Shown: one piece after another, positions 1 through 45,491 of the stretch
Numbering within the stretch: the first letter of the stretch is position 1
Layout of the letters: each line of letters starts with the position of its first letter
Virus record (IMG/VR): IMGVR_UViG_3300045009_000856
Coordinates: 1-45,491 of that record
From: a virus
DNA: 45,491 bases
Reading direction: 5' to 3' (one strand)
The notes under the pieces: generated by a model
The model's input: only the letters and a program-made list of their open reading frames with translations
Told to the model about the DNA's origin: nothing
Databases searched by the model: none
Translations under genes and position numbers: made by a program

Positions 1-806
1 CTTCCCGCTCGTTCGAGGGTAACTTGTCGATTGGCGTAACCAATTCGTTCGATAGCGGTTCCAAGCTTTTGAAGTTTCGGCATATCGATTGCCCCCGCAG
101 CAATAGCTCGTCCGATCCTTCTTATGGCACCCCATGAGCAACCCTGGCCCAATCGGTTTGTGAATTGTCCAGCCGCCGGGGTTTCGGGCGGGCATCTCCA
201 ACCCCCTCCCCCGGGAATCGTGTTGTCCCATACTGCTCGCGCACCCTTGACGCGAATCATCATCGCGCCAATATTTCTGTCTAAATGAAAGGCGGCTACC
301 TTGTAATCTACGGCTAGATGCTTGTACTGAACGTCAACAGCAGCGAGAGCGATGTCGACGATTGGCCAATGGTTGACGTCTTCTGACTCATCAAGGTCTG
401 CGTCATCGAACTCAAAAGCCTCTTCTCCGGAATTCTGAAAATTTGTTTTGGAGATGAAATCATACTTTGGTTGTATTTGTTTGAGTTGAAATCTTGGAAG
501 ATCGTCGATTATTACGAGGACTTTTTGAGACATGAGTCCAGATCGCATTGCATTGATCTCATTTAGGTCAAAAGAAGACGCAAGTTTTTCAATCTCTTTG
601 TCAGTCAATTTCTTTTTTTCGGTTGTCAACGTGAAATCGATCAGTTTTTCCACATCGTGAATTACCATCGACTGAGAGTTGATCCAGTTCGCCCAAACCT
701 TTCCATGGTCATTTGCTCCATGGGCCCGCACCGAATTTTTGTCGATGACGACTGCAGCAAAAGGCTGCATTGTGTCGCGTTCACGCACTACCAAAAGGTC
801 GCTCAT
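1..806 (-). CDS. Virion-associated protein, partial (runs off left edge)
   Basis: Open minus-strand frame of at least 268 residues that starts MSDLLVVRERD and has no stop before base 1. The ATG overlaps the TGA of the 686-residue gene by 4 bases (ATGA), so it is translationally coupled to it. Residues about 205-223 hold a Cys-to-Cys motif (CPPETP..., QFT at +9, second Cys at +18) that also occurs in the 686-residue and the giant proteins, which suggests a common family or a common handling signal. Residues 130-150 are acidic. No enzyme motif was recognised in the visible part. The function is unknown; membership of the virion internal-protein group is inferred from the shared motif and the operon position. 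Confidence 0.7.
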   Translation of the reverse strand, partial: MSDLLVVRERDTMQPFAAVVIDKNSVRAHGANDHGKVWANWINSQSMVIHDVEKLIDFTLTTEKKKLTDKEIEKLASSFDLNEINAMRSGLMSQKVLVIIDDLPRFQLKQIQPKYDFISKTNFQNSGEEAFEFDDADLDESEDVNHWPIVDIALAAVDVQYKHLAVDYKVAAFHLDRNIGAMMIRVKGARAVWDNTIPGGGGWRCPPETPAAGQFTNRLGQGCSWGAIRRIGRAIAAGAIDMPKLQKLGTAIERIGYANRQVTLERAG

Positions 807-2863
807 GAGCGCGCACCGATGATTTTTGCAAATACTTTTTTGGACGCCGAAAGACGCTTGAGTCTTGACTCGTAAAGCTTTTCAATTGCTTTCAAATGTG
901 CTTTTTCCCCAGATGAAAGATCTCCATCGATAGAAATTCTGGCCGCTATTTCGGATACGGACGTCGCCCTTGCACGTTCAAGCAGTTGCGTCAATAGCTC
1001 AAGGACTTGCTTTTTCTGGTCCGTCGATATCTGCTCGAAGTAATTTTTCCATTGATCTTGCAAATCCCGAGAATAAAAGTTTGGGAGATCAACGTCGTAT
1101 CGGGTGATCATTCTTCCGATGAGCGCAGATGGGTTGGCGCTCGGAACTGCGCGAAGACGGCCGCCGATTTGAACAGGTTGAATGTTTGATGGATTCCGAG
1201 ATCTTGTATCAGTCAGATAGTCCGCGACAGATATGGCAAGCATGTCCTCTACGGGAAGACGGTTGAAAGCATTTCGAGAAATATTTCCGCGACCGAAAGA
1301 ATCTTGAACTTGCGTAATCAGGTATGGAGTTTGTCTACCTGATCCAAGTCTGTAAACTTCAGGCGCAGCGACTCCGAGAGATTGCTGAATTTCTGATGAA
1401 ATGATTGCTCCAAGATGCTCGAAGTCTTCTTTCGGCCGTATTTCGTAGAAAGTCATTCCATCTCCACGTTCAAACAGGTTTACGCCGTCTTTGAATTTTT
1501 TACTCTTATATAGCGAACTGCGCTTCATCGCCGTTATTCTGATCGAGGAAGCAATATTTGATATATCTCCACCGGAATTCAGGTGTCTCACCGCGGCCGC
1601 AAGATCGGTAATGAATAGTGCTTTTTCCTTCGAGGTGTTGGTTGTAGCGGTTTCGATTGTTTTCGGCTTGCGCATTTTGGAAAAAGCGTCATAATGCCAT
1701 CGACGAACAAGTTTTTTCGCCCCACTAGAAGTGCGAACAGAAATAAGGTCGTTGGGATTTTTGACGTTTAGTTTTTCTGCGTACTGAATCCCTTCGCCCA
1801 TTTCCCCAGATATAAAGCGCAGCCTTGCGGCCGGGTCACTTGAATTCGGCATTTTTTCTGCCATGGAAACAGTTTTTCCAAGTTTGCGTCTTTCGCCGAC
1901 GGTAAGGTCTCTTGTCTTTGCAAGTTGAAGAAGTCCGCCATTGGGAAGAACGTAGGTGATTTTTTCTACTCCGCTGTTTGAAAGTAGTCCGAGTTCATTT
2001 CTACCAATTTGGTTTGGCGAAGAAACATTCATTGCATAGATCGCGCCTTCCATGTTTCTGTTGTCCGGAACGGTCCTGAGGACCGCTGCCGATACAATTG
2101 GTTCAAGAACAAAACCGTCTCTTCGAATAAGCCTTGTGGTGGGTTTTTCTGCGCCTGCCATGGCTCCATAAATTGCTTCTTCTGCATCGTCCAGGACGTT
2201 TATGTTTTTCGATCCCACTTTCGGAATATCGGCTGAACGTGAAGAAATTGGAGTTCCAAGCGGATACATTTGCTGTCTGAAAGTTCTGACGGCCAATTCC
2301 TGAAAACCTGGTTGTCTACCACCGCCGCGACCACGACCCAATCCCACTGCAGCTCTAAGCAGCATCGCCGGAAGGGCAAATAATTGTTTTCCGCATGTGG
2401 TGTATTGTTCGTTGGTGAATTGTCCGCCGAATTGAAAACCTTCAGGACATCTATATCCGCGTTCTGGTTTTAGCGCACCATAAGCATGGGCACCAAGACG
2501 ACCGAGAATATTGCGATTCGAGCCACCCGGGGTTATTGCAGACCACGTGGCCGATCGGACGGGTCTTCGGTATCGGGTGAAGTTTCCAGGCGTAATAGTA
2601 GACCCAACACCCTGAACGTACTGCAACCCGGGGGCCGGCGATGTGACGATGCCAACTTTGACATCAAATTTGTCCGGGTTTGAAGCAATATTTCTTGCGA
2701 GAGCAGCTTTGAACTCGAGCACTTTTTGTCTGGCAACAAACAAATCGAGCGGCTTTTCGTACACAAAATAAGGTTCATTTACCGACGCAGGTAGCACCGT
2801 ACGTTTGCGAACAACCGGCTGCTGCGGACAGCAGTCAGGTTCCGAAAAGATGACTGTCTTCAT
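803..2863 (-). CDS. Virion-associated protein with possible degenerate kinase-like C-terminal domain
   Basis: 686 residues, beginning with an ATG that overlaps the end of the upstream 218-residue gene by 29 bases. The N-terminus has a CCP motif at residues 11-13, similar to CCP at 9-11 of the giant protein. Residues 139-157 carry the shared Cys motif (CPEGF..., QFT at +9, second Cys at +18), followed by a Gly/Arg-rich linker at about 170-185. Residues about 470-590 resemble the HipA / phosphoinositide-kinase-like fold: a lobe ending in GVAAPEVYRLGSG, then a helix followed by DYLTDTRSRNPSN (548-560), which lines up with the D.L..N.DR..GN catalytic loop but has lost most key residues. The kinase reading is an inference and may describe only a pseudo-enzyme. 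The last 60 residues are helical and basic. Confidence 0.75.
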   Translation of the reverse strand: MKTVIFSEPDCCPQQPVVRKRTVLPASVNEPYFVYEKPLDLFVARQKVLEFKAALARNIASNPDKFDVKVGIVTSPAPGLQYVQGVGSTITPGNFTRYRRPVRSATWSAITPGGSNRNILGRLGAHAYGALKPERGYRCPEGFQFGGQFTNEQYTTCGKQLFALPAMLLRAAVGLGRGRGGGRQPGFQELAVRTFRQQMYPLGTPISSRSADIPKVGSKNINVLDDAEEAIYGAMAGAEKPTTRLIRRDGFVLEPIVSAAVLRTVPDNRNMEGAIYAMNVSSPNQIGRNELGLLSNSGVEKITYVLPNGGLLQLAKTRDLTVGERRKLGKTVSMAEKMPNSSDPAARLRFISGEMGEGIQYAEKLNVKNPNDLISVRTSSGAKKLVRRWHYDAFSKMRKPKTIETATTNTSKEKALFITDLAAAVRHLNSGGDISNIASSIRITAMKRSSLYKSKKFKDGVNLFERGDGMTFYEIRPKEDFEHLGAIISSEIQQSLGVAAPEVYRLGSGRQTPYLITQVQDSFGRGNISRNAFNRLPVEDMLAISVADYLTDTRSRNPSNIQPVQIGGRLRAVPSANPSALIGRMITRYDVDLPNFYSRDLQDQWKNYFEQISTDQKKQVLELLTQLLERARATSVSEIAARISIDGDLSSGEKAHLKAIEKLYESRLKRLSASKKVFAKIIGARS

Positions 2864-3491
2864 AATTTACTTTCTGGCCATTTATAACAACAAAACCATG
2901 CTCGTGTTGCCAATTTTCGTCATCGTTTAGATATTTCACAAAATTTGGTTCCATTTCGATGAAGTCAGACAAAACCTTAATTGCGTGTTCAAGATCGCTT
3001 GTTGTTATTACCGGTTCAAACGGCTCGTCATAAGATCGTATTCCCGATGTCTCAAGCATTTTTTTTGCACCGCGTGAGCGAAGCTTAGCCATTCTTAGAT
3101 TAAATTCGTTGTCGTTCCACAGTGAGCCACTTACGAGGCCACGCATCTTTTTTCTGCAATTCTTCATGCCGGGATGATGACAGCCTTCATTTGGCCAGAC
3201 TCCCGTAGTTTCATGATGCAGCCAAGCGCAAATATTATTTAGAGGGTAAAGTTCTGGGTGGTTAGCAAGAATCACCCTGCATCTTCTGAAACCGCCCGGC
3301 TTCCGCATTATTGGACGCCAGTAACGAAGAAGCCGCTCCAGGTTCCCGCGACGCGGACCGTATCCACGAAGAACATCGCCAGTAAATCTTTCCTGGGGAA
3401 TGGCGTCTAGCGGCGTCGGAGCTTTCACCTCAAGCGCATCCAGGGATGGAACAATTTTTATGTTCCAGAGTTTAGAATTTTCATTTTCCAT
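2835..3491 (-). CDS. Conserved phage protein with GPRRGN / KPGGFRRC / CAWLHHETTG-type block
   Basis: 218 residues. The central block (about residues 44-120) is very distinctive: RGYGPRRGNLERLLRYW, a KPGGFRRC segment, CAWLHHETTG, then WPNEGCHHPGMKNC. From memory, this Cys/His-rich block recurs in uncultured marine and actinobacterial phage proteins beside head genes, but I know no function for it. The Cys and His residues could bind a metal. The C-terminal third is acidic and helical. It follows the 82-residue gene after a gap of about 78 bases and overlaps the start of the 686-residue gene, so it belongs to the same leftward operon. Its role is unknown. Confidence 0.75.
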   Translation of the reverse strand: MENENSKLWNIKIVPSLDALEVKAPTPLDAIPQERFTGDVLRGYGPRRGNLERLLRYWRPIMRKPGGFRRCRVILANHPELYPLNNICAWLHHETTGVWPNEGCHHPGMKNCRKKMRGLVSGSLWNDNEFNLRMAKLRSRGAKKMLETSGIRSYDEPFEPVITTSDLEHAIKVLSDFIEMEPNFVKYLNDDENWQHEHGFVVINGQKVNYEDSHLFGT

Positions 3492-3569
3492 GTAAGATGC
3501 CTCGCAGAAACTTAGGCCGGGGAGTCTTGCTCAACCCTGAACAATAGTACCACCATCCAGGATATTGAA

Positions 3570-3818
3570 TTAGTTATCCCAAATGTCCCTTTTCTTTTTT
3601 TCTCTCACCTTTCGGAGCCTCATGCGCCACTTGCCGACATTGTCCATATTTATCCCCACGGGGGCCTCCCCCTCATCGGGCCGCATCGTTGAAAGCATTT
3701 GTAGCTCGGTCCCAGTCAACAGGTCGATGTCTTCCACCACAAATAATAGATCACCAAGGGGGCTAAAAATTTGCATCTCCCCAAGTTTGTTTATGAAAAT
3801 TCTCTCTGTTGTTTCCAT
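3570..3818 (-). CDS. Small hypothetical protein
   Basis: 82 residues. The ATG begins immediately after the TAA of the giant gene (no bases between), so it is almost certainly translated by coupling. The N-terminal half is hydrophobic and beta-rich (IFINKLGEMQIFSPLGDLLFVVEDI), and the C-terminal 25 residues are strongly basic (RMRLRKVREKKKRD). No family was recognised. Its position directly behind the giant virion protein suggests a helper such as a chaperone or assembly partner, but that is only a guess from gene order. Confidence 0.6.
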   Translation of the reverse strand: METTERIFINKLGEMQIFSPLGDLLFVVEDIDLLTGTELQMLSTMRPDEGEAPVGINMDNVGKWRMRLRKVREKKKRDIWDN

Positions 3819-6800
3819 TTAGTCGCCCTTATTCTCCATCCAAGTTTCCCCCTGTTCCGAGATCCAATCTTGTAAATACGAACGCAACATTTCGGGTGTC
3901 AACGCTTCGTATTCGCCCTTTTCATAGTCATACAGATTTATTAGGTCCAGTGCCGAATTCGGTTTGTCCGCATGAAAAATGTCGATGTGGCCGCCTTTAT
4001 ACTGTCCGATCCAATTTCCAATTTTATAACGTACCGCCGTGTCTCCGTCCTCGGTCACAACTATGTCATTCATCGAAAAACCCTGAGATAGCAGATCTTC
4101 AATAATCCTGGTGCGGCGGCGCACCTCATCTTCGTCGGGTGACATGGCACCGGAAAGTCCGCCAAGTTTTCCTCTTGCACCAGTTAGGCCGGTTCGCCTG
4201 GGATCATTCAATATTTCGTCTGCGTCCGGTTTTTTCCCAGCCCGGATCGCGTCTACCGCACGGGCCATGATGGCCAGGGAAACCTCATCCATCTCCGCCG
4301 GGTTGTTCCTCTTTGCGGAGATACCGAATATTGGTTTTGTCGTTCCGATAATTTGTCTTTCGTCTCCAGGGCCAAGGTCCGAGACAATGTCAACTCCATC
4401 CTGGCCGGAAACAAGCCACGCCGTTCCACGAAGTTGCGTTCCCCATCTAGCTTTTAGCCAGCCAGAAGAATCTTCCGGGATCACGCGATCGGCGTATCTG
4501 GCAAAATAGCCCCTACTGTCGATATTTCCGGCAGTCAGAGGAGAAGAAGAAGTGAATCCGCTTCGGGGGGATTTCATCAATTTTTCCACCCGCGGTTTAA
4601 GTGATTCAACTCTTTCGGTCGCCATCTTCATTTGTGAATTTATGCCATTCAGGCGGTCATTCATCACGAAATCAAGAAGATCATTGATGCTTTGTTTTCT
4701 TTCGGGTCTTGCACCGTAGGCCGGGAAGACTATTTCGTTTATTTTAGACAAATCAATTTCGTCTCCGATTTTCATTTTTCCAAGACTGTATTTGCTTCCC
4801 TCCAGATATTTGCCAAGGTTTCGCAAAAGCTGCAAATCAAGACGATCAGAAACCGTGATTTTTTCTTTGTTGTTCAACTTGGAAATAATAGCGTTGGCTC
4901 GAGAAAGAATTTGTTCTTGCTCCATTAGCTCCTGTTTGATTTTATTCATTTGCATCTTGTTTAGAGCCAAAGTGTCTCCCGGTGCACCCGGAGACCCACC
5001 AACACCCTGTGTTTTGTCTGGATTCAGGACGCCACCTTCCAATTCGGCCGCACCGGAGTGGACAACCAGGACTTCACCTTTTTTGCCCGTAGAAAATCTT
5101 TCACTAAATGCTTTTCTGTCTGTATCGCGCAACCGAATCAATTCTTCTTGCTCTTTCTTTAGTTGCGCGAGAGTCGCGTCATCTATATCTTCAATATCCA
5201 ACACATTTTGATCCATGCGAGTCTGTTTGGATTTTGCAAGATGTTTCTGGAGTTTTATTTCATCTTCCGCTTTCTTGAGTTTTTCGCGCGCTTGAGCCAA
5301 GACCTGATCTGTTGTTCTTCCGGTTGCTGCAAGCTCTTTGGCCGATCTATTTTGTGGTGTGATTCCGTCTGCGTCAATATCGTCAGCACTTATGTCTTTG
5401 TTTACCCCTAGCACGACCCCAAAATCGCCACCACGCCAATTGCCCGTTTTTTCCAATTCGTCGATCGCTTTGCGCATGTTTTTTGCGCGAGTCTCAGCAT
5501 TTTCGTGTTTTTCTTCAGCTAGGACCACCCCGGTTTGACGTTTCGTCATTCGTGCGTTCGAACTCGACATGGCACCGGAAAGTCCGCTTCTGGTTTTCGG
5601 GCTTATTCTTTCCAATTCTTCATCAACCATGGATACAAAATTGGAAATATTCTTAGGACTATTCGCTGAACTTTCGTTTTCCGGGTGGTCGAAAAGAGGC
5701 AGTGAACCCTGTTTTTCTGCACGTGATTTCCTGTATCTCAACAAGGCCTCATAGGGGGTCGTATTTTCATCGACGATGATTTCGCTCGCAGTGACATCTT
5801 GAAACTTTCCAGTTGAAATTTGCCTGTCAACCCATTTTCTGGTCATTGCTTTATTGAAGGGTTCAACTTCATCAAGTTTCAGATTCTGAGTATTATCAAC
5901 AATCACAACATCTATTCCGTATTTTTCAAACAAATCATCTCTTTGTCTCGCAGCAGCAATTAGATTTGTGAAACTATATTCAGGATTGGCACCAATCATA
6001 TTCATAGTTCCCTGTTTCCATATTTGCTCGCCCCTCAAAGCATGTGATTCTGAAACTATGGATTCCACATCCGTTAAGTCAAACCCGCCTACCGTAAGTG
6101 ATTCAACATATCTTTTTTTAGCGTTGGCCTCTGCGCTCGCAATTGTTTCTTTTCGACCAGTTCTTTTTTCGAAAAGAACCGCCAACGGGTCGAAAAACAT
6201 TGAAGCAATACGCCCATCTTTTGACAAGTTGGCCAAGCGTGCACCAGGCTCAAGAATGTCACTTCCGCTTTCGCTGACATCACTTACGGAGTCCCCGTTT
6301 ATTGCGAGAGTTCTTTCAGCAGTCTCCGGTCTAAGAACAATAGCGTTGCGTCCGTATTGTGCGCCATGATTCCACGTTTTTTTGCCTGTTCCAGTCAAAA
6401 CTGCCTCTCGTGCAGACTCGCCAACCACGGGGGCTGTGTGTTGAATTTCAATGTCATCACCATAGAGGTTTCTCAATTTTTTTGCTCTTTCTTCTGCTGA
6501 TACTTTTTGTAGTGCCATGGCCGACACAGGTCGCAGGGAATTTGTGTTTGGATCAGTGTCACCAGGGAAATTGAGTAATCTTGCTTCTTGTGCTCTTCTG
6601 ATTCCGGCAACATCCCAGGCTTCGCCAACAATGCCGCCCTGTGTCTTTCGGCCTTCATGAACGGTTTGATACCTCCCGGCCGTGATGAGTTCTATTGGGC
6701 TTCGCATCAGCACGGTCGGACGATTGTCAAATGGGCTTTCAAATGTGTCTACTGCCTCTTCGATGGCCTGATCAAATTGCTCAGGGGTCATAGATTGTAA

Positions 6801-9800
6801 TTCTTTTACAAAATCGTCTATTTCGGCAACGAGTTTAGAATCACCCCTAATGTCTGATATTTCTCTCAAAATCGCAAGCCTGTGGCCAAAACTATCGTCT
6901 CCGGGCGTTTGTCTCAATATTTCACGAGGGGATTTCGCTGGGTCATTGGCCAAATTCCTGACAATTTCTTTGTTCGTCGAGGTGAGATTTGGCGACAAAG
7001 CCCTGTCCTTTACCCACGATATAGTTGCGGGTCGGAGTCTGTCATCTTTATCTCTCTGCAATAATTTGGGAACGATTTCCCGTTCTTGCCTATCTATGTC
7101 CACGCCCATGCCACTGGCTTTGGCCAGTATGTCGACAGTTTTTTGACGCGATTCACTGTTTCTGGAATTGGCATTCATCACACGTCGCCGGTTCGGAAAT
7201 TTCACACCCGCAAGCTGAGGCGGCAACACCATCGGTTCGTCGTAGTAGGGGCGTTTACCCATCTCGTTGACATGTCTTTGCACTTCCCGGGGAGAAATAC
7301 CCCAATACGAAGAAATTCGTTCATACAACTGTTCAACTGTTTCACCAGGCTCCATGGTGTTGAACTGATTCCTGATGATGTTGGCCATGGGAAAATGGGT
7401 TTCTTCTTTCCAAATCCCTGGCGCGAAATAGGCATAGTTCCCTTCTCGAGCTTCCTTGGGCATACGCGGGTTTGGAATTTCCGGAAAATCTTTTGCTGCC
7501 GTCATCGCGCCAGTCAAACTCTGTCCTCGCGTGGTTCGAGGGGTTACTGAAACTATCACGTTCCCTGCGTGGTGTTTTCGTCCGTCGTTGTTCCATTCAA
7601 ACGGATGCAAACCGATAGACGGCTCCGTATGTACCCTTATTTCTCTTTCAGTAATCACACCGCCGGCAAGCCCGAATGCTTCATCAAATGACTTGCCCTG
7701 TTTGCGCAAATTCGTGAAGGTGGTTTTGTTAATTGACCTATCGTCGTAATCAAGACCAACAATCTTTCCGTTCGCCGCAATACCAACTCCCCTGTCAAAG
7801 CTGACCTTCAATGCCTGAAGGTCTTCTGTTGAAACAAAAACCGTATTTTCGAATTGTGTGCGAATTGGCTTGTCTTCTATTGTCGATCCAGTCGTTGGTT
7901 TGAATCGCGTCACCCGGCCAGATGGCTCAATCTCATATTTGGATCCTTGATCTGTTTCGAAACCGGAGAATTTTTTCGGGTCAACCCCCATTGCGCCGAA
8001 CAAACCGTAGGGTGACGCCTGCCGTATTTGTTTTTCAGTGGCCAATTCAACGGTCTTTTCTTCTGAATATTTAACCAAACCTATCTTTTTCGCATTTTCG
8101 TCAGAAATTTCCTTGTCGAAATTTAGTTTGCTGGCACGTGTCCGCCCATTGGGCAACTTAAATTCCACAACATCGTGCAATTCTCTTATAAGTTCTGTCA
8201 GTTCGTCTTTTTGATCTTTGTCGAGTCTCACTACGGAATCCCTTGAAGGGAGTCCGTCGATCAGATTTTTCAAACCAGTAGCAGCCTGTCGCGGACGGAC
8301 GGTGTCCGGTAAGTTGTCCTGCGCTCCATATTGGTCAAGGAGCATCATCAAAGTGAATCCCTCGGCAAATCTTTCAGTCCTTAGTGTTTTTGCATATTTG
8401 GAAGATTCCGCAACGATGCCGTCTGAATCGAGCAACCCATCCGCGGTGCCGAAAACCCCATTGTTGAAATCCCATCCAAGAGCGTCGGAGAGAATCTGAT
8501 CTATTCTTTTGGTGATTCGATTTACGTCTTTCTCTTTTCCTTTCATCACCATGGCAAATCCGCCGACGGTGTCCTCCGCAATCATCTCCGCGGTGCCGAG
8601 CTCCATGATTTGATAATCCAGACTTCTGCTTACATCAGTATCTACGTCAAGGGTCCCCGGAAGAAATTTATTTTCGACATATACCCCAGAAAGAGCCAAT
8701 GCCCTTACTCGCCCACCATCCAGCATGTTTTCTCTTGGGTGGCCATTTGCGCCCAGTGCCCAACCGGTGAAGTGAACCAGCGCGCTTTTTTCATTGTTGC
8801 CCATGTTGTCGAGTTTTGTGTTCAAAGGTCTTCCCGTAGCAAGTGCATAAAGCGCTCCAGGAACAGAGTCTCCAAGTTCCGGCCCGGCTGATCTCAACTG
8901 CCCAATAACGGGAGCCGAATCAAAACCGGTTTTTATACCCATTCCATTGAGCTGCGCAACAGTATCAAGATTGTGTCCCATCTCGTGGAAGCCAGTGGAA
9001 AGCATGGTCAACCTGTTTGATTTCGCAAAGTCGCCGACAAGATAATTGCCAGGTACATCAAAGTCCGGATCGTCTACGTCTTCTGCTAACCGCCCGACCG
9101 GGTCAGTCAGGAGATCGGGAAGTTCGAGAGGTGGATTTATTTTGAAATTCGGTATGATCCGACCGGAAACAAAGGTCAACCCAGCATAACCCATGGCCCT
9201 ATTTCCGCCCGGGCGCTGGCCTTTGTGTGGATCCAGAGACACGAGAACATCTTTGAGTTGTGGATATCGGTCAGTAACTTTTTTGACTGCGGCCAGGGTA
9301 GCAAAAACCATAGTTTGCATGACATTTTTGCGGTCGTTCGCAATTGCGTTTACGTCTCCGTTGACCAATCGGTCCATGTTGACGACGACCTCATCAACTT
9401 CTTTTTTGAATCTACGTTTTTTAAACTCCAATTTTTTCAATGTTTCGTCAAGTGTGAGTCCGGGATATGAGAGTTCGTGAATTTCAGCTGCGAGATCAGG
9501 ATTGTTTCTGTCTTTTTCCGCTTTAGCCTGAAGCGCCTTGATTTTGGCAATGTGTCGATCTTTTTTCTCAATTTTTTCTTGAAACTGGTCTATTGTAAAT
9601 TCCATCATTTCGAGATAATAATTGCGATAGCGTGGTCTTCGCATGTTTTCAAACGATTGGTCAATTTCTCGGGTTAGCTGAGTGCCACTTGCACGTCTGA
9701 CCATCGCCTTGTCGTTTACATACGCCGTCTGATTCATTGAATGAATGAAACCAATCCCGGCTTGTTTGGCCAGTTTTTCGAACACCCCAGGAGCTTCGAT

Positions 9801-12104
9801 GAGCACTCCGCCTTCCGGAGTCACGTCAGATAGATCTATGGAATCGGATATTACTTCGGCGCCTGCGAGCAGGTCGGCCGTAGTTGTATCAATGTCTCTG
9901 AATGCTTTTCTCGCGTCAATGCGAAGTGGCATGGTGTCCGAATTTTTTGGTCTATCCACATAGAGATCTCTCTGGGTAGAAGAAAGTGCGCCACTAAGAC
10001 GGCCGGTTCTATTGGTTGCGTTGATGCGCCGAGGAGCCATCGGTCCTGATAAGCCGGGTCCGGATGTCCCCCTTTTCCGAAATGGTATGAATCTTGACAA
10101 CCCGGAACGCGCAGTCGGAGTAGCTGGGATTGACGAACCGGTCGGTTTTACCGAAGCGCCAAGAAGAGTGTTGACGCCAAGCGCACTGTTTCGTGAATGC
10201 CACTCGTCTGGTGTTTTCCCGTAACCGACTGAATAAAAAATTCTGTTCATTGCTTGATATATGTTGTCCCGAATGGAATCCTCAGGTTCAGGTGTTGGAA
10301 ACATTCTCGGATTTGACGCTTGATATGCGGCCTGCTCTCTCGCATAATTGTCGATCACCTGCGGACCAAAATGTCTAATAACCGCATAGGCTTCCGCTCG
10401 TGCTTCGACGTAGTTTGAGTGTGCGTAGTCTGCGCCGACAACTCCTGCAAGAAGTTTGAAATCTTCTTCGGTTCCTCCGACGTCGTTTGTCATCGTTTGG
10501 TATAAAGTGGAATAAAATTCGGTAACCGCCTCTTTGGTGTCTTTTGCGTAGACGCGAACTTTTTGGCCACTTGGAAGTGTCTGCCATGCGCTTCCCGACT
10601 GGAAAGCTTCGATCCTGGTAATCATTGCTTTCAATTTGTCAATCTCGGGATTTGACGTGGGGTTTTGAATATTGCGCAGATCGACCAGCCATTCTCCGCC
10701 TTTCCCCCTTTTGAGCGTTAGGGGATCAAAACCCATATTTTTCATTGCTTGACTGAAATGTACGAGGTGACCGAATTCGTGGGTGCCTGTGTACAGGCCC
10801 TGAGACCGCATGTTGATCTGGGAACCGTGGCCGGTATGTCGCTTATCGCTTCCGTCTCCCTTGGCCATATAGTACGCAGCAACCGGATTGAACATCAGTG
10901 AAAATTTAAATCCACTTTGACTTACCGGCATGTTTTTGTCGTATACGGTGACACCTTTCTTGTTTGGGACACCCGCCGTACCCCTAAGATCCACCTCCCA
11001 TGCGTTGGCGGAACTAAGCATGGAACCCAGTTGTAGGTGAGTTATCCATCTCATTTTGTCTGGATGCTCTTTGGCCTCCATAAACCAACTCTGAAAAAAA
11101 GATTCAATGTAATCTTCCATCTGAGCTTTTTGAAGTGCGGTTAGCGGAGCATTCTCAAGCATGTTGTCCCAAAATTCCGCAGCCTGGGCCAGGTCGACGT
11201 TTGGCATTAGTTCCTGTACGGACAAAAGGAAGTTAGTTCTTCCTTGCGCGTTCGGTCTGAAATGAGTTATGGCTTGACCGCCTGGCAATCTGAAAAGACC
11301 TTGCTTAAAGTCGCTCGCAGTTGCCGTCGCTTGAACAATCATCGAGCGGCCACGGGCAAAGTTTTCTCTAGCACCAACGTAGGCCTGTCCGCCAAAACCG
11401 CCTGGATAATCTCTTGCCCCCGGATTCATTGCGCCCCGAAGTGCTCCGGCTGCTCTTCTCGCTGCTCTTGCTCCTGAAGAGATCGCTCCCGTGGGTTTCA
11501 GCGGAACGGGAATAAAACAATTGGATCCGGTTATGTCCGTGAACTGGTTTGCGTTGGGTGTACCGGGCGGACAGCGGAGCTTGTTTTTGTCATCCACCCA
11601 AAGGCCGCGTGCCCTTGACACCATGGACAAAAGTGAATAAACAGAGTCTTTTATTTTGGGTCCGAGAGATTTTTCGTCGAACCGACCCATCATTGCCAGG
11701 TCCGCATCGTTGAGCGGTCCGATACGCGGCTTTTTCTTTTTGTCCCTGTTTACGAGCCTTCCGCCGGAAATGTCATCGCACAGGGCGAAGCGAAAACCTG
11801 GAGGAATAAGTGGAAGTGGATCACCTGGTTCCCACTCATCAAGCCATTTTGTGTACGGCTTGATGCTGGACCTGCTGACCGTGGCTGCCTCTGCGTTGCG
11901 TTTTTTTGTCTCTTCGTCCAGGGCCTTGAATAAGACATCACCGAATGGTTTTAGCGGAACGATTTTTCGGGAAAGTTTTTCAGCGACCCTATCTATCGGG
12001 TTGGATGACTTAGTTCGAATTTTTTCAACTTGTTTCGGAACATGCGTATACGAAACGTGACGGCCAATCGACGGGCAACACTCAAAAGGTTCTACGTTTT
12101 CCAT
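3819..12104 (-). CDS. Giant multidomain virion protein (~2761 aa) with two zinc-metallopeptidase motifs
   Basis: An open frame also exists from a TTG at 12134, but ATG 12104 is preferred: it gives MENVEPFECCP, which matches the CCP N-terminus of the 686-residue protein. Domains (ATG numbering): Cys motif C178...C196 with QFT at 187-189; first zincin HEFGH 442-446, with EARAE at about 567-571 as possible third ligand; coiled-coil-like helices at about 825-910; second zincin HEMGH 1040-1044, with FAEGF (Glu1248) as likely third ligand; an unassigned region of about 1540-2170 with a YGRNAIVLRPETAERT...GDS segment weakly recalling phage ADP-ribosyltransferase/DUF3626-type proteins; helical region 2180-2500; C-terminal globular pieces. 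GLSGAM-like motifs at 222, 684, 703, 1530, 2174 and 2649 sit in Gly/Ser/Pro linkers between these parts. Likely an internal head protein processed and/or injected with the DNA; that role is inferred. Confidence 0.85.
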   Translation of the reverse strand: MENVEPFECCPSIGRHVSYTHVPKQVEKIRTKSSNPIDRVAEKLSRKIVPLKPFGDVLFKALDEETKKRNAEAATVSRSSIKPYTKWLDEWEPGDPLPLIPPGFRFALCDDISGGRLVNRDKKKKPRIGPLNDADLAMMGRFDEKSLGPKIKDSVYSLLSMVSRARGLWVDDKNKLRCPPGTPNANQFTDITGSNCFIPVPLKPTGAISSGARAARRAAGALRGAMNPGARDYPGGFGGQAYVGARENFARGRSMIVQATATASDFKQGLFRLPGGQAITHFRPNAQGRTNFLLSVQELMPNVDLAQAAEFWDNMLENAPLTALQKAQMEDYIESFFQSWFMEAKEHPDKMRWITHLQLGSMLSSANAWEVDLRGTAGVPNKKGVTVYDKNMPVSQSGFKFSLMFNPVAAYYMAKGDGSDKRHTGHGSQINMRSQGLYTGTHEFGHLVHFSQAMKNMGFDPLTLKRGKGGEWLVDLRNIQNPTSNPEIDKLKAMITRIEAFQSGSAWQTLPSGQKVRVYAKDTKEAVTEFYSTLYQTMTNDVGGTEEDFKLLAGVVGADYAHSNYVEARAEAYAVIRHFGPQVIDNYAREQAAYQASNPRMFPTPEPEDSIRDNIYQAMNRIFYSVGYGKTPDEWHSRNSALGVNTLLGASVKPTGSSIPATPTARSGLSRFIPFRKRGTSGPGLSGPMAPRRINATNRTGRLSGALSSTQRDLYVDRPKNSDTMPLRIDARKAFRDIDTTTADLLAGAEVISDSIDLSDVTPEGGVLIEAPGVFEKLAKQAGIGFIHSMNQTAYVNDKAMVRRASGTQLTREIDQSFENMRRPRYRNYYLEMMEFTIDQFQEKIEKKDRHIAKIKALQAKAEKDRNNPDLAAEIHELSYPGLTLDETLKKLEFKKRRFKKEVDEVVVNMDRLVNGDVNAIANDRKNVMQTMVFATLAAVKKVTDRYPQLKDVLVSLDPHKGQRPGGNRAMGYAGLTFVSGRIIPNFKINPPLELPDLLTDPVGRLAEDVDDPDFDVPGNYLVGDFAKSNRLTMLSTGFHEMGHNLDTVAQLNGMGIKTGFDSAPVIGQLRSAGPELGDSVPGALYALATGRPLNTKLDNMGNNEKSALVHFTGWALGANGHPRENMLDGGRVRALALSGVYVENKFLPGTLDVDTDVSRSLDYQIMELGTAEMIAEDTVGGFAMVMKGKEKDVNRITKRIDQILSDALGWDFNNGVFGTADGLLDSDGIVAESSKYAKTLRTERFAEGFTLMMLLDQYGAQDNLPDTVRPRQAATGLKNLIDGLPSRDSVVRLDKDQKDELTELIRELHDVVEFKLPNGRTRASKLNFDKEISDENAKKIGLVKYSEEKTVELATEKQIRQASPYGLFGAMGVDPKKFSGFETDQGSKYEIEPSGRVTRFKPTTGSTIEDKPIRTQFENTVFVSTEDLQALKVSFDRGVGIAANGKIVGLDYDDRSINKTTFTNLRKQGKSFDEAFGLAGGVITEREIRVHTEPSIGLHPFEWNNDGRKHHAGNVIVSVTPRTTRGQSLTGAMTAAKDFPEIPNPRMPKEAREGNYAYFAPGIWKEETHFPMANIIRNQFNTMEPGETVEQLYERISSYWGISPREVQRHVNEMGKRPYYDEPMVLPPQLAGVKFPNRRRVMNANSRNSESRQKTVDILAKASGMGVDIDRQEREIVPKLLQRDKDDRLRPATISWVKDRALSPNLTSTNKEIVRNLANDPAKSPREILRQTPGDDSFGHRLAILREISDIRGDSKLVAEIDDFVKELQSMTPEQFDQAIEEAVDTFESPFDNRPTVLMRSPIELITAGRYQTVHEGRKTQGGIVGEAWDVAGIRRAQEARLLNFPGDTDPNTNSLRPVSAMALQKVSAEERAKKLRNLYGDDIEIQHTAPVVGESAREAVLTGTGKKTWNHGAQYGRNAIVLRPETAERTLAINGDSVSDVSESGSDILEPGARLANLSKDGRIASMFFDPLAVLFEKRTGRKETIASAEANAKKRYVESLTVGGFDLTDVESIVSESHALRGEQIWKQGTMNMIGANPEYSFTNLIAAARQRDDLFEKYGIDVVIVDNTQNLKLDEVEPFNKAMTRKWVDRQISTGKFQDVTASEIIVDENTTPYEALLRYRKSRAEKQGSLPLFDHPENESSANSPKNISNFVSMVDEELERISPKTRSGLSGAMSSSNARMTKRQTGVVLAEEKHENAETRAKNMRKAIDELEKTGNWRGGDFGVVLGVNKDISADDIDADGITPQNRSAKELAATGRTTDQVLAQAREKLKKAEDEIKLQKHLAKSKQTRMDQNVLDIEDIDDATLAQLKKEQEELIRLRDTDRKAFSERFSTGKKGEVLVVHSGAAELEGGVLNPDKTQGVGGSPGAPGDTLALNKMQMNKIKQELMEQEQILSRANAIISKLNNKEKITVSDRLDLQLLRNLGKYLEGSKYSLGKMKIGDEIDLSKINEIVFPAYGARPERKQSINDLLDFVMNDRLNGINSQMKMATERVESLKPRVEKLMKSPRSGFTSSSPLTAGNIDSRGYFARYADRVIPEDSSGWLKARWGTQLRGTAWLVSGQDGVDIVSDLGPGDERQIIGTTKPIFGISAKRNNPAEMDEVSLAIMARAVDAIRAGKKPDADEILNDPRRTGLTGARGKLGGLSGAMSPDEDEVRRRTRIIEDLLSQGFSMNDIVVTEDGDTAVRYKIGNWIGQYKGGHIDIFHADKPNSALDLINLYDYEKGEYEALTPEMLRSYLQDWISEQGETWMENKGD
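4141..4162 (-). repeat. 22-bp exact repeat encoding GLSGAM (copy 1)
   Basis: Identical at all 22 bases to 5566-5587 inside the same giant gene; both encode GGLSGAMS-type linkers. Other copies of the motif differ in DNA, so either the two are recent relatives or the nucleotide sequence is constrained. Confidence 0.75.
5566..5587 (-). repeat. 22-bp exact repeat encoding GLSGAM (copy 2)
   Basis: Second copy of the 22-base match with 4141-4162, encoding SGLSGAMSS at residues about 2173-2181 of the giant protein, in the linker before the helical region. Confidence 0.75.
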
Positions 12105-12193
12105 ACGGCTCTCTATACCGACCCCTATCCTCAATCATCCCACACGACCAGCATGAAGAATCGGCATGGAATACGGCCAAGCCGCATCCGGGC

Positions 12194-13708
12194 TTAGATG
12201 TTTTCTGGCTTGTTTTCGTCAATTTCGGCAGAAAGAAGCTCAAACTCCATAAGCGATGAGAGGAACTTGCCCTCTTCCGATCCAGCAGTGACTTCGCTGG
12301 TTGAATCAGACTTATTACCCCAGTTGCCCGGAATGAGATCTTCAAGCTTGAGTGCCTTGGCTCTCTTCATAATGTGGGCTTTTGCGGCGGCCTTGTCTTT
12401 GGCTCTTCCAAATGCCTGAATGGCATTTCTTAGATCGGCTTCATCTGCAATCGGGTACGAACCGTCTGGGAGCGCACTTCCCGATTGCGCCATTTCTTTT
12501 CTTGATTCGTCCGAGTAGGCGCGCTTGAGTGCGATCTCTGCGGCCTCTGCTTCGATCTCGGTTGCTTCCTCTGAGGTGTACTCGTCATAGCCAAGTACAT
12601 TTCCTTCGAGGTCAACAAAAACGTCGTAAGACTTTCCGTCGATACCGTCGATTTCCACCGCGTAGGCGTCGAAGCCATCAAAAATATCTGGCTCAACAGC
12701 AATGACTTCACCCTGAACGCTCTTGACTGCAATGTCTGCAGCGTCATGAAAGCCAATTACAACTCTTCCCTGATTCGCGCTCTTGAATTCCGTCGGATCC
12801 ATTTCGATTTTGTGCCAGCCAAGAATTTCTCCGCTAGTTCCATCGACAAAAACTTCCACCGGAGTTCCGTCTTTTCTTTCTACGTCAAGAACGAAAGTGT
12901 CAAGCCTTTCCGTGTAGCCGGAATCAAGAACTTTTCCGCTGATGGCATCTTCGACCATACCCTCAACTTCAAGCAGTGACGGCATGCCGCCTTCCCCAAC
13001 GCAGCCACCTGGGCAGCTTTCGCAAACTTGATGGCCAGCCGGATACACCTTTCGTTCAAAAGCACAAATAAACGGCTCGTCGTCGAAGTCGTCGGCCTTA
13101 TATCCCATGGATGCCAGACGTCTTTGTCGCATCTTTTTGCGCATCTCCATCTGGTCTTCTTCATCATCTTCCATGTTCATGTCCATGGGCATTTCTTCGG
13201 ACATCATTTTTTGAGTCTTCTTTTTCTTTTTTTTGCCCGCAATGGCCACGTACTGGGGATCCGCTCCGGGTCCCATCATCATGTGGCCCTTCTCGACATC
13301 TTCATCTTCGTCTTCGTCTTCGTCGTCCATCTCATCTTCGGCGAGTTCCTCATCCGTCTCTTCATCATCGAGTACGTCCATCTCGTCGTCAGACGGCATG
13401 TCTGCGTCGTCAAGATCCTCTTCCGTCTCATCGTCTGACATCATGGATGCAGCGACCATTGGCCGACGTCTTCCTGTCATATGGGTCGCTTTTTCCTCAC
13501 CGTCCAGAAAAGTTTCGTCGATTGCTGTGTCATCATTTTCCATGTCGATGTCCTCGTCTTCTTTGGCCTGAACTGCCATTGCACCACATTGCACACAGAC
13601 TTTAGCCTGCGGGCTATAACCACAGTCGCTAATAGCCAGCCCCTTAGCGCACGAGATGAGATTCCCGTCCGATCCGAGTTTTGCCACCATCATTTTTCTG
13701 TCAGCCAT
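12194..13708 (-). CDS. Acidic head-operon protein with two PepSY-like repeats and C-terminal DUF6582-like region
   Basis: About 504 residues from ATG 13708 (MADRKMM), which overlaps the previous gene's stop by 8 bases and has an AAGGAC-type ribosome site; a longer GTG form at 13765 is less likely. Order: N-terminal four-Cys segment (ISCAKG...DCGY...CVQCG, zinc-ribbon-like); long Asp/Glu-rich low-complexity tract; FICAFERKVYP...CESCPGGC Cys cluster; two repeats ending in EVFVDGTSGEILGWH and DVFVDLEGNVLGYD, the pattern of PepSY domains; then SGSALPDGSYPI...NAIQAFGRAKD, resembling DUF6582 of phage head proteins. PepSY domains are known as propeptide inhibitors of thermolysin-type metallopeptidases. 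The next gene encodes two HExxH domains, so an inhibitor or chaperone role is an attractive inference. A scaffold-like role is the alternative, given the acidic tract and position after the protease. Confidence 0.75.
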   Translation of the reverse strand: MADRKMMVAKLGSDGNLISCAKGLAISDCGYSPQAKVCVQCGAMAVQAKEDEDIDMENDDTAIDETFLDGEEKATHMTGRRRPMVAASMMSDDETEEDLDDADMPSDDEMDVLDDEETDEELAEDEMDDEDEDEDEDVEKGHMMMGPGADPQYVAIAGKKKKKKTQKMMSEEMPMDMNMEDDEEDQMEMRKKMRQRRLASMGYKADDFDDEPFICAFERKVYPAGHQVCESCPGGCVGEGGMPSLLEVEGMVEDAISGKVLDSGYTERLDTFVLDVERKDGTPVEVFVDGTSGEILGWHKIEMDPTEFKSANQGRVVIGFHDAADIAVKSVQGEVIAVEPDIFDGFDAYAVEIDGIDGKSYDVFVDLEGNVLGYDEYTSEEATEIEAEAAEIALKRAYSDESRKEMAQSGSALPDGSYPIADEADLRNAIQAFGRAKDKAAAKAHIMKRAKALKLEDLIPGNWGNKSDSTSEVTAGSEEGKFLSSLMEFELLSAEIDENKPENI

Positions 13709-14168
13709 TGAAATTTTGTCCTTTAAAATGCATAATCCCGGACAGGCAGCCTTTAGGGTGGCCACACCCTGCGCATGGGCTCATGCGCTTCTCTCCCGAA
13801 ACCATGCAATTATATTTGTTGTTGACGGCCGCAAGACCACCGTTTTTAGGATAACCCATTGCGGGGTTGTTCTGTTGCACCAACGATCGTCTCGCCGACA
13901 AATTCATTCGGCTACCGGTTGCTTTGACAAGCAAGTCTGTGATTTCGTTTATCTCCTCATCATCGAGATGATCAATTTGAGACAAGCGAATCCCGTTTTC
14001 GGTTGTTTTGACTTGGAAACCATCCTGCGAAGCCAAAAGATCGACTAATGATTTGACAAGAGCTGCGTCTTGCTCGGCCACAGAAACATCTATTCCGGCG
14101 TCACCGAATAGAGCTTTAACTCCATATTCTTCAAAATTGGCAAGCATTTTGTCGGCGCTGTCAATCAT
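13701..14168 (-). CDS. Cys-containing head-operon protein of unknown function
   Basis: 155 residues from an ATG 14 bases after the prohead-protease stop. The N-terminal two thirds are helical and acidic (MIDSADKMLANFEEYGV...), with HLDDEEINEITDLLVKA near the middle. A similar NLQEDEYNDLIELIDDF stretch occurs in the protease about residue 510, so the two proteins may share a short helical domain. The C-terminal 40 residues contain NKYNCMVSG and then CAGCGHPKGC, a compact three-Cys-plus-His knuckle that could bind zinc. The stop overlaps the ATG of the PepSY gene. No family was recognised. Confidence 0.65.
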   Translation of the reverse strand: MIDSADKMLANFEEYGVKALFGDAGIDVSVAEQDAALVKSLVDLLASQDGFQVKTTENGIRLSQIDHLDDEEINEITDLLVKATGSRMNLSARRSLVQQNNPAMGYPKNGGLAAVNNKYNCMVSGEKRMSPCAGCGHPKGCLSGIMHFKGQNFNG

Positions 14169-14182
14169 GATGTCAAATATTC

Positions 14183-16843
14183 CTATTTACGGAACTTGTC
14201 AAGTTCTGGCATGTATCGCTTTGGGGTGTTTTGTCTCATGCCTCTGGCACGATTGATTTTCGGATCAACTTTGCGGAATGTTGTGTATGAGCCGTCTGAA
14301 ACGACTTGCTCGTGCAGGTCAGCAGCCTGACGGAAGAGTTCGGCTGCTTCTGGGTCGTTGTATTCCCGGAGCATGACTTTTGCTTGCGCGCGCATGGCAT
14401 TGATCATGTCTTTATGGGTGTAGCTGAAACCATCTTTTTCCGGCGTTGATGGCATCCACTCTCCACGAAGGGCGTCTTCTGTTTGCCAAAACATTGCCGC
14501 AGTGTCATCGTCAAGACCTCTGGCCGCTAATGAGTCTCTCTTGAGAAGCGCCTCATGAAATTTTTGTGCGAGAGACTCTCTCTTGCGGAGCTGGTTGATG
14601 TATTTCAGTTCCATCTGTCGGACTCTTTTGCGGCTCATCTTCAGTCTTCGGGCAGTTTCATCGAGACGCTCATTCAGATTCATTCGCGATTCGAAAATCT
14701 CGCGAGGACTCCTTCCAGGTCGACCCATTCCTCCCGTGAGGCCAACGGGAACGCGAGGTCTTACCGGTGTGGGACGCACTGGCTGGGGGACGGGGATCGG
14801 TGGTTGCGGAACTCTCGGTTTCTGCGGCTCCCTCTCCGGAATCGGTACGGGCTCTTTTGCCGGTTTTGGCTCTTCTTGTGGCACCCCCGGCATCATTCTC
14901 ATAGGGGGTCTGCGTCGTCGATCGCGGCCAACGGGAACGCGAGGTCTTACCGGTGTGGGACGTACTGGCTGAGGAGCGGGGATCGGTGGTTGCGGAACTC
15001 TCGGTTTCTGCGGCTCTCTCTCGGGAATCGGTACGGGCTCCCTTGCCGGTTTTGGCTCTTCTTGTGGCACCCCCGGCATCATTCTTGCGAGAGCTGGCTT
15101 TCGAATGCGTGCATCAGGCTTTCGAATGCGTGCATCAGGCCGTTCGAAAAGTGTGCCTTCCTGGACCAGTCTGTCCCCATCGGCGTCAATCGCGTCTGGA
15201 TCAAATGCCGTAAATACGCCGCGTGCTCCGCGGCGGGCCCTTCCGAGTGTTGCGCCGAGTTTCTTTTCTTCGAAATCGTCGATTAGTTCAATCAGATCGT
15301 TGTATTCATCCTCTTGTAGGTTGTCTATGTTCTTGATGGCCAGACCGACATCAAGCAGTTCAACGTCAAGTTCTTTCTCGCCAGCCGCATCGTTCAGAGC
15401 ACCCAACAGTCCGATGTCGTCTGCGCTGTGAATGAAAAGGTGTTTGCCTGGGTTGAGTTCTTTGAAAACATTCCACGATGGCATTGGTTTGCCGCAAGAA
15501 TCACATCCGCATCCGCCATAATTGTTTTTCCGTGGGGATCCGTCCCACCCGAACGCATGCGCTGGACGGCTTGTATCAGTCGGAACGTATACGACTTGCG
15601 GTTTGACTTCTTCTGAAGTTCCGAACATGTATCCGTCTCCTTGTGAATGGTAAGGAATTCTCAAGGTGGTGTTTGTTCCATCTCTTCGCATTTCCGCAAC
15701 AATCATGTTCTGATCGGCGTACACGATTCTGCATGGGCCGCCAAAGTGTCTCGCTACTGCTTCGGTAAGAGCAAGACGTGCAACATCCTGCGGTCTCGCA
15801 AGACTGATTCCAACTGCGTAGACATCATGAATGTGATTCTTGGTCTGAATATCAGATTCATCTGATTTCTCTTTGGTGTTTTCGTATCGCTCCAGGAGTC
15901 TTCTTCCCTTTGCGGCGAGTTTTGCCGCATCTGAGCGATCTTGTGGAACGGGTTCACCCCAAGCGGCAGCCGAAAGCGCCAAACGTGTTGGTCTTCCTTT
16001 TGCATCTTTCATTGGCCCGCGTGGATTGGTGAAAAAACGGGTGAGGAAGGAACCTTTTCTTCTCATCTTTTGCGGAGTATTTGCGGCACCTTTTACGCCA
16101 GGCTTCAGGTTTGCACCTTCAGTCCGCTTGAAATGTGCACGGCCAGCGGCAGTCAAACCGCCCTTGGGATCCTTGAGCGGCTGACCTTTTTGCTCAATCG
16201 GAACGCAATTCGGAACCATTTTTCCATTCTTGCCCATCTTCATTCCGACCTGCTTGTACCCCTCCCAGCACGGGCCGCTAGTTGAGGCTTTCTCCTTGGT
16301 CTCCGCATCTATCAAATCGGCTTTGATTGAAATTGTTCCAGTGAGTTGATTTGCTCCGTGGAGAACCGGGGAAACTTCGTAAAGTTCCACTTCTTTGAGA
16401 AGGTTTGCTTTTTGTGCAGGATCGTAAACGGCATCGAGTGTCTTGTAGCCGATCGACCACTCCTGTTCGGCGCCAAAAAACGAAACGTTTGCGAAAGCCT
16501 CACGACCTCTTTCGGACTTCAGGTTGAACTGGACCTTGGCAAAAAGGCCGCCAACCCCACCCGAACGCATCTTTACCGGAAGGCGTGGATCATTGGGGGG
16601 TACTTCGAAGATCTCGAGGACCTTGCCGATTGGCTCGTTCCAATTGTGGCCCCAAACAACGCGGGGTTTGCGACGCTTCAAGCTTCCGTTGAAAGCCCCT
16701 GGGAGCACCACATCACCAACGGAATCTTTATTTCCTATAGCAGCAACGAAACATTCGACTATGCCGCGGGCCTCGTCGACGCTGACCTGTCCATCAAGAG
16801 CCTTGTACTCGGCGACATTTGACTCAATACTTGTATTTTTCAA
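14183..16843 (-). CDS. Multidomain HK97-type prohead serine protease with C-terminal sigma-region-4-like HTH
   Basis: 886 residues from a TTG start preceded by GTGGAG at good spacing. Residues 1-180 are a caudoviral prohead protease: VVWGHNWNEPIG with His66, EWSIGYK with Ser130, and SPVLHGANQLTG after them. This enzyme normally trims scaffold and capsid proteins. It is followed by CWEGYKQVGM...PNC, a GGLTAAGRAHFKR...KPTRLALSAAAWGEPVP block (DUF6321-like, as in other phage proteases), and FDPDAIDADGDRLVQEGT (about 547-564). Next is a Pro-rich stretch made of two nearly identical 62-residue units (about 580-700), then GLTGGM at 701-706. Residues about 721-757 contain LDETARRLKMSRKRVRQ, matching the helix-turn-helix of sigma-70 region 4. 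Family proteases are usually 200-300 residues, so this is a fusion or polyprotein. A GLTGGM-type site inside it could allow self-processing (inferred). Confidence 0.88.
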   Translation of the reverse strand: MKNTSIESNVAEYKALDGQVSVDEARGIVECFVAAIGNKDSVGDVVLPGAFNGSLKRRKPRVVWGHNWNEPIGKVLEIFEVPPNDPRLPVKMRSGGVGGLFAKVQFNLKSERGREAFANVSFFGAEQEWSIGYKTLDAVYDPAQKANLLKEVELYEVSPVLHGANQLTGTISIKADLIDAETKEKASTSGPCWEGYKQVGMKMGKNGKMVPNCVPIEQKGQPLKDPKGGLTAAGRAHFKRTEGANLKPGVKGAANTPQKMRRKGSFLTRFFTNPRGPMKDAKGRPTRLALSAAAWGEPVPQDRSDAAKLAAKGRRLLERYENTKEKSDESDIQTKNHIHDVYAVGISLARPQDVARLALTEAVARHFGGPCRIVYADQNMIVAEMRRDGTNTTLRIPYHSQGDGYMFGTSEEVKPQVVYVPTDTSRPAHAFGWDGSPRKNNYGGCGCDSCGKPMPSWNVFKELNPGKHLFIHSADDIGLLGALNDAAGEKELDVELLDVGLAIKNIDNLQEDEYNDLIELIDDFEEKKLGATLGRARRGARGVFTAFDPDAIDADGDRLVQEGTLFERPDARIRKPDARIRKPALARMMPGVPQEEPKPAREPVPIPEREPQKPRVPQPPIPAPQPVRPTPVRPRVPVGRDRRRRPPMRMMPGVPQEEPKPAKEPVPIPEREPQKPRVPQPPIPVPQPVRPTPVRPRVPVGLTGGMGRPGRSPREIFESRMNLNERLDETARRLKMSRKRVRQMELKYINQLRKRESLAQKFHEALLKRDSLAARGLDDDTAAMFWQTEDALRGEWMPSTPEKDGFSYTHKDMINAMRAQAKVMLREYNDPEAAELFRQAADLHEQVVSDGSYTTFRKVDPKINRARGMRQNTPKRYMPELDKFRK
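14741..15085 (-). repeat. 186-bp-period tandem duplication encoding a Pro-rich linker
   Basis: Two near-identical 159-base copies at 14741-14899 and 14927-15085, offset by exactly 186 bases. They encode MMPGVPQEEPKPA.EPVPIPE and the following Pro-rich residues twice inside the prohead-protease gene. The offset is divisible by three, so the frame is kept. The few mismatches suggest a recent duplication, or one kept alike by conversion. Confidence 0.85.
15096..15137 (-). repeat. Perfect 21-bp tandem repeat
   Basis: Two exact adjacent 21-base units that encode PDARIRK twice, between the DxDGD motif and the Pro-rich duplication in the prohead-protease gene. Confidence 0.85.
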
Positions 16844-16911
16844 AGATTTGCTCCACTATGTCGAGAGAGTTCCCAACAATAATAAAATAAGTAAACCCGT
16901 TGTGGCGGAAC

Positions 16912-16941
16912 ATTTAAGTAAATCTCGAATTTACGTAAATC
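16912..16941. promoter_or_regulatory. Paired ATTTA(A/C)GTAAATC palindromic sites before the prohead-protease gene
   Basis: The 96-base gap between portal stop and protease start contains ATTTAAGTAAATC (16912-16924) and ATTTACGTAAATC (16929-16941), 17 bases apart. The core ATTTACGTAAAT of the second is a perfect palindrome, and a shorter ATAAGTAAAC lies at about 16888. The gap is far more AT-rich than its surroundings. This looks like a dimeric repressor/activator operator or a phage-specific promoter element controlling the leftward operon. No -35/-10 pair could be fixed with confidence. Confidence 0.45.
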
Positions 16942-19261
16942 AGATTACAAAACGAAGCTTGCACCTGCAATTTATTGTCAGATTTGGTGGCGCAAGTGGA
17001 TCGCCGGGGAATCTGATTTTCAATCCGTCTACGGCAAACGAGTCGGTCAAACCCACGGCCTTGCCGTGAAGCGCAACGTGCTCGGCCCTCACGCGGGCAT
17101 CGCGTTTGGTAATCCATGTTTTACTTATCGCACCCACCTGTTTGGCGGCAAAATAGGTCCCAGCATTGAAAGCTGTTTGCGATTCGTGCTCAGCGATCAC
17201 CCTCTTGCGTTTCATCAGAAGGTTGACAAAAACTGCCGCAAGAGCTGCTTTGAGCAACCCGGACTTGTCTTCTTTGTCATCCAATGATGAACTAATCAGA
17301 ATCGCCGCTTCTATCTCTTTACGCGTGTTGGCGTTTACGCTTTGAACTCTCTTTGTTTGAGCCTCGAGATATTCGACGAATTCCTCGTCGTCGAACTCCA
17401 CGGGCATGCCAGAACGTTCTTGCGAAAGATTTCCGGCATCAACTGCAATTCCAGAAAAAATGGGACGAATATCCTCCATCATTTGCTTGTTCCAGACATC
17501 TTCGTCAAAAATTTGTTCGATTTTCAATGTGCCGGCAGCTAACTGTTTTTTGGCTTTTGCTCCAGTCGCCTTCTCCAAAACAACACGCTGTTGCCTTTCA
17601 AAAAATCGTTCCAGCTGGTTGTCCAAAATTTCTGTCCAACGGCCAACGTTGTCGTCAGCTTTGATGTCCCACTGGTCGCCAACAAAGTCAAGAAATCCTG
17701 CAGATTTTGTTTGCATTTCATGCGAATATGCAGATGCCATTCCTGGCGGCATCGGTATTTCCATTGTTTCTTGCTCAGCGGGGATCGAGGGTGCGGACTC
17801 TGCTGCGAGAGCTTCTGTCATCGTTTCCGGTCGCCCTCCAGGCGGTGGCGCTTCTCCGACCAGGCCAGCCTCGCCAACCAGAGATCCGGGAATCCCCGGT
17901 GGCTGACCCGGAGGGGTGAGACCCTGCGGTCCACCTGAAGCCCCCGGCATTCCACCTGAAGCCCCCGGCATTCCACCTTGAGCTGCGGCCATTGCGGCTT
18001 GCTGTTGCTGTGCCTGTTCCTGGGAATTGAACGGCTTGTCCGTGTATCCGATCGGCGTCAAGTTCGGGTTGGCAAGGAGTGCTTGCATAAGGTCGGACTC
18101 AATAGTTTTTCTTCCAGTTCCGTCGCGATACTCGTTGCCTGTTATGAGGCCAGCCTGGAACTCTTGCATCAAATAGCGTTCACGCTCCTGCTTGTAGAGA
18201 ACGAGAACTGGAACGTCATCGACGTCAAAATCGATATAGAACTCATCATCCAGTTCGTCCAGTCCCCTGCCGATCAATTCGAGGTGTGGCATCATCGTCT
18301 CGTTCCAGAAAACGCGATGCTCTTCTGCCGCATTGGAGAATGTTCTTCCCGCGGCGTTTCCGATTACGGATTCCGGAACACCGAACGCAGCAAGAATTTC
18401 TTCCTTGGTCAACTGGCGCATTTGAACATAATTTGCGTCTCGCGGGGAAGCGCCCGTATCTACGAAATCAACGCCTTCATCAGACGAGACAACTGATACT
18501 GCCCCAGCTCGGCCGATATTTCCTCGGAATCTATTACGCAATTCGTCCTTATCGTTATCGTCTATTTCGCCCCTGACGACAAGAAGACCGCCCGGTCGGC
18601 CGTCGTTGATCAAAAAGTTTCTGTTGTATATCTTCGAAAGATTTTCAATTTCGATCGCGATACCCGCCGATTCCATGGGGGTCAATGAAAGATACGGATC
18701 AAGCGGGTGTGGCTTTCTGATCCAAATAACGTCATTGGCTGGAACGATTATCTTTGTTCCGTTGCGCAAATCAACTTCGAATCCGCTGATGAATTTTTTC
18801 TTATCCGGGATAGGTGATGTGTGTCCTGGGGGAAGCAGTTGCAAACCAATCACTCCGCCGTCACGGCCACGAATGATTTCAATGAATGCCCCCCGAGAAG
18901 ACATCAACAACTGCGAAGAAAGTCTGTATCTGAAAACAAAAGCGTTTTCGCCGTAATTTGATTTGGAATTTAAGATTTTCAGAAGAGGGTGATTTTTCTT
19001 AGACACCTTCTCACCGTCGGGAGAATTGTCCCTTCGCAAAATTGCGGGAAGGCGAGATTGATTACCGGCAATGGCGTCGATACACCGGTTGACCCAGACA
19101 ACACGCTGAAAACCTTCGCGGTATGCCCGTTCGATATCCCAAGAGTCTCTGTATGGCTTGCCGGCCTGGTTGGGATTGAACGCAACAGGCGCTCCTGGTG
19201 TTATAATCGATTTTACGGAGTCGCTTCGACTTTGTTTGTTGGATATTGAATTCCAGGCCAT
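16940..19261 (-). CDS. Portal protein fused to C-terminal MuF-type domain
   Basis: 773 residues from ATG. Residues about 30-410 are an HK97-type portal: VVWVNRCIDAIAGNQSRLP, a LLPPGHTSPIPD segment, VIWIRKPHPLDPYLSLTPM, and the LTKEEILAAFGVPESVIG helix. Portal subunits form the dodecameric DNA channel at the head vertex. A Gln/Ala-rich and Gly/Pro/Ser-rich linker follows (about 415-500), including a short tandem repeat. The C-terminal region ends ITKRDARVRAEHVALHG...FPGDP.AP..TINCRC, the classic MuF/SPP1 gp7 signature. The two are usually separate adjacent genes; here they are one polypeptide. The gene sits at the head of the leftward operon, divergent from the terminase. Confidence 0.92.
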   Translation of the reverse strand: MAWNSISNKQSRSDSVKSIITPGAPVAFNPNQAGKPYRDSWDIERAYREGFQRVVWVNRCIDAIAGNQSRLPAILRRDNSPDGEKVSKKNHPLLKILNSKSNYGENAFVFRYRLSSQLLMSSRGAFIEIIRGRDGGVIGLQLLPPGHTSPIPDKKKFISGFEVDLRNGTKIIVPANDVIWIRKPHPLDPYLSLTPMESAGIAIEIENLSKIYNRNFLINDGRPGGLLVVRGEIDDNDKDELRNRFRGNIGRAGAVSVVSSDEGVDFVDTGASPRDANYVQMRQLTKEEILAAFGVPESVIGNAAGRTFSNAAEEHRVFWNETMMPHLELIGRGLDELDDEFYIDFDVDDVPVLVLYKQERERYLMQEFQAGLITGNEYRDGTGRKTIESDLMQALLANPNLTPIGYTDKPFNSQEQAQQQQAAMAAAQGGMPGASGGMPGASGGPQGLTPPGQPPGIPGSLVGEAGLVGEAPPPGGRPETMTEALAAESAPSIPAEQETMEIPMPPGMASAYSHEMQTKSAGFLDFVGDQWDIKADDNVGRWTEILDNQLERFFERQQRVVLEKATGAKAKKQLAAGTLKIEQIFDEDVWNKQMMEDIRPIFSGIAVDAGNLSQERSGMPVEFDDEEFVEYLEAQTKRVQSVNANTRKEIEAAILISSSLDDKEDKSGLLKAALAAVFVNLLMKRKRVIAEHESQTAFNAGTYFAAKQVGAISKTWITKRDARVRAEHVALHGKAVGLTDSFAVDGLKIRFPGDPLAPPNLTINCRCKLRFVI
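17931..17972 (-). repeat. 21-bp tandem repeat in the portal linker
   Basis: Two exact adjacent 21-base units encode GGMPGAS twice in the flexible linker joining the portal and MuF parts. The repeat keeps the reading frame and probably reflects slippage in a disordered region. Confidence 0.8.
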
Positions 19262-19271
19262 GATTTATTGG

Positions 19272-19442
19272 TTAGTCCATTCCCAGCAGATAGCCGACCA
19301 GCCCGCTTGTCACTCCGCACACGATAAACCCGACTGGTGGTGCGAAAAGAAACCCGCCAATCGTTGTCATAATTATAAATGAAGCAATAAGCAGATTGGC
19401 TACAGTCGGCCGCCCAAGACGCAACCTTTTGAAAAATTCCAT
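19272..19442 (-). CDS. Small two-helix membrane protein (56 aa)
   Basis: Short frame MEFFKRLRLGRPTVANLL... ending ...LVGYLLGMD, with its stop 10 bases before the portal ATG. A basic N-terminus is followed by two hydrophobic segments (about 15-32 and 35-53) split by an APP turn, typical of a small inner-membrane hairpin protein. It could be a holin-like or superinfection-exclusion protein, or a leader of the portal operon. The ribosome site is weak (GGTAG only). A longer frame on the same strand in another phase lacks these features. Moderately sure it is a gene. Confidence 0.5.
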   Translation of the reverse strand: MEFFKRLRLGRPTVANLLIASFIIMTTIGGFLFAPPVGFIVCGVTSGLVGYLLGMD

Positions 19443-19513
19443 GAAACGAGACTACCATTCATTGATGATCGGCCAAATTACTATGTGTGTACAGTTCGCC
19501 AGAATGGGATTTT
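19443..19513. other. Divergent intergenic region between leftward head operon and rightward terminase operon
   Basis: About 70 bases separate the start of the leftward small membrane gene from the terminase ATG at 19514. Both operons must start near here, so promoters for both directions are expected. I see a TACTAT at 19479-19484 as a possible rightward -10, but no -35 at normal spacing, and no clear leftward pair. Confidence 0.4.
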
Positions 19514-20818
19514 ATGACTAACTGGAACGAAGTTCTAAAATATCTGGAACCCAAAAAAGCTTTGTTTTGCCCAGAAGAACCGTCGCTTACCCAGAAAGTT
19601 TTTTTGCGTAGTTATGCCTTGGAGGGCTTATTTGGTGGGGCGGCAGGCGGAGGCAAAAGTAGCGCACTGCTTATGGCCGCCCTTCAATATGTTGATGTTC
19701 CTGGATATTCTGCGATCCTTTTTAGAAGGACTTTTGCGGACCTTTCGCTTCCGGGCGCCCTAATGGACCGTTTTCGCTTATGGGTAGCACAACATGATGA
19801 TGTCCACTGGAATAACAACACGTATATTGCCACGTTCCCGTCTGGGGCGCGAATTTCTTTCGGATACCTAAACAATGTCAATGATTATTTGCGATATAAG
19901 GGTTCGGAGTTTCAATTTATTGGAATGGATGAAGTAACAGAAATTAGAGAATCCGATTATCGATACCTTTTCTCACGTTTGCGCCGACCCGCCAGCGGCC
20001 CGTTGTCAAAAGTACCCCTAAGAATGAGAGCCGCCTCCAACCCCGCACCCAATTGGGTGAGGCAGAGATTCATCGTCGAAGGCAAGCAGCAAAACAGAAT
20101 ATTTGTTCCTTCAAAGTTGACAGACAACCCCGGCATTGACCCTGATTCATACCGGCAAGCTCTTGCGGCATTGGATCCGATTGAGCGCCGACGTCTCGAA
20201 ATGGGCGACTGGTGGGCCACGACATTGGGAACCTGTTTTGACAGAACGTCTTTTGTAATCATTGATTCAAGTGAAGTTCCTCAGGTTCATTCATCAAGTC
20301 GAGCGGTGCGGTTTTGGGATTTGGCCGCGACTGAACCATCTCACAGCAACCCAGATCCCGACTGGACCGTTGGGACCTTGATGCTTTTTGACCAAGGTGT
20401 TTCTTACGTATTGGATGTAAAGCGCGCGCGATTGAAAAATGAAAAAGTGGAAAATCTCATTTATCAAACAGCGGTTGAAGATGGTCACATTGTTTCAATA
20501 AGAATGGAACAAGAACCAGGATCTTCCGGGAAAGCGCTCATTGACAATTATGCGCGCTATGTGCTACCGGGATATGACTTTGCCGGTATTAGGTCAACCG
20601 GAGACAAAGAAACAAGGGCCAGACCATTTGCTGCAGCCATAGCTAACGGAAATGTAAGGTTGGTGCGCTCATCATGGCTAACAGACTGGCTCGACGAATT
20701 TAGCTCTTTTCCTGAAGCATGTGCCCATGATGATCAGGTTGACTCGGCGGTAAGCGCGTTTTCCTTCCTTACGGGGTTGGGGTTGCCACAAAGAAGAAAG
20801 GCCGCTATCATTCTCTGA
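19514..20818 (+). CDS. terL: Terminase large subunit (ATPase and nuclease)
   Basis: About 434 residues from ATG 19514; an upstream GTG at 19487 is possible, and neither has a strong ribosome site. The ATPase part has Walker A GGAAGGGKS (41-49, Lys48) and Walker B FIGMDE (Asp139, Glu140). The nuclease part has FWDLAATE (Asp269) and HDDQVDS (Asp406, Asp407, Asp410). These are the RNase-H-like acidic residues that cut concatemeric DNA. It powers DNA packaging through the portal encoded divergently next door. No small terminase was recognised in the window; the 181-residue gene after it is not obviously one. Strongly supported. Confidence 0.95.
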   Translation: MTNWNEVLKYLEPKKALFCPEEPSLTQKVFLRSYALEGLFGGAAGGGKSSALLMAALQYVDVPGYSAILFRRTFADLSLPGALMDRFRLWVAQHDDVHWNNNTYIATFPSGARISFGYLNNVNDYLRYKGSEFQFIGMDEVTEIRESDYRYLFSRLRRPASGPLSKVPLRMRAASNPAPNWVRQRFIVEGKQQNRIFVPSKLTDNPGIDPDSYRQALAALDPIERRRLEMGDWWATTLGTCFDRTSFVIIDSSEVPQVHSSSRAVRFWDLAATEPSHSNPDPDWTVGTLMLFDQGVSYVLDVKRARLKNEKVENLIYQTAVEDGHIVSIRMEQEPGSSGKALIDNYARYVLPGYDFAGIRSTGDKETRARPFAAAIANGNVRLVRSSWLTDWLDEFSSFPEACAHDDQVDSAVSAFSFLTGLGLPQRRKAAIIL

Positions 20819-20852
20819 CACAAGTCGGTAACCTGTCATAACAAGGAAAGAT

Positions 20853-21398
20853 ATGGGCAACACACCTCTTACCCCCGAATGCGAATCGATTATTGAAGAA
20901 ATCGGTAAGGCGTTGAATCTTCTGCGGTCGGCTGCGAAAGACGCGGTCGAACTAATTCAGGCGGCAGAATCTTCCTCTATTGACGATTCGTGCGAACTGG
21001 CGGCCATGCTGAATAGGGCAAAAGTCGAGACAAAAGAGTTGTTCGAACTCGTTTCGGCTGATGTGATTTCGCGAATGGGCTCACTGCCGGAACACACATT
21101 GGTCGATGGGACTGTCGTTGAGCGCCGACAGGCGACTGCCAGAAAGAAATGGGATCACCTGACTCTCGCCAAATCTGTCACCGAAAAACTTCAACAAATG
21201 GCCATAGACATGGATACCGGTGAGACAACGATGAGCAACCAGGAAATCGCCGTCAGCCTTCTCGATTATGTCGCACCGAGTTATTGGCGGGTAAAGAAAC
21301 TGGCCGACTTGGGAATCAACGCAGATCTCTACTGTGAAGTCACAGAGGGTGGATTACACCTAGTTATCCGAAAAGGAGCATCAAACGATGACGAATAA
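20853..21398 (+). CDS. Hypothetical protein of the recombination module
   Basis: 181 residues with a good ribosome site (AAGGAAAG) before ATG. The N-terminal half is helical (IGKALNLLRSAAKDAVELIQ...), followed by VVERRQATARKKWDHLTLAKSV and a C-terminal alpha/beta piece (VAPSYWRVKKLADLGINADLYCE). The end overlaps the Rad52-like gene by 11 bases, so the two are coupled. Comparable small proteins often precede phage single-strand annealing genes, and the REQATARKKW-like helix suggests nucleic-acid contact, but I do not recognise a family. A recombinase accessory role is inferred from position only. Confidence 0.75.
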   Translation: MGNTPLTPECESIIEEIGKALNLLRSAAKDAVELIQAAESSSIDDSCELAAMLNRAKVETKELFELVSADVISRMGSLPEHTLVDGTVVERRQATARKKWDHLTLAKSVTEKLQQMAIDMDTGETTMSNQEIAVSLLDYVAPSYWRVKKLADLGINADLYCEVTEGGLHLVIRKGASNDDE

Positions 21399-22059
21399 CA
21401 ACACATACCAGCTTCTCTCGGAGCCATTCCCTCCAGAGATGGAGCGCTCGATCACCAAGAGCGGAACTTCGCTTGTTTACATTCCAGTCAGCGAAGTAAT
21501 CAACCGGCTCAACAAAGTGCTCGGCGTGGAACAATGGTCCTTCAACGTCGTCAAATGCGACCGCGACCCAATCGACACCGATTTTGTCATTGCCCACGTC
21601 CAGATTCGCTGGTACTCTCGCGATGGAATCCAATTCATCGAACGTGACGGGATCGGCGGCCAGCGCATAAAGCGAAACAAGGCGGGTCAAATTGTTGACC
21701 TGGGTGACGAATTCAAGGGCGCGATTTCAGATGCCCTGAAGAAAGCTGCGCAAACCCTTGGCGTCGGTTTGTATCTCGCGCGCAGCGAGGACGCCCTGGA
21801 AATCGAAGCGGCAACCGATGGAATCCGAGTGGCAACCGAACAGAACCAACCACCGCTGGACAACTCGGCAAAATGGTCCGCTTTCATGGTCATCAGCAAA
21901 AAGCTGACGCCGGAGCAAAAAGAAGAACTCAAGACAGTATGGGCCGAGTACAGCGACAATGCCCCAACGCCGACAGCGACGACTGCGACGGAGGAGGAAA
22001 TCGACTTCCTGGCCGCCGAGGCAATCCGAATCCAATTCGGTGGACAGGTTGTCGAATAA
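21388..22059 (+). CDS. Rad52-like single-strand annealing protein
   Basis: 223 residues. The N-terminal domain (VSEVINRLNKVLGVEQWSF, then alternating strands) and the GDEFKGAISDALKKAAQTLGVGLYL-type signature at about 107-131 are hallmarks of phage Rad52/22-family annealing proteins (Sak-like). These coat ssDNA and pair complementary strands, working with an exonuclease that makes 3' tails. The next gene is such a nuclease. The C-terminal region (about 155-223) is acidic and probably mediates partner binding, as in related proteins. The ribosome site AAAAGGAG lies within the previous gene. Confidence 0.88.
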   Translation: MTNNNTYQLLSEPFPPEMERSITKSGTSLVYIPVSEVINRLNKVLGVEQWSFNVVKCDRDPIDTDFVIAHVQIRWYSRDGIQFIERDGIGGQRIKRNKAGQIVDLGDEFKGAISDALKKAAQTLGVGLYLARSEDALEIEAATDGIRVATEQNQPPLDNSAKWSAFMVISKKLTPEQKEELKTVWAEYSDNAPTPTATTATEEEIDFLAAEAIRIQFGGQVVE

Positions 22060-22846
22060 TTTGTCCCAGCTTCCGGAGTATTTGTCTGCTTCATCCATAA
22101 CCACGTTTGAGCAGTGCCCCCTCAAGTACAAGCTTTCGCGCGTCGATCAAATAAAAGAACCCCCAACACGGGAAACCCTGTTGGGAAATTTTGTGCACGA
22201 AGTCATGGAGATTTTTTACGCCATTGAGTCCAACATACCGCGTGACATCACAACGGTCAGAGTGATCTCTTCGGATGTTTGGGAATCCGGTGATTGGAAA
22301 CACACGGTTGCTCCGCACCTGCGGGGTATGTCTTTGCAACAATTCAGATGGAATGCCTGGTGGTGCATAGAAAACGTTTTCAAGCTTGAAGATCCAAACT
22401 TGATAAATGTCAAAGGAATCGAACTAGAACTCAACGCAGAAATCGAGGGTATTCCGATCAAGGGCTTTATCGACAGATTGGCGACGATTGATGGCCGCGA
22501 CACAATCTCCGACTACAAGACCGGAAAGACGCCTCGCCCTGCTTTCATGAAAGATAAGTATTTTCAACCTCTACTGTATTTTATTTGTCTCTCCCAGGGA
22601 AAACAGTTGATTGACCCCGTAGTTGAACTTTTGTATTTGAAAGATGGCGAACGTCGACAATTGGAACCGACTCCAGAACTGTGCGCTGAAACAATCGAAA
22701 CGGTCGTGAACGTCAATTCAAAAATTCAGGCCGCATTCAAAGAAGAATATTGGGAAGCAATTCCATCAAAGTTATGCGACTGGTGTTTTTTCAAATATAA
22801 TGGTTGCACTCACTACGTCAAAGACATAAGGAGGCGGCAAGCATGA
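22040..22846 (+). CDS. PD-(D/E)XK exonuclease of the RecB/Cas4 type with Fe-S cysteines
   Basis: The reliable protein begins near LPEYLSASSITTFEQCPLKYK. I take GTG 22040 as start, but TTG 22049 or 22061 are also possible; the longer open frame from 21959 reads through the previous gene in another frame and is unlikely. Features: first Cys in SSITTFEQCPLKYK, GNFVHEVMEIFY helix, IKGFIDRLATI with a catalytic Asp, DYKTGK (22511-22528) as the D-x-K motif, and LCDWCFFKYNGC near the end supplying three more Cys. One N-terminal plus three C-terminal Cys is the 4Fe-4S arrangement of Cas4/AddB-type nucleases. It probably resects DNA ends for the Rad52-like partner whose stop overlaps its start. Confidence 0.88.
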   Translation: MDRLSNNLSQLPEYLSASSITTFEQCPLKYKLSRVDQIKEPPTRETLLGNFVHEVMEIFYAIESNIPRDITTVRVISSDVWESGDWKHTVAPHLRGMSLQQFRWNAWWCIENVFKLEDPNLINVKGIELELNAEIEGIPIKGFIDRLATIDGRDTISDYKTGKTPRPAFMKDKYFQPLLYFICLSQGKQLIDPVVELLYLKDGERRQLEPTPELCAETIETVVNVNSKIQAAFKEEYWEAIPSKLCDWCFFKYNGCTHYVKDIRRRQA

Positions 22847-23373
22847 TCATCAACGACGAAACATTTGCCAGGCTCGTGGCCGACAACATCAAAAACAGAA
22901 CGACCACGGCGCAAAACAAGTACCTCGAATTGCCGGAAAACAGTTACCGTTGGCAACGCGCACTGAATGCATTGATTCGCAATCTCGATGAACAGATAAA
23001 TCAAATAAACCTTGATGCTCAATCCGATTCGGACAGGTATTCCCAAATTGGAGATGCTGGGGCTGAGCTGTTGACCCAGGCGATCTCCCATTACGACGCC
23101 AAAAAACAAAAAATTGAACGCTTCAGGTTCTATGTCGTGAAAAAACTCGCCGACGTTGTCATGTCTGGCAAGGTAAATAACAGCGTCGCCCAGGATGGCG
23201 ATTCAATCGTTCATAGGGCCGTTCGCAAGCACATGTCCATGGGTCAGCTCTACGGAATAGAACAAACACCGCTTGATCGCGCCCTTTACAAAGCACTTGA
23301 GGGAATCTGGTCCTTTGACGATCTAAAGGAAGAAGATTTGCTCGAGTTCAGCGACCATGCGCCGACGCTCTAG
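22843..23373 (+). CDS. Hypothetical protein of the recombination module
   Basis: 176 residues from ATG 22843, which overlaps the nuclease TGA as ATGA and has an AGGAGG ribosome site. Mostly helical: TTAQNKYLELPENSYRWQRALNALIRNLDEQINQI, later KIERFRFYVVKKLADVVM and MGQLYGIEQTPLDRALYKALEGIW. No motif of a known enzyme was seen. Tight coupling on both sides, to a Cas4-like nuclease and an HNH gene, points to DNA metabolism, but that rests on context. Confidence 0.75.
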   Translation: MIINDETFARLVADNIKNRTTTAQNKYLELPENSYRWQRALNALIRNLDEQINQINLDAQSDSDRYSQIGDAGAELLTQAISHYDAKKQKIERFRFYVVKKLADVVMSGKVNNSVAQDGDSIVHRAVRKHMSMGQLYGIEQTPLDRALYKALEGIWSFDDLKEEDLLEFSDHAPTL

Positions 23374-23656
23374 GAAAAAACAAAAAGAATACGTCGAGCG
23401 CAGAAAAATAGTCTCCCTGCTTATGCGGGAAAGGCCATGGTGTGAGGCGTGTCCGGTGTTTGCAAAACATGACGGCCTTGTGACCTATTCGCGGAATGCA
23501 AGCGTCGACGTCCACGAGCTAAAGCGAAGATCGCAGGGTGGATCAATTCTTGATGCAAGCAACTTGATATGCGTATGCCGTCCGTGCCATAGAAGAATCG
23601 GAAATCATCCGGCTCTCGCCTTCGATCTCGGCCTGTCGCAACACGGATGGGCCTAG
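23357..23656 (+). CDS. HNH endonuclease
   Basis: 99 residues. WCEAC (Cys29, Cys32) and CRPC (Cys74, Cys77) form the structural zinc site. VDVHELKRRSQGG (His53), DASNLICVC (Asn69) and CHRRIGNHP (His78) are the HNH active-site elements. Such small nucleases act in phage packaging next to terminase or as free-standing endonucleases. The start overlaps the preceding gene by 17 bases. The basic N-terminus (RRRSRKKQKEYVERRK) fits DNA binding. Confidence 0.9.
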   Translation: MRRRSRKKQKEYVERRKIVSLLMRERPWCEACPVFAKHDGLVTYSRNASVDVHELKRRSQGGSILDASNLICVCRPCHRRIGNHPALAFDLGLSQHGWA

Positions 23657-23684
23657 ATCCGTGTTACTACAGCATGGTAGTTTT
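23640..23684 (+). terminator. Two consecutive stem-loops after the HNH gene
   Basis: AACACGGAT (23640-23648) pairs perfectly with ATCCGTGTT (23657-23665) around an 8-base loop that contains the HNH stop codon. Directly after it ACTAC (23666-23670) pairs with GTAGT (23677-23681), running into TTTT. The second, short hairpin plus T-run resembles a weak intrinsic terminator. The first could be an RNA-processing or attenuation element. Placed just before the RuvC gene, they may lower its transcription. Confidence 0.45.
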
Positions 23685-23689
23685 CCCAC

Positions 23690-24211
23690 ATGAACACTGC
23701 CGGAATAGATCTCTCCCTGACGTCCACCGGTTTATCAATTTCGGGTCAACTCTTTTCGATAAGGTCAAAACTAAGGGGTGAGTCTCGATTGATAGAAATT
23801 CGCGACCGGATCATGTCGCAATTGAAAGAAAAATCTGTTGAGATTGTCGCGTTGGAGGGCTATTCATACGCGTCCAGGTTTTCCCATGCGCATTCAATCG
23901 GCGAGTTGGGCGGCGTGATCAAAGTGGCCCTTGCTGAGGCGGGAATATCAGTGGTCATTATTCCCCCGTCCAATAGGGCGAAATTTGCGACTGGCCGGGG
24001 AAACGCTTCGAAGGAAGACGTTGTTCTCGCCGTATTGCAAATGACCTCCATCCCGGATCAGCCCGGCCTGGATGACGTCTGCGACGCCTGGATTTTGGAG
24101 CAAATGCTGCAACATCTTTTAGGTAAAAGAAATTTGAACCTCTCCGAAAAACAACTTGCCGCCCTGGAAACCGTAGAATATAAAATAAAGGAGAATACCG
24201 ATGGCATTTGA
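23690..24211 (+). CDS. RuvC-like Holliday-junction resolvase
   Basis: 173 residues. GIDLSLTSTGLSI with Asp7 starts the RNase-H fold, IVALEGYSY gives Glu56, and GLDDVCDAWIL supplies Asp128/129 and Asp132. This is the acidic set of RuvC-type resolvases that cut branched DNA. ASRFSHAHSIGELGGVIKVAL and PSNRAKFATGRGNASKEDVV match the usual helix and substrate-binding segments. Length is typical (150-190). No clear ribosome site precedes the ATG, which follows a hairpin and TTTT, so initiation may be weak or leaderless. It would resolve branches before packaging. Confidence 0.88.
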   Translation: MNTAGIDLSLTSTGLSISGQLFSIRSKLRGESRLIEIRDRIMSQLKEKSVEIVALEGYSYASRFSHAHSIGELGGVIKVALAEAGISVVIIPPSNRAKFATGRGNASKEDVVLAVLQMTSIPDQPGLDDVCDAWILEQMLQHLLGKRNLNLSEKQLAALETVEYKIKENTDGI

Positions 24212-24545
24212 TCGAACCGCACCAATAAGTCAAGTTGAAATAGAACATGAACTGCTTCGCCTGCTGGGCATACTGGAACAAGAAACTGAAGCTTTTGAGA
24301 AAATCGCGGAAGACCATGCCAAAAAGGACGCCTTACACAAAGCAAACTGGGCAAAAGAATATTTGTCGGCCAAGGGTTCAATCAAAGAACGTGAAGCTTG
24401 GGCGGACTACAAGATGGCCGACTTCGACTATGACTGCAAAATTGCCGAAGGATTACTGAAGTCAAAACGCGAAAAACTTCTGTCTCTGCGCACATCGATT
24501 GACGCACTACGAACGCTCAATGCAAATGTCAGAGTTCAGGTGTGA
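24201..24545 (+). CDS. Small helical protein of the recombination module
   Basis: 114 residues starting at ATG 24201 behind AAAGGAG, overlapping the RuvC stop by 11 bases. It is almost wholly helical (VEIEHELLRLLGILEQETEAFEKIAEDHAKKD ... LLKSKREKLLSLRTSIDALRTLNANV), consistent with a coiled-coil dimer. Similar short helical proteins lie beside recombination genes in many phages, but I cannot name a family or function. Confidence 0.75.
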   Translation: MAFDRTAPISQVEIEHELLRLLGILEQETEAFEKIAEDHAKKDALHKANWAKEYLSAKGSIKEREAWADYKMADFDYDCKIAEGLLKSKREKLLSLRTSIDALRTLNANVRVQV

Positions 24546-25095
24546 AGTGCAAATTCAAACTCTGAAGATAGAAAATCTCAAACCGGCTCCCTGGCGATCC
24601 AATTACGTTCAGTCGCCGGAAATGAAAGTTTTAGCAGACTCGATCATTCAACACGGCTGGCTCTACCCAATCGTCGTTTCGTCTTCCACGATGGAAATAA
24701 TCGACGGTTTTCATCGTTGGGTTTGCGCTCAAAACACTCAAGAAATAATCGAGCGTGATGGTGGTCGTATCCCGTGCATTCTCGTGGACGTTTCAGAAAT
24801 CGACGCAATGCTGATGCATATCCAACTGAACAGGCCAAAGGGTTCGCTGGTAGCCAAAAAACTATCGAATCTCTTACGTTCAATCGTTTACTCGCGCAAG
24901 TACGAAGACGCCGATATCCAAAAAAAACTAATGATGACCTCTCAGGAGTTTTATCTATTGCTTGACGGAACACTTTTGAAGGGCAAAAAACTCTCCGAAC
25001 ATACTTATTCCAGAGCGTGGGTTCCGATCGAAGCGCCCGCTGGGGCGGTTCCCCAAAAAGTCGAAATAGAGAAACCGCCAAACGCCGACAGGTGA
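24520..25095 (+). CDS. ParB/Srx-fold nuclease-like protein
   Basis: About 191 residues from ATG 24520 (ATG 24526 and TTG 24499 are alternatives); it overlaps the previous gene. Residues about 10-60 follow the ParB N-terminal pattern: LKPAPWRSNYVQSPEMKVLADSI, a WLYPIVVS strand and MEIIDGFHRW, where the GFHR/GHRR element binds nucleotide in ParB-like CTPases and nucleases. A small helical domain follows (VAKKLSNLLRSIVYSR, MMTSQEFYLLLDG). In phages such proteins are variously nucleases, methyltransferase partners or regulators. Host chromosome partition is unlikely here, with no ParA in view. Confidence 0.75.
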   Translation: MQMSEFRCEVQIQTLKIENLKPAPWRSNYVQSPEMKVLADSIIQHGWLYPIVVSSSTMEIIDGFHRWVCAQNTQEIIERDGGRIPCILVDVSEIDAMLMHIQLNRPKGSLVAKKLSNLLRSIVYSRKYEDADIQKKLMMTSQEFYLLLDGTLLKGKKLSEHTYSRAWVPIEAPAGAVPQKVEIEKPPNADR

Positions 25096-25116
25096 ATCCC
25101 GCAAGGGTCTTGTCAG

Positions 25117-25125
25117 TGTTAGAAT
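25117..25125 (+). promoter_or_regulatory. Candidate extended -10 promoter before the late/tail genes
   Basis: TGTTAGAAT matches the extended -10 form TGnTAnnnT and lies 27 bases before the ATG at 25152, in a short gap that separates the recombination genes from the neck and tail genes. No -35 is visible at 17 bases, which an extended -10 can tolerate. A small AGCC...GGCT hairpin follows at about 25132-25144. Confidence 0.35.
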
Positions 25126-25151
25126 TTGTGTAGCCAGAAAGGCTTTACCGT

Positions 25152-25379
25152 ATGGTCGTACCCAACAAAACCCCTGATGAAGAGCCGCTTCCCCCCCCAC
25201 CGCCTGGTGCAATTCCCGCGGGAAGGCGCCCAAGATGGTGGCGTCGTGCCGCTGCCTATGCGCTAAGACGAGGAGCAGACCGTTTGCAAAGGGCTGGTAG
25301 GCGAAGAACTGCTGCCGGCCAGGGCAGGGCCCTCCTTCGCGAAAGAAGGAGTCGCCTTCTTGGTGGCGTTTCGGCCTAA
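25152..25379 (+). CDS. Small Pro/Arg-rich protein
   Basis: 75 residues with AGAAAGG before the ATG. The first third is proline-rich (DEEPLPPPPPGAIPAG). The rest is very basic (RRPRWWRRAAAYALRRGADRLQRAGRRR, RERRSRLLGG), like a nucleic-acid or membrane-binding peptide. Its DNA is visibly more GC-rich than the genes around it. An inverted repeat, CTCCTTC...GAAGGAG, lies near the 3' end. No family is recognised. It could be a DNA-condensing or head-completion peptide; a non-coding reading is also possible. Confidence 0.5.
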   Translation: MVVPNKTPDEEPLPPPPPGAIPAGRRPRWWRRAAAYALRRGADRLQRAGRRRTAAGQGRALLRERRSRLLGGVSA

Positions 25380-25398
25380 TCCACAATTGGAGAATTAG

Positions 25399-26280
25399 AT
25401 GTTGGTTTCTGTTGCCGAATTGAGAACATACATGGACGTCACGTTCACCAATCGTCAGATTGACGCTGCTGAACTTGTTCTCGCCGGGCTTCAGAGCGAA
25501 ATGGAGTCGTACCTGGGAAGACCGATCGAGTTGCAGGAATACGAAGAGCAGCACGTGGTTCCAGCTTCGTTTTACGCAATGCCTCAGACAAGTTTCTTTT
25601 ATGAGCGAGAGCAAAGCACAACGGATGCAACAGTCGAGTATGTAATGCCCGGCATTCATCTACCTTTGCGCAATTCTCCAGTTGTGTCAGTGAAGAGTGT
25701 TCACTCATCTTCGATATCCAGTCAGACATACCTTGGCGAAGCGGTGAGACGAGAATCGACCATTTCCGGCGCTGAATCAACCGACATAATCATCTATTCG
25801 ACTAACCACGTAACTTTTACCACCCCATCTGCACATAAGTTCACTGTTGGCCAAAGGGTTTCTCTGAAAGACGTAACCCCCGAACAGTACAATGTGTCGG
25901 CCGCAGAAATACTTGACGTCACTTCAACAACTTTTATGGTAAAGAAGTGGACCGAGGCAGCTTTACCTGCTTATGTTTCCGGGGGGAAAGCCACAGCCGT
26001 CGGAACCGGATACGTCGTTCATCGTTGGGGTTTGGAAGTTTTTGGCGGATTACCGAATGACATTTTGACCGTTACTTACACTGGTGGGATCTCCGGAGAG
26101 ACAATCCCGACGATGAAGTTGATGATTCTTCGTGCGGCCACACGCGAAATGCAAAACATGCACGATGACGTCGTCGGCGTAAAGGATCTCAATCCACGAA
26201 ACGTTGCCGTGGCAGAAACTGGATTTTTGGAAAAGGAATTGTCTGTTTTGAAAATTCATCGACGCAGGAGAATAGCGTGA
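25399..26280 (+). CDS. Head-tail connector (gp6-like adaptor) with an inserted beta domain
   Basis: 293 residues from ATG behind TTGGAG. The start LVSVAELRTYMDVTFTNRQIDAAELVLAGLQSEMESYLGRPIE and the end LTVTYTGGISG...MKLMILRAATREMQNMHDD are typical of HK97 gp6/SPP1 gp15-type adaptors that join portal and tail, usually 100-180 residues. Between them, at about residues 120-210, lies an insertion of SH3-like strands with the pattern HVTFTTPSAHKFTVGQRVSL ... TFMVKKW ... SGGKA, a module seen in various phage structural proteins. First of four coupled neck genes. Confidence 0.8.
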   Translation: MLVSVAELRTYMDVTFTNRQIDAAELVLAGLQSEMESYLGRPIELQEYEEQHVVPASFYAMPQTSFFYEREQSTTDATVEYVMPGIHLPLRNSPVVSVKSVHSSSISSQTYLGEAVRRESTISGAESTDIIIYSTNHVTFTTPSAHKFTVGQRVSLKDVTPEQYNVSAAEILDVTSTTFMVKKWTEAALPAYVSGGKATAVGTGYVVHRWGLEVFGGLPNDILTVTYTGGISGETIPTMKLMILRAATREMQNMHDDVVGVKDLNPRNVAVAETGFLEKELSVLKIHRRRRIA

Positions 26281-26729
26281 GAGTTGACATTGACATTCAG
26301 GTAAAAGGAGTTGCCAAAGCTCAGGCTCGTTTTGCCGGAATGATTGTGCGCTCAAAAACATTCGAGCCAATTTTTATAAAAGCAAAAAAACAAATCCAAC
26401 TTTCCAATGCGGCCAACTTCGCATCGAACGGATTGCCTGTTGGCGGTTGGGCTCCGCTAGACCCACAGTATGCAGCATTCAAAGCGACAAAGTTTCCCGG
26501 AAGAACAACCCTGATCGGGAATGGAAAATTGTTCAGGAGTGTCACAACCATGACGAGTGGCATTTCGTCTATTTCTCCCACAAAAGCGGAATTCGGCACC
26601 AACGTTGAGTACGCAAAGTTTCACCAATACGGAACAAGAAAAATGCCGAAAAGAAAAATCATTTTTGAACCGGCCGGATTCGCCAAGAGCACGGCAAATG
26701 ATGCCGTCAAGTACATTGCCGCCGAGTGA
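26277..26729 (+). CDS. Virion morphogenesis / neck protein (Mu gpG-like)
   Basis: 150 residues starting with GTG that overlaps the adaptor stop (GTGA). The pattern GGWAPLDPQYAAFKATKFPG ... LIGNGKLFRSV ... FGTNVEYAKFHQYGTRKMPKR fits the phage virion-morphogenesis family (PF05069, Mu gpG / HK97 gp10 group), which completes the neck or tail end after head filling. Length is normal for the family. Confidence 0.85.
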   Translation: MRVDIDIQVKGVAKAQARFAGMIVRSKTFEPIFIKAKKQIQLSNAANFASNGLPVGGWAPLDPQYAAFKATKFPGRTTLIGNGKLFRSVTTMTSGISSISPTKAEFGTNVEYAKFHQYGTRKMPKRKIIFEPAGFAKSTANDAVKYIAAE

Positions 26730-26732
26730 ACC

Positions 26733-27332
26733 ATGCCGAACGAATTGATGTATGGCGCCCATTACGCCAAAAACTATGTAACGACGTTTCTTGAAGACGA
26801 CATGCCGATAAGATTGGTTCGCTATAGAAACGGTTGGAACCTGGATGACAATACCCTTCCCAATCCGGAACTTTATTTGAGCTACGAACCCCTCGCCCTC
26901 GACACATGGCCGACGATCATTACGGTCGCCATAAATGCAGGTTCTTTTTCAAGATTTGGTCATGAATTGGGTTTTGACCCCGTATATAACGTCACCTATT
27001 CGCTTCGAACGTATATCTGGGCACGTGGAGGCGATTCGGAGCAAGCAACACTTATGCGAGATCGGTTGACTGCTGTCGTGCGATCGGCGCTCCTCGACTA
27101 TCCATGTTTCAATAGGCATGACACGACAAGAGATGCAAGAGTTGAAGAAAGTACCTTAACCGAAGAATATTCAGATTTGACATTGCTAAAGGGCGACAGG
27201 GTTTTGGCCGGAGCTTTTATCGGTTACAACGTCGTAATGGAAGAAGCCATCACAAGAGCACCGGTCGGAACATTTGAAGAGTATGAACTTGAAGTCGTTC
27301 CTGCTGCTCTGACAGAAACCTTCCAGGTATAA
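26733..27332 (+). CDS. Probable tail terminator / tail completion protein
   Basis: 199 residues, three bases after the preceding stop. The core (WPTIITVAINAGSFSRFGHELGFDPVYNVTYSLRTYIWARG, then LMRDRLTAVVRSALLDYPCF) has the strand-helix layout of tail terminator proteins that cap the tube and dock it to the neck. Its place between the gpG-like protein and the sheath is the usual one. Assignment rests on layout and position rather than a diagnostic motif. Confidence 0.65.
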   Translation: MPNELMYGAHYAKNYVTTFLEDDMPIRLVRYRNGWNLDDNTLPNPELYLSYEPLALDTWPTIITVAINAGSFSRFGHELGFDPVYNVTYSLRTYIWARGGDSEQATLMRDRLTAVVRSALLDYPCFNRHDTTRDARVEESTLTEEYSDLTLLKGDRVLAGAFIGYNVVMEEAITRAPVGTFEEYELEVVPAALTETFQV

Positions 27333-27339
27333 TCAAAAC

Positions 27340-27777
27340 ATGTATTTTTTTAAGTCAGTCCTTGACGAAGCCCACTCTGATGTCCAGGGGGGGCAGATTA
27401 TGGTAAGAAACATCACCGGAAGACTATTCCGCGTTGGCACGCCCGGTCGTTTAGTCAAGCCAGATGGTTTGGCCATTGTCTCTGAAAACGACCCAATTGT
27501 CCAGCACAATTTGAAATTGAAAAGAATTGCAGTTGTTCCACCTACCACATCTTCGTCATCGGCAACAACCGCGAAGAAACCCAGGAAGAAAAAGGCCCAA
27601 GAGCCCGCGGAGGTCAAGGACTGGGATGTAGTCAGGGACACAAAGGTTGACGTGGTAATTGATTCAGAGCCAGCGGCTGAACCAGAACCCGTCGAAGTTG
27701 CAGAAACGATCACAGAAATACCTATGATTGTGGAGCAGCATCAACTTGCGCCAAATGTGGACGAAAGTTCACTATAA
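27340..27777 (+). CDS. Small structural or assembly protein with Lys-rich linker
   Basis: 145 residues from ATG 27340. An internal ATG at 27400 follows a run of seven G residues and could be the real start. The first 60 residues form a small beta fold (IMVRNITGRLFRVGTPGRLVKPDGLAIV). A Ser/Thr-rich and AKKPRKKKAQ basic tract and an acidic Glu/Pro-rich tail follow. A TATAAT at 27328-27333 lies just before the ATG and might serve a leaderless transcript. Its function is unknown; the position before the sheath suggests tail assembly. Confidence 0.65.
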   Translation: MYFFKSVLDEAHSDVQGGQIMVRNITGRLFRVGTPGRLVKPDGLAIVSENDPIVQHNLKLKRIAVVPPTTSSSSATTAKKPRKKKAQEPAEVKDWDVVRDTKVDVVIDSEPAAEPEPVEVAETITEIPMIVEQHQLAPNVDESSL

Positions 27778-27778
27778 T
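27773..27778 (+). promoter_or_regulatory. TATAAT -10 candidate upstream of the sheath gene
   Basis: A perfect TATAAT overlaps the end of the preceding gene, 50 bases before the sheath ATG. No good -35 is found at 16-18 bases (TTGCGC is 21 bases away). A boost of sheath and tube transcription would make sense, since both are needed in many copies. Confidence 0.35.
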
Positions 27779-27827
27779 CGCAGTAGCTCATATTCGTAGC
27801 TGATCTCCTAGGTTTTGGAGGAACAAA

Positions 27828-29279
27828 ATGCCAGGTGTAGTTGTAACGACAGCGGTCCGCACGGGCCCGACCAATGCGCAAGTGACGCCGACCGCGACCT
27901 TCTTTGTTGCTGGTGTAACCACAAGGGGTCCGGAAGGAAAAGCAGTCGCTGTTACCAGCATCGCCGAGTATGAGACCGTCTATGGCGGATACACATCGAG
28001 TGGTTGGGTTCATCAGACTCTGCGATCATTTTTTGAAGAGGGTGGTGCGCGCGCTTTCGTTTCTCGCGTGATCCCAGATGATGCCGTGTCGGCAACACTC
28101 GAACTTGACAACGCGACTGCCGACTCATGCATGGTTCTTACTGCGTCTGGAGAGGGCACATGGGCAAATGCCGGTGGCCTCAAGGCTGCAGTTGTAAATA
28201 CTGGGTCTGCTTTCAGCGTTAAGATTTTTATTGGAACTGAACCAGTTTTCACCTCGGCGACACACACGTCAGTGTCTGACGCCGTTGATGAAATCAACGG
28301 ATCTGCACTCGCCGGTCTTTATGTGGTGGCAGCTGTTGGCGCGAACCCCGGTTTGCCAGTCACGCTCGCGGCCACAAACTTTTCAGGCGGTAGCGATGGC
28401 GGCGCGATCGATGACAGCGACCTCGCAGAGGCGCTTGCTTTCTTCATTGATTCATATGGGCCCGGTGCCGTCTCTGCGCCTGGTTTCTATAACTCGGACA
28501 ACTACGACCAGCTGATTACACACGCAGCCGCTTACGGAAGAATTGCTCTTCTCGGTTTCGACCGCGATGATTCGGTCAGCACCGTTGCATCAACAGCGCA
28601 AGGGTACGCGAATGTTGCATATTCTGAATATGCAGCGTTCTATTATCCGTGGGTCAAAGTTCCCAACGGATCATTGACATCGGTGATTCCGTGCGAGGGC
28701 TTCGTTGCCGCAAAGCGCGCGAAAGTTCAAAACGAATCTGGTCCGTGGTCGGCGTACGCCGGTGCGTCAACCGAGGCTCGATTTGTAATGCTGCCGTACA
28801 CAATCTTGTCCGCGTCGCAAGAGAACACCCTTGTGGACGCGGCCGTGAACCCAATCAAACTCGTGAACGGAACGACTCGCATATATGGTGCGCGTTCAAT
28901 TTCCGATGACACCGCCAACTTCCGTTTTATCAACGGCCGCGAGACGCTGAACTACATTGTCTACGAGTCGAAACAATCACTTGAGGCTCTCGTATTCCAG
29001 CCGATTGACGGACGACGCGCGCTGTTTGCAAGAATCGCTTCTACGCTCACAGCCATCATGGATAGAATCCGTCAGGCCGGTGGGGTGTATGAAGCAGTAG
29101 ATACAAATGGCAGGATTGTCGACCCGGGTTATTCAATTGTCGTCAACGACTCTCTCAATCCGGTAAGTCAGCTGGCTGACGGAACAATCAAGGCGCGAGT
29201 AGGTGCCAGAATCTCTTCGATCGGCGAAACGATCGAGGTCGAGATCGTCAAATCCAACCTCACGGCGTCTCTCGTCTAG
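27828..29279 (+). CDS. Tail sheath protein
   Basis: 483 residues behind a strong TTGGAGG site. The start (MPGVVVTTAVRTGP..., ATFFVAGVTTRGPEGKAVAVTS, then VHQTLRSFFEEGGARAFVSRV) and the end (AIMDRIRQAGGVYEAVDTNGRIVDPG and GARISSIGETIEVEIVKSNL) are the conserved ends of myovirus sheath proteins. These polymerise round the tube and contract on infection. Length is typical. Codon use looks more GC-rich than in neighbouring genes, fitting high expression. Confidence 0.95.
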   Translation: MPGVVVTTAVRTGPTNAQVTPTATFFVAGVTTRGPEGKAVAVTSIAEYETVYGGYTSSGWVHQTLRSFFEEGGARAFVSRVIPDDAVSATLELDNATADSCMVLTASGEGTWANAGGLKAAVVNTGSAFSVKIFIGTEPVFTSATHTSVSDAVDEINGSALAGLYVVAAVGANPGLPVTLAATNFSGGSDGGAIDDSDLAEALAFFIDSYGPGAVSAPGFYNSDNYDQLITHAAAYGRIALLGFDRDDSVSTVASTAQGYANVAYSEYAAFYYPWVKVPNGSLTSVIPCEGFVAAKRAKVQNESGPWSAYAGASTEARFVMLPYTILSASQENTLVDAAVNPIKLVNGTTRIYGARSISDDTANFRFINGRETLNYIVYESKQSLEALVFQPIDGRRALFARIASTLTAIMDRIRQAGGVYEAVDTNGRIVDPGYSIVVNDSLNPVSQLADGTIKARVGARISSIGETIEVEIVKSNLTASLV

Positions 29280-29298
29280 TCAATACGGAGGATAAGTA

Positions 29299-29745
29299 AT
29301 GTCAAAAAAACTTGCGCAACGCCAAATCTTCGCGGAGATCACTCCCGTTTCCGGGCAGGCGGTAGTAGGCCCAACATTGACTGGATTTTTTGCACAGATT
29401 TCCGGTGGTGAAATCACCGCCGCTGTCGAAAAGATCTATGTTGGTGGAGAGAAATTTCCGGAAGTTCTTTGCGCCCCATCCGAGGTGGGTGACGTAACAC
29501 TGACACGTCACTACTCAAGCGATGAAAGAACGACCCTGAAAGACCTTCGCAAAGTTGTCGGACGCGCCTATTACGAGGTGAAGGTATATGACACGGACTG
29601 CGATTTGAAGAACAACCAGTCTGAGCGCGTCTACTCCAAGGCTCTTTTGGTGGGCTTGACTGAGCCGGATGGAGATTCGTCGTCGGGGGCCCCCGCAACG
29701 TTTGCTTTGACGTTTGCCGTCAGCGGCGAGCCGACACAAGCCTAA
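29299..29745 (+). CDS. Tail tube protein
   Basis: 148 residues with an ACGGAGG ribosome site, 19 bases after the sheath. Beta-rich: SGGEITAAVEKIYVGGEKFPEV, then VGDVTLTRHYSSDERTTLKDLRKVVGRAYYEVKVYD and ALLVGLTEPDGDSSSGAPATFALTFAVSGEP. This is the layout of inner tube proteins that stack in hexameric rings inside the sheath. Position directly after the sheath is diagnostic. Confidence 0.88.
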   Translation: MSKKLAQRQIFAEITPVSGQAVVGPTLTGFFAQISGGEITAAVEKIYVGGEKFPEVLCAPSEVGDVTLTRHYSSDERTTLKDLRKVVGRAYYEVKVYDTDCDLKNNQSERVYSKALLVGLTEPDGDSSSGAPATFALTFAVSGEPTQA

Positions 29746-29753
29746 TAATTAGT

Positions 29754-29776
29754 TGACACCGCTTTGGGTGGTGTCA
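29754..29776 (+). promoter_or_regulatory. Stem-loop between tube and chaperone genes
   Basis: TGACACC (29754-29760) pairs with GGTGTCA (29770-29776) around a 9-base loop. No T-run follows, so a full terminator is unlikely. It may protect the sheath/tube transcript end or reduce read-through to the less needed chaperone and tape genes. Confidence 0.4.
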
Positions 29777-29810
29777 CCGTTGGGGCTAGTGGCCTGCTAG
29801 GGTTTCCGCC

Positions 29811-30311
29811 ATGACCGACAACAACATCTATGAAATCGAACAAGAGCCAACGCCGGAGTTTTCTGACGAGAACATTCTTGGGCAGCTCAAAAATGTGATT
29901 GCCAAGAAAGTAAAGCGCAAGCCGATCTTCATCAATGTTCCAGAACGGCCAGGAGTTCAGATCCTGATCAGTCCGAACATCACGCAGAATCAAATCAAAG
30001 CGTGGCAGAAGAACTGCGGTTCAGAGTCAAAGAACGGCATTGACGCAACGAAGTTTGCGTGCACCGTGATCGGTCACACAACTTCCGGTATTTTTTTCAA
30101 CGGAGAAGAAGTTTACGAAGACGGCAAGTCTTTGGGATTTGCTTCACCATCAGTTCTTGAAATGACTGGAACAAAACGCGCAATTCCAGATGCTGTCCAG
30201 GCTTTCTTCGGCCTTGACCCGCATGTTGAGGCTGCGGCGCTGGCAATTATTGATGCCGCAGGTTACGGCGACTCCGTGGAGAGCACCGAAAACCCTACGA
30301 TTCAGTCCTAG
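29811..30311 (+). CDS. Tail assembly chaperone (short, G-like product)
   Basis: 166 residues: a variable N-terminus, GVQILISPNITQNQIKAWQKNC, FACTVIGHTTSGIFFNGEEVYEDG and IPDAVQAFFGLDPHVEAAALAIIDAAGYG. It lies between the tube and tape-measure genes, where siphoviruses and myoviruses encode the G/GT chaperones that hold the tape measure while the tube forms. Its last codons contain a -1 slippery site, giving a longer product listed separately. It is the commoner product and normally absent from virions (family knowledge). Confidence 0.85.
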   Translation: MTDNNIYEIEQEPTPEFSDENILGQLKNVIAKKVKRKPIFINVPERPGVQILISPNITQNQIKAWQKNCGSESKNGIDATKFACTVIGHTTSGIFFNGEEVYEDGKSLGFASPSVLEMTGTKRAIPDAVQAFFGLDPHVEAAALAIIDAAGYGDSVESTENPTIQS

Positions 30312-30487
30312 ACGATCTCGCAGAAGACAACCGTGTCATAACGGCGGCACGGTTGGCCGAAGTGTTTGGGACTAATCCACTAGATTTATTAAACGTCCAT
30401 ATTGACGAATGGATGATTTTGGTGGCCTGTGGTAAAGTTATTGAAGCGGATCGACAGGATGCCGAACGCGAATCACGGGGTTATTAG
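29811..30487 (+). CDS. Tail assembly chaperone, -1 frameshift (GT-like) product
   Basis: A -1 shift at 30290-30296 joins the first 162 residues to a 63-residue extension: YDSVLDDLAEDN, ITAARLAEVFG, NPLDLLNVHIDEW, ILVACGK and VIEADRQDAE..., ending at TAG 30485-30487. The -1 frame is closed upstream by a TGA within about 50 bases of the site, so the shift must fall in this small interval. The extension has the LAEVFG...DPL.LL...DEW pattern typical of T domains and has no convincing start codon of its own. The fusion is about 225 residues. Confidence 0.82.
30290..30296 (+). other. -1 programmed frameshift slippery heptamer AAACCCT
   Basis: In the zero frame the bases read A AAC CCT, an exact X XXY YYZ heptamer. 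It lies 13 bases before the zero-frame stop codon and within the overlap where both frames are open. No other good heptamer occurs between the -1-frame TGA and the zero-frame TAG. The enhancer hairpin, if any, was not identified. Confidence 0.8.
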
Positions 30488-30516
30488 CCCGAATTTACAA
30501 GTAGTTGGGGTTTTGG

Positions 30517-33500
30517 GTGGCTGACGAACGCGTATCCATAGTAATTGACATAGATGTCAAGGACCTCGCGTCGATTGCTGCTGTGCAGGCTGCCCTAGCC
30601 AGTCTCAATAAGTCACAAAAACGAACTGCCGCGTCGCAGCGGGTTCTTCAGGGTGACACCAACAAAACTGCGGCGAGCCTCACGGGAGCCGCTTCGGCCG
30701 GTCAAAAACTAAAAAAATCACTCGGCCAAGCGTCGTCGGCGGCAATGATGTTTCAGAAAATTGCCCGAACGTTGATGTTCACCATCATAGCGATGGGCAT
30801 AGAGTTTGTGATTACTGCGGCTGCTTTGGCTTCGGTGAATCTTCTTTTTGCTACGGGAAGGTTCTTGGTAAAAACCTATAACTTTACTATGCAAGCCCTA
30901 GCTGGGGCTGTTGCTGCAGTTGGCGTTGCGGCGCTTGGTGCGGCAGCCGCATTTCGTGAATTCACGGCCGCACAGTTTGCCTACAGATACAAAGGCTCTC
31001 CGAACTTTTCTGCCGGAATTGCTGACTCGACGGCAGCTTTGAGAAACCTATACGCAGATTCCGTTCTTGCCACGGCGGGAATAACATCGCTGAATCAAGC
31101 GTTTGCCGCGGTATCACAGAACGCCGCGTTTACTCCACAGGCCCAAGCCTCCTTGCGGGCATTGATGGATTTTGCAGTTGCATCTGGTGATACGGCCAAG
31201 GGCCTTGCTATAGCCGGAAAATTTATCGGTTTGATCAACAAAGAGTCAAAGTTTACACAGGAAGCTCTCGCGGCCGCCCGAGAACTTGGCCCGGAATTCG
31301 ATAAAGCATTGAAAAAGATGCGTGGGTCAGGAAAAATTTCGTCCACGCAAGATCTTTTCGATATGTTGACCACTGGCGAATTGGCGAAGGAAGCAGGTGT
31401 CCTCGGAGCTGCCGGCATCGTACAGCAGACTTTGTTTGCTCAATTCAAAGGATATCTGACTCGTCTATACGGCGAGATTTCGTCAATCGGTCAGTCTCTT
31501 TTGGATCCATTCAAAAGATCGTTGTTCGACGTTTTTATCATCATAAGAAAGACGTTCCGACGCATCAGCAGTGATCTCATAACTTTCGCCGGAAAAGGCA
31601 AACTGCTCGACACTCTTGTGAGTGCGGTTGACAAATTGGCCAATTTTTCGGTTCATCTATTTAGAAAGTTTTTGCCGCAAGCTGACGGGTTTTTTGGACG
31701 AATCAACAAGGTGTACACGGCGATGTTCCGGTACACAAAAAGATTTCTTCAAGTGCTCCAACCGCTCAGAGAGGGCGGAAAAATAGTCATCGACATGTTT
31801 GGGAAACCGCTCGCCGAAGTGTTCAAGGGGTTTGGAAGAAATATAAAACAGCTTGCCGAGCTGGGTGCTAAGAACAAAGACAAATTTTTGTCTTTCGGCG
31901 AATCGCTGAAAAATGTAATCGCCGCATTTTTTGATATGTCTGCCGCTTTCAAGGAAATATTTACTGAGGCGATTCCAATCATCAACAAAGTGCTTGATGC
32001 AATTGCCCTGCTTATGCGTGGTATCGCCGATATTTTCAGGATGTTTTCTAAAGCCGGACCACTTGCCGCATTTCTGCCTGTTTTCTTGACTTTGGCAGCG
32101 GCCCTGAAGGGCAAGCGAGGAGGCGGCGGAGGCGGCAGGGGTTTCTTTTACGGCGCACTTGGAATGACCAATGGAATTCCCGGTGGAATGTCGGGAGCGA
32201 CGGGTGGAGGTAAAACCTCCGGAGTACAACTCACGAGAACATTGTCCAATGTTTCAGGCTCGTCATCGGCAGGTGGGGGTGCGAGTGCAATTACCGCTGC
32301 TGCGGGATCCTTGCAGTCTGCTGCCGCAAGTCTTACCGCTGCCGCTGGAACAATTGCGGCATCCGCGGGCGGGAGCATGGCAAGCAGCAGGGTGAGAAAT
32401 GCGCCAGTTGGAGCGATTGTTCCAGGACATGGGTTGGGAGGCAGGTATCGACAGACCGCAGACGGCCGATTCATCGACCCAAGAACTAACAAACCAATAC
32501 CTTATTCCGGCTCGATGCGTTACGATGCTGACCGATATTTTCAACATTTGAACAAAGATCTCCCCGTCACGACAAAAAATGTTTACGATCCACAAGTCCA
32601 CACGCCTTATACTCCTTATTCTGCTTTGTTTCGCAATCTCGCACAAAATAAAATCGGAAACACCATTGTCGGCCCAAACCAAGACCCGAACTACGCAACA
32701 TACGGTATTAATGCTCTGGGTGGAATGGGAATGCGATCGTCCGGAACTCCTGTGACTGGCTTCGGACTTATTCCACTATTGAACAACAACCGTCCTCAAA
32801 CCGCCGCAGGCGTCACAACGGCGGCGCAGCAGGCCGCCGCCATGCAACAGCTGAACGCTGCGGGCGCAGCACGAATGTCGAGGTTCCAAGCTTTTCAATC
32901 ACATCGAAGAGCCGGTGGGGGTTTCTTTAGTGGTTTGTTTGGAATGACTGGAGCTGCCGGGCCCGGTGGGGCAGGCGGACCGATTTCGAATCGATACCAT
33001 AATTTTTTGCCGAATGCGAGAACGGCAGGGCAGACAATAAAACAATACGGTAGAGCTATCAAGTATGCTTCCGCAGCTCGTGCCGCAAAAATTAAAGGCG
33101 GACTTTCAAACACCTTCATGAGCATGACTGGCAGCAGTTTGATGAGTGGTGCCTATCGTCAAGCCATATTGGATCAACAGGCTGCACACTTGCAAGCAGG
33201 TGGAGATCCAAAAACGTTCAAAGCAAGACGAGGTCAAGCTACAAAAGCCGCGTTGAAAGCCAATATGGGGGTGGGGACCATGATGTTGGGGGCTGGCGCA
33301 TCTTATTTGTCTTCGAAATATGGATCACCCGAAGCGCAGGGTGCGCTTCAATCTGGTTCCGCACTGATGACCGTGTCCCCGCTTGCGGGAGCCGCTGTCA
33401 TGGGATTGGGAACGGCGTCTAGTGCACAGACAACAACTGGAGGTGTCTTGTCTGGGGCGCTCGGTGGGGCTGCGGCCGGTGCGCTGATCGGAAGTTTTAT

Positions 33501-35328
33501 TCCTGGTGTCGGAACTGCGCTTGGTGCTCTGGTTGGTGCTGGAGCTGGCGCAATTTTTGGCTGGATCAAATCCGACCGAAACAAAAAGAAAATGCGCAAA
33601 GAAGCGCAAGATCAAATCAGTAAACAAAATCTAATTCCTATAGTCTCGGCGATGATCGAGGGGCAAACAAGTGTCGCGAACACCCTCGCCAAAACAACCA
33701 CGGAACGAATGAAAAAACTGGCAAGCAGTGGAGCTGCGGCACAAAATGCCGAATTGGACAGACTCCTAAAAGAAGGAGTTATAAGCAAAGAACAAAGAGA
33801 ACGCGCTTTTGCGGACCCGAACGCAAGAAAGGACTTGTTTGCTGGGTTGGCGAAGGATGCTGTGCAGCAACAACGAGTCGCCACGTTGGCCACCGGACGG
33901 ATGGACGAACAAATAAGAAAACTTCAACAGGCGACCGGACTGACCAAAGAAGAAATTATCTCTTTGTCCCACAAGATGGGGTTTAACTTGGTTGACGACA
34001 CGAAGACGCTAAAGGAAGCGATGGAGGGCCTAGGAAAATCTTTCAAGAAAACGGCCAAAGAACTCGATAATGCGGTCAAGGATGCTGTTTTGAATGCTTT
34101 GGACCGTTTAGAAAAATTCAAAACGCAATCCGAATTGGGCGAAGCTGTGGACGCTGCACAAAACGCATTCAATGCAAGCCCGAACATGGACGCGATAAAG
34201 AGCGTAATTTCCGAAATGACATTGTTTCTCCAAGCCAAATATCCCGACAATCAATTCAAGGTTATTGGGAGTCTTTTTGAAATGTTTGATCCGAAGAGTC
34301 CGAATTACGTCCTGGGCAACCCCAAGATTCTCGGTGATGGTTTTTCTAAGTTGAGTCCGGAAAAACAAAAAGAAATGTTAGAAACCATCCAAAATGAGTT
34401 TTTGAATCCCGCCATTGTTTCAGTGGCCGGGGTCGGCACTACGCAGATAGGCGGAAAATTGGCCGAAGCGAATCTGTTTAGCGACGAAAAGGGAATGGCG
34501 GCGCTCGATACAAAAATTCAAGAAATCCTAAAATCTGGTGACCAAAACAGAATCGACAAACTGCAGGCTTATCTTAAATATGGAAATTTTGCCGGCATGA
34601 CTGCGGTAGCGGCACAGTCGAAACTCGAAGACGTTTTGGGTCTTCCGCAAGGCTCCCTCAATTTCCGTTTAACAGAGGGAACAGATAAACAATTGACTTT
34701 GTCGACAGACGATCGACAATTGATGACCGAAATAATCAATGCGGCCGCAACCGGATTCAACACTAAGCCTGCATGGTGGGATAATGATACGCCGGACTGG
34801 TGGGCCAGGGGTTTGCAAATTAAAGGTGACAAAATCGTTCCAGTGCACCCATCGGCAGAAGGCAACGACACGAGAACCCCCCGTAGGGGCGTGTTTGGAG
34901 ATACAGTAGCATCGAAACGATTAAAATCGACACTTGGCGCTCATGCATCAATAAATGGCAGGCTTACCGGGAAGAGAACAATAACCAGCTCCCTAAGGTC
35001 GACCTACCTCGGGTCGCCGAGTTCGGATCATGCGGCTGGGGCAGCATATGACCTGACTGGGCAAAATCTTGGCCAGTACGCGAAAATGGTAAGAAACGGC
35101 GGAGGTTTTGCGGAATTCCACGGCGTGAACGCAAATCGTCACCTGCATGTTGTTCCGCGAGTCGGCGACACCTCGACAACCAAAGATAAAAATGGTTACA
35201 GCACGGCACATGCCCCAAGTGTCACGATCAACGTTTACCCCTCACATGGAATGGACATCGACGCGCTCGTGGCAAAAATGATGAGGATGCAACAAAAAGC
35301 CATGCGCGACATTAACGAAAGGATGTAG
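30517..35328 (+). CDS. Tape measure protein with C-terminal M15-type peptidase
   Basis: About 1603 residues from GTG 30517 behind TTGGGG (a TTG at 30505 is also in frame). Hydrophobic segments at about 84-115 and 128-147 and a Gly-zipper-like stretch at about 975-1017 suit membrane insertion during ejection. The middle is Ala/Gly/Ser-rich and helical. The C-terminus has SSDHAAGAAYD (His1505, Asp1512) and RHLHV (His1542, His1544). This is the zinc-binding signature of M15/VanY-type D,D- or L,D-peptidases, so it probably cuts cell-wall peptides as the tail penetrates. Tape length sets tail length in this family (about 0.15 nm per residue), implying a long tail. A GMSGATGG piece at about 550 recalls the GLSGAM motif of the head proteins. 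Confidence 0.92.
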   Translation: MADERVSIVIDIDVKDLASIAAVQAALASLNKSQKRTAASQRVLQGDTNKTAASLTGAASAGQKLKKSLGQASSAAMMFQKIARTLMFTIIAMGIEFVITAAALASVNLLFATGRFLVKTYNFTMQALAGAVAAVGVAALGAAAAFREFTAAQFAYRYKGSPNFSAGIADSTAALRNLYADSVLATAGITSLNQAFAAVSQNAAFTPQAQASLRALMDFAVASGDTAKGLAIAGKFIGLINKESKFTQEALAAARELGPEFDKALKKMRGSGKISSTQDLFDMLTTGELAKEAGVLGAAGIVQQTLFAQFKGYLTRLYGEISSIGQSLLDPFKRSLFDVFIIIRKTFRRISSDLITFAGKGKLLDTLVSAVDKLANFSVHLFRKFLPQADGFFGRINKVYTAMFRYTKRFLQVLQPLREGGKIVIDMFGKPLAEVFKGFGRNIKQLAELGAKNKDKFLSFGESLKNVIAAFFDMSAAFKEIFTEAIPIINKVLDAIALLMRGIADIFRMFSKAGPLAAFLPVFLTLAAALKGKRGGGGGGRGFFYGALGMTNGIPGGMSGATGGGKTSGVQLTRTLSNVSGSSSAGGGASAITAAAGSLQSAAASLTAAAGTIAASAGGSMASSRVRNAPVGAIVPGHGLGGRYRQTADGRFIDPRTNKPIPYSGSMRYDADRYFQHLNKDLPVTTKNVYDPQVHTPYTPYSALFRNLAQNKIGNTIVGPNQDPNYATYGINALGGMGMRSSGTPVTGFGLIPLLNNNRPQTAAGVTTAAQQAAAMQQLNAAGAARMSRFQAFQSHRRAGGGFFSGLFGMTGAAGPGGAGGPISNRYHNFLPNARTAGQTIKQYGRAIKYASAARAAKIKGGLSNTFMSMTGSSLMSGAYRQAILDQQAAHLQAGGDPKTFKARRGQATKAALKANMGVGTMMLGAGASYLSSKYGSPEAQGALQSGSALMTVSPLAGAAVMGLGTASSAQTTTGGVLSGALGGAAAGALIGSFIPGVGTALGALVGAGAGAIFGWIKSDRNKKKMRKEAQDQISKQNLIPIVSAMIEGQTSVANTLAKTTTERMKKLASSGAAAQNAELDRLLKEGVISKEQRERAFADPNARKDLFAGLAKDAVQQQRVATLATGRMDEQIRKLQQATGLTKEEIISLSHKMGFNLVDDTKTLKEAMEGLGKSFKKTAKELDNAVKDAVLNALDRLEKFKTQSELGEAVDAAQNAFNASPNMDAIKSVISEMTLFLQAKYPDNQFKVIGSLFEMFDPKSPNYVLGNPKILGDGFSKLSPEKQKEMLETIQNEFLNPAIVSVAGVGTTQIGGKLAEANLFSDEKGMAALDTKIQEILKSGDQNRIDKLQAYLKYGNFAGMTAVAAQSKLEDVLGLPQGSLNFRLTEGTDKQLTLSTDDRQLMTEIINAAATGFNTKPAWWDNDTPDWWARGLQIKGDKIVPVHPSAEGNDTRTPRRGVFGDTVASKRLKSTLGAHASINGRLTGKRTITSSLRSTYLGSPSSDHAAGAAYDLTGQNLGQYAKMVRNGGGFAEFHGVNANRHLHVVPRVGDTSTTKDKNGYSTAHAPSVTINVYPSHGMDIDALVAKMMRMQQKAMRDINERM

Positions 35329-35330
35329 GT

Positions 35331-36020
35331 GTGGCAACTAGTCAAACCGGACGGGCAATAGTAAACGTTGGCATCAAGGTGGCGATCACCAATTGGCTTC
35401 TGCCTAATCAAACAAAAATTCCAACTGCCGGAGACCCTCCAAAGATAATACAAATTATTGACAACGGAAAAGAGTTTCAGTTTCCCTATCGTCCGCTTCC
35501 GATTCAACACGAGGGTTACGGGCCAGAGTTTTCGGAAATAGAACGACCATACGACAAACCGTTGCTCGAAATAAAATCAGGCAAACTGCGACGTTTTACT
35601 TTTGAAGTTCCGCTCGCGATATTTGACGACTCCATGGTCAACAACGTTGACGAAAACATGGAGCGGTTGAAAGAAATCGCCGATGACGGAATACCGGTTA
35701 GATTTCAAAAAATGCCGGTGTCGATCACGTCTTCGAATTGGTATATTTCAGAGTTGTCGTTCAGTCAAGACAGAACTTTGCGCAATGGGCCAACCACAAG
35801 ATTTACTGCATCTATGGGATTTGTTGAATATACACCCTATAGACCCAAATTTGTTTTTTTGCGGCCCATTTCGTATGGCGTTCCGAAAAAGGTAAGCAAA
35901 AAAGCGTCTTCTGTGAGCCAACAGGCTTTTGATAAACTCTCTGTTTGGTCAGTTGCGGTCGCACAGGGAAAGACCCCTCCGACGCCAACACCGACAAACC
36001 CCGACTACCCTCCGGACTGA
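35331..36020 (+). CDS. Baseplate / tube-initiation protein (LysM-protein position)
   Basis: 229 residues from a GTG two bases after the tape-measure stop. Beta-rich core: KIIQIIDNGKEFQFPYRPLPIQHEGYGPEFSEIERPYDKPLL, LRRFTFEVPLAIFDD, then WYISELSFSQDRTLRNGPTTRFTASMGFVEY. Proteins of this shape between tape measure and hub (XkdP-, gp53-like) connect tube and baseplate. They often carry a C-terminal LysM domain, which is absent here; the tail is a Pro/Thr-rich stretch instead. Assignment is from layout and position. Confidence 0.65.
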   Translation: MATSQTGRAIVNVGIKVAITNWLLPNQTKIPTAGDPPKIIQIIDNGKEFQFPYRPLPIQHEGYGPEFSEIERPYDKPLLEIKSGKLRRFTFEVPLAIFDDSMVNNVDENMERLKEIADDGIPVRFQKMPVSITSSNWYISELSFSQDRTLRNGPTTRFTASMGFVEYTPYRPKFVFLRPISYGVPKKVSKKASSVSQQAFDKLSVWSVAVAQGKTPPTPTPTNPDYPPD

Positions 36021-36024
36021 TTTT

Positions 36025-37590
36025 GTGGCGGCGAATTCTCCTCTCCCCTACTATCCGACCGCTGCTGATGCTGGCTTGAGAGAAGATGATGTTTTCCTGT
36101 ACGGAAATATAAATCTTCTTACCCGGGTTGTCAATCCAAACAAACCGAACTCTTTAGATACGCTGAAGTCGATCTTGATAACACAAAAAATGTTTATTGG
36201 GGCTGTAATAAAACGGGCAACCATAGGTATACCGACGCTTAGTTCGGATGGCATTGAACTTACTGACGAACAATCGAGATTAGTTTTCAAGCAGACCGGA
36301 TCTCATGTCGGAATTTTTTCTTCACCGAAAGTTGCCAACAAATATCTCAAGAAACTTTCGGAAGCAAGCGGATATGTTCAGCGTGTTGTACTGGCCGCCC
36401 AGCGTGGTATGACCGATCAACTCGGTTTATCGACGCGTAATTATTTGACTTCCCCGTTTGATATTTACAGAACGCCACAAAATGTAAATTCTCCACCCGT
36501 CAAAGAAGCAACTTTGCAACCCAATAGACTTGGCGATCTAATTTCTATTCCCGATGTTCCACCGGATTCAGAAATCGCTCTTTCTATTGCAAGAAACTTG
36601 ACGGCAATCAATGTGAGCTATGACATAACGGCAACTACGGAAGTTTCCATGAAACTGGTCGACCAGAACTATTACATGATGGAAAACAACTATTTTGTTC
36701 TTAGAAGAGTGATCAAGTATCGAGGAAGAGAATATGAGGTGGCCGTCGTCGATGTGGATGTGGAAGAATCCGTTCCGGTGCTGAACGTGAAATTGAGATC
36801 CAGATCTGTCCAGAGGATGAAAAGAGATAAAACTGCTGGAAATATGGGCGCATCGAGCGGATACGATTTGGCTCAAAAATTAGCGCGAAAATACGGTTTG
36901 ACATTTTTCGGAGACGCAAATCCGTCAAAAGCACAAAAATCACAGAGCGTGGTCACTGCGAATACGTCAAAAAATGATGATTCGGTCTGGGATGTGTTGA
37001 CAAGAACGGCCGGCGATAACGAGTCTGCTTGTTTTGAAATGGATGGGGCGCTGATTTATGGCTCGGAAAGATTTTTGATCGGCAAATTCGGTCTTTATGA
37101 ATATTACGACACCCCGATTATCGGCTACGAACAAGGATTGAGTACAGCTTTTGGTAGGGACCAAAGCGATACAAGTCTTTACATCCCGCTTGCATATCTT
37201 CCTAAAAACGTATTAGAAAAGTATGGAAAACAAGGAACAGATCTCGAAGACGTTATGAAACTTTTCGGGTTGGTGTCATGGCCGTCTTTTAGGTCCTCCG
37301 AAAATGATCCGCTCGAAGCAGATGGTTCTTGTTCTGTTATAAAGCCAAATGGTTGTCTGATCAGACCCGGGCATACGGTCTATGTCGGACCACTTCCAAC
37401 TTTTTTCCGAGGTAATTACTTGGTAAACAGTGTCACTTTCAGTGAAGCAACCAATGACCCCGTTGAAGTTTCTTTCAAAACACCCACCAAGCCAGAGTCT
37501 CAAAAAAATCATCCCACGGTCGGCGTACGGCCCGGAACAATGAGCTTTGCTAGATATAAAACTCCCAAGACAGCTCCGAACGACGAATAA
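36025..37590 (+). CDS. Baseplate hub protein (gpD/gp27-like)
   Basis: About 521 residues from GTG 36025 (VAANSPLPYYP); the longer open frame from 35929 overlaps the previous gene out of frame and is unlikely. After a long N-terminal region, VSYDITATTEVSMKLVD and FVLRRVIKYRGREYEVAVVDVD form a hub barrel. SGYDLAQKLARKYGLTF, VWDVLTRTAGDNESACFE and LIRPGHTVYVGPLPTFFRGNYLVNSVTFS follow, as in phage late-control D/gp27-type hubs. It holds the spike encoded next. The Lys/Pro-rich C-terminus is probably flexible. Confidence 0.75.
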   Translation: MAANSPLPYYPTAADAGLREDDVFLYGNINLLTRVVNPNKPNSLDTLKSILITQKMFIGAVIKRATIGIPTLSSDGIELTDEQSRLVFKQTGSHVGIFSSPKVANKYLKKLSEASGYVQRVVLAAQRGMTDQLGLSTRNYLTSPFDIYRTPQNVNSPPVKEATLQPNRLGDLISIPDVPPDSEIALSIARNLTAINVSYDITATTEVSMKLVDQNYYMMENNYFVLRRVIKYRGREYEVAVVDVDVEESVPVLNVKLRSRSVQRMKRDKTAGNMGASSGYDLAQKLARKYGLTFFGDANPSKAQKSQSVVTANTSKNDDSVWDVLTRTAGDNESACFEMDGALIYGSERFLIGKFGLYEYYDTPIIGYEQGLSTAFGRDQSDTSLYIPLAYLPKNVLEKYGKQGTDLEDVMKLFGLVSWPSFRSSENDPLEADGSCSVIKPNGCLIRPGHTVYVGPLPTFFRGNYLVNSVTFSEATNDPVEVSFKTPTKPESQKNHPTVGVRPGTMSFARYKTPKTAPNDE

Positions 37591-37592
37591 AC

Positions 37593-38036
37593 ATGACAAA
37601 CATAAAAAATAGTCGTGGAACGACAACCAATCCCCAAAAGGGTTCTTCGGCGCCCGGTCGACCAAGTGGAATATTTCTTGGAATTTGCACGAAAACGACT
37701 GGCGGTGTGTATGTGAGAATACCCAATCTCACACGCGGGAGTAACGCAAACTTTGGACCGTGCAAAGTCGTTGGCCTGTATCCGCCGGTAGGTTCCTACG
37801 TCCTTTGTGCTTTTATGGAGGATAGAAATGAAGAAATAGTTGTTTTGGGCAAGATTGTTTCAACAAATGTTCTGCAAAACACTGGGACCCCCACGATAGA
37901 TACAGATGCGGCCACAAAAAAATATGTGGATGATCTGATTCATCTTCTCCAAACACAGATAAACGGGTTACAAACTCAGGTAACCAACCTTCGAAACACA
38001 TACAACACGCATATCGCCCATCCGCCCCAATCCTGA
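37593..38036 (+). CDS. Baseplate spike protein (gpV/gp5 OB-fold type)
   Basis: 147 residues. An OB-fold-like core (IFLGICTKTTGGVYVRIPNLTRG, then PPVGSYVLCAFMEDRNEEIVVLGKI) is followed by a short trimeric-fibre motif (IDTDAATKKYVDDLI) and a coiled coil (LLQTQINGLQTQVTNLRNTYNTH) ending in HPPQS. It is probably the central spike or its N-terminal base. The usual long beta-helix of large spikes is replaced by the coiled coil. It lies two bases after the hub gene. Confidence 0.8.
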   Translation: MTNIKNSRGTTTNPQKGSSAPGRPSGIFLGICTKTTGGVYVRIPNLTRGSNANFGPCKVVGLYPPVGSYVLCAFMEDRNEEIVVLGKIVSTNVLQNTGTPTIDTDAATKKYVDDLIHLLQTQINGLQTQVTNLRNTYNTHIAHPPQS

Positions 38037-38076
38037 TCATTCTTGGCTACACAACTGGAAATGGCAGAATAGACCT

Positions 38077-38370
38077 ATGGCAAATTTACGGATTCCTTTT
38101 GATATTGTCAATGGTTCTGTTGTCGTAGTTGAGGACGGTTCTATTGAATCAAAAGCACAAGTGGTCGCGTTTGCTGTGCAAACACATCGCGGCGAATTGC
38201 CGCTTGAGCCGACATTTGGTATTTCTGATCCGACATATGAACCTGGTAATATTTTTGAAACAACGGCAGTCATTTCTCAATTTTGGCCCGAAATAATAGT
38301 TGAAGAAATCAAGCTCGTCCCCATCGGCGCAGACGGCCGCGTTGAAGTTGCGATAAAAGTAGGTCGGTAG
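38077..38370 (+). CDS. Baseplate wedge protein, gp25-like (P2 W-like)
   Basis: 97 residues of the small gp25/W type: IRIPFDIVNGSVVVVEDGSIESKAQVVAFAVQTHRGELPLEPTFGISDP, then VISQFWPEIIVEEIKLVPIGADGRVEVAIKV. The QTHRGELPL.P.FGI pattern is diagnostic. It links sheath and wedge in contractile-tail baseplates. It is followed after four bases by the J-like gene, the standard order. Confidence 0.9.
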   Translation: MANLRIPFDIVNGSVVVVEDGSIESKAQVVAFAVQTHRGELPLEPTFGISDPTYEPGNIFETTAVISQFWPEIIVEEIKLVPIGADGRVEVAIKVGR

Positions 38371-38374
38371 TTTT

Positions 38375-39850
38375 ATGGGTTCTATTGATTTCAGCCAATA
38401 CATCGACCTTACGATCGATGACAAAAGCCCTTCGGAAATATACGAGGAGGCGGTCGAATACGGAAGAAATGCTCTTCCGGAGCTAAACCCGCGGGCCGGC
38501 ACCCTCGAAGATGCGCTCATGCAGTCATTTGCGTATATCGGATCAGCAACGATCGGCGCTATCAACCGACTTCCGGACGGACTGATGGAGGGTGTTCTCA
38601 AGCTTCATGGATTGGAGCGTCTTGAGGCGACGTTTGCGACACTCAACGTTGAATTCACCCTTTCGGAACTTGGTGGATCGGTTCCTGCGGGAACGGCCGT
38701 AATTTACAATTACAACAATGGGCAAGATGTCGAGCAGTGTGCATTTGAGCTGGCTGAAACATTGATAGCCGCATCAAACTCATACACGGTTGTTGGGATC
38801 GTTACATCGGTCAAATCCGGCGTTATTCCAAATATTCCGGCTGGAGCGGTGCTAGCGATTTCGGAACCAAGCTCGATAATTCTTTTGTGTGAATCTGTTG
38901 AAGCTTTGACGCAGGGAAACACAGCAGAGACATCGGAAGAATATTTTGCGCGTGGCACCTCGTATCTGCAATCCCTTTCTCGAGTTCTCACCACTGGCAG
39001 ACAAGTTGAAAATTTTATCCTTACGACGTTCGCCGACGTAAAAAGATGCAAGGTTTATGACTTGGCAAAAGCTGTCGTTTTCAATGCCGCCCAAAACGCC
39101 ACCAATTTGACCAAAAATGGCGCAACAGCAACAGTCGAAACCAACTCTGCTTTTGCGACAGCGTCGGCCGGTGATCCCGTGTATCGAGTGTTGTCTCCAG
39201 AATTTTATGGAAATACTCAATATTCATTTTTCAAGTCAGGAACGTTCATCGGAACGTTTTCCGGCAATAATCTTGAGATTTCCAATCCGGTTGGAGGAAC
39301 TGGATCTTCGGGCCCTGTAAACGTAGTAAATCTTACTGAACTCGATCTTTTGACAATTGAGTCGAATCCTGACCCTGGATTTTTCGCCATTTTTGTTTGT
39401 GGCCAAAACGGAACTCCGATTTCTCAATCGCTGAAAACAAAAATTAGAGAATCAATTGAAGAACGAATTGTGGCTGGTTTGTCTTTTGAAATTTTGGACA
39501 TCTGGACGTACGATCTCAAGTTCAGTATTTCCATTGCCGTAGATCCGAGTTACATTGCCGACGACGTGGTTGACGAAGTAAAAGCAGCGATCGAAACTGG
39601 TATTTCTCCTGACGAATGGAAGAATTGGGATTCGGTAGTGAGAATTTTCGATATCGTTGTTGAAGCTTCACGAATCGCGGGTGTTTCTTATGTTTTCGCT
39701 GTTTCTGCAACTGAGCTGACATACCCAGCAACGGCCCCAGGAAATAATTTGCTCTATGCGGAATCGACTAACGGGTCTCAACTAATCGGTTACGCGCCGA
39801 GTTACGCAGGACTTCTCCCCAGGGCAACCGTTCAAGTGTCCGTTGCGTGA
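38375..39850 (+). CDS. Baseplate J-like protein (gp6/gp47)
   Basis: 491 residues. The N-terminal FSQYIDLTIDDKSPSEIYEEAVEYGRNALPELNPRAGTLEDALMQSFAYI, FTLSELGGSVPAGTAVI, and TSEEYFARGTSYLQSLSRVLTTGRQVENF with ADVKRCKVYDLA match baseplate J/gp47 proteins forming the wedge. The C-terminal part (LSFEILDIWTYDLKFSISIAVDPSY, DEVKAAIETGISPDEW) matches the usual C-terminal module. Length slightly above P2 J but normal for the gp47 group. Confidence 0.92.
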   Translation: MGSIDFSQYIDLTIDDKSPSEIYEEAVEYGRNALPELNPRAGTLEDALMQSFAYIGSATIGAINRLPDGLMEGVLKLHGLERLEATFATLNVEFTLSELGGSVPAGTAVIYNYNNGQDVEQCAFELAETLIAASNSYTVVGIVTSVKSGVIPNIPAGAVLAISEPSSIILLCESVEALTQGNTAETSEEYFARGTSYLQSLSRVLTTGRQVENFILTTFADVKRCKVYDLAKAVVFNAAQNATNLTKNGATATVETNSAFATASAGDPVYRVLSPEFYGNTQYSFFKSGTFIGTFSGNNLEISNPVGGTGSSGPVNVVNLTELDLLTIESNPDPGFFAIFVCGQNGTPISQSLKTKIRESIEERIVAGLSFEILDIWTYDLKFSISIAVDPSYIADDVVDEVKAAIETGISPDEWKNWDSVVRIFDIVVEASRIAGVSYVFAVSATELTYPATAPGNNLLYAESTNGSQLIGYAPSYAGLLPRATVQVSVA

Positions 39851-39853
39851 CTC

Positions 39854-41104
39854 ATGCGTTCTGTCAACCGATTTTCCGACGTTGACGCACAACTTAGTGC
39901 GTTCGGCCAAACTCAAAGCTGGCAAGTTTCTAACGCGATTTTCAATGCGCAGGGTTTGTCCACCTTCAGGCCGGGAAAATATCGACAAGCTGCGATGTTG
40001 CGCATAAATCCAGATCTTCCAACTTCTGTGTATATTGCCGGCGTCGACGGAGACATGGACGATCTAAACGAGCAAATGACTTTTGTTTTTGCTGTTCGCA
40101 TGCAACTTGGTGGTTCGATCGAAGTTACTGTTTCCGAAACCGTCTATAACAACATCTACAGCGAAACCATAACGATTGAATCGTCAACGACTACTTCTGC
40201 GACGTCAATTAATTTGGGTTCAGCAACAGAAACATTCAATTGGACGGTAGTGAGACTTAAACCATTTTTGATATCCGGAAATGGAACAGTTGCCCCCTCG
40301 TATAACTTTCTTATCAATTTTGATCCGGCCGGAACTAACGAAACTTTTTATTTCACCTCGCCAACAATGATGCGCTACTACGAATTGTTGGATAAAAATT
40401 CTGTAATGGTGAGTCTTGGGACAAAACTGCCAGATTGGATTTTAAAAAAAGAGCTGAGCGTAGAATCCAATCCGAACGTAAAAATGCTTCGTTTTATGGA
40501 CATTGCTTCGGACTATATAGACAAAGCAAATGAATATCTCTCAAAATTTTTATACGCTGATATTTCTGATGGCTACAACGAGAACGTCGATGACACCAAG
40601 AGCACTCTTGTAGATCCGACCGTGGCCGACTATCAGACTTTGTTGTGGTTGCTTGTTTTTACGTTTACTTATCCAATAGCGCGATATCGGCTTTCACCAG
40701 ACTATGAGCCGACGCCATTCATTCTTGACGAGAGCGAACTCGACGGGACAGACAGAATTATTTTGACCGCATCAGAAGAACTGCTTCCCCCGGCAATTTC
40801 GCGGGAAACTCAAATTGCGCTGCTTAGGTGGCAAGCACGGACCAGTTATTACGGCGGTTTTGCTGGAACCCTGCCGGCCGTTCGCGAGTCAGCAAAACAG
40901 ATGCTGACCGGGAACAAAACAATTACAATTTCTTACAATTACGAGACGACTCCATGGGTTATAAACATTTTTACTCCGTGGAACGAAACGCTTGGTGGAG
41001 ACGTAAGCCTTATCGGTTCATCGTCGACGATTGTCATGGAAGCTATTTCTTACGCAAAACCACTTGGAGTCTTGGTGAACCATCAGATGACCGCAGCGGT
41101 TTAG
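39854..41104 (+). CDS. Baseplate-associated tail protein (I-like position)
   Basis: 416 residues, three bases after the J-like stop. The N-terminal half is beta-rich with a Ser/Thr repeat (ETITIESSTTTSATSINLGSATETF), resembling a fibre-attachment domain. The C-terminal half (YDIA-type helix PNVKMLRFMDIASDYIDKANEYL, WLLVFTFTYPIARYRLSPDY, LLRWQARTSYYGGFAGTLPAVRESAKQML) has the helical layout of P2 I-like baseplate proteins. No catalytic motif was seen. Probably links wedge to fibres. Confidence 0.65.
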   Translation: MRSVNRFSDVDAQLSAFGQTQSWQVSNAIFNAQGLSTFRPGKYRQAAMLRINPDLPTSVYIAGVDGDMDDLNEQMTFVFAVRMQLGGSIEVTVSETVYNNIYSETITIESSTTTSATSINLGSATETFNWTVVRLKPFLISGNGTVAPSYNFLINFDPAGTNETFYFTSPTMMRYYELLDKNSVMVSLGTKLPDWILKKELSVESNPNVKMLRFMDIASDYIDKANEYLSKFLYADISDGYNENVDDTKSTLVDPTVADYQTLLWLLVFTFTYPIARYRLSPDYEPTPFILDESELDGTDRIILTASEELLPPAISRETQIALLRWQARTSYYGGFAGTLPAVRESAKQMLTGNKTITISYNYETTPWVINIFTPWNETLGGDVSLIGSSSTIVMEAISYAKPLGVLVNHQMTAAV

Positions 41105-41137
41105 CTTTGGGGTATAATTTGATTACCGGAGGCTTTC

Positions 41138-41371
41138 ATGGCCGACAATGATGAAGGTTCACTAGATAAGTTGTTTGAACAACTTGTGCGGGAAATACTC
41201 CCATCCACAATAATTACAAACTTCATACTCGTGGCCGAAATTGTCAACGATGACGGAACCGACCTGAACGTAACGGTGTCTTCCACTTTGACACCGTGGC
41301 TTGCTTTGGGAATGATTCGGTCAGCAGAAGAAATGATTACTTCCGGAGAATGCAATTTCCCTTCAATATAG
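41138..41371 (+). CDS. Small conserved-type phage protein
   Basis: 77 residues behind a strong CCGGAGG site. Acidic N-terminus (MADNDEGSLDKLFEQLV), a hydrophobic strand (TIITNFILVAEIVNDDGTDLNVTVSS), then TLTPWLALGMIRSAEEMI. Proteins of this pattern are common next to phage tail or lysis genes; the function is unknown to me. It sits between the baseplate and holin genes. Confidence 0.75.
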   Translation: MADNDEGSLDKLFEQLVREILPSTIITNFILVAEIVNDDGTDLNVTVSSTLTPWLALGMIRSAEEMITSGECNFPSI

Positions 41372-41380
41372 GAGAAAAAC

Positions 41381-41596
41381 ATGAACATGAAATTCATCAA
41401 AGACACAGCAGAACGAACAGTGACAGCTTTTCTGACTGCCTACCTGGGTGCCTGGGTTGCCGCAGGTAGCTCTTTCGACGCCCTGTTGGACAGCAACAAC
41501 CTGAAGATCGGCGTAACTGCGGCCGTGTTGTCGGTTGCGGCAGCACTCGGCTTGAAGAGGGTCGGTCCCAACAAGGATTCAGCGTCGATTCTCTGA
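41381..41596 (+). CDS. Holin (r1t-like)
   Basis: 71 residues behind TAGGAGAA. FIKDTAERTVTAFLTAYLGAWVAAGS at the N-terminus, a short loop with DSNNLK, then a second hydrophobic stretch IGVTAAVLSVAAALGLKRVG. This two-helix pattern with a kDtaERtv start is that of r1t-type (class II) holins, common in phages of Gram-positive bacteria including actinophages. Holins make the lysis pores; no free endolysin gene was recognised in the window. Confidence 0.8.
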   Translation: MNMKFIKDTAERTVTAFLTAYLGAWVAAGSSFDALLDSNNLKIGVTAAVLSVAAALGLKRVGPNKDSASIL

Positions 41597-41665
41597 GATT
41601 CTTTGCCTCGTTGGCAGGCGCTCTAATCTACAATGGATTGAAGTAGTAGGTGAAGGTGCCTGTCA
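41597..41665 (+). promoter_or_regulatory. Short intergenic region with possible -10 (TACAAT)
   Basis: The gap between holin and the first fibre-type gene holds TACAAT at 41629-41634, 32 bases before the next ATG, without a convincing -35. A small TGCC...GGCA hairpin lies at about 41604-41616. Nothing stronger was seen. Confidence 0.25.
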
Positions 41666-42067
41666 ATGATTGCTGGGGTTTACAATATTATTTGCGAACA
41701 GGGCTCGGAGCTGAACCTGCTTGTCCAGGTTGAGCAACCCGATCTTGCGACTGACCCGACTGGCCAAACGTATGAACCGTTTGACCTTAGGGGGTATACG
41801 GCAAGAATGCAGGTTCGCAGAACAATTGAAAGCCCGAACGTTATAGTGAATCTCACGACCGAAAATGGTGGGTTGAACATAAATCCAGATTCGGTAGAAC
41901 CTTTTCCCGGTTTTGAATACAACAACCTTCAAATTTTTATGTCGCATTCGCAGACTGCAGCTCTCACAAGTGGTGGTGTTTACGATATTGAACTGGTCAG
42001 CGAAGACGGCAACGTTCACAGGCTGCTCCGGGGAGAGTTCAAATTCGCTTACGAGGTGACCAGATGA
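41666..42067 (+). CDS. Tail fibre-network / baseplate accessory protein
   Basis: 133 residues of beta structure: AGVYNIICEQGSELNLLVQVEQ, FDLRGYTARMQVRRTIESPNVIVNLTTENGGL, LQIFMSHSQTAALTSGGVYDIELVSEDGNVHRLLRGEFKFAYEVTR. The DL.GYTARMQVR ... G.YDIEL...DG.V.RLL.G pattern occurs in many phage structural genes before fibres, probably as an attachment module. The stop overlaps the next start (ATGA). Confidence 0.7.
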   Translation: MIAGVYNIICEQGSELNLLVQVEQPDLATDPTGQTYEPFDLRGYTARMQVRRTIESPNVIVNLTTENGGLNINPDSVEPFPGFEYNNLQIFMSHSQTAALTSGGVYDIELVSEDGNVHRLLRGEFKFAYEVTR

Positions 42068-42477
42068 CGGCAAGTGAAGTTAGAGAAGTACAAAACAGGG
42101 TTATCGTTCAGCTCCATAGCCCTTATGGCCCGCGGGGTCGTGGTTGGTTTTCTGGCATCGGAAATCCAAACAACGACATCGGCAAGCCCGGCGACTTCTA
42201 TATTGACCTTCAAACCTCAAGGTATTTCGGACCAAAGACAGATACCGGTTGGCCGCCACCGTTTTTTACAGCGGGAGCCTATGTCACCCGCTATCAGCAC
42301 GTTCAGTCGACTCCGTCTGCAGAATGGATTATTCACCACGGATTGGGCGGAAAGCCGTCGATTGTTGTCGTTGATACTGCCGGCACGGTAGTCATTGGCG
42401 AAATAACTTACGTTTCCGACCTTGAAATTCGTGTAGAATTTACATCGGCGTTTGCCGGTTACGCCTATCTAACATAA
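42064..42477 (+). CDS. Tail fibre-associated protein
   Basis: 137 residues with two parts. Residues about 25-65 (GWFSGIGNPNNDIGKPGDFYIDLQTSRYFGPKTDTGW) follow the collagen/fibre-linked GDFYID...YGPK..GW pattern. Residues about 80-137 (EWIIHHGLGGKPSIVVVDTAGTVVIGEITYVSDLEIRVEFTSAFAGYAYL) form a C-terminal module also present in similar form at the end of the next, longer fibre protein. It is coupled to the preceding gene. Confidence 0.7.
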   Translation: MTASEVREVQNRVIVQLHSPYGPRGRGWFSGIGNPNNDIGKPGDFYIDLQTSRYFGPKTDTGWPPPFFTAGAYVTRYQHVQSTPSAEWIIHHGLGGKPSIVVVDTAGTVVIGEITYVSDLEIRVEFTSAFAGYAYLT

Positions 42478-42486
42478 GGAAGTTGC

Positions 42487-43992
42487 ATGGCTACCAAATT
42501 TGTAACTAACCTAGACCTCAACCAAAATCAAATCCTCAATGGTCGGTTCCAGGTTCTTGATGCAGACCCGACCACTGGCAACTTTAGTGGCCGCGTTTAT
42601 TACAACTCTTCGGAGGGAACACTCAAGTACTACCACGTTCCCACTGGTAGCACATCTGGATCCTGGCGCAAACTTATTCGCGGAATTTCCTCTGGTACAA
42701 CAGCGCTTACCGCAACCGAATCTTCAGGAAACTTTTCGCTTTCGATTGCCGATGCGACAATTTCTGTATCTGGTCTCATGTCCAACACGGACAAGGCCAT
42801 CCTCGATGACGCAACAGCCGCAAACGTCGCCGGCAAAATTGTAGAAAGAAACGCAACTGGCGACTTTTCTGCCGGAACAATCACCGCCAACCTTACGGGA
42901 AACGTAACTGGCAACGTGACTGGCAATGTAACGGGAACTGTTTCATCGCTCTCAAACCACGACACGGATGATCTTGCCGAGGGCGCAACCAACCTGTACT
43001 ACACGGACCTTCGTGTTCGTCAAAATCGCCTTGATCAGATGTCGTCGCCCACGTTGAATGTCAGTTTTAACGGGCAAAGAATTGTTGGTCTCGCCGAACC
43101 ACAGGACCCACAAGACGCTGCGACAAAGAACTATGTCGACGCTGCAAGATCTGGTCTTGACGTCAAAGAATCAGTCCGGCTTTTACTTTATAACAATCTT
43201 TCACCGCTTGCTGGCCTACCAGTAATTGACGGTGTGCAGACTGTTCAAGACGACAGAATTCTTGTCCGCGGCCAAAATGATGCGTCGCAAAACGGCATTT
43301 ACCTTGCCAAACAAACGGGCGGGTGGGTTAGATCAACCGACGCTGACAGCGACGCCGAGGTCGGCCCAGGCATGTTTGTGTTCGTCGAACAGGGTGATGA
43401 TTGGAGCGACTCTGGCTGGGTTTTGACGACAAATCGCCCCATCGTTCTCGGCACAACTTCGCTTGAGTTCACACAGTTCTCTTCGGCCGGTCAGAGCATT
43501 GCCGGAAACGGTCTCACAAAGGTGGGCAACACCATCGATGTCGTCGGAACGGCCGACAGAATAAGCGTCACAACTGGTTCTGTTGACATTGCGCAAACTT
43601 ATGTTGGCCAAACATCAATCACGACACTGGGAACAATTTCTACTGGTGTTTGGGCTGGAACAGATGTTGCGATTGAGCATGGTGGTACGGGCTCAAGCAC
43701 GGCTGCTGGGGCCAGAGCGAATCTTGGTTTTACGGCTGGAACACTATCTGTTACTGCTCCAGTCGTCGCAAGAGTTTCTGCTCAGACGGTGACGAGTTAC
43801 ACGACAGCAAACCTAAATGAACACACGATCACCCACAACTATGGGACACGCGATGTAACGGTTCAGCTGTTTGATAATGAAACATATGAAACGGTTTGGG
43901 CCGATGTTGCTCGTCTGAACACAAACGAAGTGACAGTTTCGTACAATGCTCTTGTTACTGGCAAAGAATACAGAGTAGTGGTAACTGGGTAA
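42487..43992 (+). CDS. Tail fibre protein
   Basis: 501 residues. The N-terminus (FVTNLDLNQNQILNGRFQVL, GRVYYNSSEGTLKYYH) is a fibre base. Next come GNVTGNVTGNVTGTVSSL repeats, DTDDLAEGATNLYYTDLRVRQNR, AATKNYVDAARSGLDVKESVR, and a domain with DDRILVRGQNDASQNGIYLA and GWVRSTDADSDAEVGPGMFVFVEQG, all widespread phage-fibre modules. The C-terminal 70 residues (TVTSYTTANLNEHTITHNYGTRDVTVQLFDNETYETVWADV) resemble the module ending the previous gene. Probably trimeric and involved in host recognition. Confidence 0.85.
   Translation: MATKFVTNLDLNQNQILNGRFQVLDADPTTGNFSGRVYYNSSEGTLKYYHVPTGSTSGSWRKLIRGISSGTTALTATESSGNFSLSIADATISVSGLMSNTDKAILDDATAANVAGKIVERNATGDFSAGTITANLTGNVTGNVTGNVTGTVSSLSNHDTDDLAEGATNLYYTDLRVRQNRLDQMSSPTLNVSFNGQRIVGLAEPQDPQDAATKNYVDAARSGLDVKESVRLLLYNNLSPLAGLPVIDGVQTVQDDRILVRGQNDASQNGIYLAKQTGGWVRSTDADSDAEVGPGMFVFVEQGDDWSDSGWVLTTNRPIVLGTTSLEFTQFSSAGQSIAGNGLTKVGNTIDVVGTADRISVTTGSVDIAQTYVGQTSITTLGTISTGVWAGTDVAIEHGGTGSSTAAGARANLGFTAGTLSVTAPVVARVSAQTVTSYTTANLNEHTITHNYGTRDVTVQLFDNETYETVWADVARLNTNEVTVSYNALVTGKEYRVVVTG
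42894..42944 (+). repeat. Degenerate GNVT-encoding tandem repeat
   Basis: About four 12-base units encode GNVT GNVT GNVT GT(V) in the fibre gene. Such short repeats are hot spots for length change in fibre shafts. Confidence 0.7.
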
Positions 43993-43997
43993 TCTAA

Positions 43998-44219
43998 ATG
44001 CCGACACCAAAGCAAAAAATTCTTACCGATATAGAAGTACTTGGTGATGCTGTCATATCCGGAACGATATCCGTAGAGGATGTTGAAATTTCAACAGAAG
44101 GAGCTCAGCAGAACTACGTGCTTCAATTTCGAGACGGCAAGTTCATTGCCAGGGCGCTAACCCTAGAGGGCGTTGACGTTTCAACATCTGTGGCGTTGAC
44201 ATGGTGGATGGGTAACTGA
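43998..44219 (+). CDS. Small fibre-cluster protein
   Basis: 73 residues, five bases after the fibre stop. ILTDIEVLGDAVISGTISVEDVEISTEGAQQNYVLQFRDGKFIA resembles one repeat of a phage fibre base (a GDA.ISGT pattern, then VLQ...GKF). It is probably a short fibre or cap subunit. Ends in ALTWWMGN. No further assignment. Confidence 0.65.
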   Translation: MPTPKQKILTDIEVLGDAVISGTISVEDVEISTEGAQQNYVLQFRDGKFIARALTLEGVDVSTSVALTWWMGN

Positions 44220-44220
44220 A

Positions 44221-44553
44221 ATGGCCGTTCTTCAATATCTTGGAAACGGCACACCGGCCGCCGACACGCCACTGGTTCTTCTTCAGCCGGATCTTGACTA
44301 CGACTATTTCGTTTCAGTCATGTGCACAAACAAGGGTCTCGGCGAGGCCCGCGTCACCGTTTACTCTAAGTCATTGGATGACACAGAGGCGCAGACACTT
44401 TACGCCGCATACGAAACGGTCATTTCGGGCAAAGAAACATGGGAAACCAAGAAGTGGGCGCTCAACGGAGACCACGCCCTGTACGTCCTATCCAATAATG
44501 GGAATGTCTCATTTGCGGCCACAGGAATTCTGTCTGAGAAGGTGATTCTCTAA
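44221..44553 (+). CDS. Fibre-cluster hypothetical protein
   Basis: 110 residues, one base after the previous stop. Beta-rich with a hydrophobic core (YFVSVMCTNKGLGEARVTVYSKS, ALYVLSNNGNVSFAATGI). The fold looks like a jelly-roll or immunoglobulin-like head-decoration or fibre piece. The stop overlaps the next ATG (TAATG). Function unknown. Confidence 0.7.
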   Translation: MAVLQYLGNGTPAADTPLVLLQPDLDYDYFVSVMCTNKGLGEARVTVYSKSLDDTEAQTLYAAYETVISGKETWETKKWALNGDHALYVLSNNGNVSFAATGILSEKVIL

Positions 44554-44807
44554 TGTCTGAACAACCGATCATCGTCAACCCCGACAGCATCGAGGAGTTG
44601 GTCGACCGCGTTTTTTATGGTTTCCACTACGACTTCATCAATGACGTCTTGACAGTCGAGGCAATTGAGGAAGACGAAGAAATCAGGCTTCCCGAAACGG
44701 GTTTCACCGATCTGGATGATTTCATCGCATGGCTTTCCTCAAAAAAGTATCTTGGTTTCTCGTGGAGAACGGCTACATCGTCTAATCTTGTGATGGAGGT
44801 TTCCTAA
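44553..44807 (+). CDS. Fibre-cluster hypothetical protein
   Basis: 84 residues. Acidic, alpha/beta: IVNPDSIEELVDRVFYGFHYDFINDVLTVEAIEEDEEIRLPETGFTDLDDFIAWLSSKKYLGFSW. No family recognised. The overlaps at both ends (TAATG) show it is translated with the neighbouring fibre genes, so a fibre chaperone or accessory role is possible. Confidence 0.7.
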   Translation: MSEQPIIVNPDSIEELVDRVFYGFHYDFINDVLTVEAIEEDEEIRLPETGFTDLDDFIAWLSSKKYLGFSWRTATSSNLVMEVS

Positions 44808-45491
44808 TGCCGCAGCTTATTGATCTTGGGAGGCTTCGTCTTTCGTTCCAGGGCGATTATGCCGACGCGACGAACTACCAAACCAACGATGTCGTTCGTT
44901 ATGGCGGCAACCTTTACGTCTATATCAATGCCGTCACGACCCAAAACATCATCCCGGTCACGGCGAGCCATTGGTCCCTCATGCTCGAGGGCACGAACTT
45001 CCGTGGGCCATGGGCTACCAGCACGTCATACCTCATCGGCGACGTGGTCAATTACGGCGGATTGCTGTACCTCGCTCTTGCCAATTCTTCAAACATCCAG
45101 CCAGATGATGACGCGACAAAGTGGCAAAAATATCTTGATGGTCTGAAGTTTGAGGGCGAGTGGAACAGCGCGACTGCCTATCAGCAGGCCGACGTCGTTC
45201 GTCTCGGTGGTCGCGTTTACATTTCAAAAATTGACAACACCGGCACGAAGCCGGGCAGTGCTGGATCTTCGGAAGAATGGGAAGTGCTGTCCGACGGATC
45301 TCGTCATTTCGACTCGTGGCACGACACCGAAACGTATTACATCAACGACGTAGTGACGATTGGCGGTGTCGAGTATCAGGCAACTGAGAACACCGATGCC
45401 GGTGATGATCCGGTTGATGGCGGCCCGTGGTCAATTCTCCGCAATGGATTTTCTTTCGTCGGCAACTGGACGTCGGCACAACCGTACGAAA
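44807..45491 (+). CDS. Adhesin with tandem carbohydrate-binding-like repeats, partial
   Basis: Begins MPQLIDLGRLRLSFQG after GGAGG and runs off the right edge (228 residues visible). At least four repeats of about 45-60 residues follow the pattern F.G.W...T.Y..GDVV..GG.LY.A...W, beginning FQGDYADATNYQ, FRGPWATSTSYL, FEGEWNSATAYQ and FDSWHDTETYY, with a fifth starting FVGNWTSAQPY. The pattern resembles CBM5/12 chitin-binding-type modules. It is probably a receptor-binding fibre for a surface glycan. Confidence 0.8.
   Translation, partial: MPQLIDLGRLRLSFQGDYADATNYQTNDVVRYGGNLYVYINAVTTQNIIPVTASHWSLMLEGTNFRGPWATSTSYLIGDVVNYGGLLYLALANSSNIQPDDDATKWQKYLDGLKFEGEWNSATAYQQADVVRLGGRVYISKIDNTGTKPGSAGSSEEWEVLSDGSRHFDSWHDTETYYINDVVTIGGVEYQATENTDAGDDPVDGGPWSILRNGFSFVGNWTSAQPYE

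Follow-up and report, generated by a model that had tools for sequence, protein, structure and literature searches.

A giant head-operon protein with two zincin-like units and recurrent linker peptides: a probable modular cargo polyprotein of uncultured actinophage-like viruses

Introduction

What kind of protein has 2771 residues, carries two zinc-peptidase-like motifs, and is encoded among the head genes of an uncultured virus? The gene is in a virus record of 45,491 bases (GC 0.49); we refer to this whole stretch of DNA as the window. We propose that the giant protein is a modular, polyvalent cargo polyprotein that is cut at its linkers by the prohead protease, and that its modules enter the host with the DNA. 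We infer the cleavage, the packaging, the injection, and the targets, and we put the probability of this reading at roughly 0.6. The strongest feature of the system is a recurrent linker motif, together with the fusion of the S78 protease to giant proteins in relatives of this virus. Neither was part of the initial annotation of this DNA.

Results

The giant protein is encoded in a head operon

All coordinates in the window are on the minus strand, unless stated otherwise. The giant ORF (3819..12134) is in a region that also encodes a 773-aa portal-MuF fusion (16940..19261; PF04860 and PF04233) and an 886-aa S78 prohead protease with DUF6321 and a long tail (14183..16843; PF04586, 1.7e-11), which is the presumed processing enzyme. 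A 155-aa ORF and a 523-aa ORF (12194..13765) lie between the protease and the giant. The 523-aa protein is very acidic and has a PepSY match; its position and composition suggest that it is a scaffold. After the giant are a 218-aa ORF and a 686-aa ORF (803..2863). The operon continues in L002, another record of this virus, with a 2056-aa ORF (L002 21329-27499, plus strand), a 131-aa ORF, a 2273-aa ORF, and an HK97-type major capsid protein. The 2273-aa ORF (L020:471-7292, plus strand) is just before the capsid gene and contains NUDIX and zeta-toxin domains, each of which is preceded by GLTGA[MI]. The terminase gene is on the opposite strand of the window from the head operon. So, the portal-MuF, S78 protease, capsid, and terminase genes share one region with the giant, which is the genomic context of polyvalent proteins.

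Two other features of these proteins were seen by inspection. The C-terminal part of the 2056-aa protein looks like an ADP-ribosyltransferase (PGSGGTAYGNGENF), with no match in Pfam. Also, an EF-hand-like sequence, FDPxAxDxDxDxxxQ(E/D)GTxxERP, is found in the protease's tail, in the 2273-aa ORF, and in an ORF after the capsid gene (L020:9093-10256), and similar sequences are found in L053, L054, and L056.

By portal and capsid, the closest cultured phages are the actinophages Gilgamesh, Cantare, and GMA6, and a contig from an Actinomycetota MAG encodes a capsid protein that is 70% identical. The host is therefore likely to be an actinobacterium, and probably an aquatic one.

The giant protein is conserved and modular

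The giant is encoded by a single uninterrupted frame of 2771 codons that begins with TTG. The initial annotation had also described one long frame here, of 2761 codons, which corresponds to an ATG ten codons downstream. The frame is identical over its full length in one other record and over the 1731 residues that are covered in a second record. More distant homologs are found in L021 (57% identity) and L006 (48% identity). The identical frames in other records rule out an assembly artifact, and so do these diverged homologs. Searches for families and structures (Pfam, PHROG, NCBIfam, and PDB) gave no significant match for the giant, and two zincin-like units are its only recognizable domains.

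Comparison to relatives divides the giant into modules. The N-terminal module (aa 1-230; 11445..12134) contains a Cys motif and is predicted to be a head-targeting part or propeptide. In the window and in G004, G009, G014, G015, and G023, this module is followed by a motif site, at about aa 231-246. The zincin 1 module (aa 237-693; 10056..11426) has homologs in seven phages. The zincin 2 module, which includes a predicted coiled coil (aa 718-1376; 8007..9983), has homologs in four phages. Then come module A (aa 1545-2183; 5586..7502), module B (aa 2190-2648; 4191..5567), and a C-terminal module (aa 2665-2771; 3822..4142). Residues 1662-2199, mostly in module A, match residues 2048-2595 of the giant from G004, where module B stands before module A instead of after it. 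Despite the reversed order, there is a linker motif at each joint. The orthologous protein from G009 (L158:4629-11936, plus strand) has a DnaJ domain at its C-terminal end, possibly a chaperone cargo, and a motif-like copy immediately precedes this domain.

The Cys motif (LRCPPGTPNANQFTDITGSNCFIP; 11508..11579, aa 186-209), which had been noticed in the initial annotation as well, is real: RCPPGTPNANQFTDITGSNCF spans aa 187-207, and the motif also occurs in most of the relatives (in nearly every lineage that we examined) and in two further large ORFs of this operon, of 686 and 2056 aa. In those two ORFs the motif is of the type RCP..x..FT....C and lies near the N-terminal third of each protein (in the 686-aa protein, RCPEGFQFGGQFT...C). 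This motif may be a marker of the head-packaged proteins of this clade.

Two zincin-like units with conserved ligands

The two HExxH motifs of the giant are HEFGH (aa 452-456; 10767..10781) and HEMGH (aa 1050-1054; 8973..8987). These are the motifs that the initial annotation placed at 442-446 and 1040-1044, and its suggestion that each is followed by a third glutamate ligand holds up in divergent relatives. Across the zincin 1 sequences of seven phages (25-63% identity), HExGH is invariant, and so are both glutamates of the putative third-ligand helix, E(A/T)xxE (EARAE in the window; aa 577-581; 10392..10406). For zincin 2, HExGH is retained in four phages, and a second helix (TERFAEGF in the window; aa 1253-1260; 8355..8378) has the pattern E-x-[FV]-A-E-x-F-x-L in all three sequences that reach that far. 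When we shuffled sequences with the giant's composition, the chance expectation for HExxH was 0.03 per protein, and two or more occurred in just 0.05% of 2000 shuffles. These patterns of conservation suggest that the two units are probably zinc proteases, and with the operon context, they bear out the earlier description of a multi-module polyprotein with two zinc-peptidase-like units among the head genes.

Neither unit has a convincing match in Pfam, PHROG, NCBIfam, or PDB. Neither matches MPTase-PolyVal (PF18818) in Pfam, and neither has any profile similarity to the PF18818 domains of G030 and G034. AlphaFold models from three-row alignments are unreliable (pLDDT of 45.5 for zincin 1 and 33.3 for zincin 2), and they are too weak to confirm the zincin fold: the order of secondary structures around both HExxH motifs is compatible with it, but is no more reliable than the models themselves. 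The two units had been called unrelated-looking, which needs some qualification: in a profile-profile comparison, their third-ligand helices align with E = 0.0014, but with a probability of just 17%, so they may be distant paralogs.

Two HExxH units, each with a plausible glutamate helix, are also present in the giants of L054, G018, G045, and G009, so the two-zincin arrangement recurs. (In L054, G018, and G045, the zincin types look unlike those of the window.) Nor is the arrangement as unusual as was first thought. According to a survey of polyvalent proteins (Iyer et al. 2017, PMC5512222), 36% of them have 1-5 MPTases and about 8% have more than one, so two zincins in one chain are not by themselves novel.

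A recurrent peptide separates the modules

The peptide G-L-[ST]-G-A-M, or a variant of it, recurs between the giant's modules, in the tail of the protease, and in the 2273-aa ORF downstream. Within the giant, there are seven copies: ALRGAM (11427..11444), where relatives have GLIGAM, GLVGAM, or GVVGAM; GLSGPM (10038..10055); RLSGAL (9984..10001); GLFGAM (7989..8006), near which are GLTGAM in G004 and GLIGRM in G009; SLTGAM (7503..7520); GLSGAM (5568..5585); and another GLSGAM (4143..4160), which is preceded by a degenerate copy, GLTGAR (4173-4190). The C-terminal tail of the S78 protease has GLTGGM at aa 701 (14726..14743). The giants of L021 and L006 have similar copies at the corresponding places. 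In the 2273-aa protein, copies at 1465 and 1837 enclose the NUDIX domain. Orthologous linkers in this protein are GLTGAM in the window's virus, L034, and L035 and GVTGKM, GVRGAM, or GAVGAM in L036, with the position and the flanks retained.

Across the head operon, we found seven matches to L[ST]G[AP][ML], as compared to 0.09 expected, and seven matches to the strict form, as compared to 0.01 expected; the motif was first spotted by eye in the giant, and we settled on the exact patterns once we had looked at the data. The window's tail-side frames (9,491 aa) contain no copies, and the capsid precursor of this lineage does not carry the motif.

Because GAM ends in ATG, we considered whether the motif could be an internal translation start. 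The codons ahead of the ATG vary, and the motifs of several other lineages lack the methionine or have it in another position, so we rejected this idea.

Each lineage has its own motif

To look for similar motifs in relatives, we used the best 80 of 184 loci from a scan of viral contigs for the capsid protein, and we counted recurrent pentapeptides without supervision. Many other lineages have a recurrent peptide of their own: RLSSG/RFSSG, KLSSG, GLSSGR, RGLRS, RGMASR, SISGRM, or FASTS. For example, there are 18 copies of RLSSG/RFSSG (0.03 expected), 20 of [LF]SSG[RAK] (0.08 expected), and 10 of RGMAS (0.01 expected), as well as 7 of RGLRS, 7 of FASTS, and 5 of ISGRM. Overall, a matrix of genomes by motifs comes out almost diagonal: there are 5 to 20 copies where 0.003-0.08 would be expected. 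Additional variants within the same frame are G[VL]VG[AR]M in G009 and [GN]I[STV]GKM in G015. We did not find a clear recurrent motif in G045, G026, or L161. When the motifs are aligned on their hydrophobic residue, all of them share the core hydrophobic-x-[S/G]-x.

Within a genome, the copies of the motif are spelled with different synonymous codons (9/10, 11/12, 15/15, 10/10, and 8/8 distinct DNA words), which implies that selection acts on the peptide. The copies also tend to lie between domains. Among 37 copies in five proteins, none were within Pfam domains, while 5.2 would be expected (P = 0.003), and order-promoting residues are less frequent in their flanks (21.5% vs. 28.6%). A single ORF can have up to 15 copies, and close doublets are also seen (GLSSGRSAGLSSGR, FASSSAGSRRAFASTS). 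The enzymes that stand between copies are complete. In G030, copies at 1089 and 1444 enclose a unit with ArdcN and MPTase. In G034, the UvrD core lies between copies at 2080 and 2761, and a copy at 3818 opens an ArdcN and MPTase unit that runs to the end of the protein. A recurrent site between modules that is confined to head proteins and is absent from tail-side frames is what we would expect of a processed polyprotein.

The S78 protease leads many of the giants

We found the S78 domain in the contigs of 31 of 44 relatives (among the best 80 of 184 loci). In 15 of these 31, a frame of about 1,600-4,800 amino acids begins with S78 (specifically 4804, 4202, 3963, 3563, 3369, 3054, 2954, 2910, 2489, 2429, 2305, 2297, 2250, 1935, and 1585). 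We inspected 20 of the S78 regions, choosing those with long frames first. The remaining five, among which are the closest kin of the window, have S78 ORFs of 776-1002 amino acids. The catalytic motifs of S78 are intact in all of them, and WGHNW and EWSIGY are conserved across 21 aligned proteases. In other words, a protease that appears to be active is present either in cis or in the operon, as we would expect if the polyproteins are processed.

The other domains in these proteins would fit a cargo function. The domain order is S78, ArdcN, MPTase-PolyVal, and UvrD in G030 and S78, UvrD, ArdcN, and MPTase-PolyVal in G034, so these sister giants combine domains of disparate activity (ArdC, MPTase, and UvrD), as polyvalent proteins do. 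Across the clade, similar giants have ArdC, MPTase-PolyVal zincin, UvrD helicase, NUDIX, and zeta-toxin domains. Judging by PMC5512222, this content is typical of proteins that are predicted to be packaged and injected.

The class of motif tracks the tree of the S78 protease, which is confounded by common descent. So is an association with the capsid: the capsid precursor contains LSSR in 24 of the 28 loci with at least two copies of [LF]SSG, but in just 3 of the 44 loci with none (among the best 80 of 184), which would fit a shared enzyme. Although the linker motifs vary widely, the core of the protease hardly changes. This implies that either one S78 enzyme accepts all of the motifs or another factor reads the motif. 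The shared hydrophobic-x-[S/G] core would allow one conserved enzyme to accept the motifs of all of the lineages.

Discussion

A model for processing and its alternatives

We propose that the N-terminal ~230 residues, with the Cys motif, probably direct the giant to the prohead. This module would be analogous to the capsid-targeting propeptides of T4 and to the long propeptides of SPN3US (PMC5694885). The S78 prohead protease would then cut at G-L-[ST]-G-A-M, or in other lineages at peptides with the same hydrophobic-x-[S/G] core. Cutting inside the head would free folded modules: zincin 1, the coiled coil with zincin 2, and at least two more. These would remain with the packaged DNA and then enter the host, where the zincins would most likely be effector or counter-defense proteases, or else secondary processing enzymes. 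The initial annotation had suggested an injected effector package that might cut host targets or the cell wall. The first part gains support from the sister giants, with their domains typical of proteins that are predicted to be packaged and injected, but we saw no domain in the giant that would support cell-wall cutting, and nothing else points there.

In the main rival explanation, the giants stay uncut, and the recurrent peptide serves as a binding motif (for cargo loading or for a scaffold) by which they dock inside the prohead. This would also account for the restriction of the motif to head-operon proteins, and the copies within a genome would evolve together with any single partner that recognizes them. 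There is also a precedent, as PMC5512222 describes the N4 virion RNA polymerase as a giant that is packaged uncut. We consider docking to be rather unlikely, given that the copies are at module boundaries, and in large numbers rather than one per protein; that close doublets would suit the excision of a linker better; and that the protease is fused to its substrate in many relatives, and the window's protease has a copy of the motif in its tail. Could the embedded zincins, instead of S78, process the polyprotein, as proposed for polyvalent MPTases (DdrB)? Polyvalent proteins contain zincins more often than any other domain, their autoprocessing has already been proposed (PMC5512222), and several of our lineages have two zincins per chain. 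Yet the motif is also found in the 2273-aa ORF, which is a giant without HExxH, and it is the S78 tree that the motif class tracks, so we find this idea quite improbable.

The remaining alternatives deny a function to the zincins or to the linker. The HExxH units might be inactive, degenerate domains with a structural role in an internal head protein, which would explain why they match no zincin family or structure and have no profile similarity to the relatives' MPTase-PolyVal; the unreliable AlphaFold models do nothing to dispel this concern. Yet one would not expect structural remnants to retain their ligands, and in zincin 1 HExGH and the downstream glutamate helix are invariant even at 25% identity; modules with HExxH and a glutamate helix also recur in sister giants. 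So, we are very doubtful that the units are degenerate. Finally, modules A and B, with motifs at their boundaries, are in opposite orders in the giants of the window and G004, which might indicate that the linker is a recombination joint, that is, a DNA-level repeat for the shuffling of modules that has no function in the protein. A DNA repeat predicts the opposite of what we see, as the peptide is kept while the DNA of the copies differs synonymously almost every time. This largely refutes the DNA-level repeat, and we give it hardly any credence.

What is new and why it would matter

Polyvalent head-packaged proteins, the processing of internal proteins by prohead proteases, and multiple zincins in one protein are already known. 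As far as our tools and the open literature show, the new features are the N-terminal S78 leader and the lineage-specific peptide at module boundaries: in the open-access literature, we found no description of either a recurrent lineage-specific linker motif or a polyvalent fusion with N-terminal S78. Among the closest cultured relatives that we inspected (a non-exhaustive set), no phage has a giant that is led by S78.

If the motif is a cutting site, then the borders of the modules could be read from the sequence for thousands of unassigned residues of giant proteins, and each cargo enzyme could be expressed in the form that the phage makes. The lineages would amount to a collection of proteases and sites that are naturally matched. 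Also, the head cargo of tailed phages and its injection would become testable in an abundant aquatic group. As for the two zincins, they would become candidate early effectors that counter host defenses by proteolysis.

Comparison to known systems

The polyvalent proteins of PMC5512222 are the closest parallel. In that paper, they are multi-domain giants that are encoded beside virion genes and portal-MuF, zincin-like peptidases are their commonest domains, and there is often more than one per protein; their processing by embedded peptidases was proposed there. The sister giants in our clade resemble them, as they carry ArdcN, MPTase-PolyVal, UvrD, NUDIX, and zeta-toxin domains. In contrast, the two zincins of the window do not match any model that we tested, including MPTase-PolyVal. 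The placement of the protease differs as well: the assemblin-like (prohead) peptidase of polyvalent proteins was reported to be always C-terminal, while S78 is N-terminal in many of our relatives and is a separate gene in the window. In the passages of that paper that we consulted, there is no description of a recurrent lineage-specific linker motif.

Cultured actinophages also have large unassigned ORFs between the portal and the capsid, namely gp48 of Streptomyces phage Gilgamesh (4624 aa), Orf12-14 of Gordonia phage GMA6 (of which Orf13 is an ADP-ribosyltransferase), and gp11 of Brevibacterium phage Cantare. In these phages the gene for the head protease is separate and short, and we detected neither homology to the giant nor a recurrent linker peptide.

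In T4, phiKZ, and SPN3US, N-terminal propeptides bring internal or ejected proteins into the prohead, and the head protease cuts these proteins as well as itself (PMC5694885). The sites are short motifs (A-x-E in SPN3US and S-x-E in phiKZ), and some proteins have several of them. The processing that we propose would be similar, in that a head protease would cut internal proteins at a short motif. But the sites in those phages mostly serve to remove propeptides, while here the motif separates many modules within a chain; the enzyme also differs, being an HK97/S78-type protease, and all copies of the motif shift together from one lineage to another. On balance, we lean slightly towards a broader view, in which a large clade of uncultured actinophage-like viruses makes S78-led chains of cargo enzymes, of up to about 4,800 residues, that would cut themselves at a lineage-specific site whose copies all change together. 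These chains would be the counterpart, in double-stranded DNA phages, of the polyproteins of RNA viruses.
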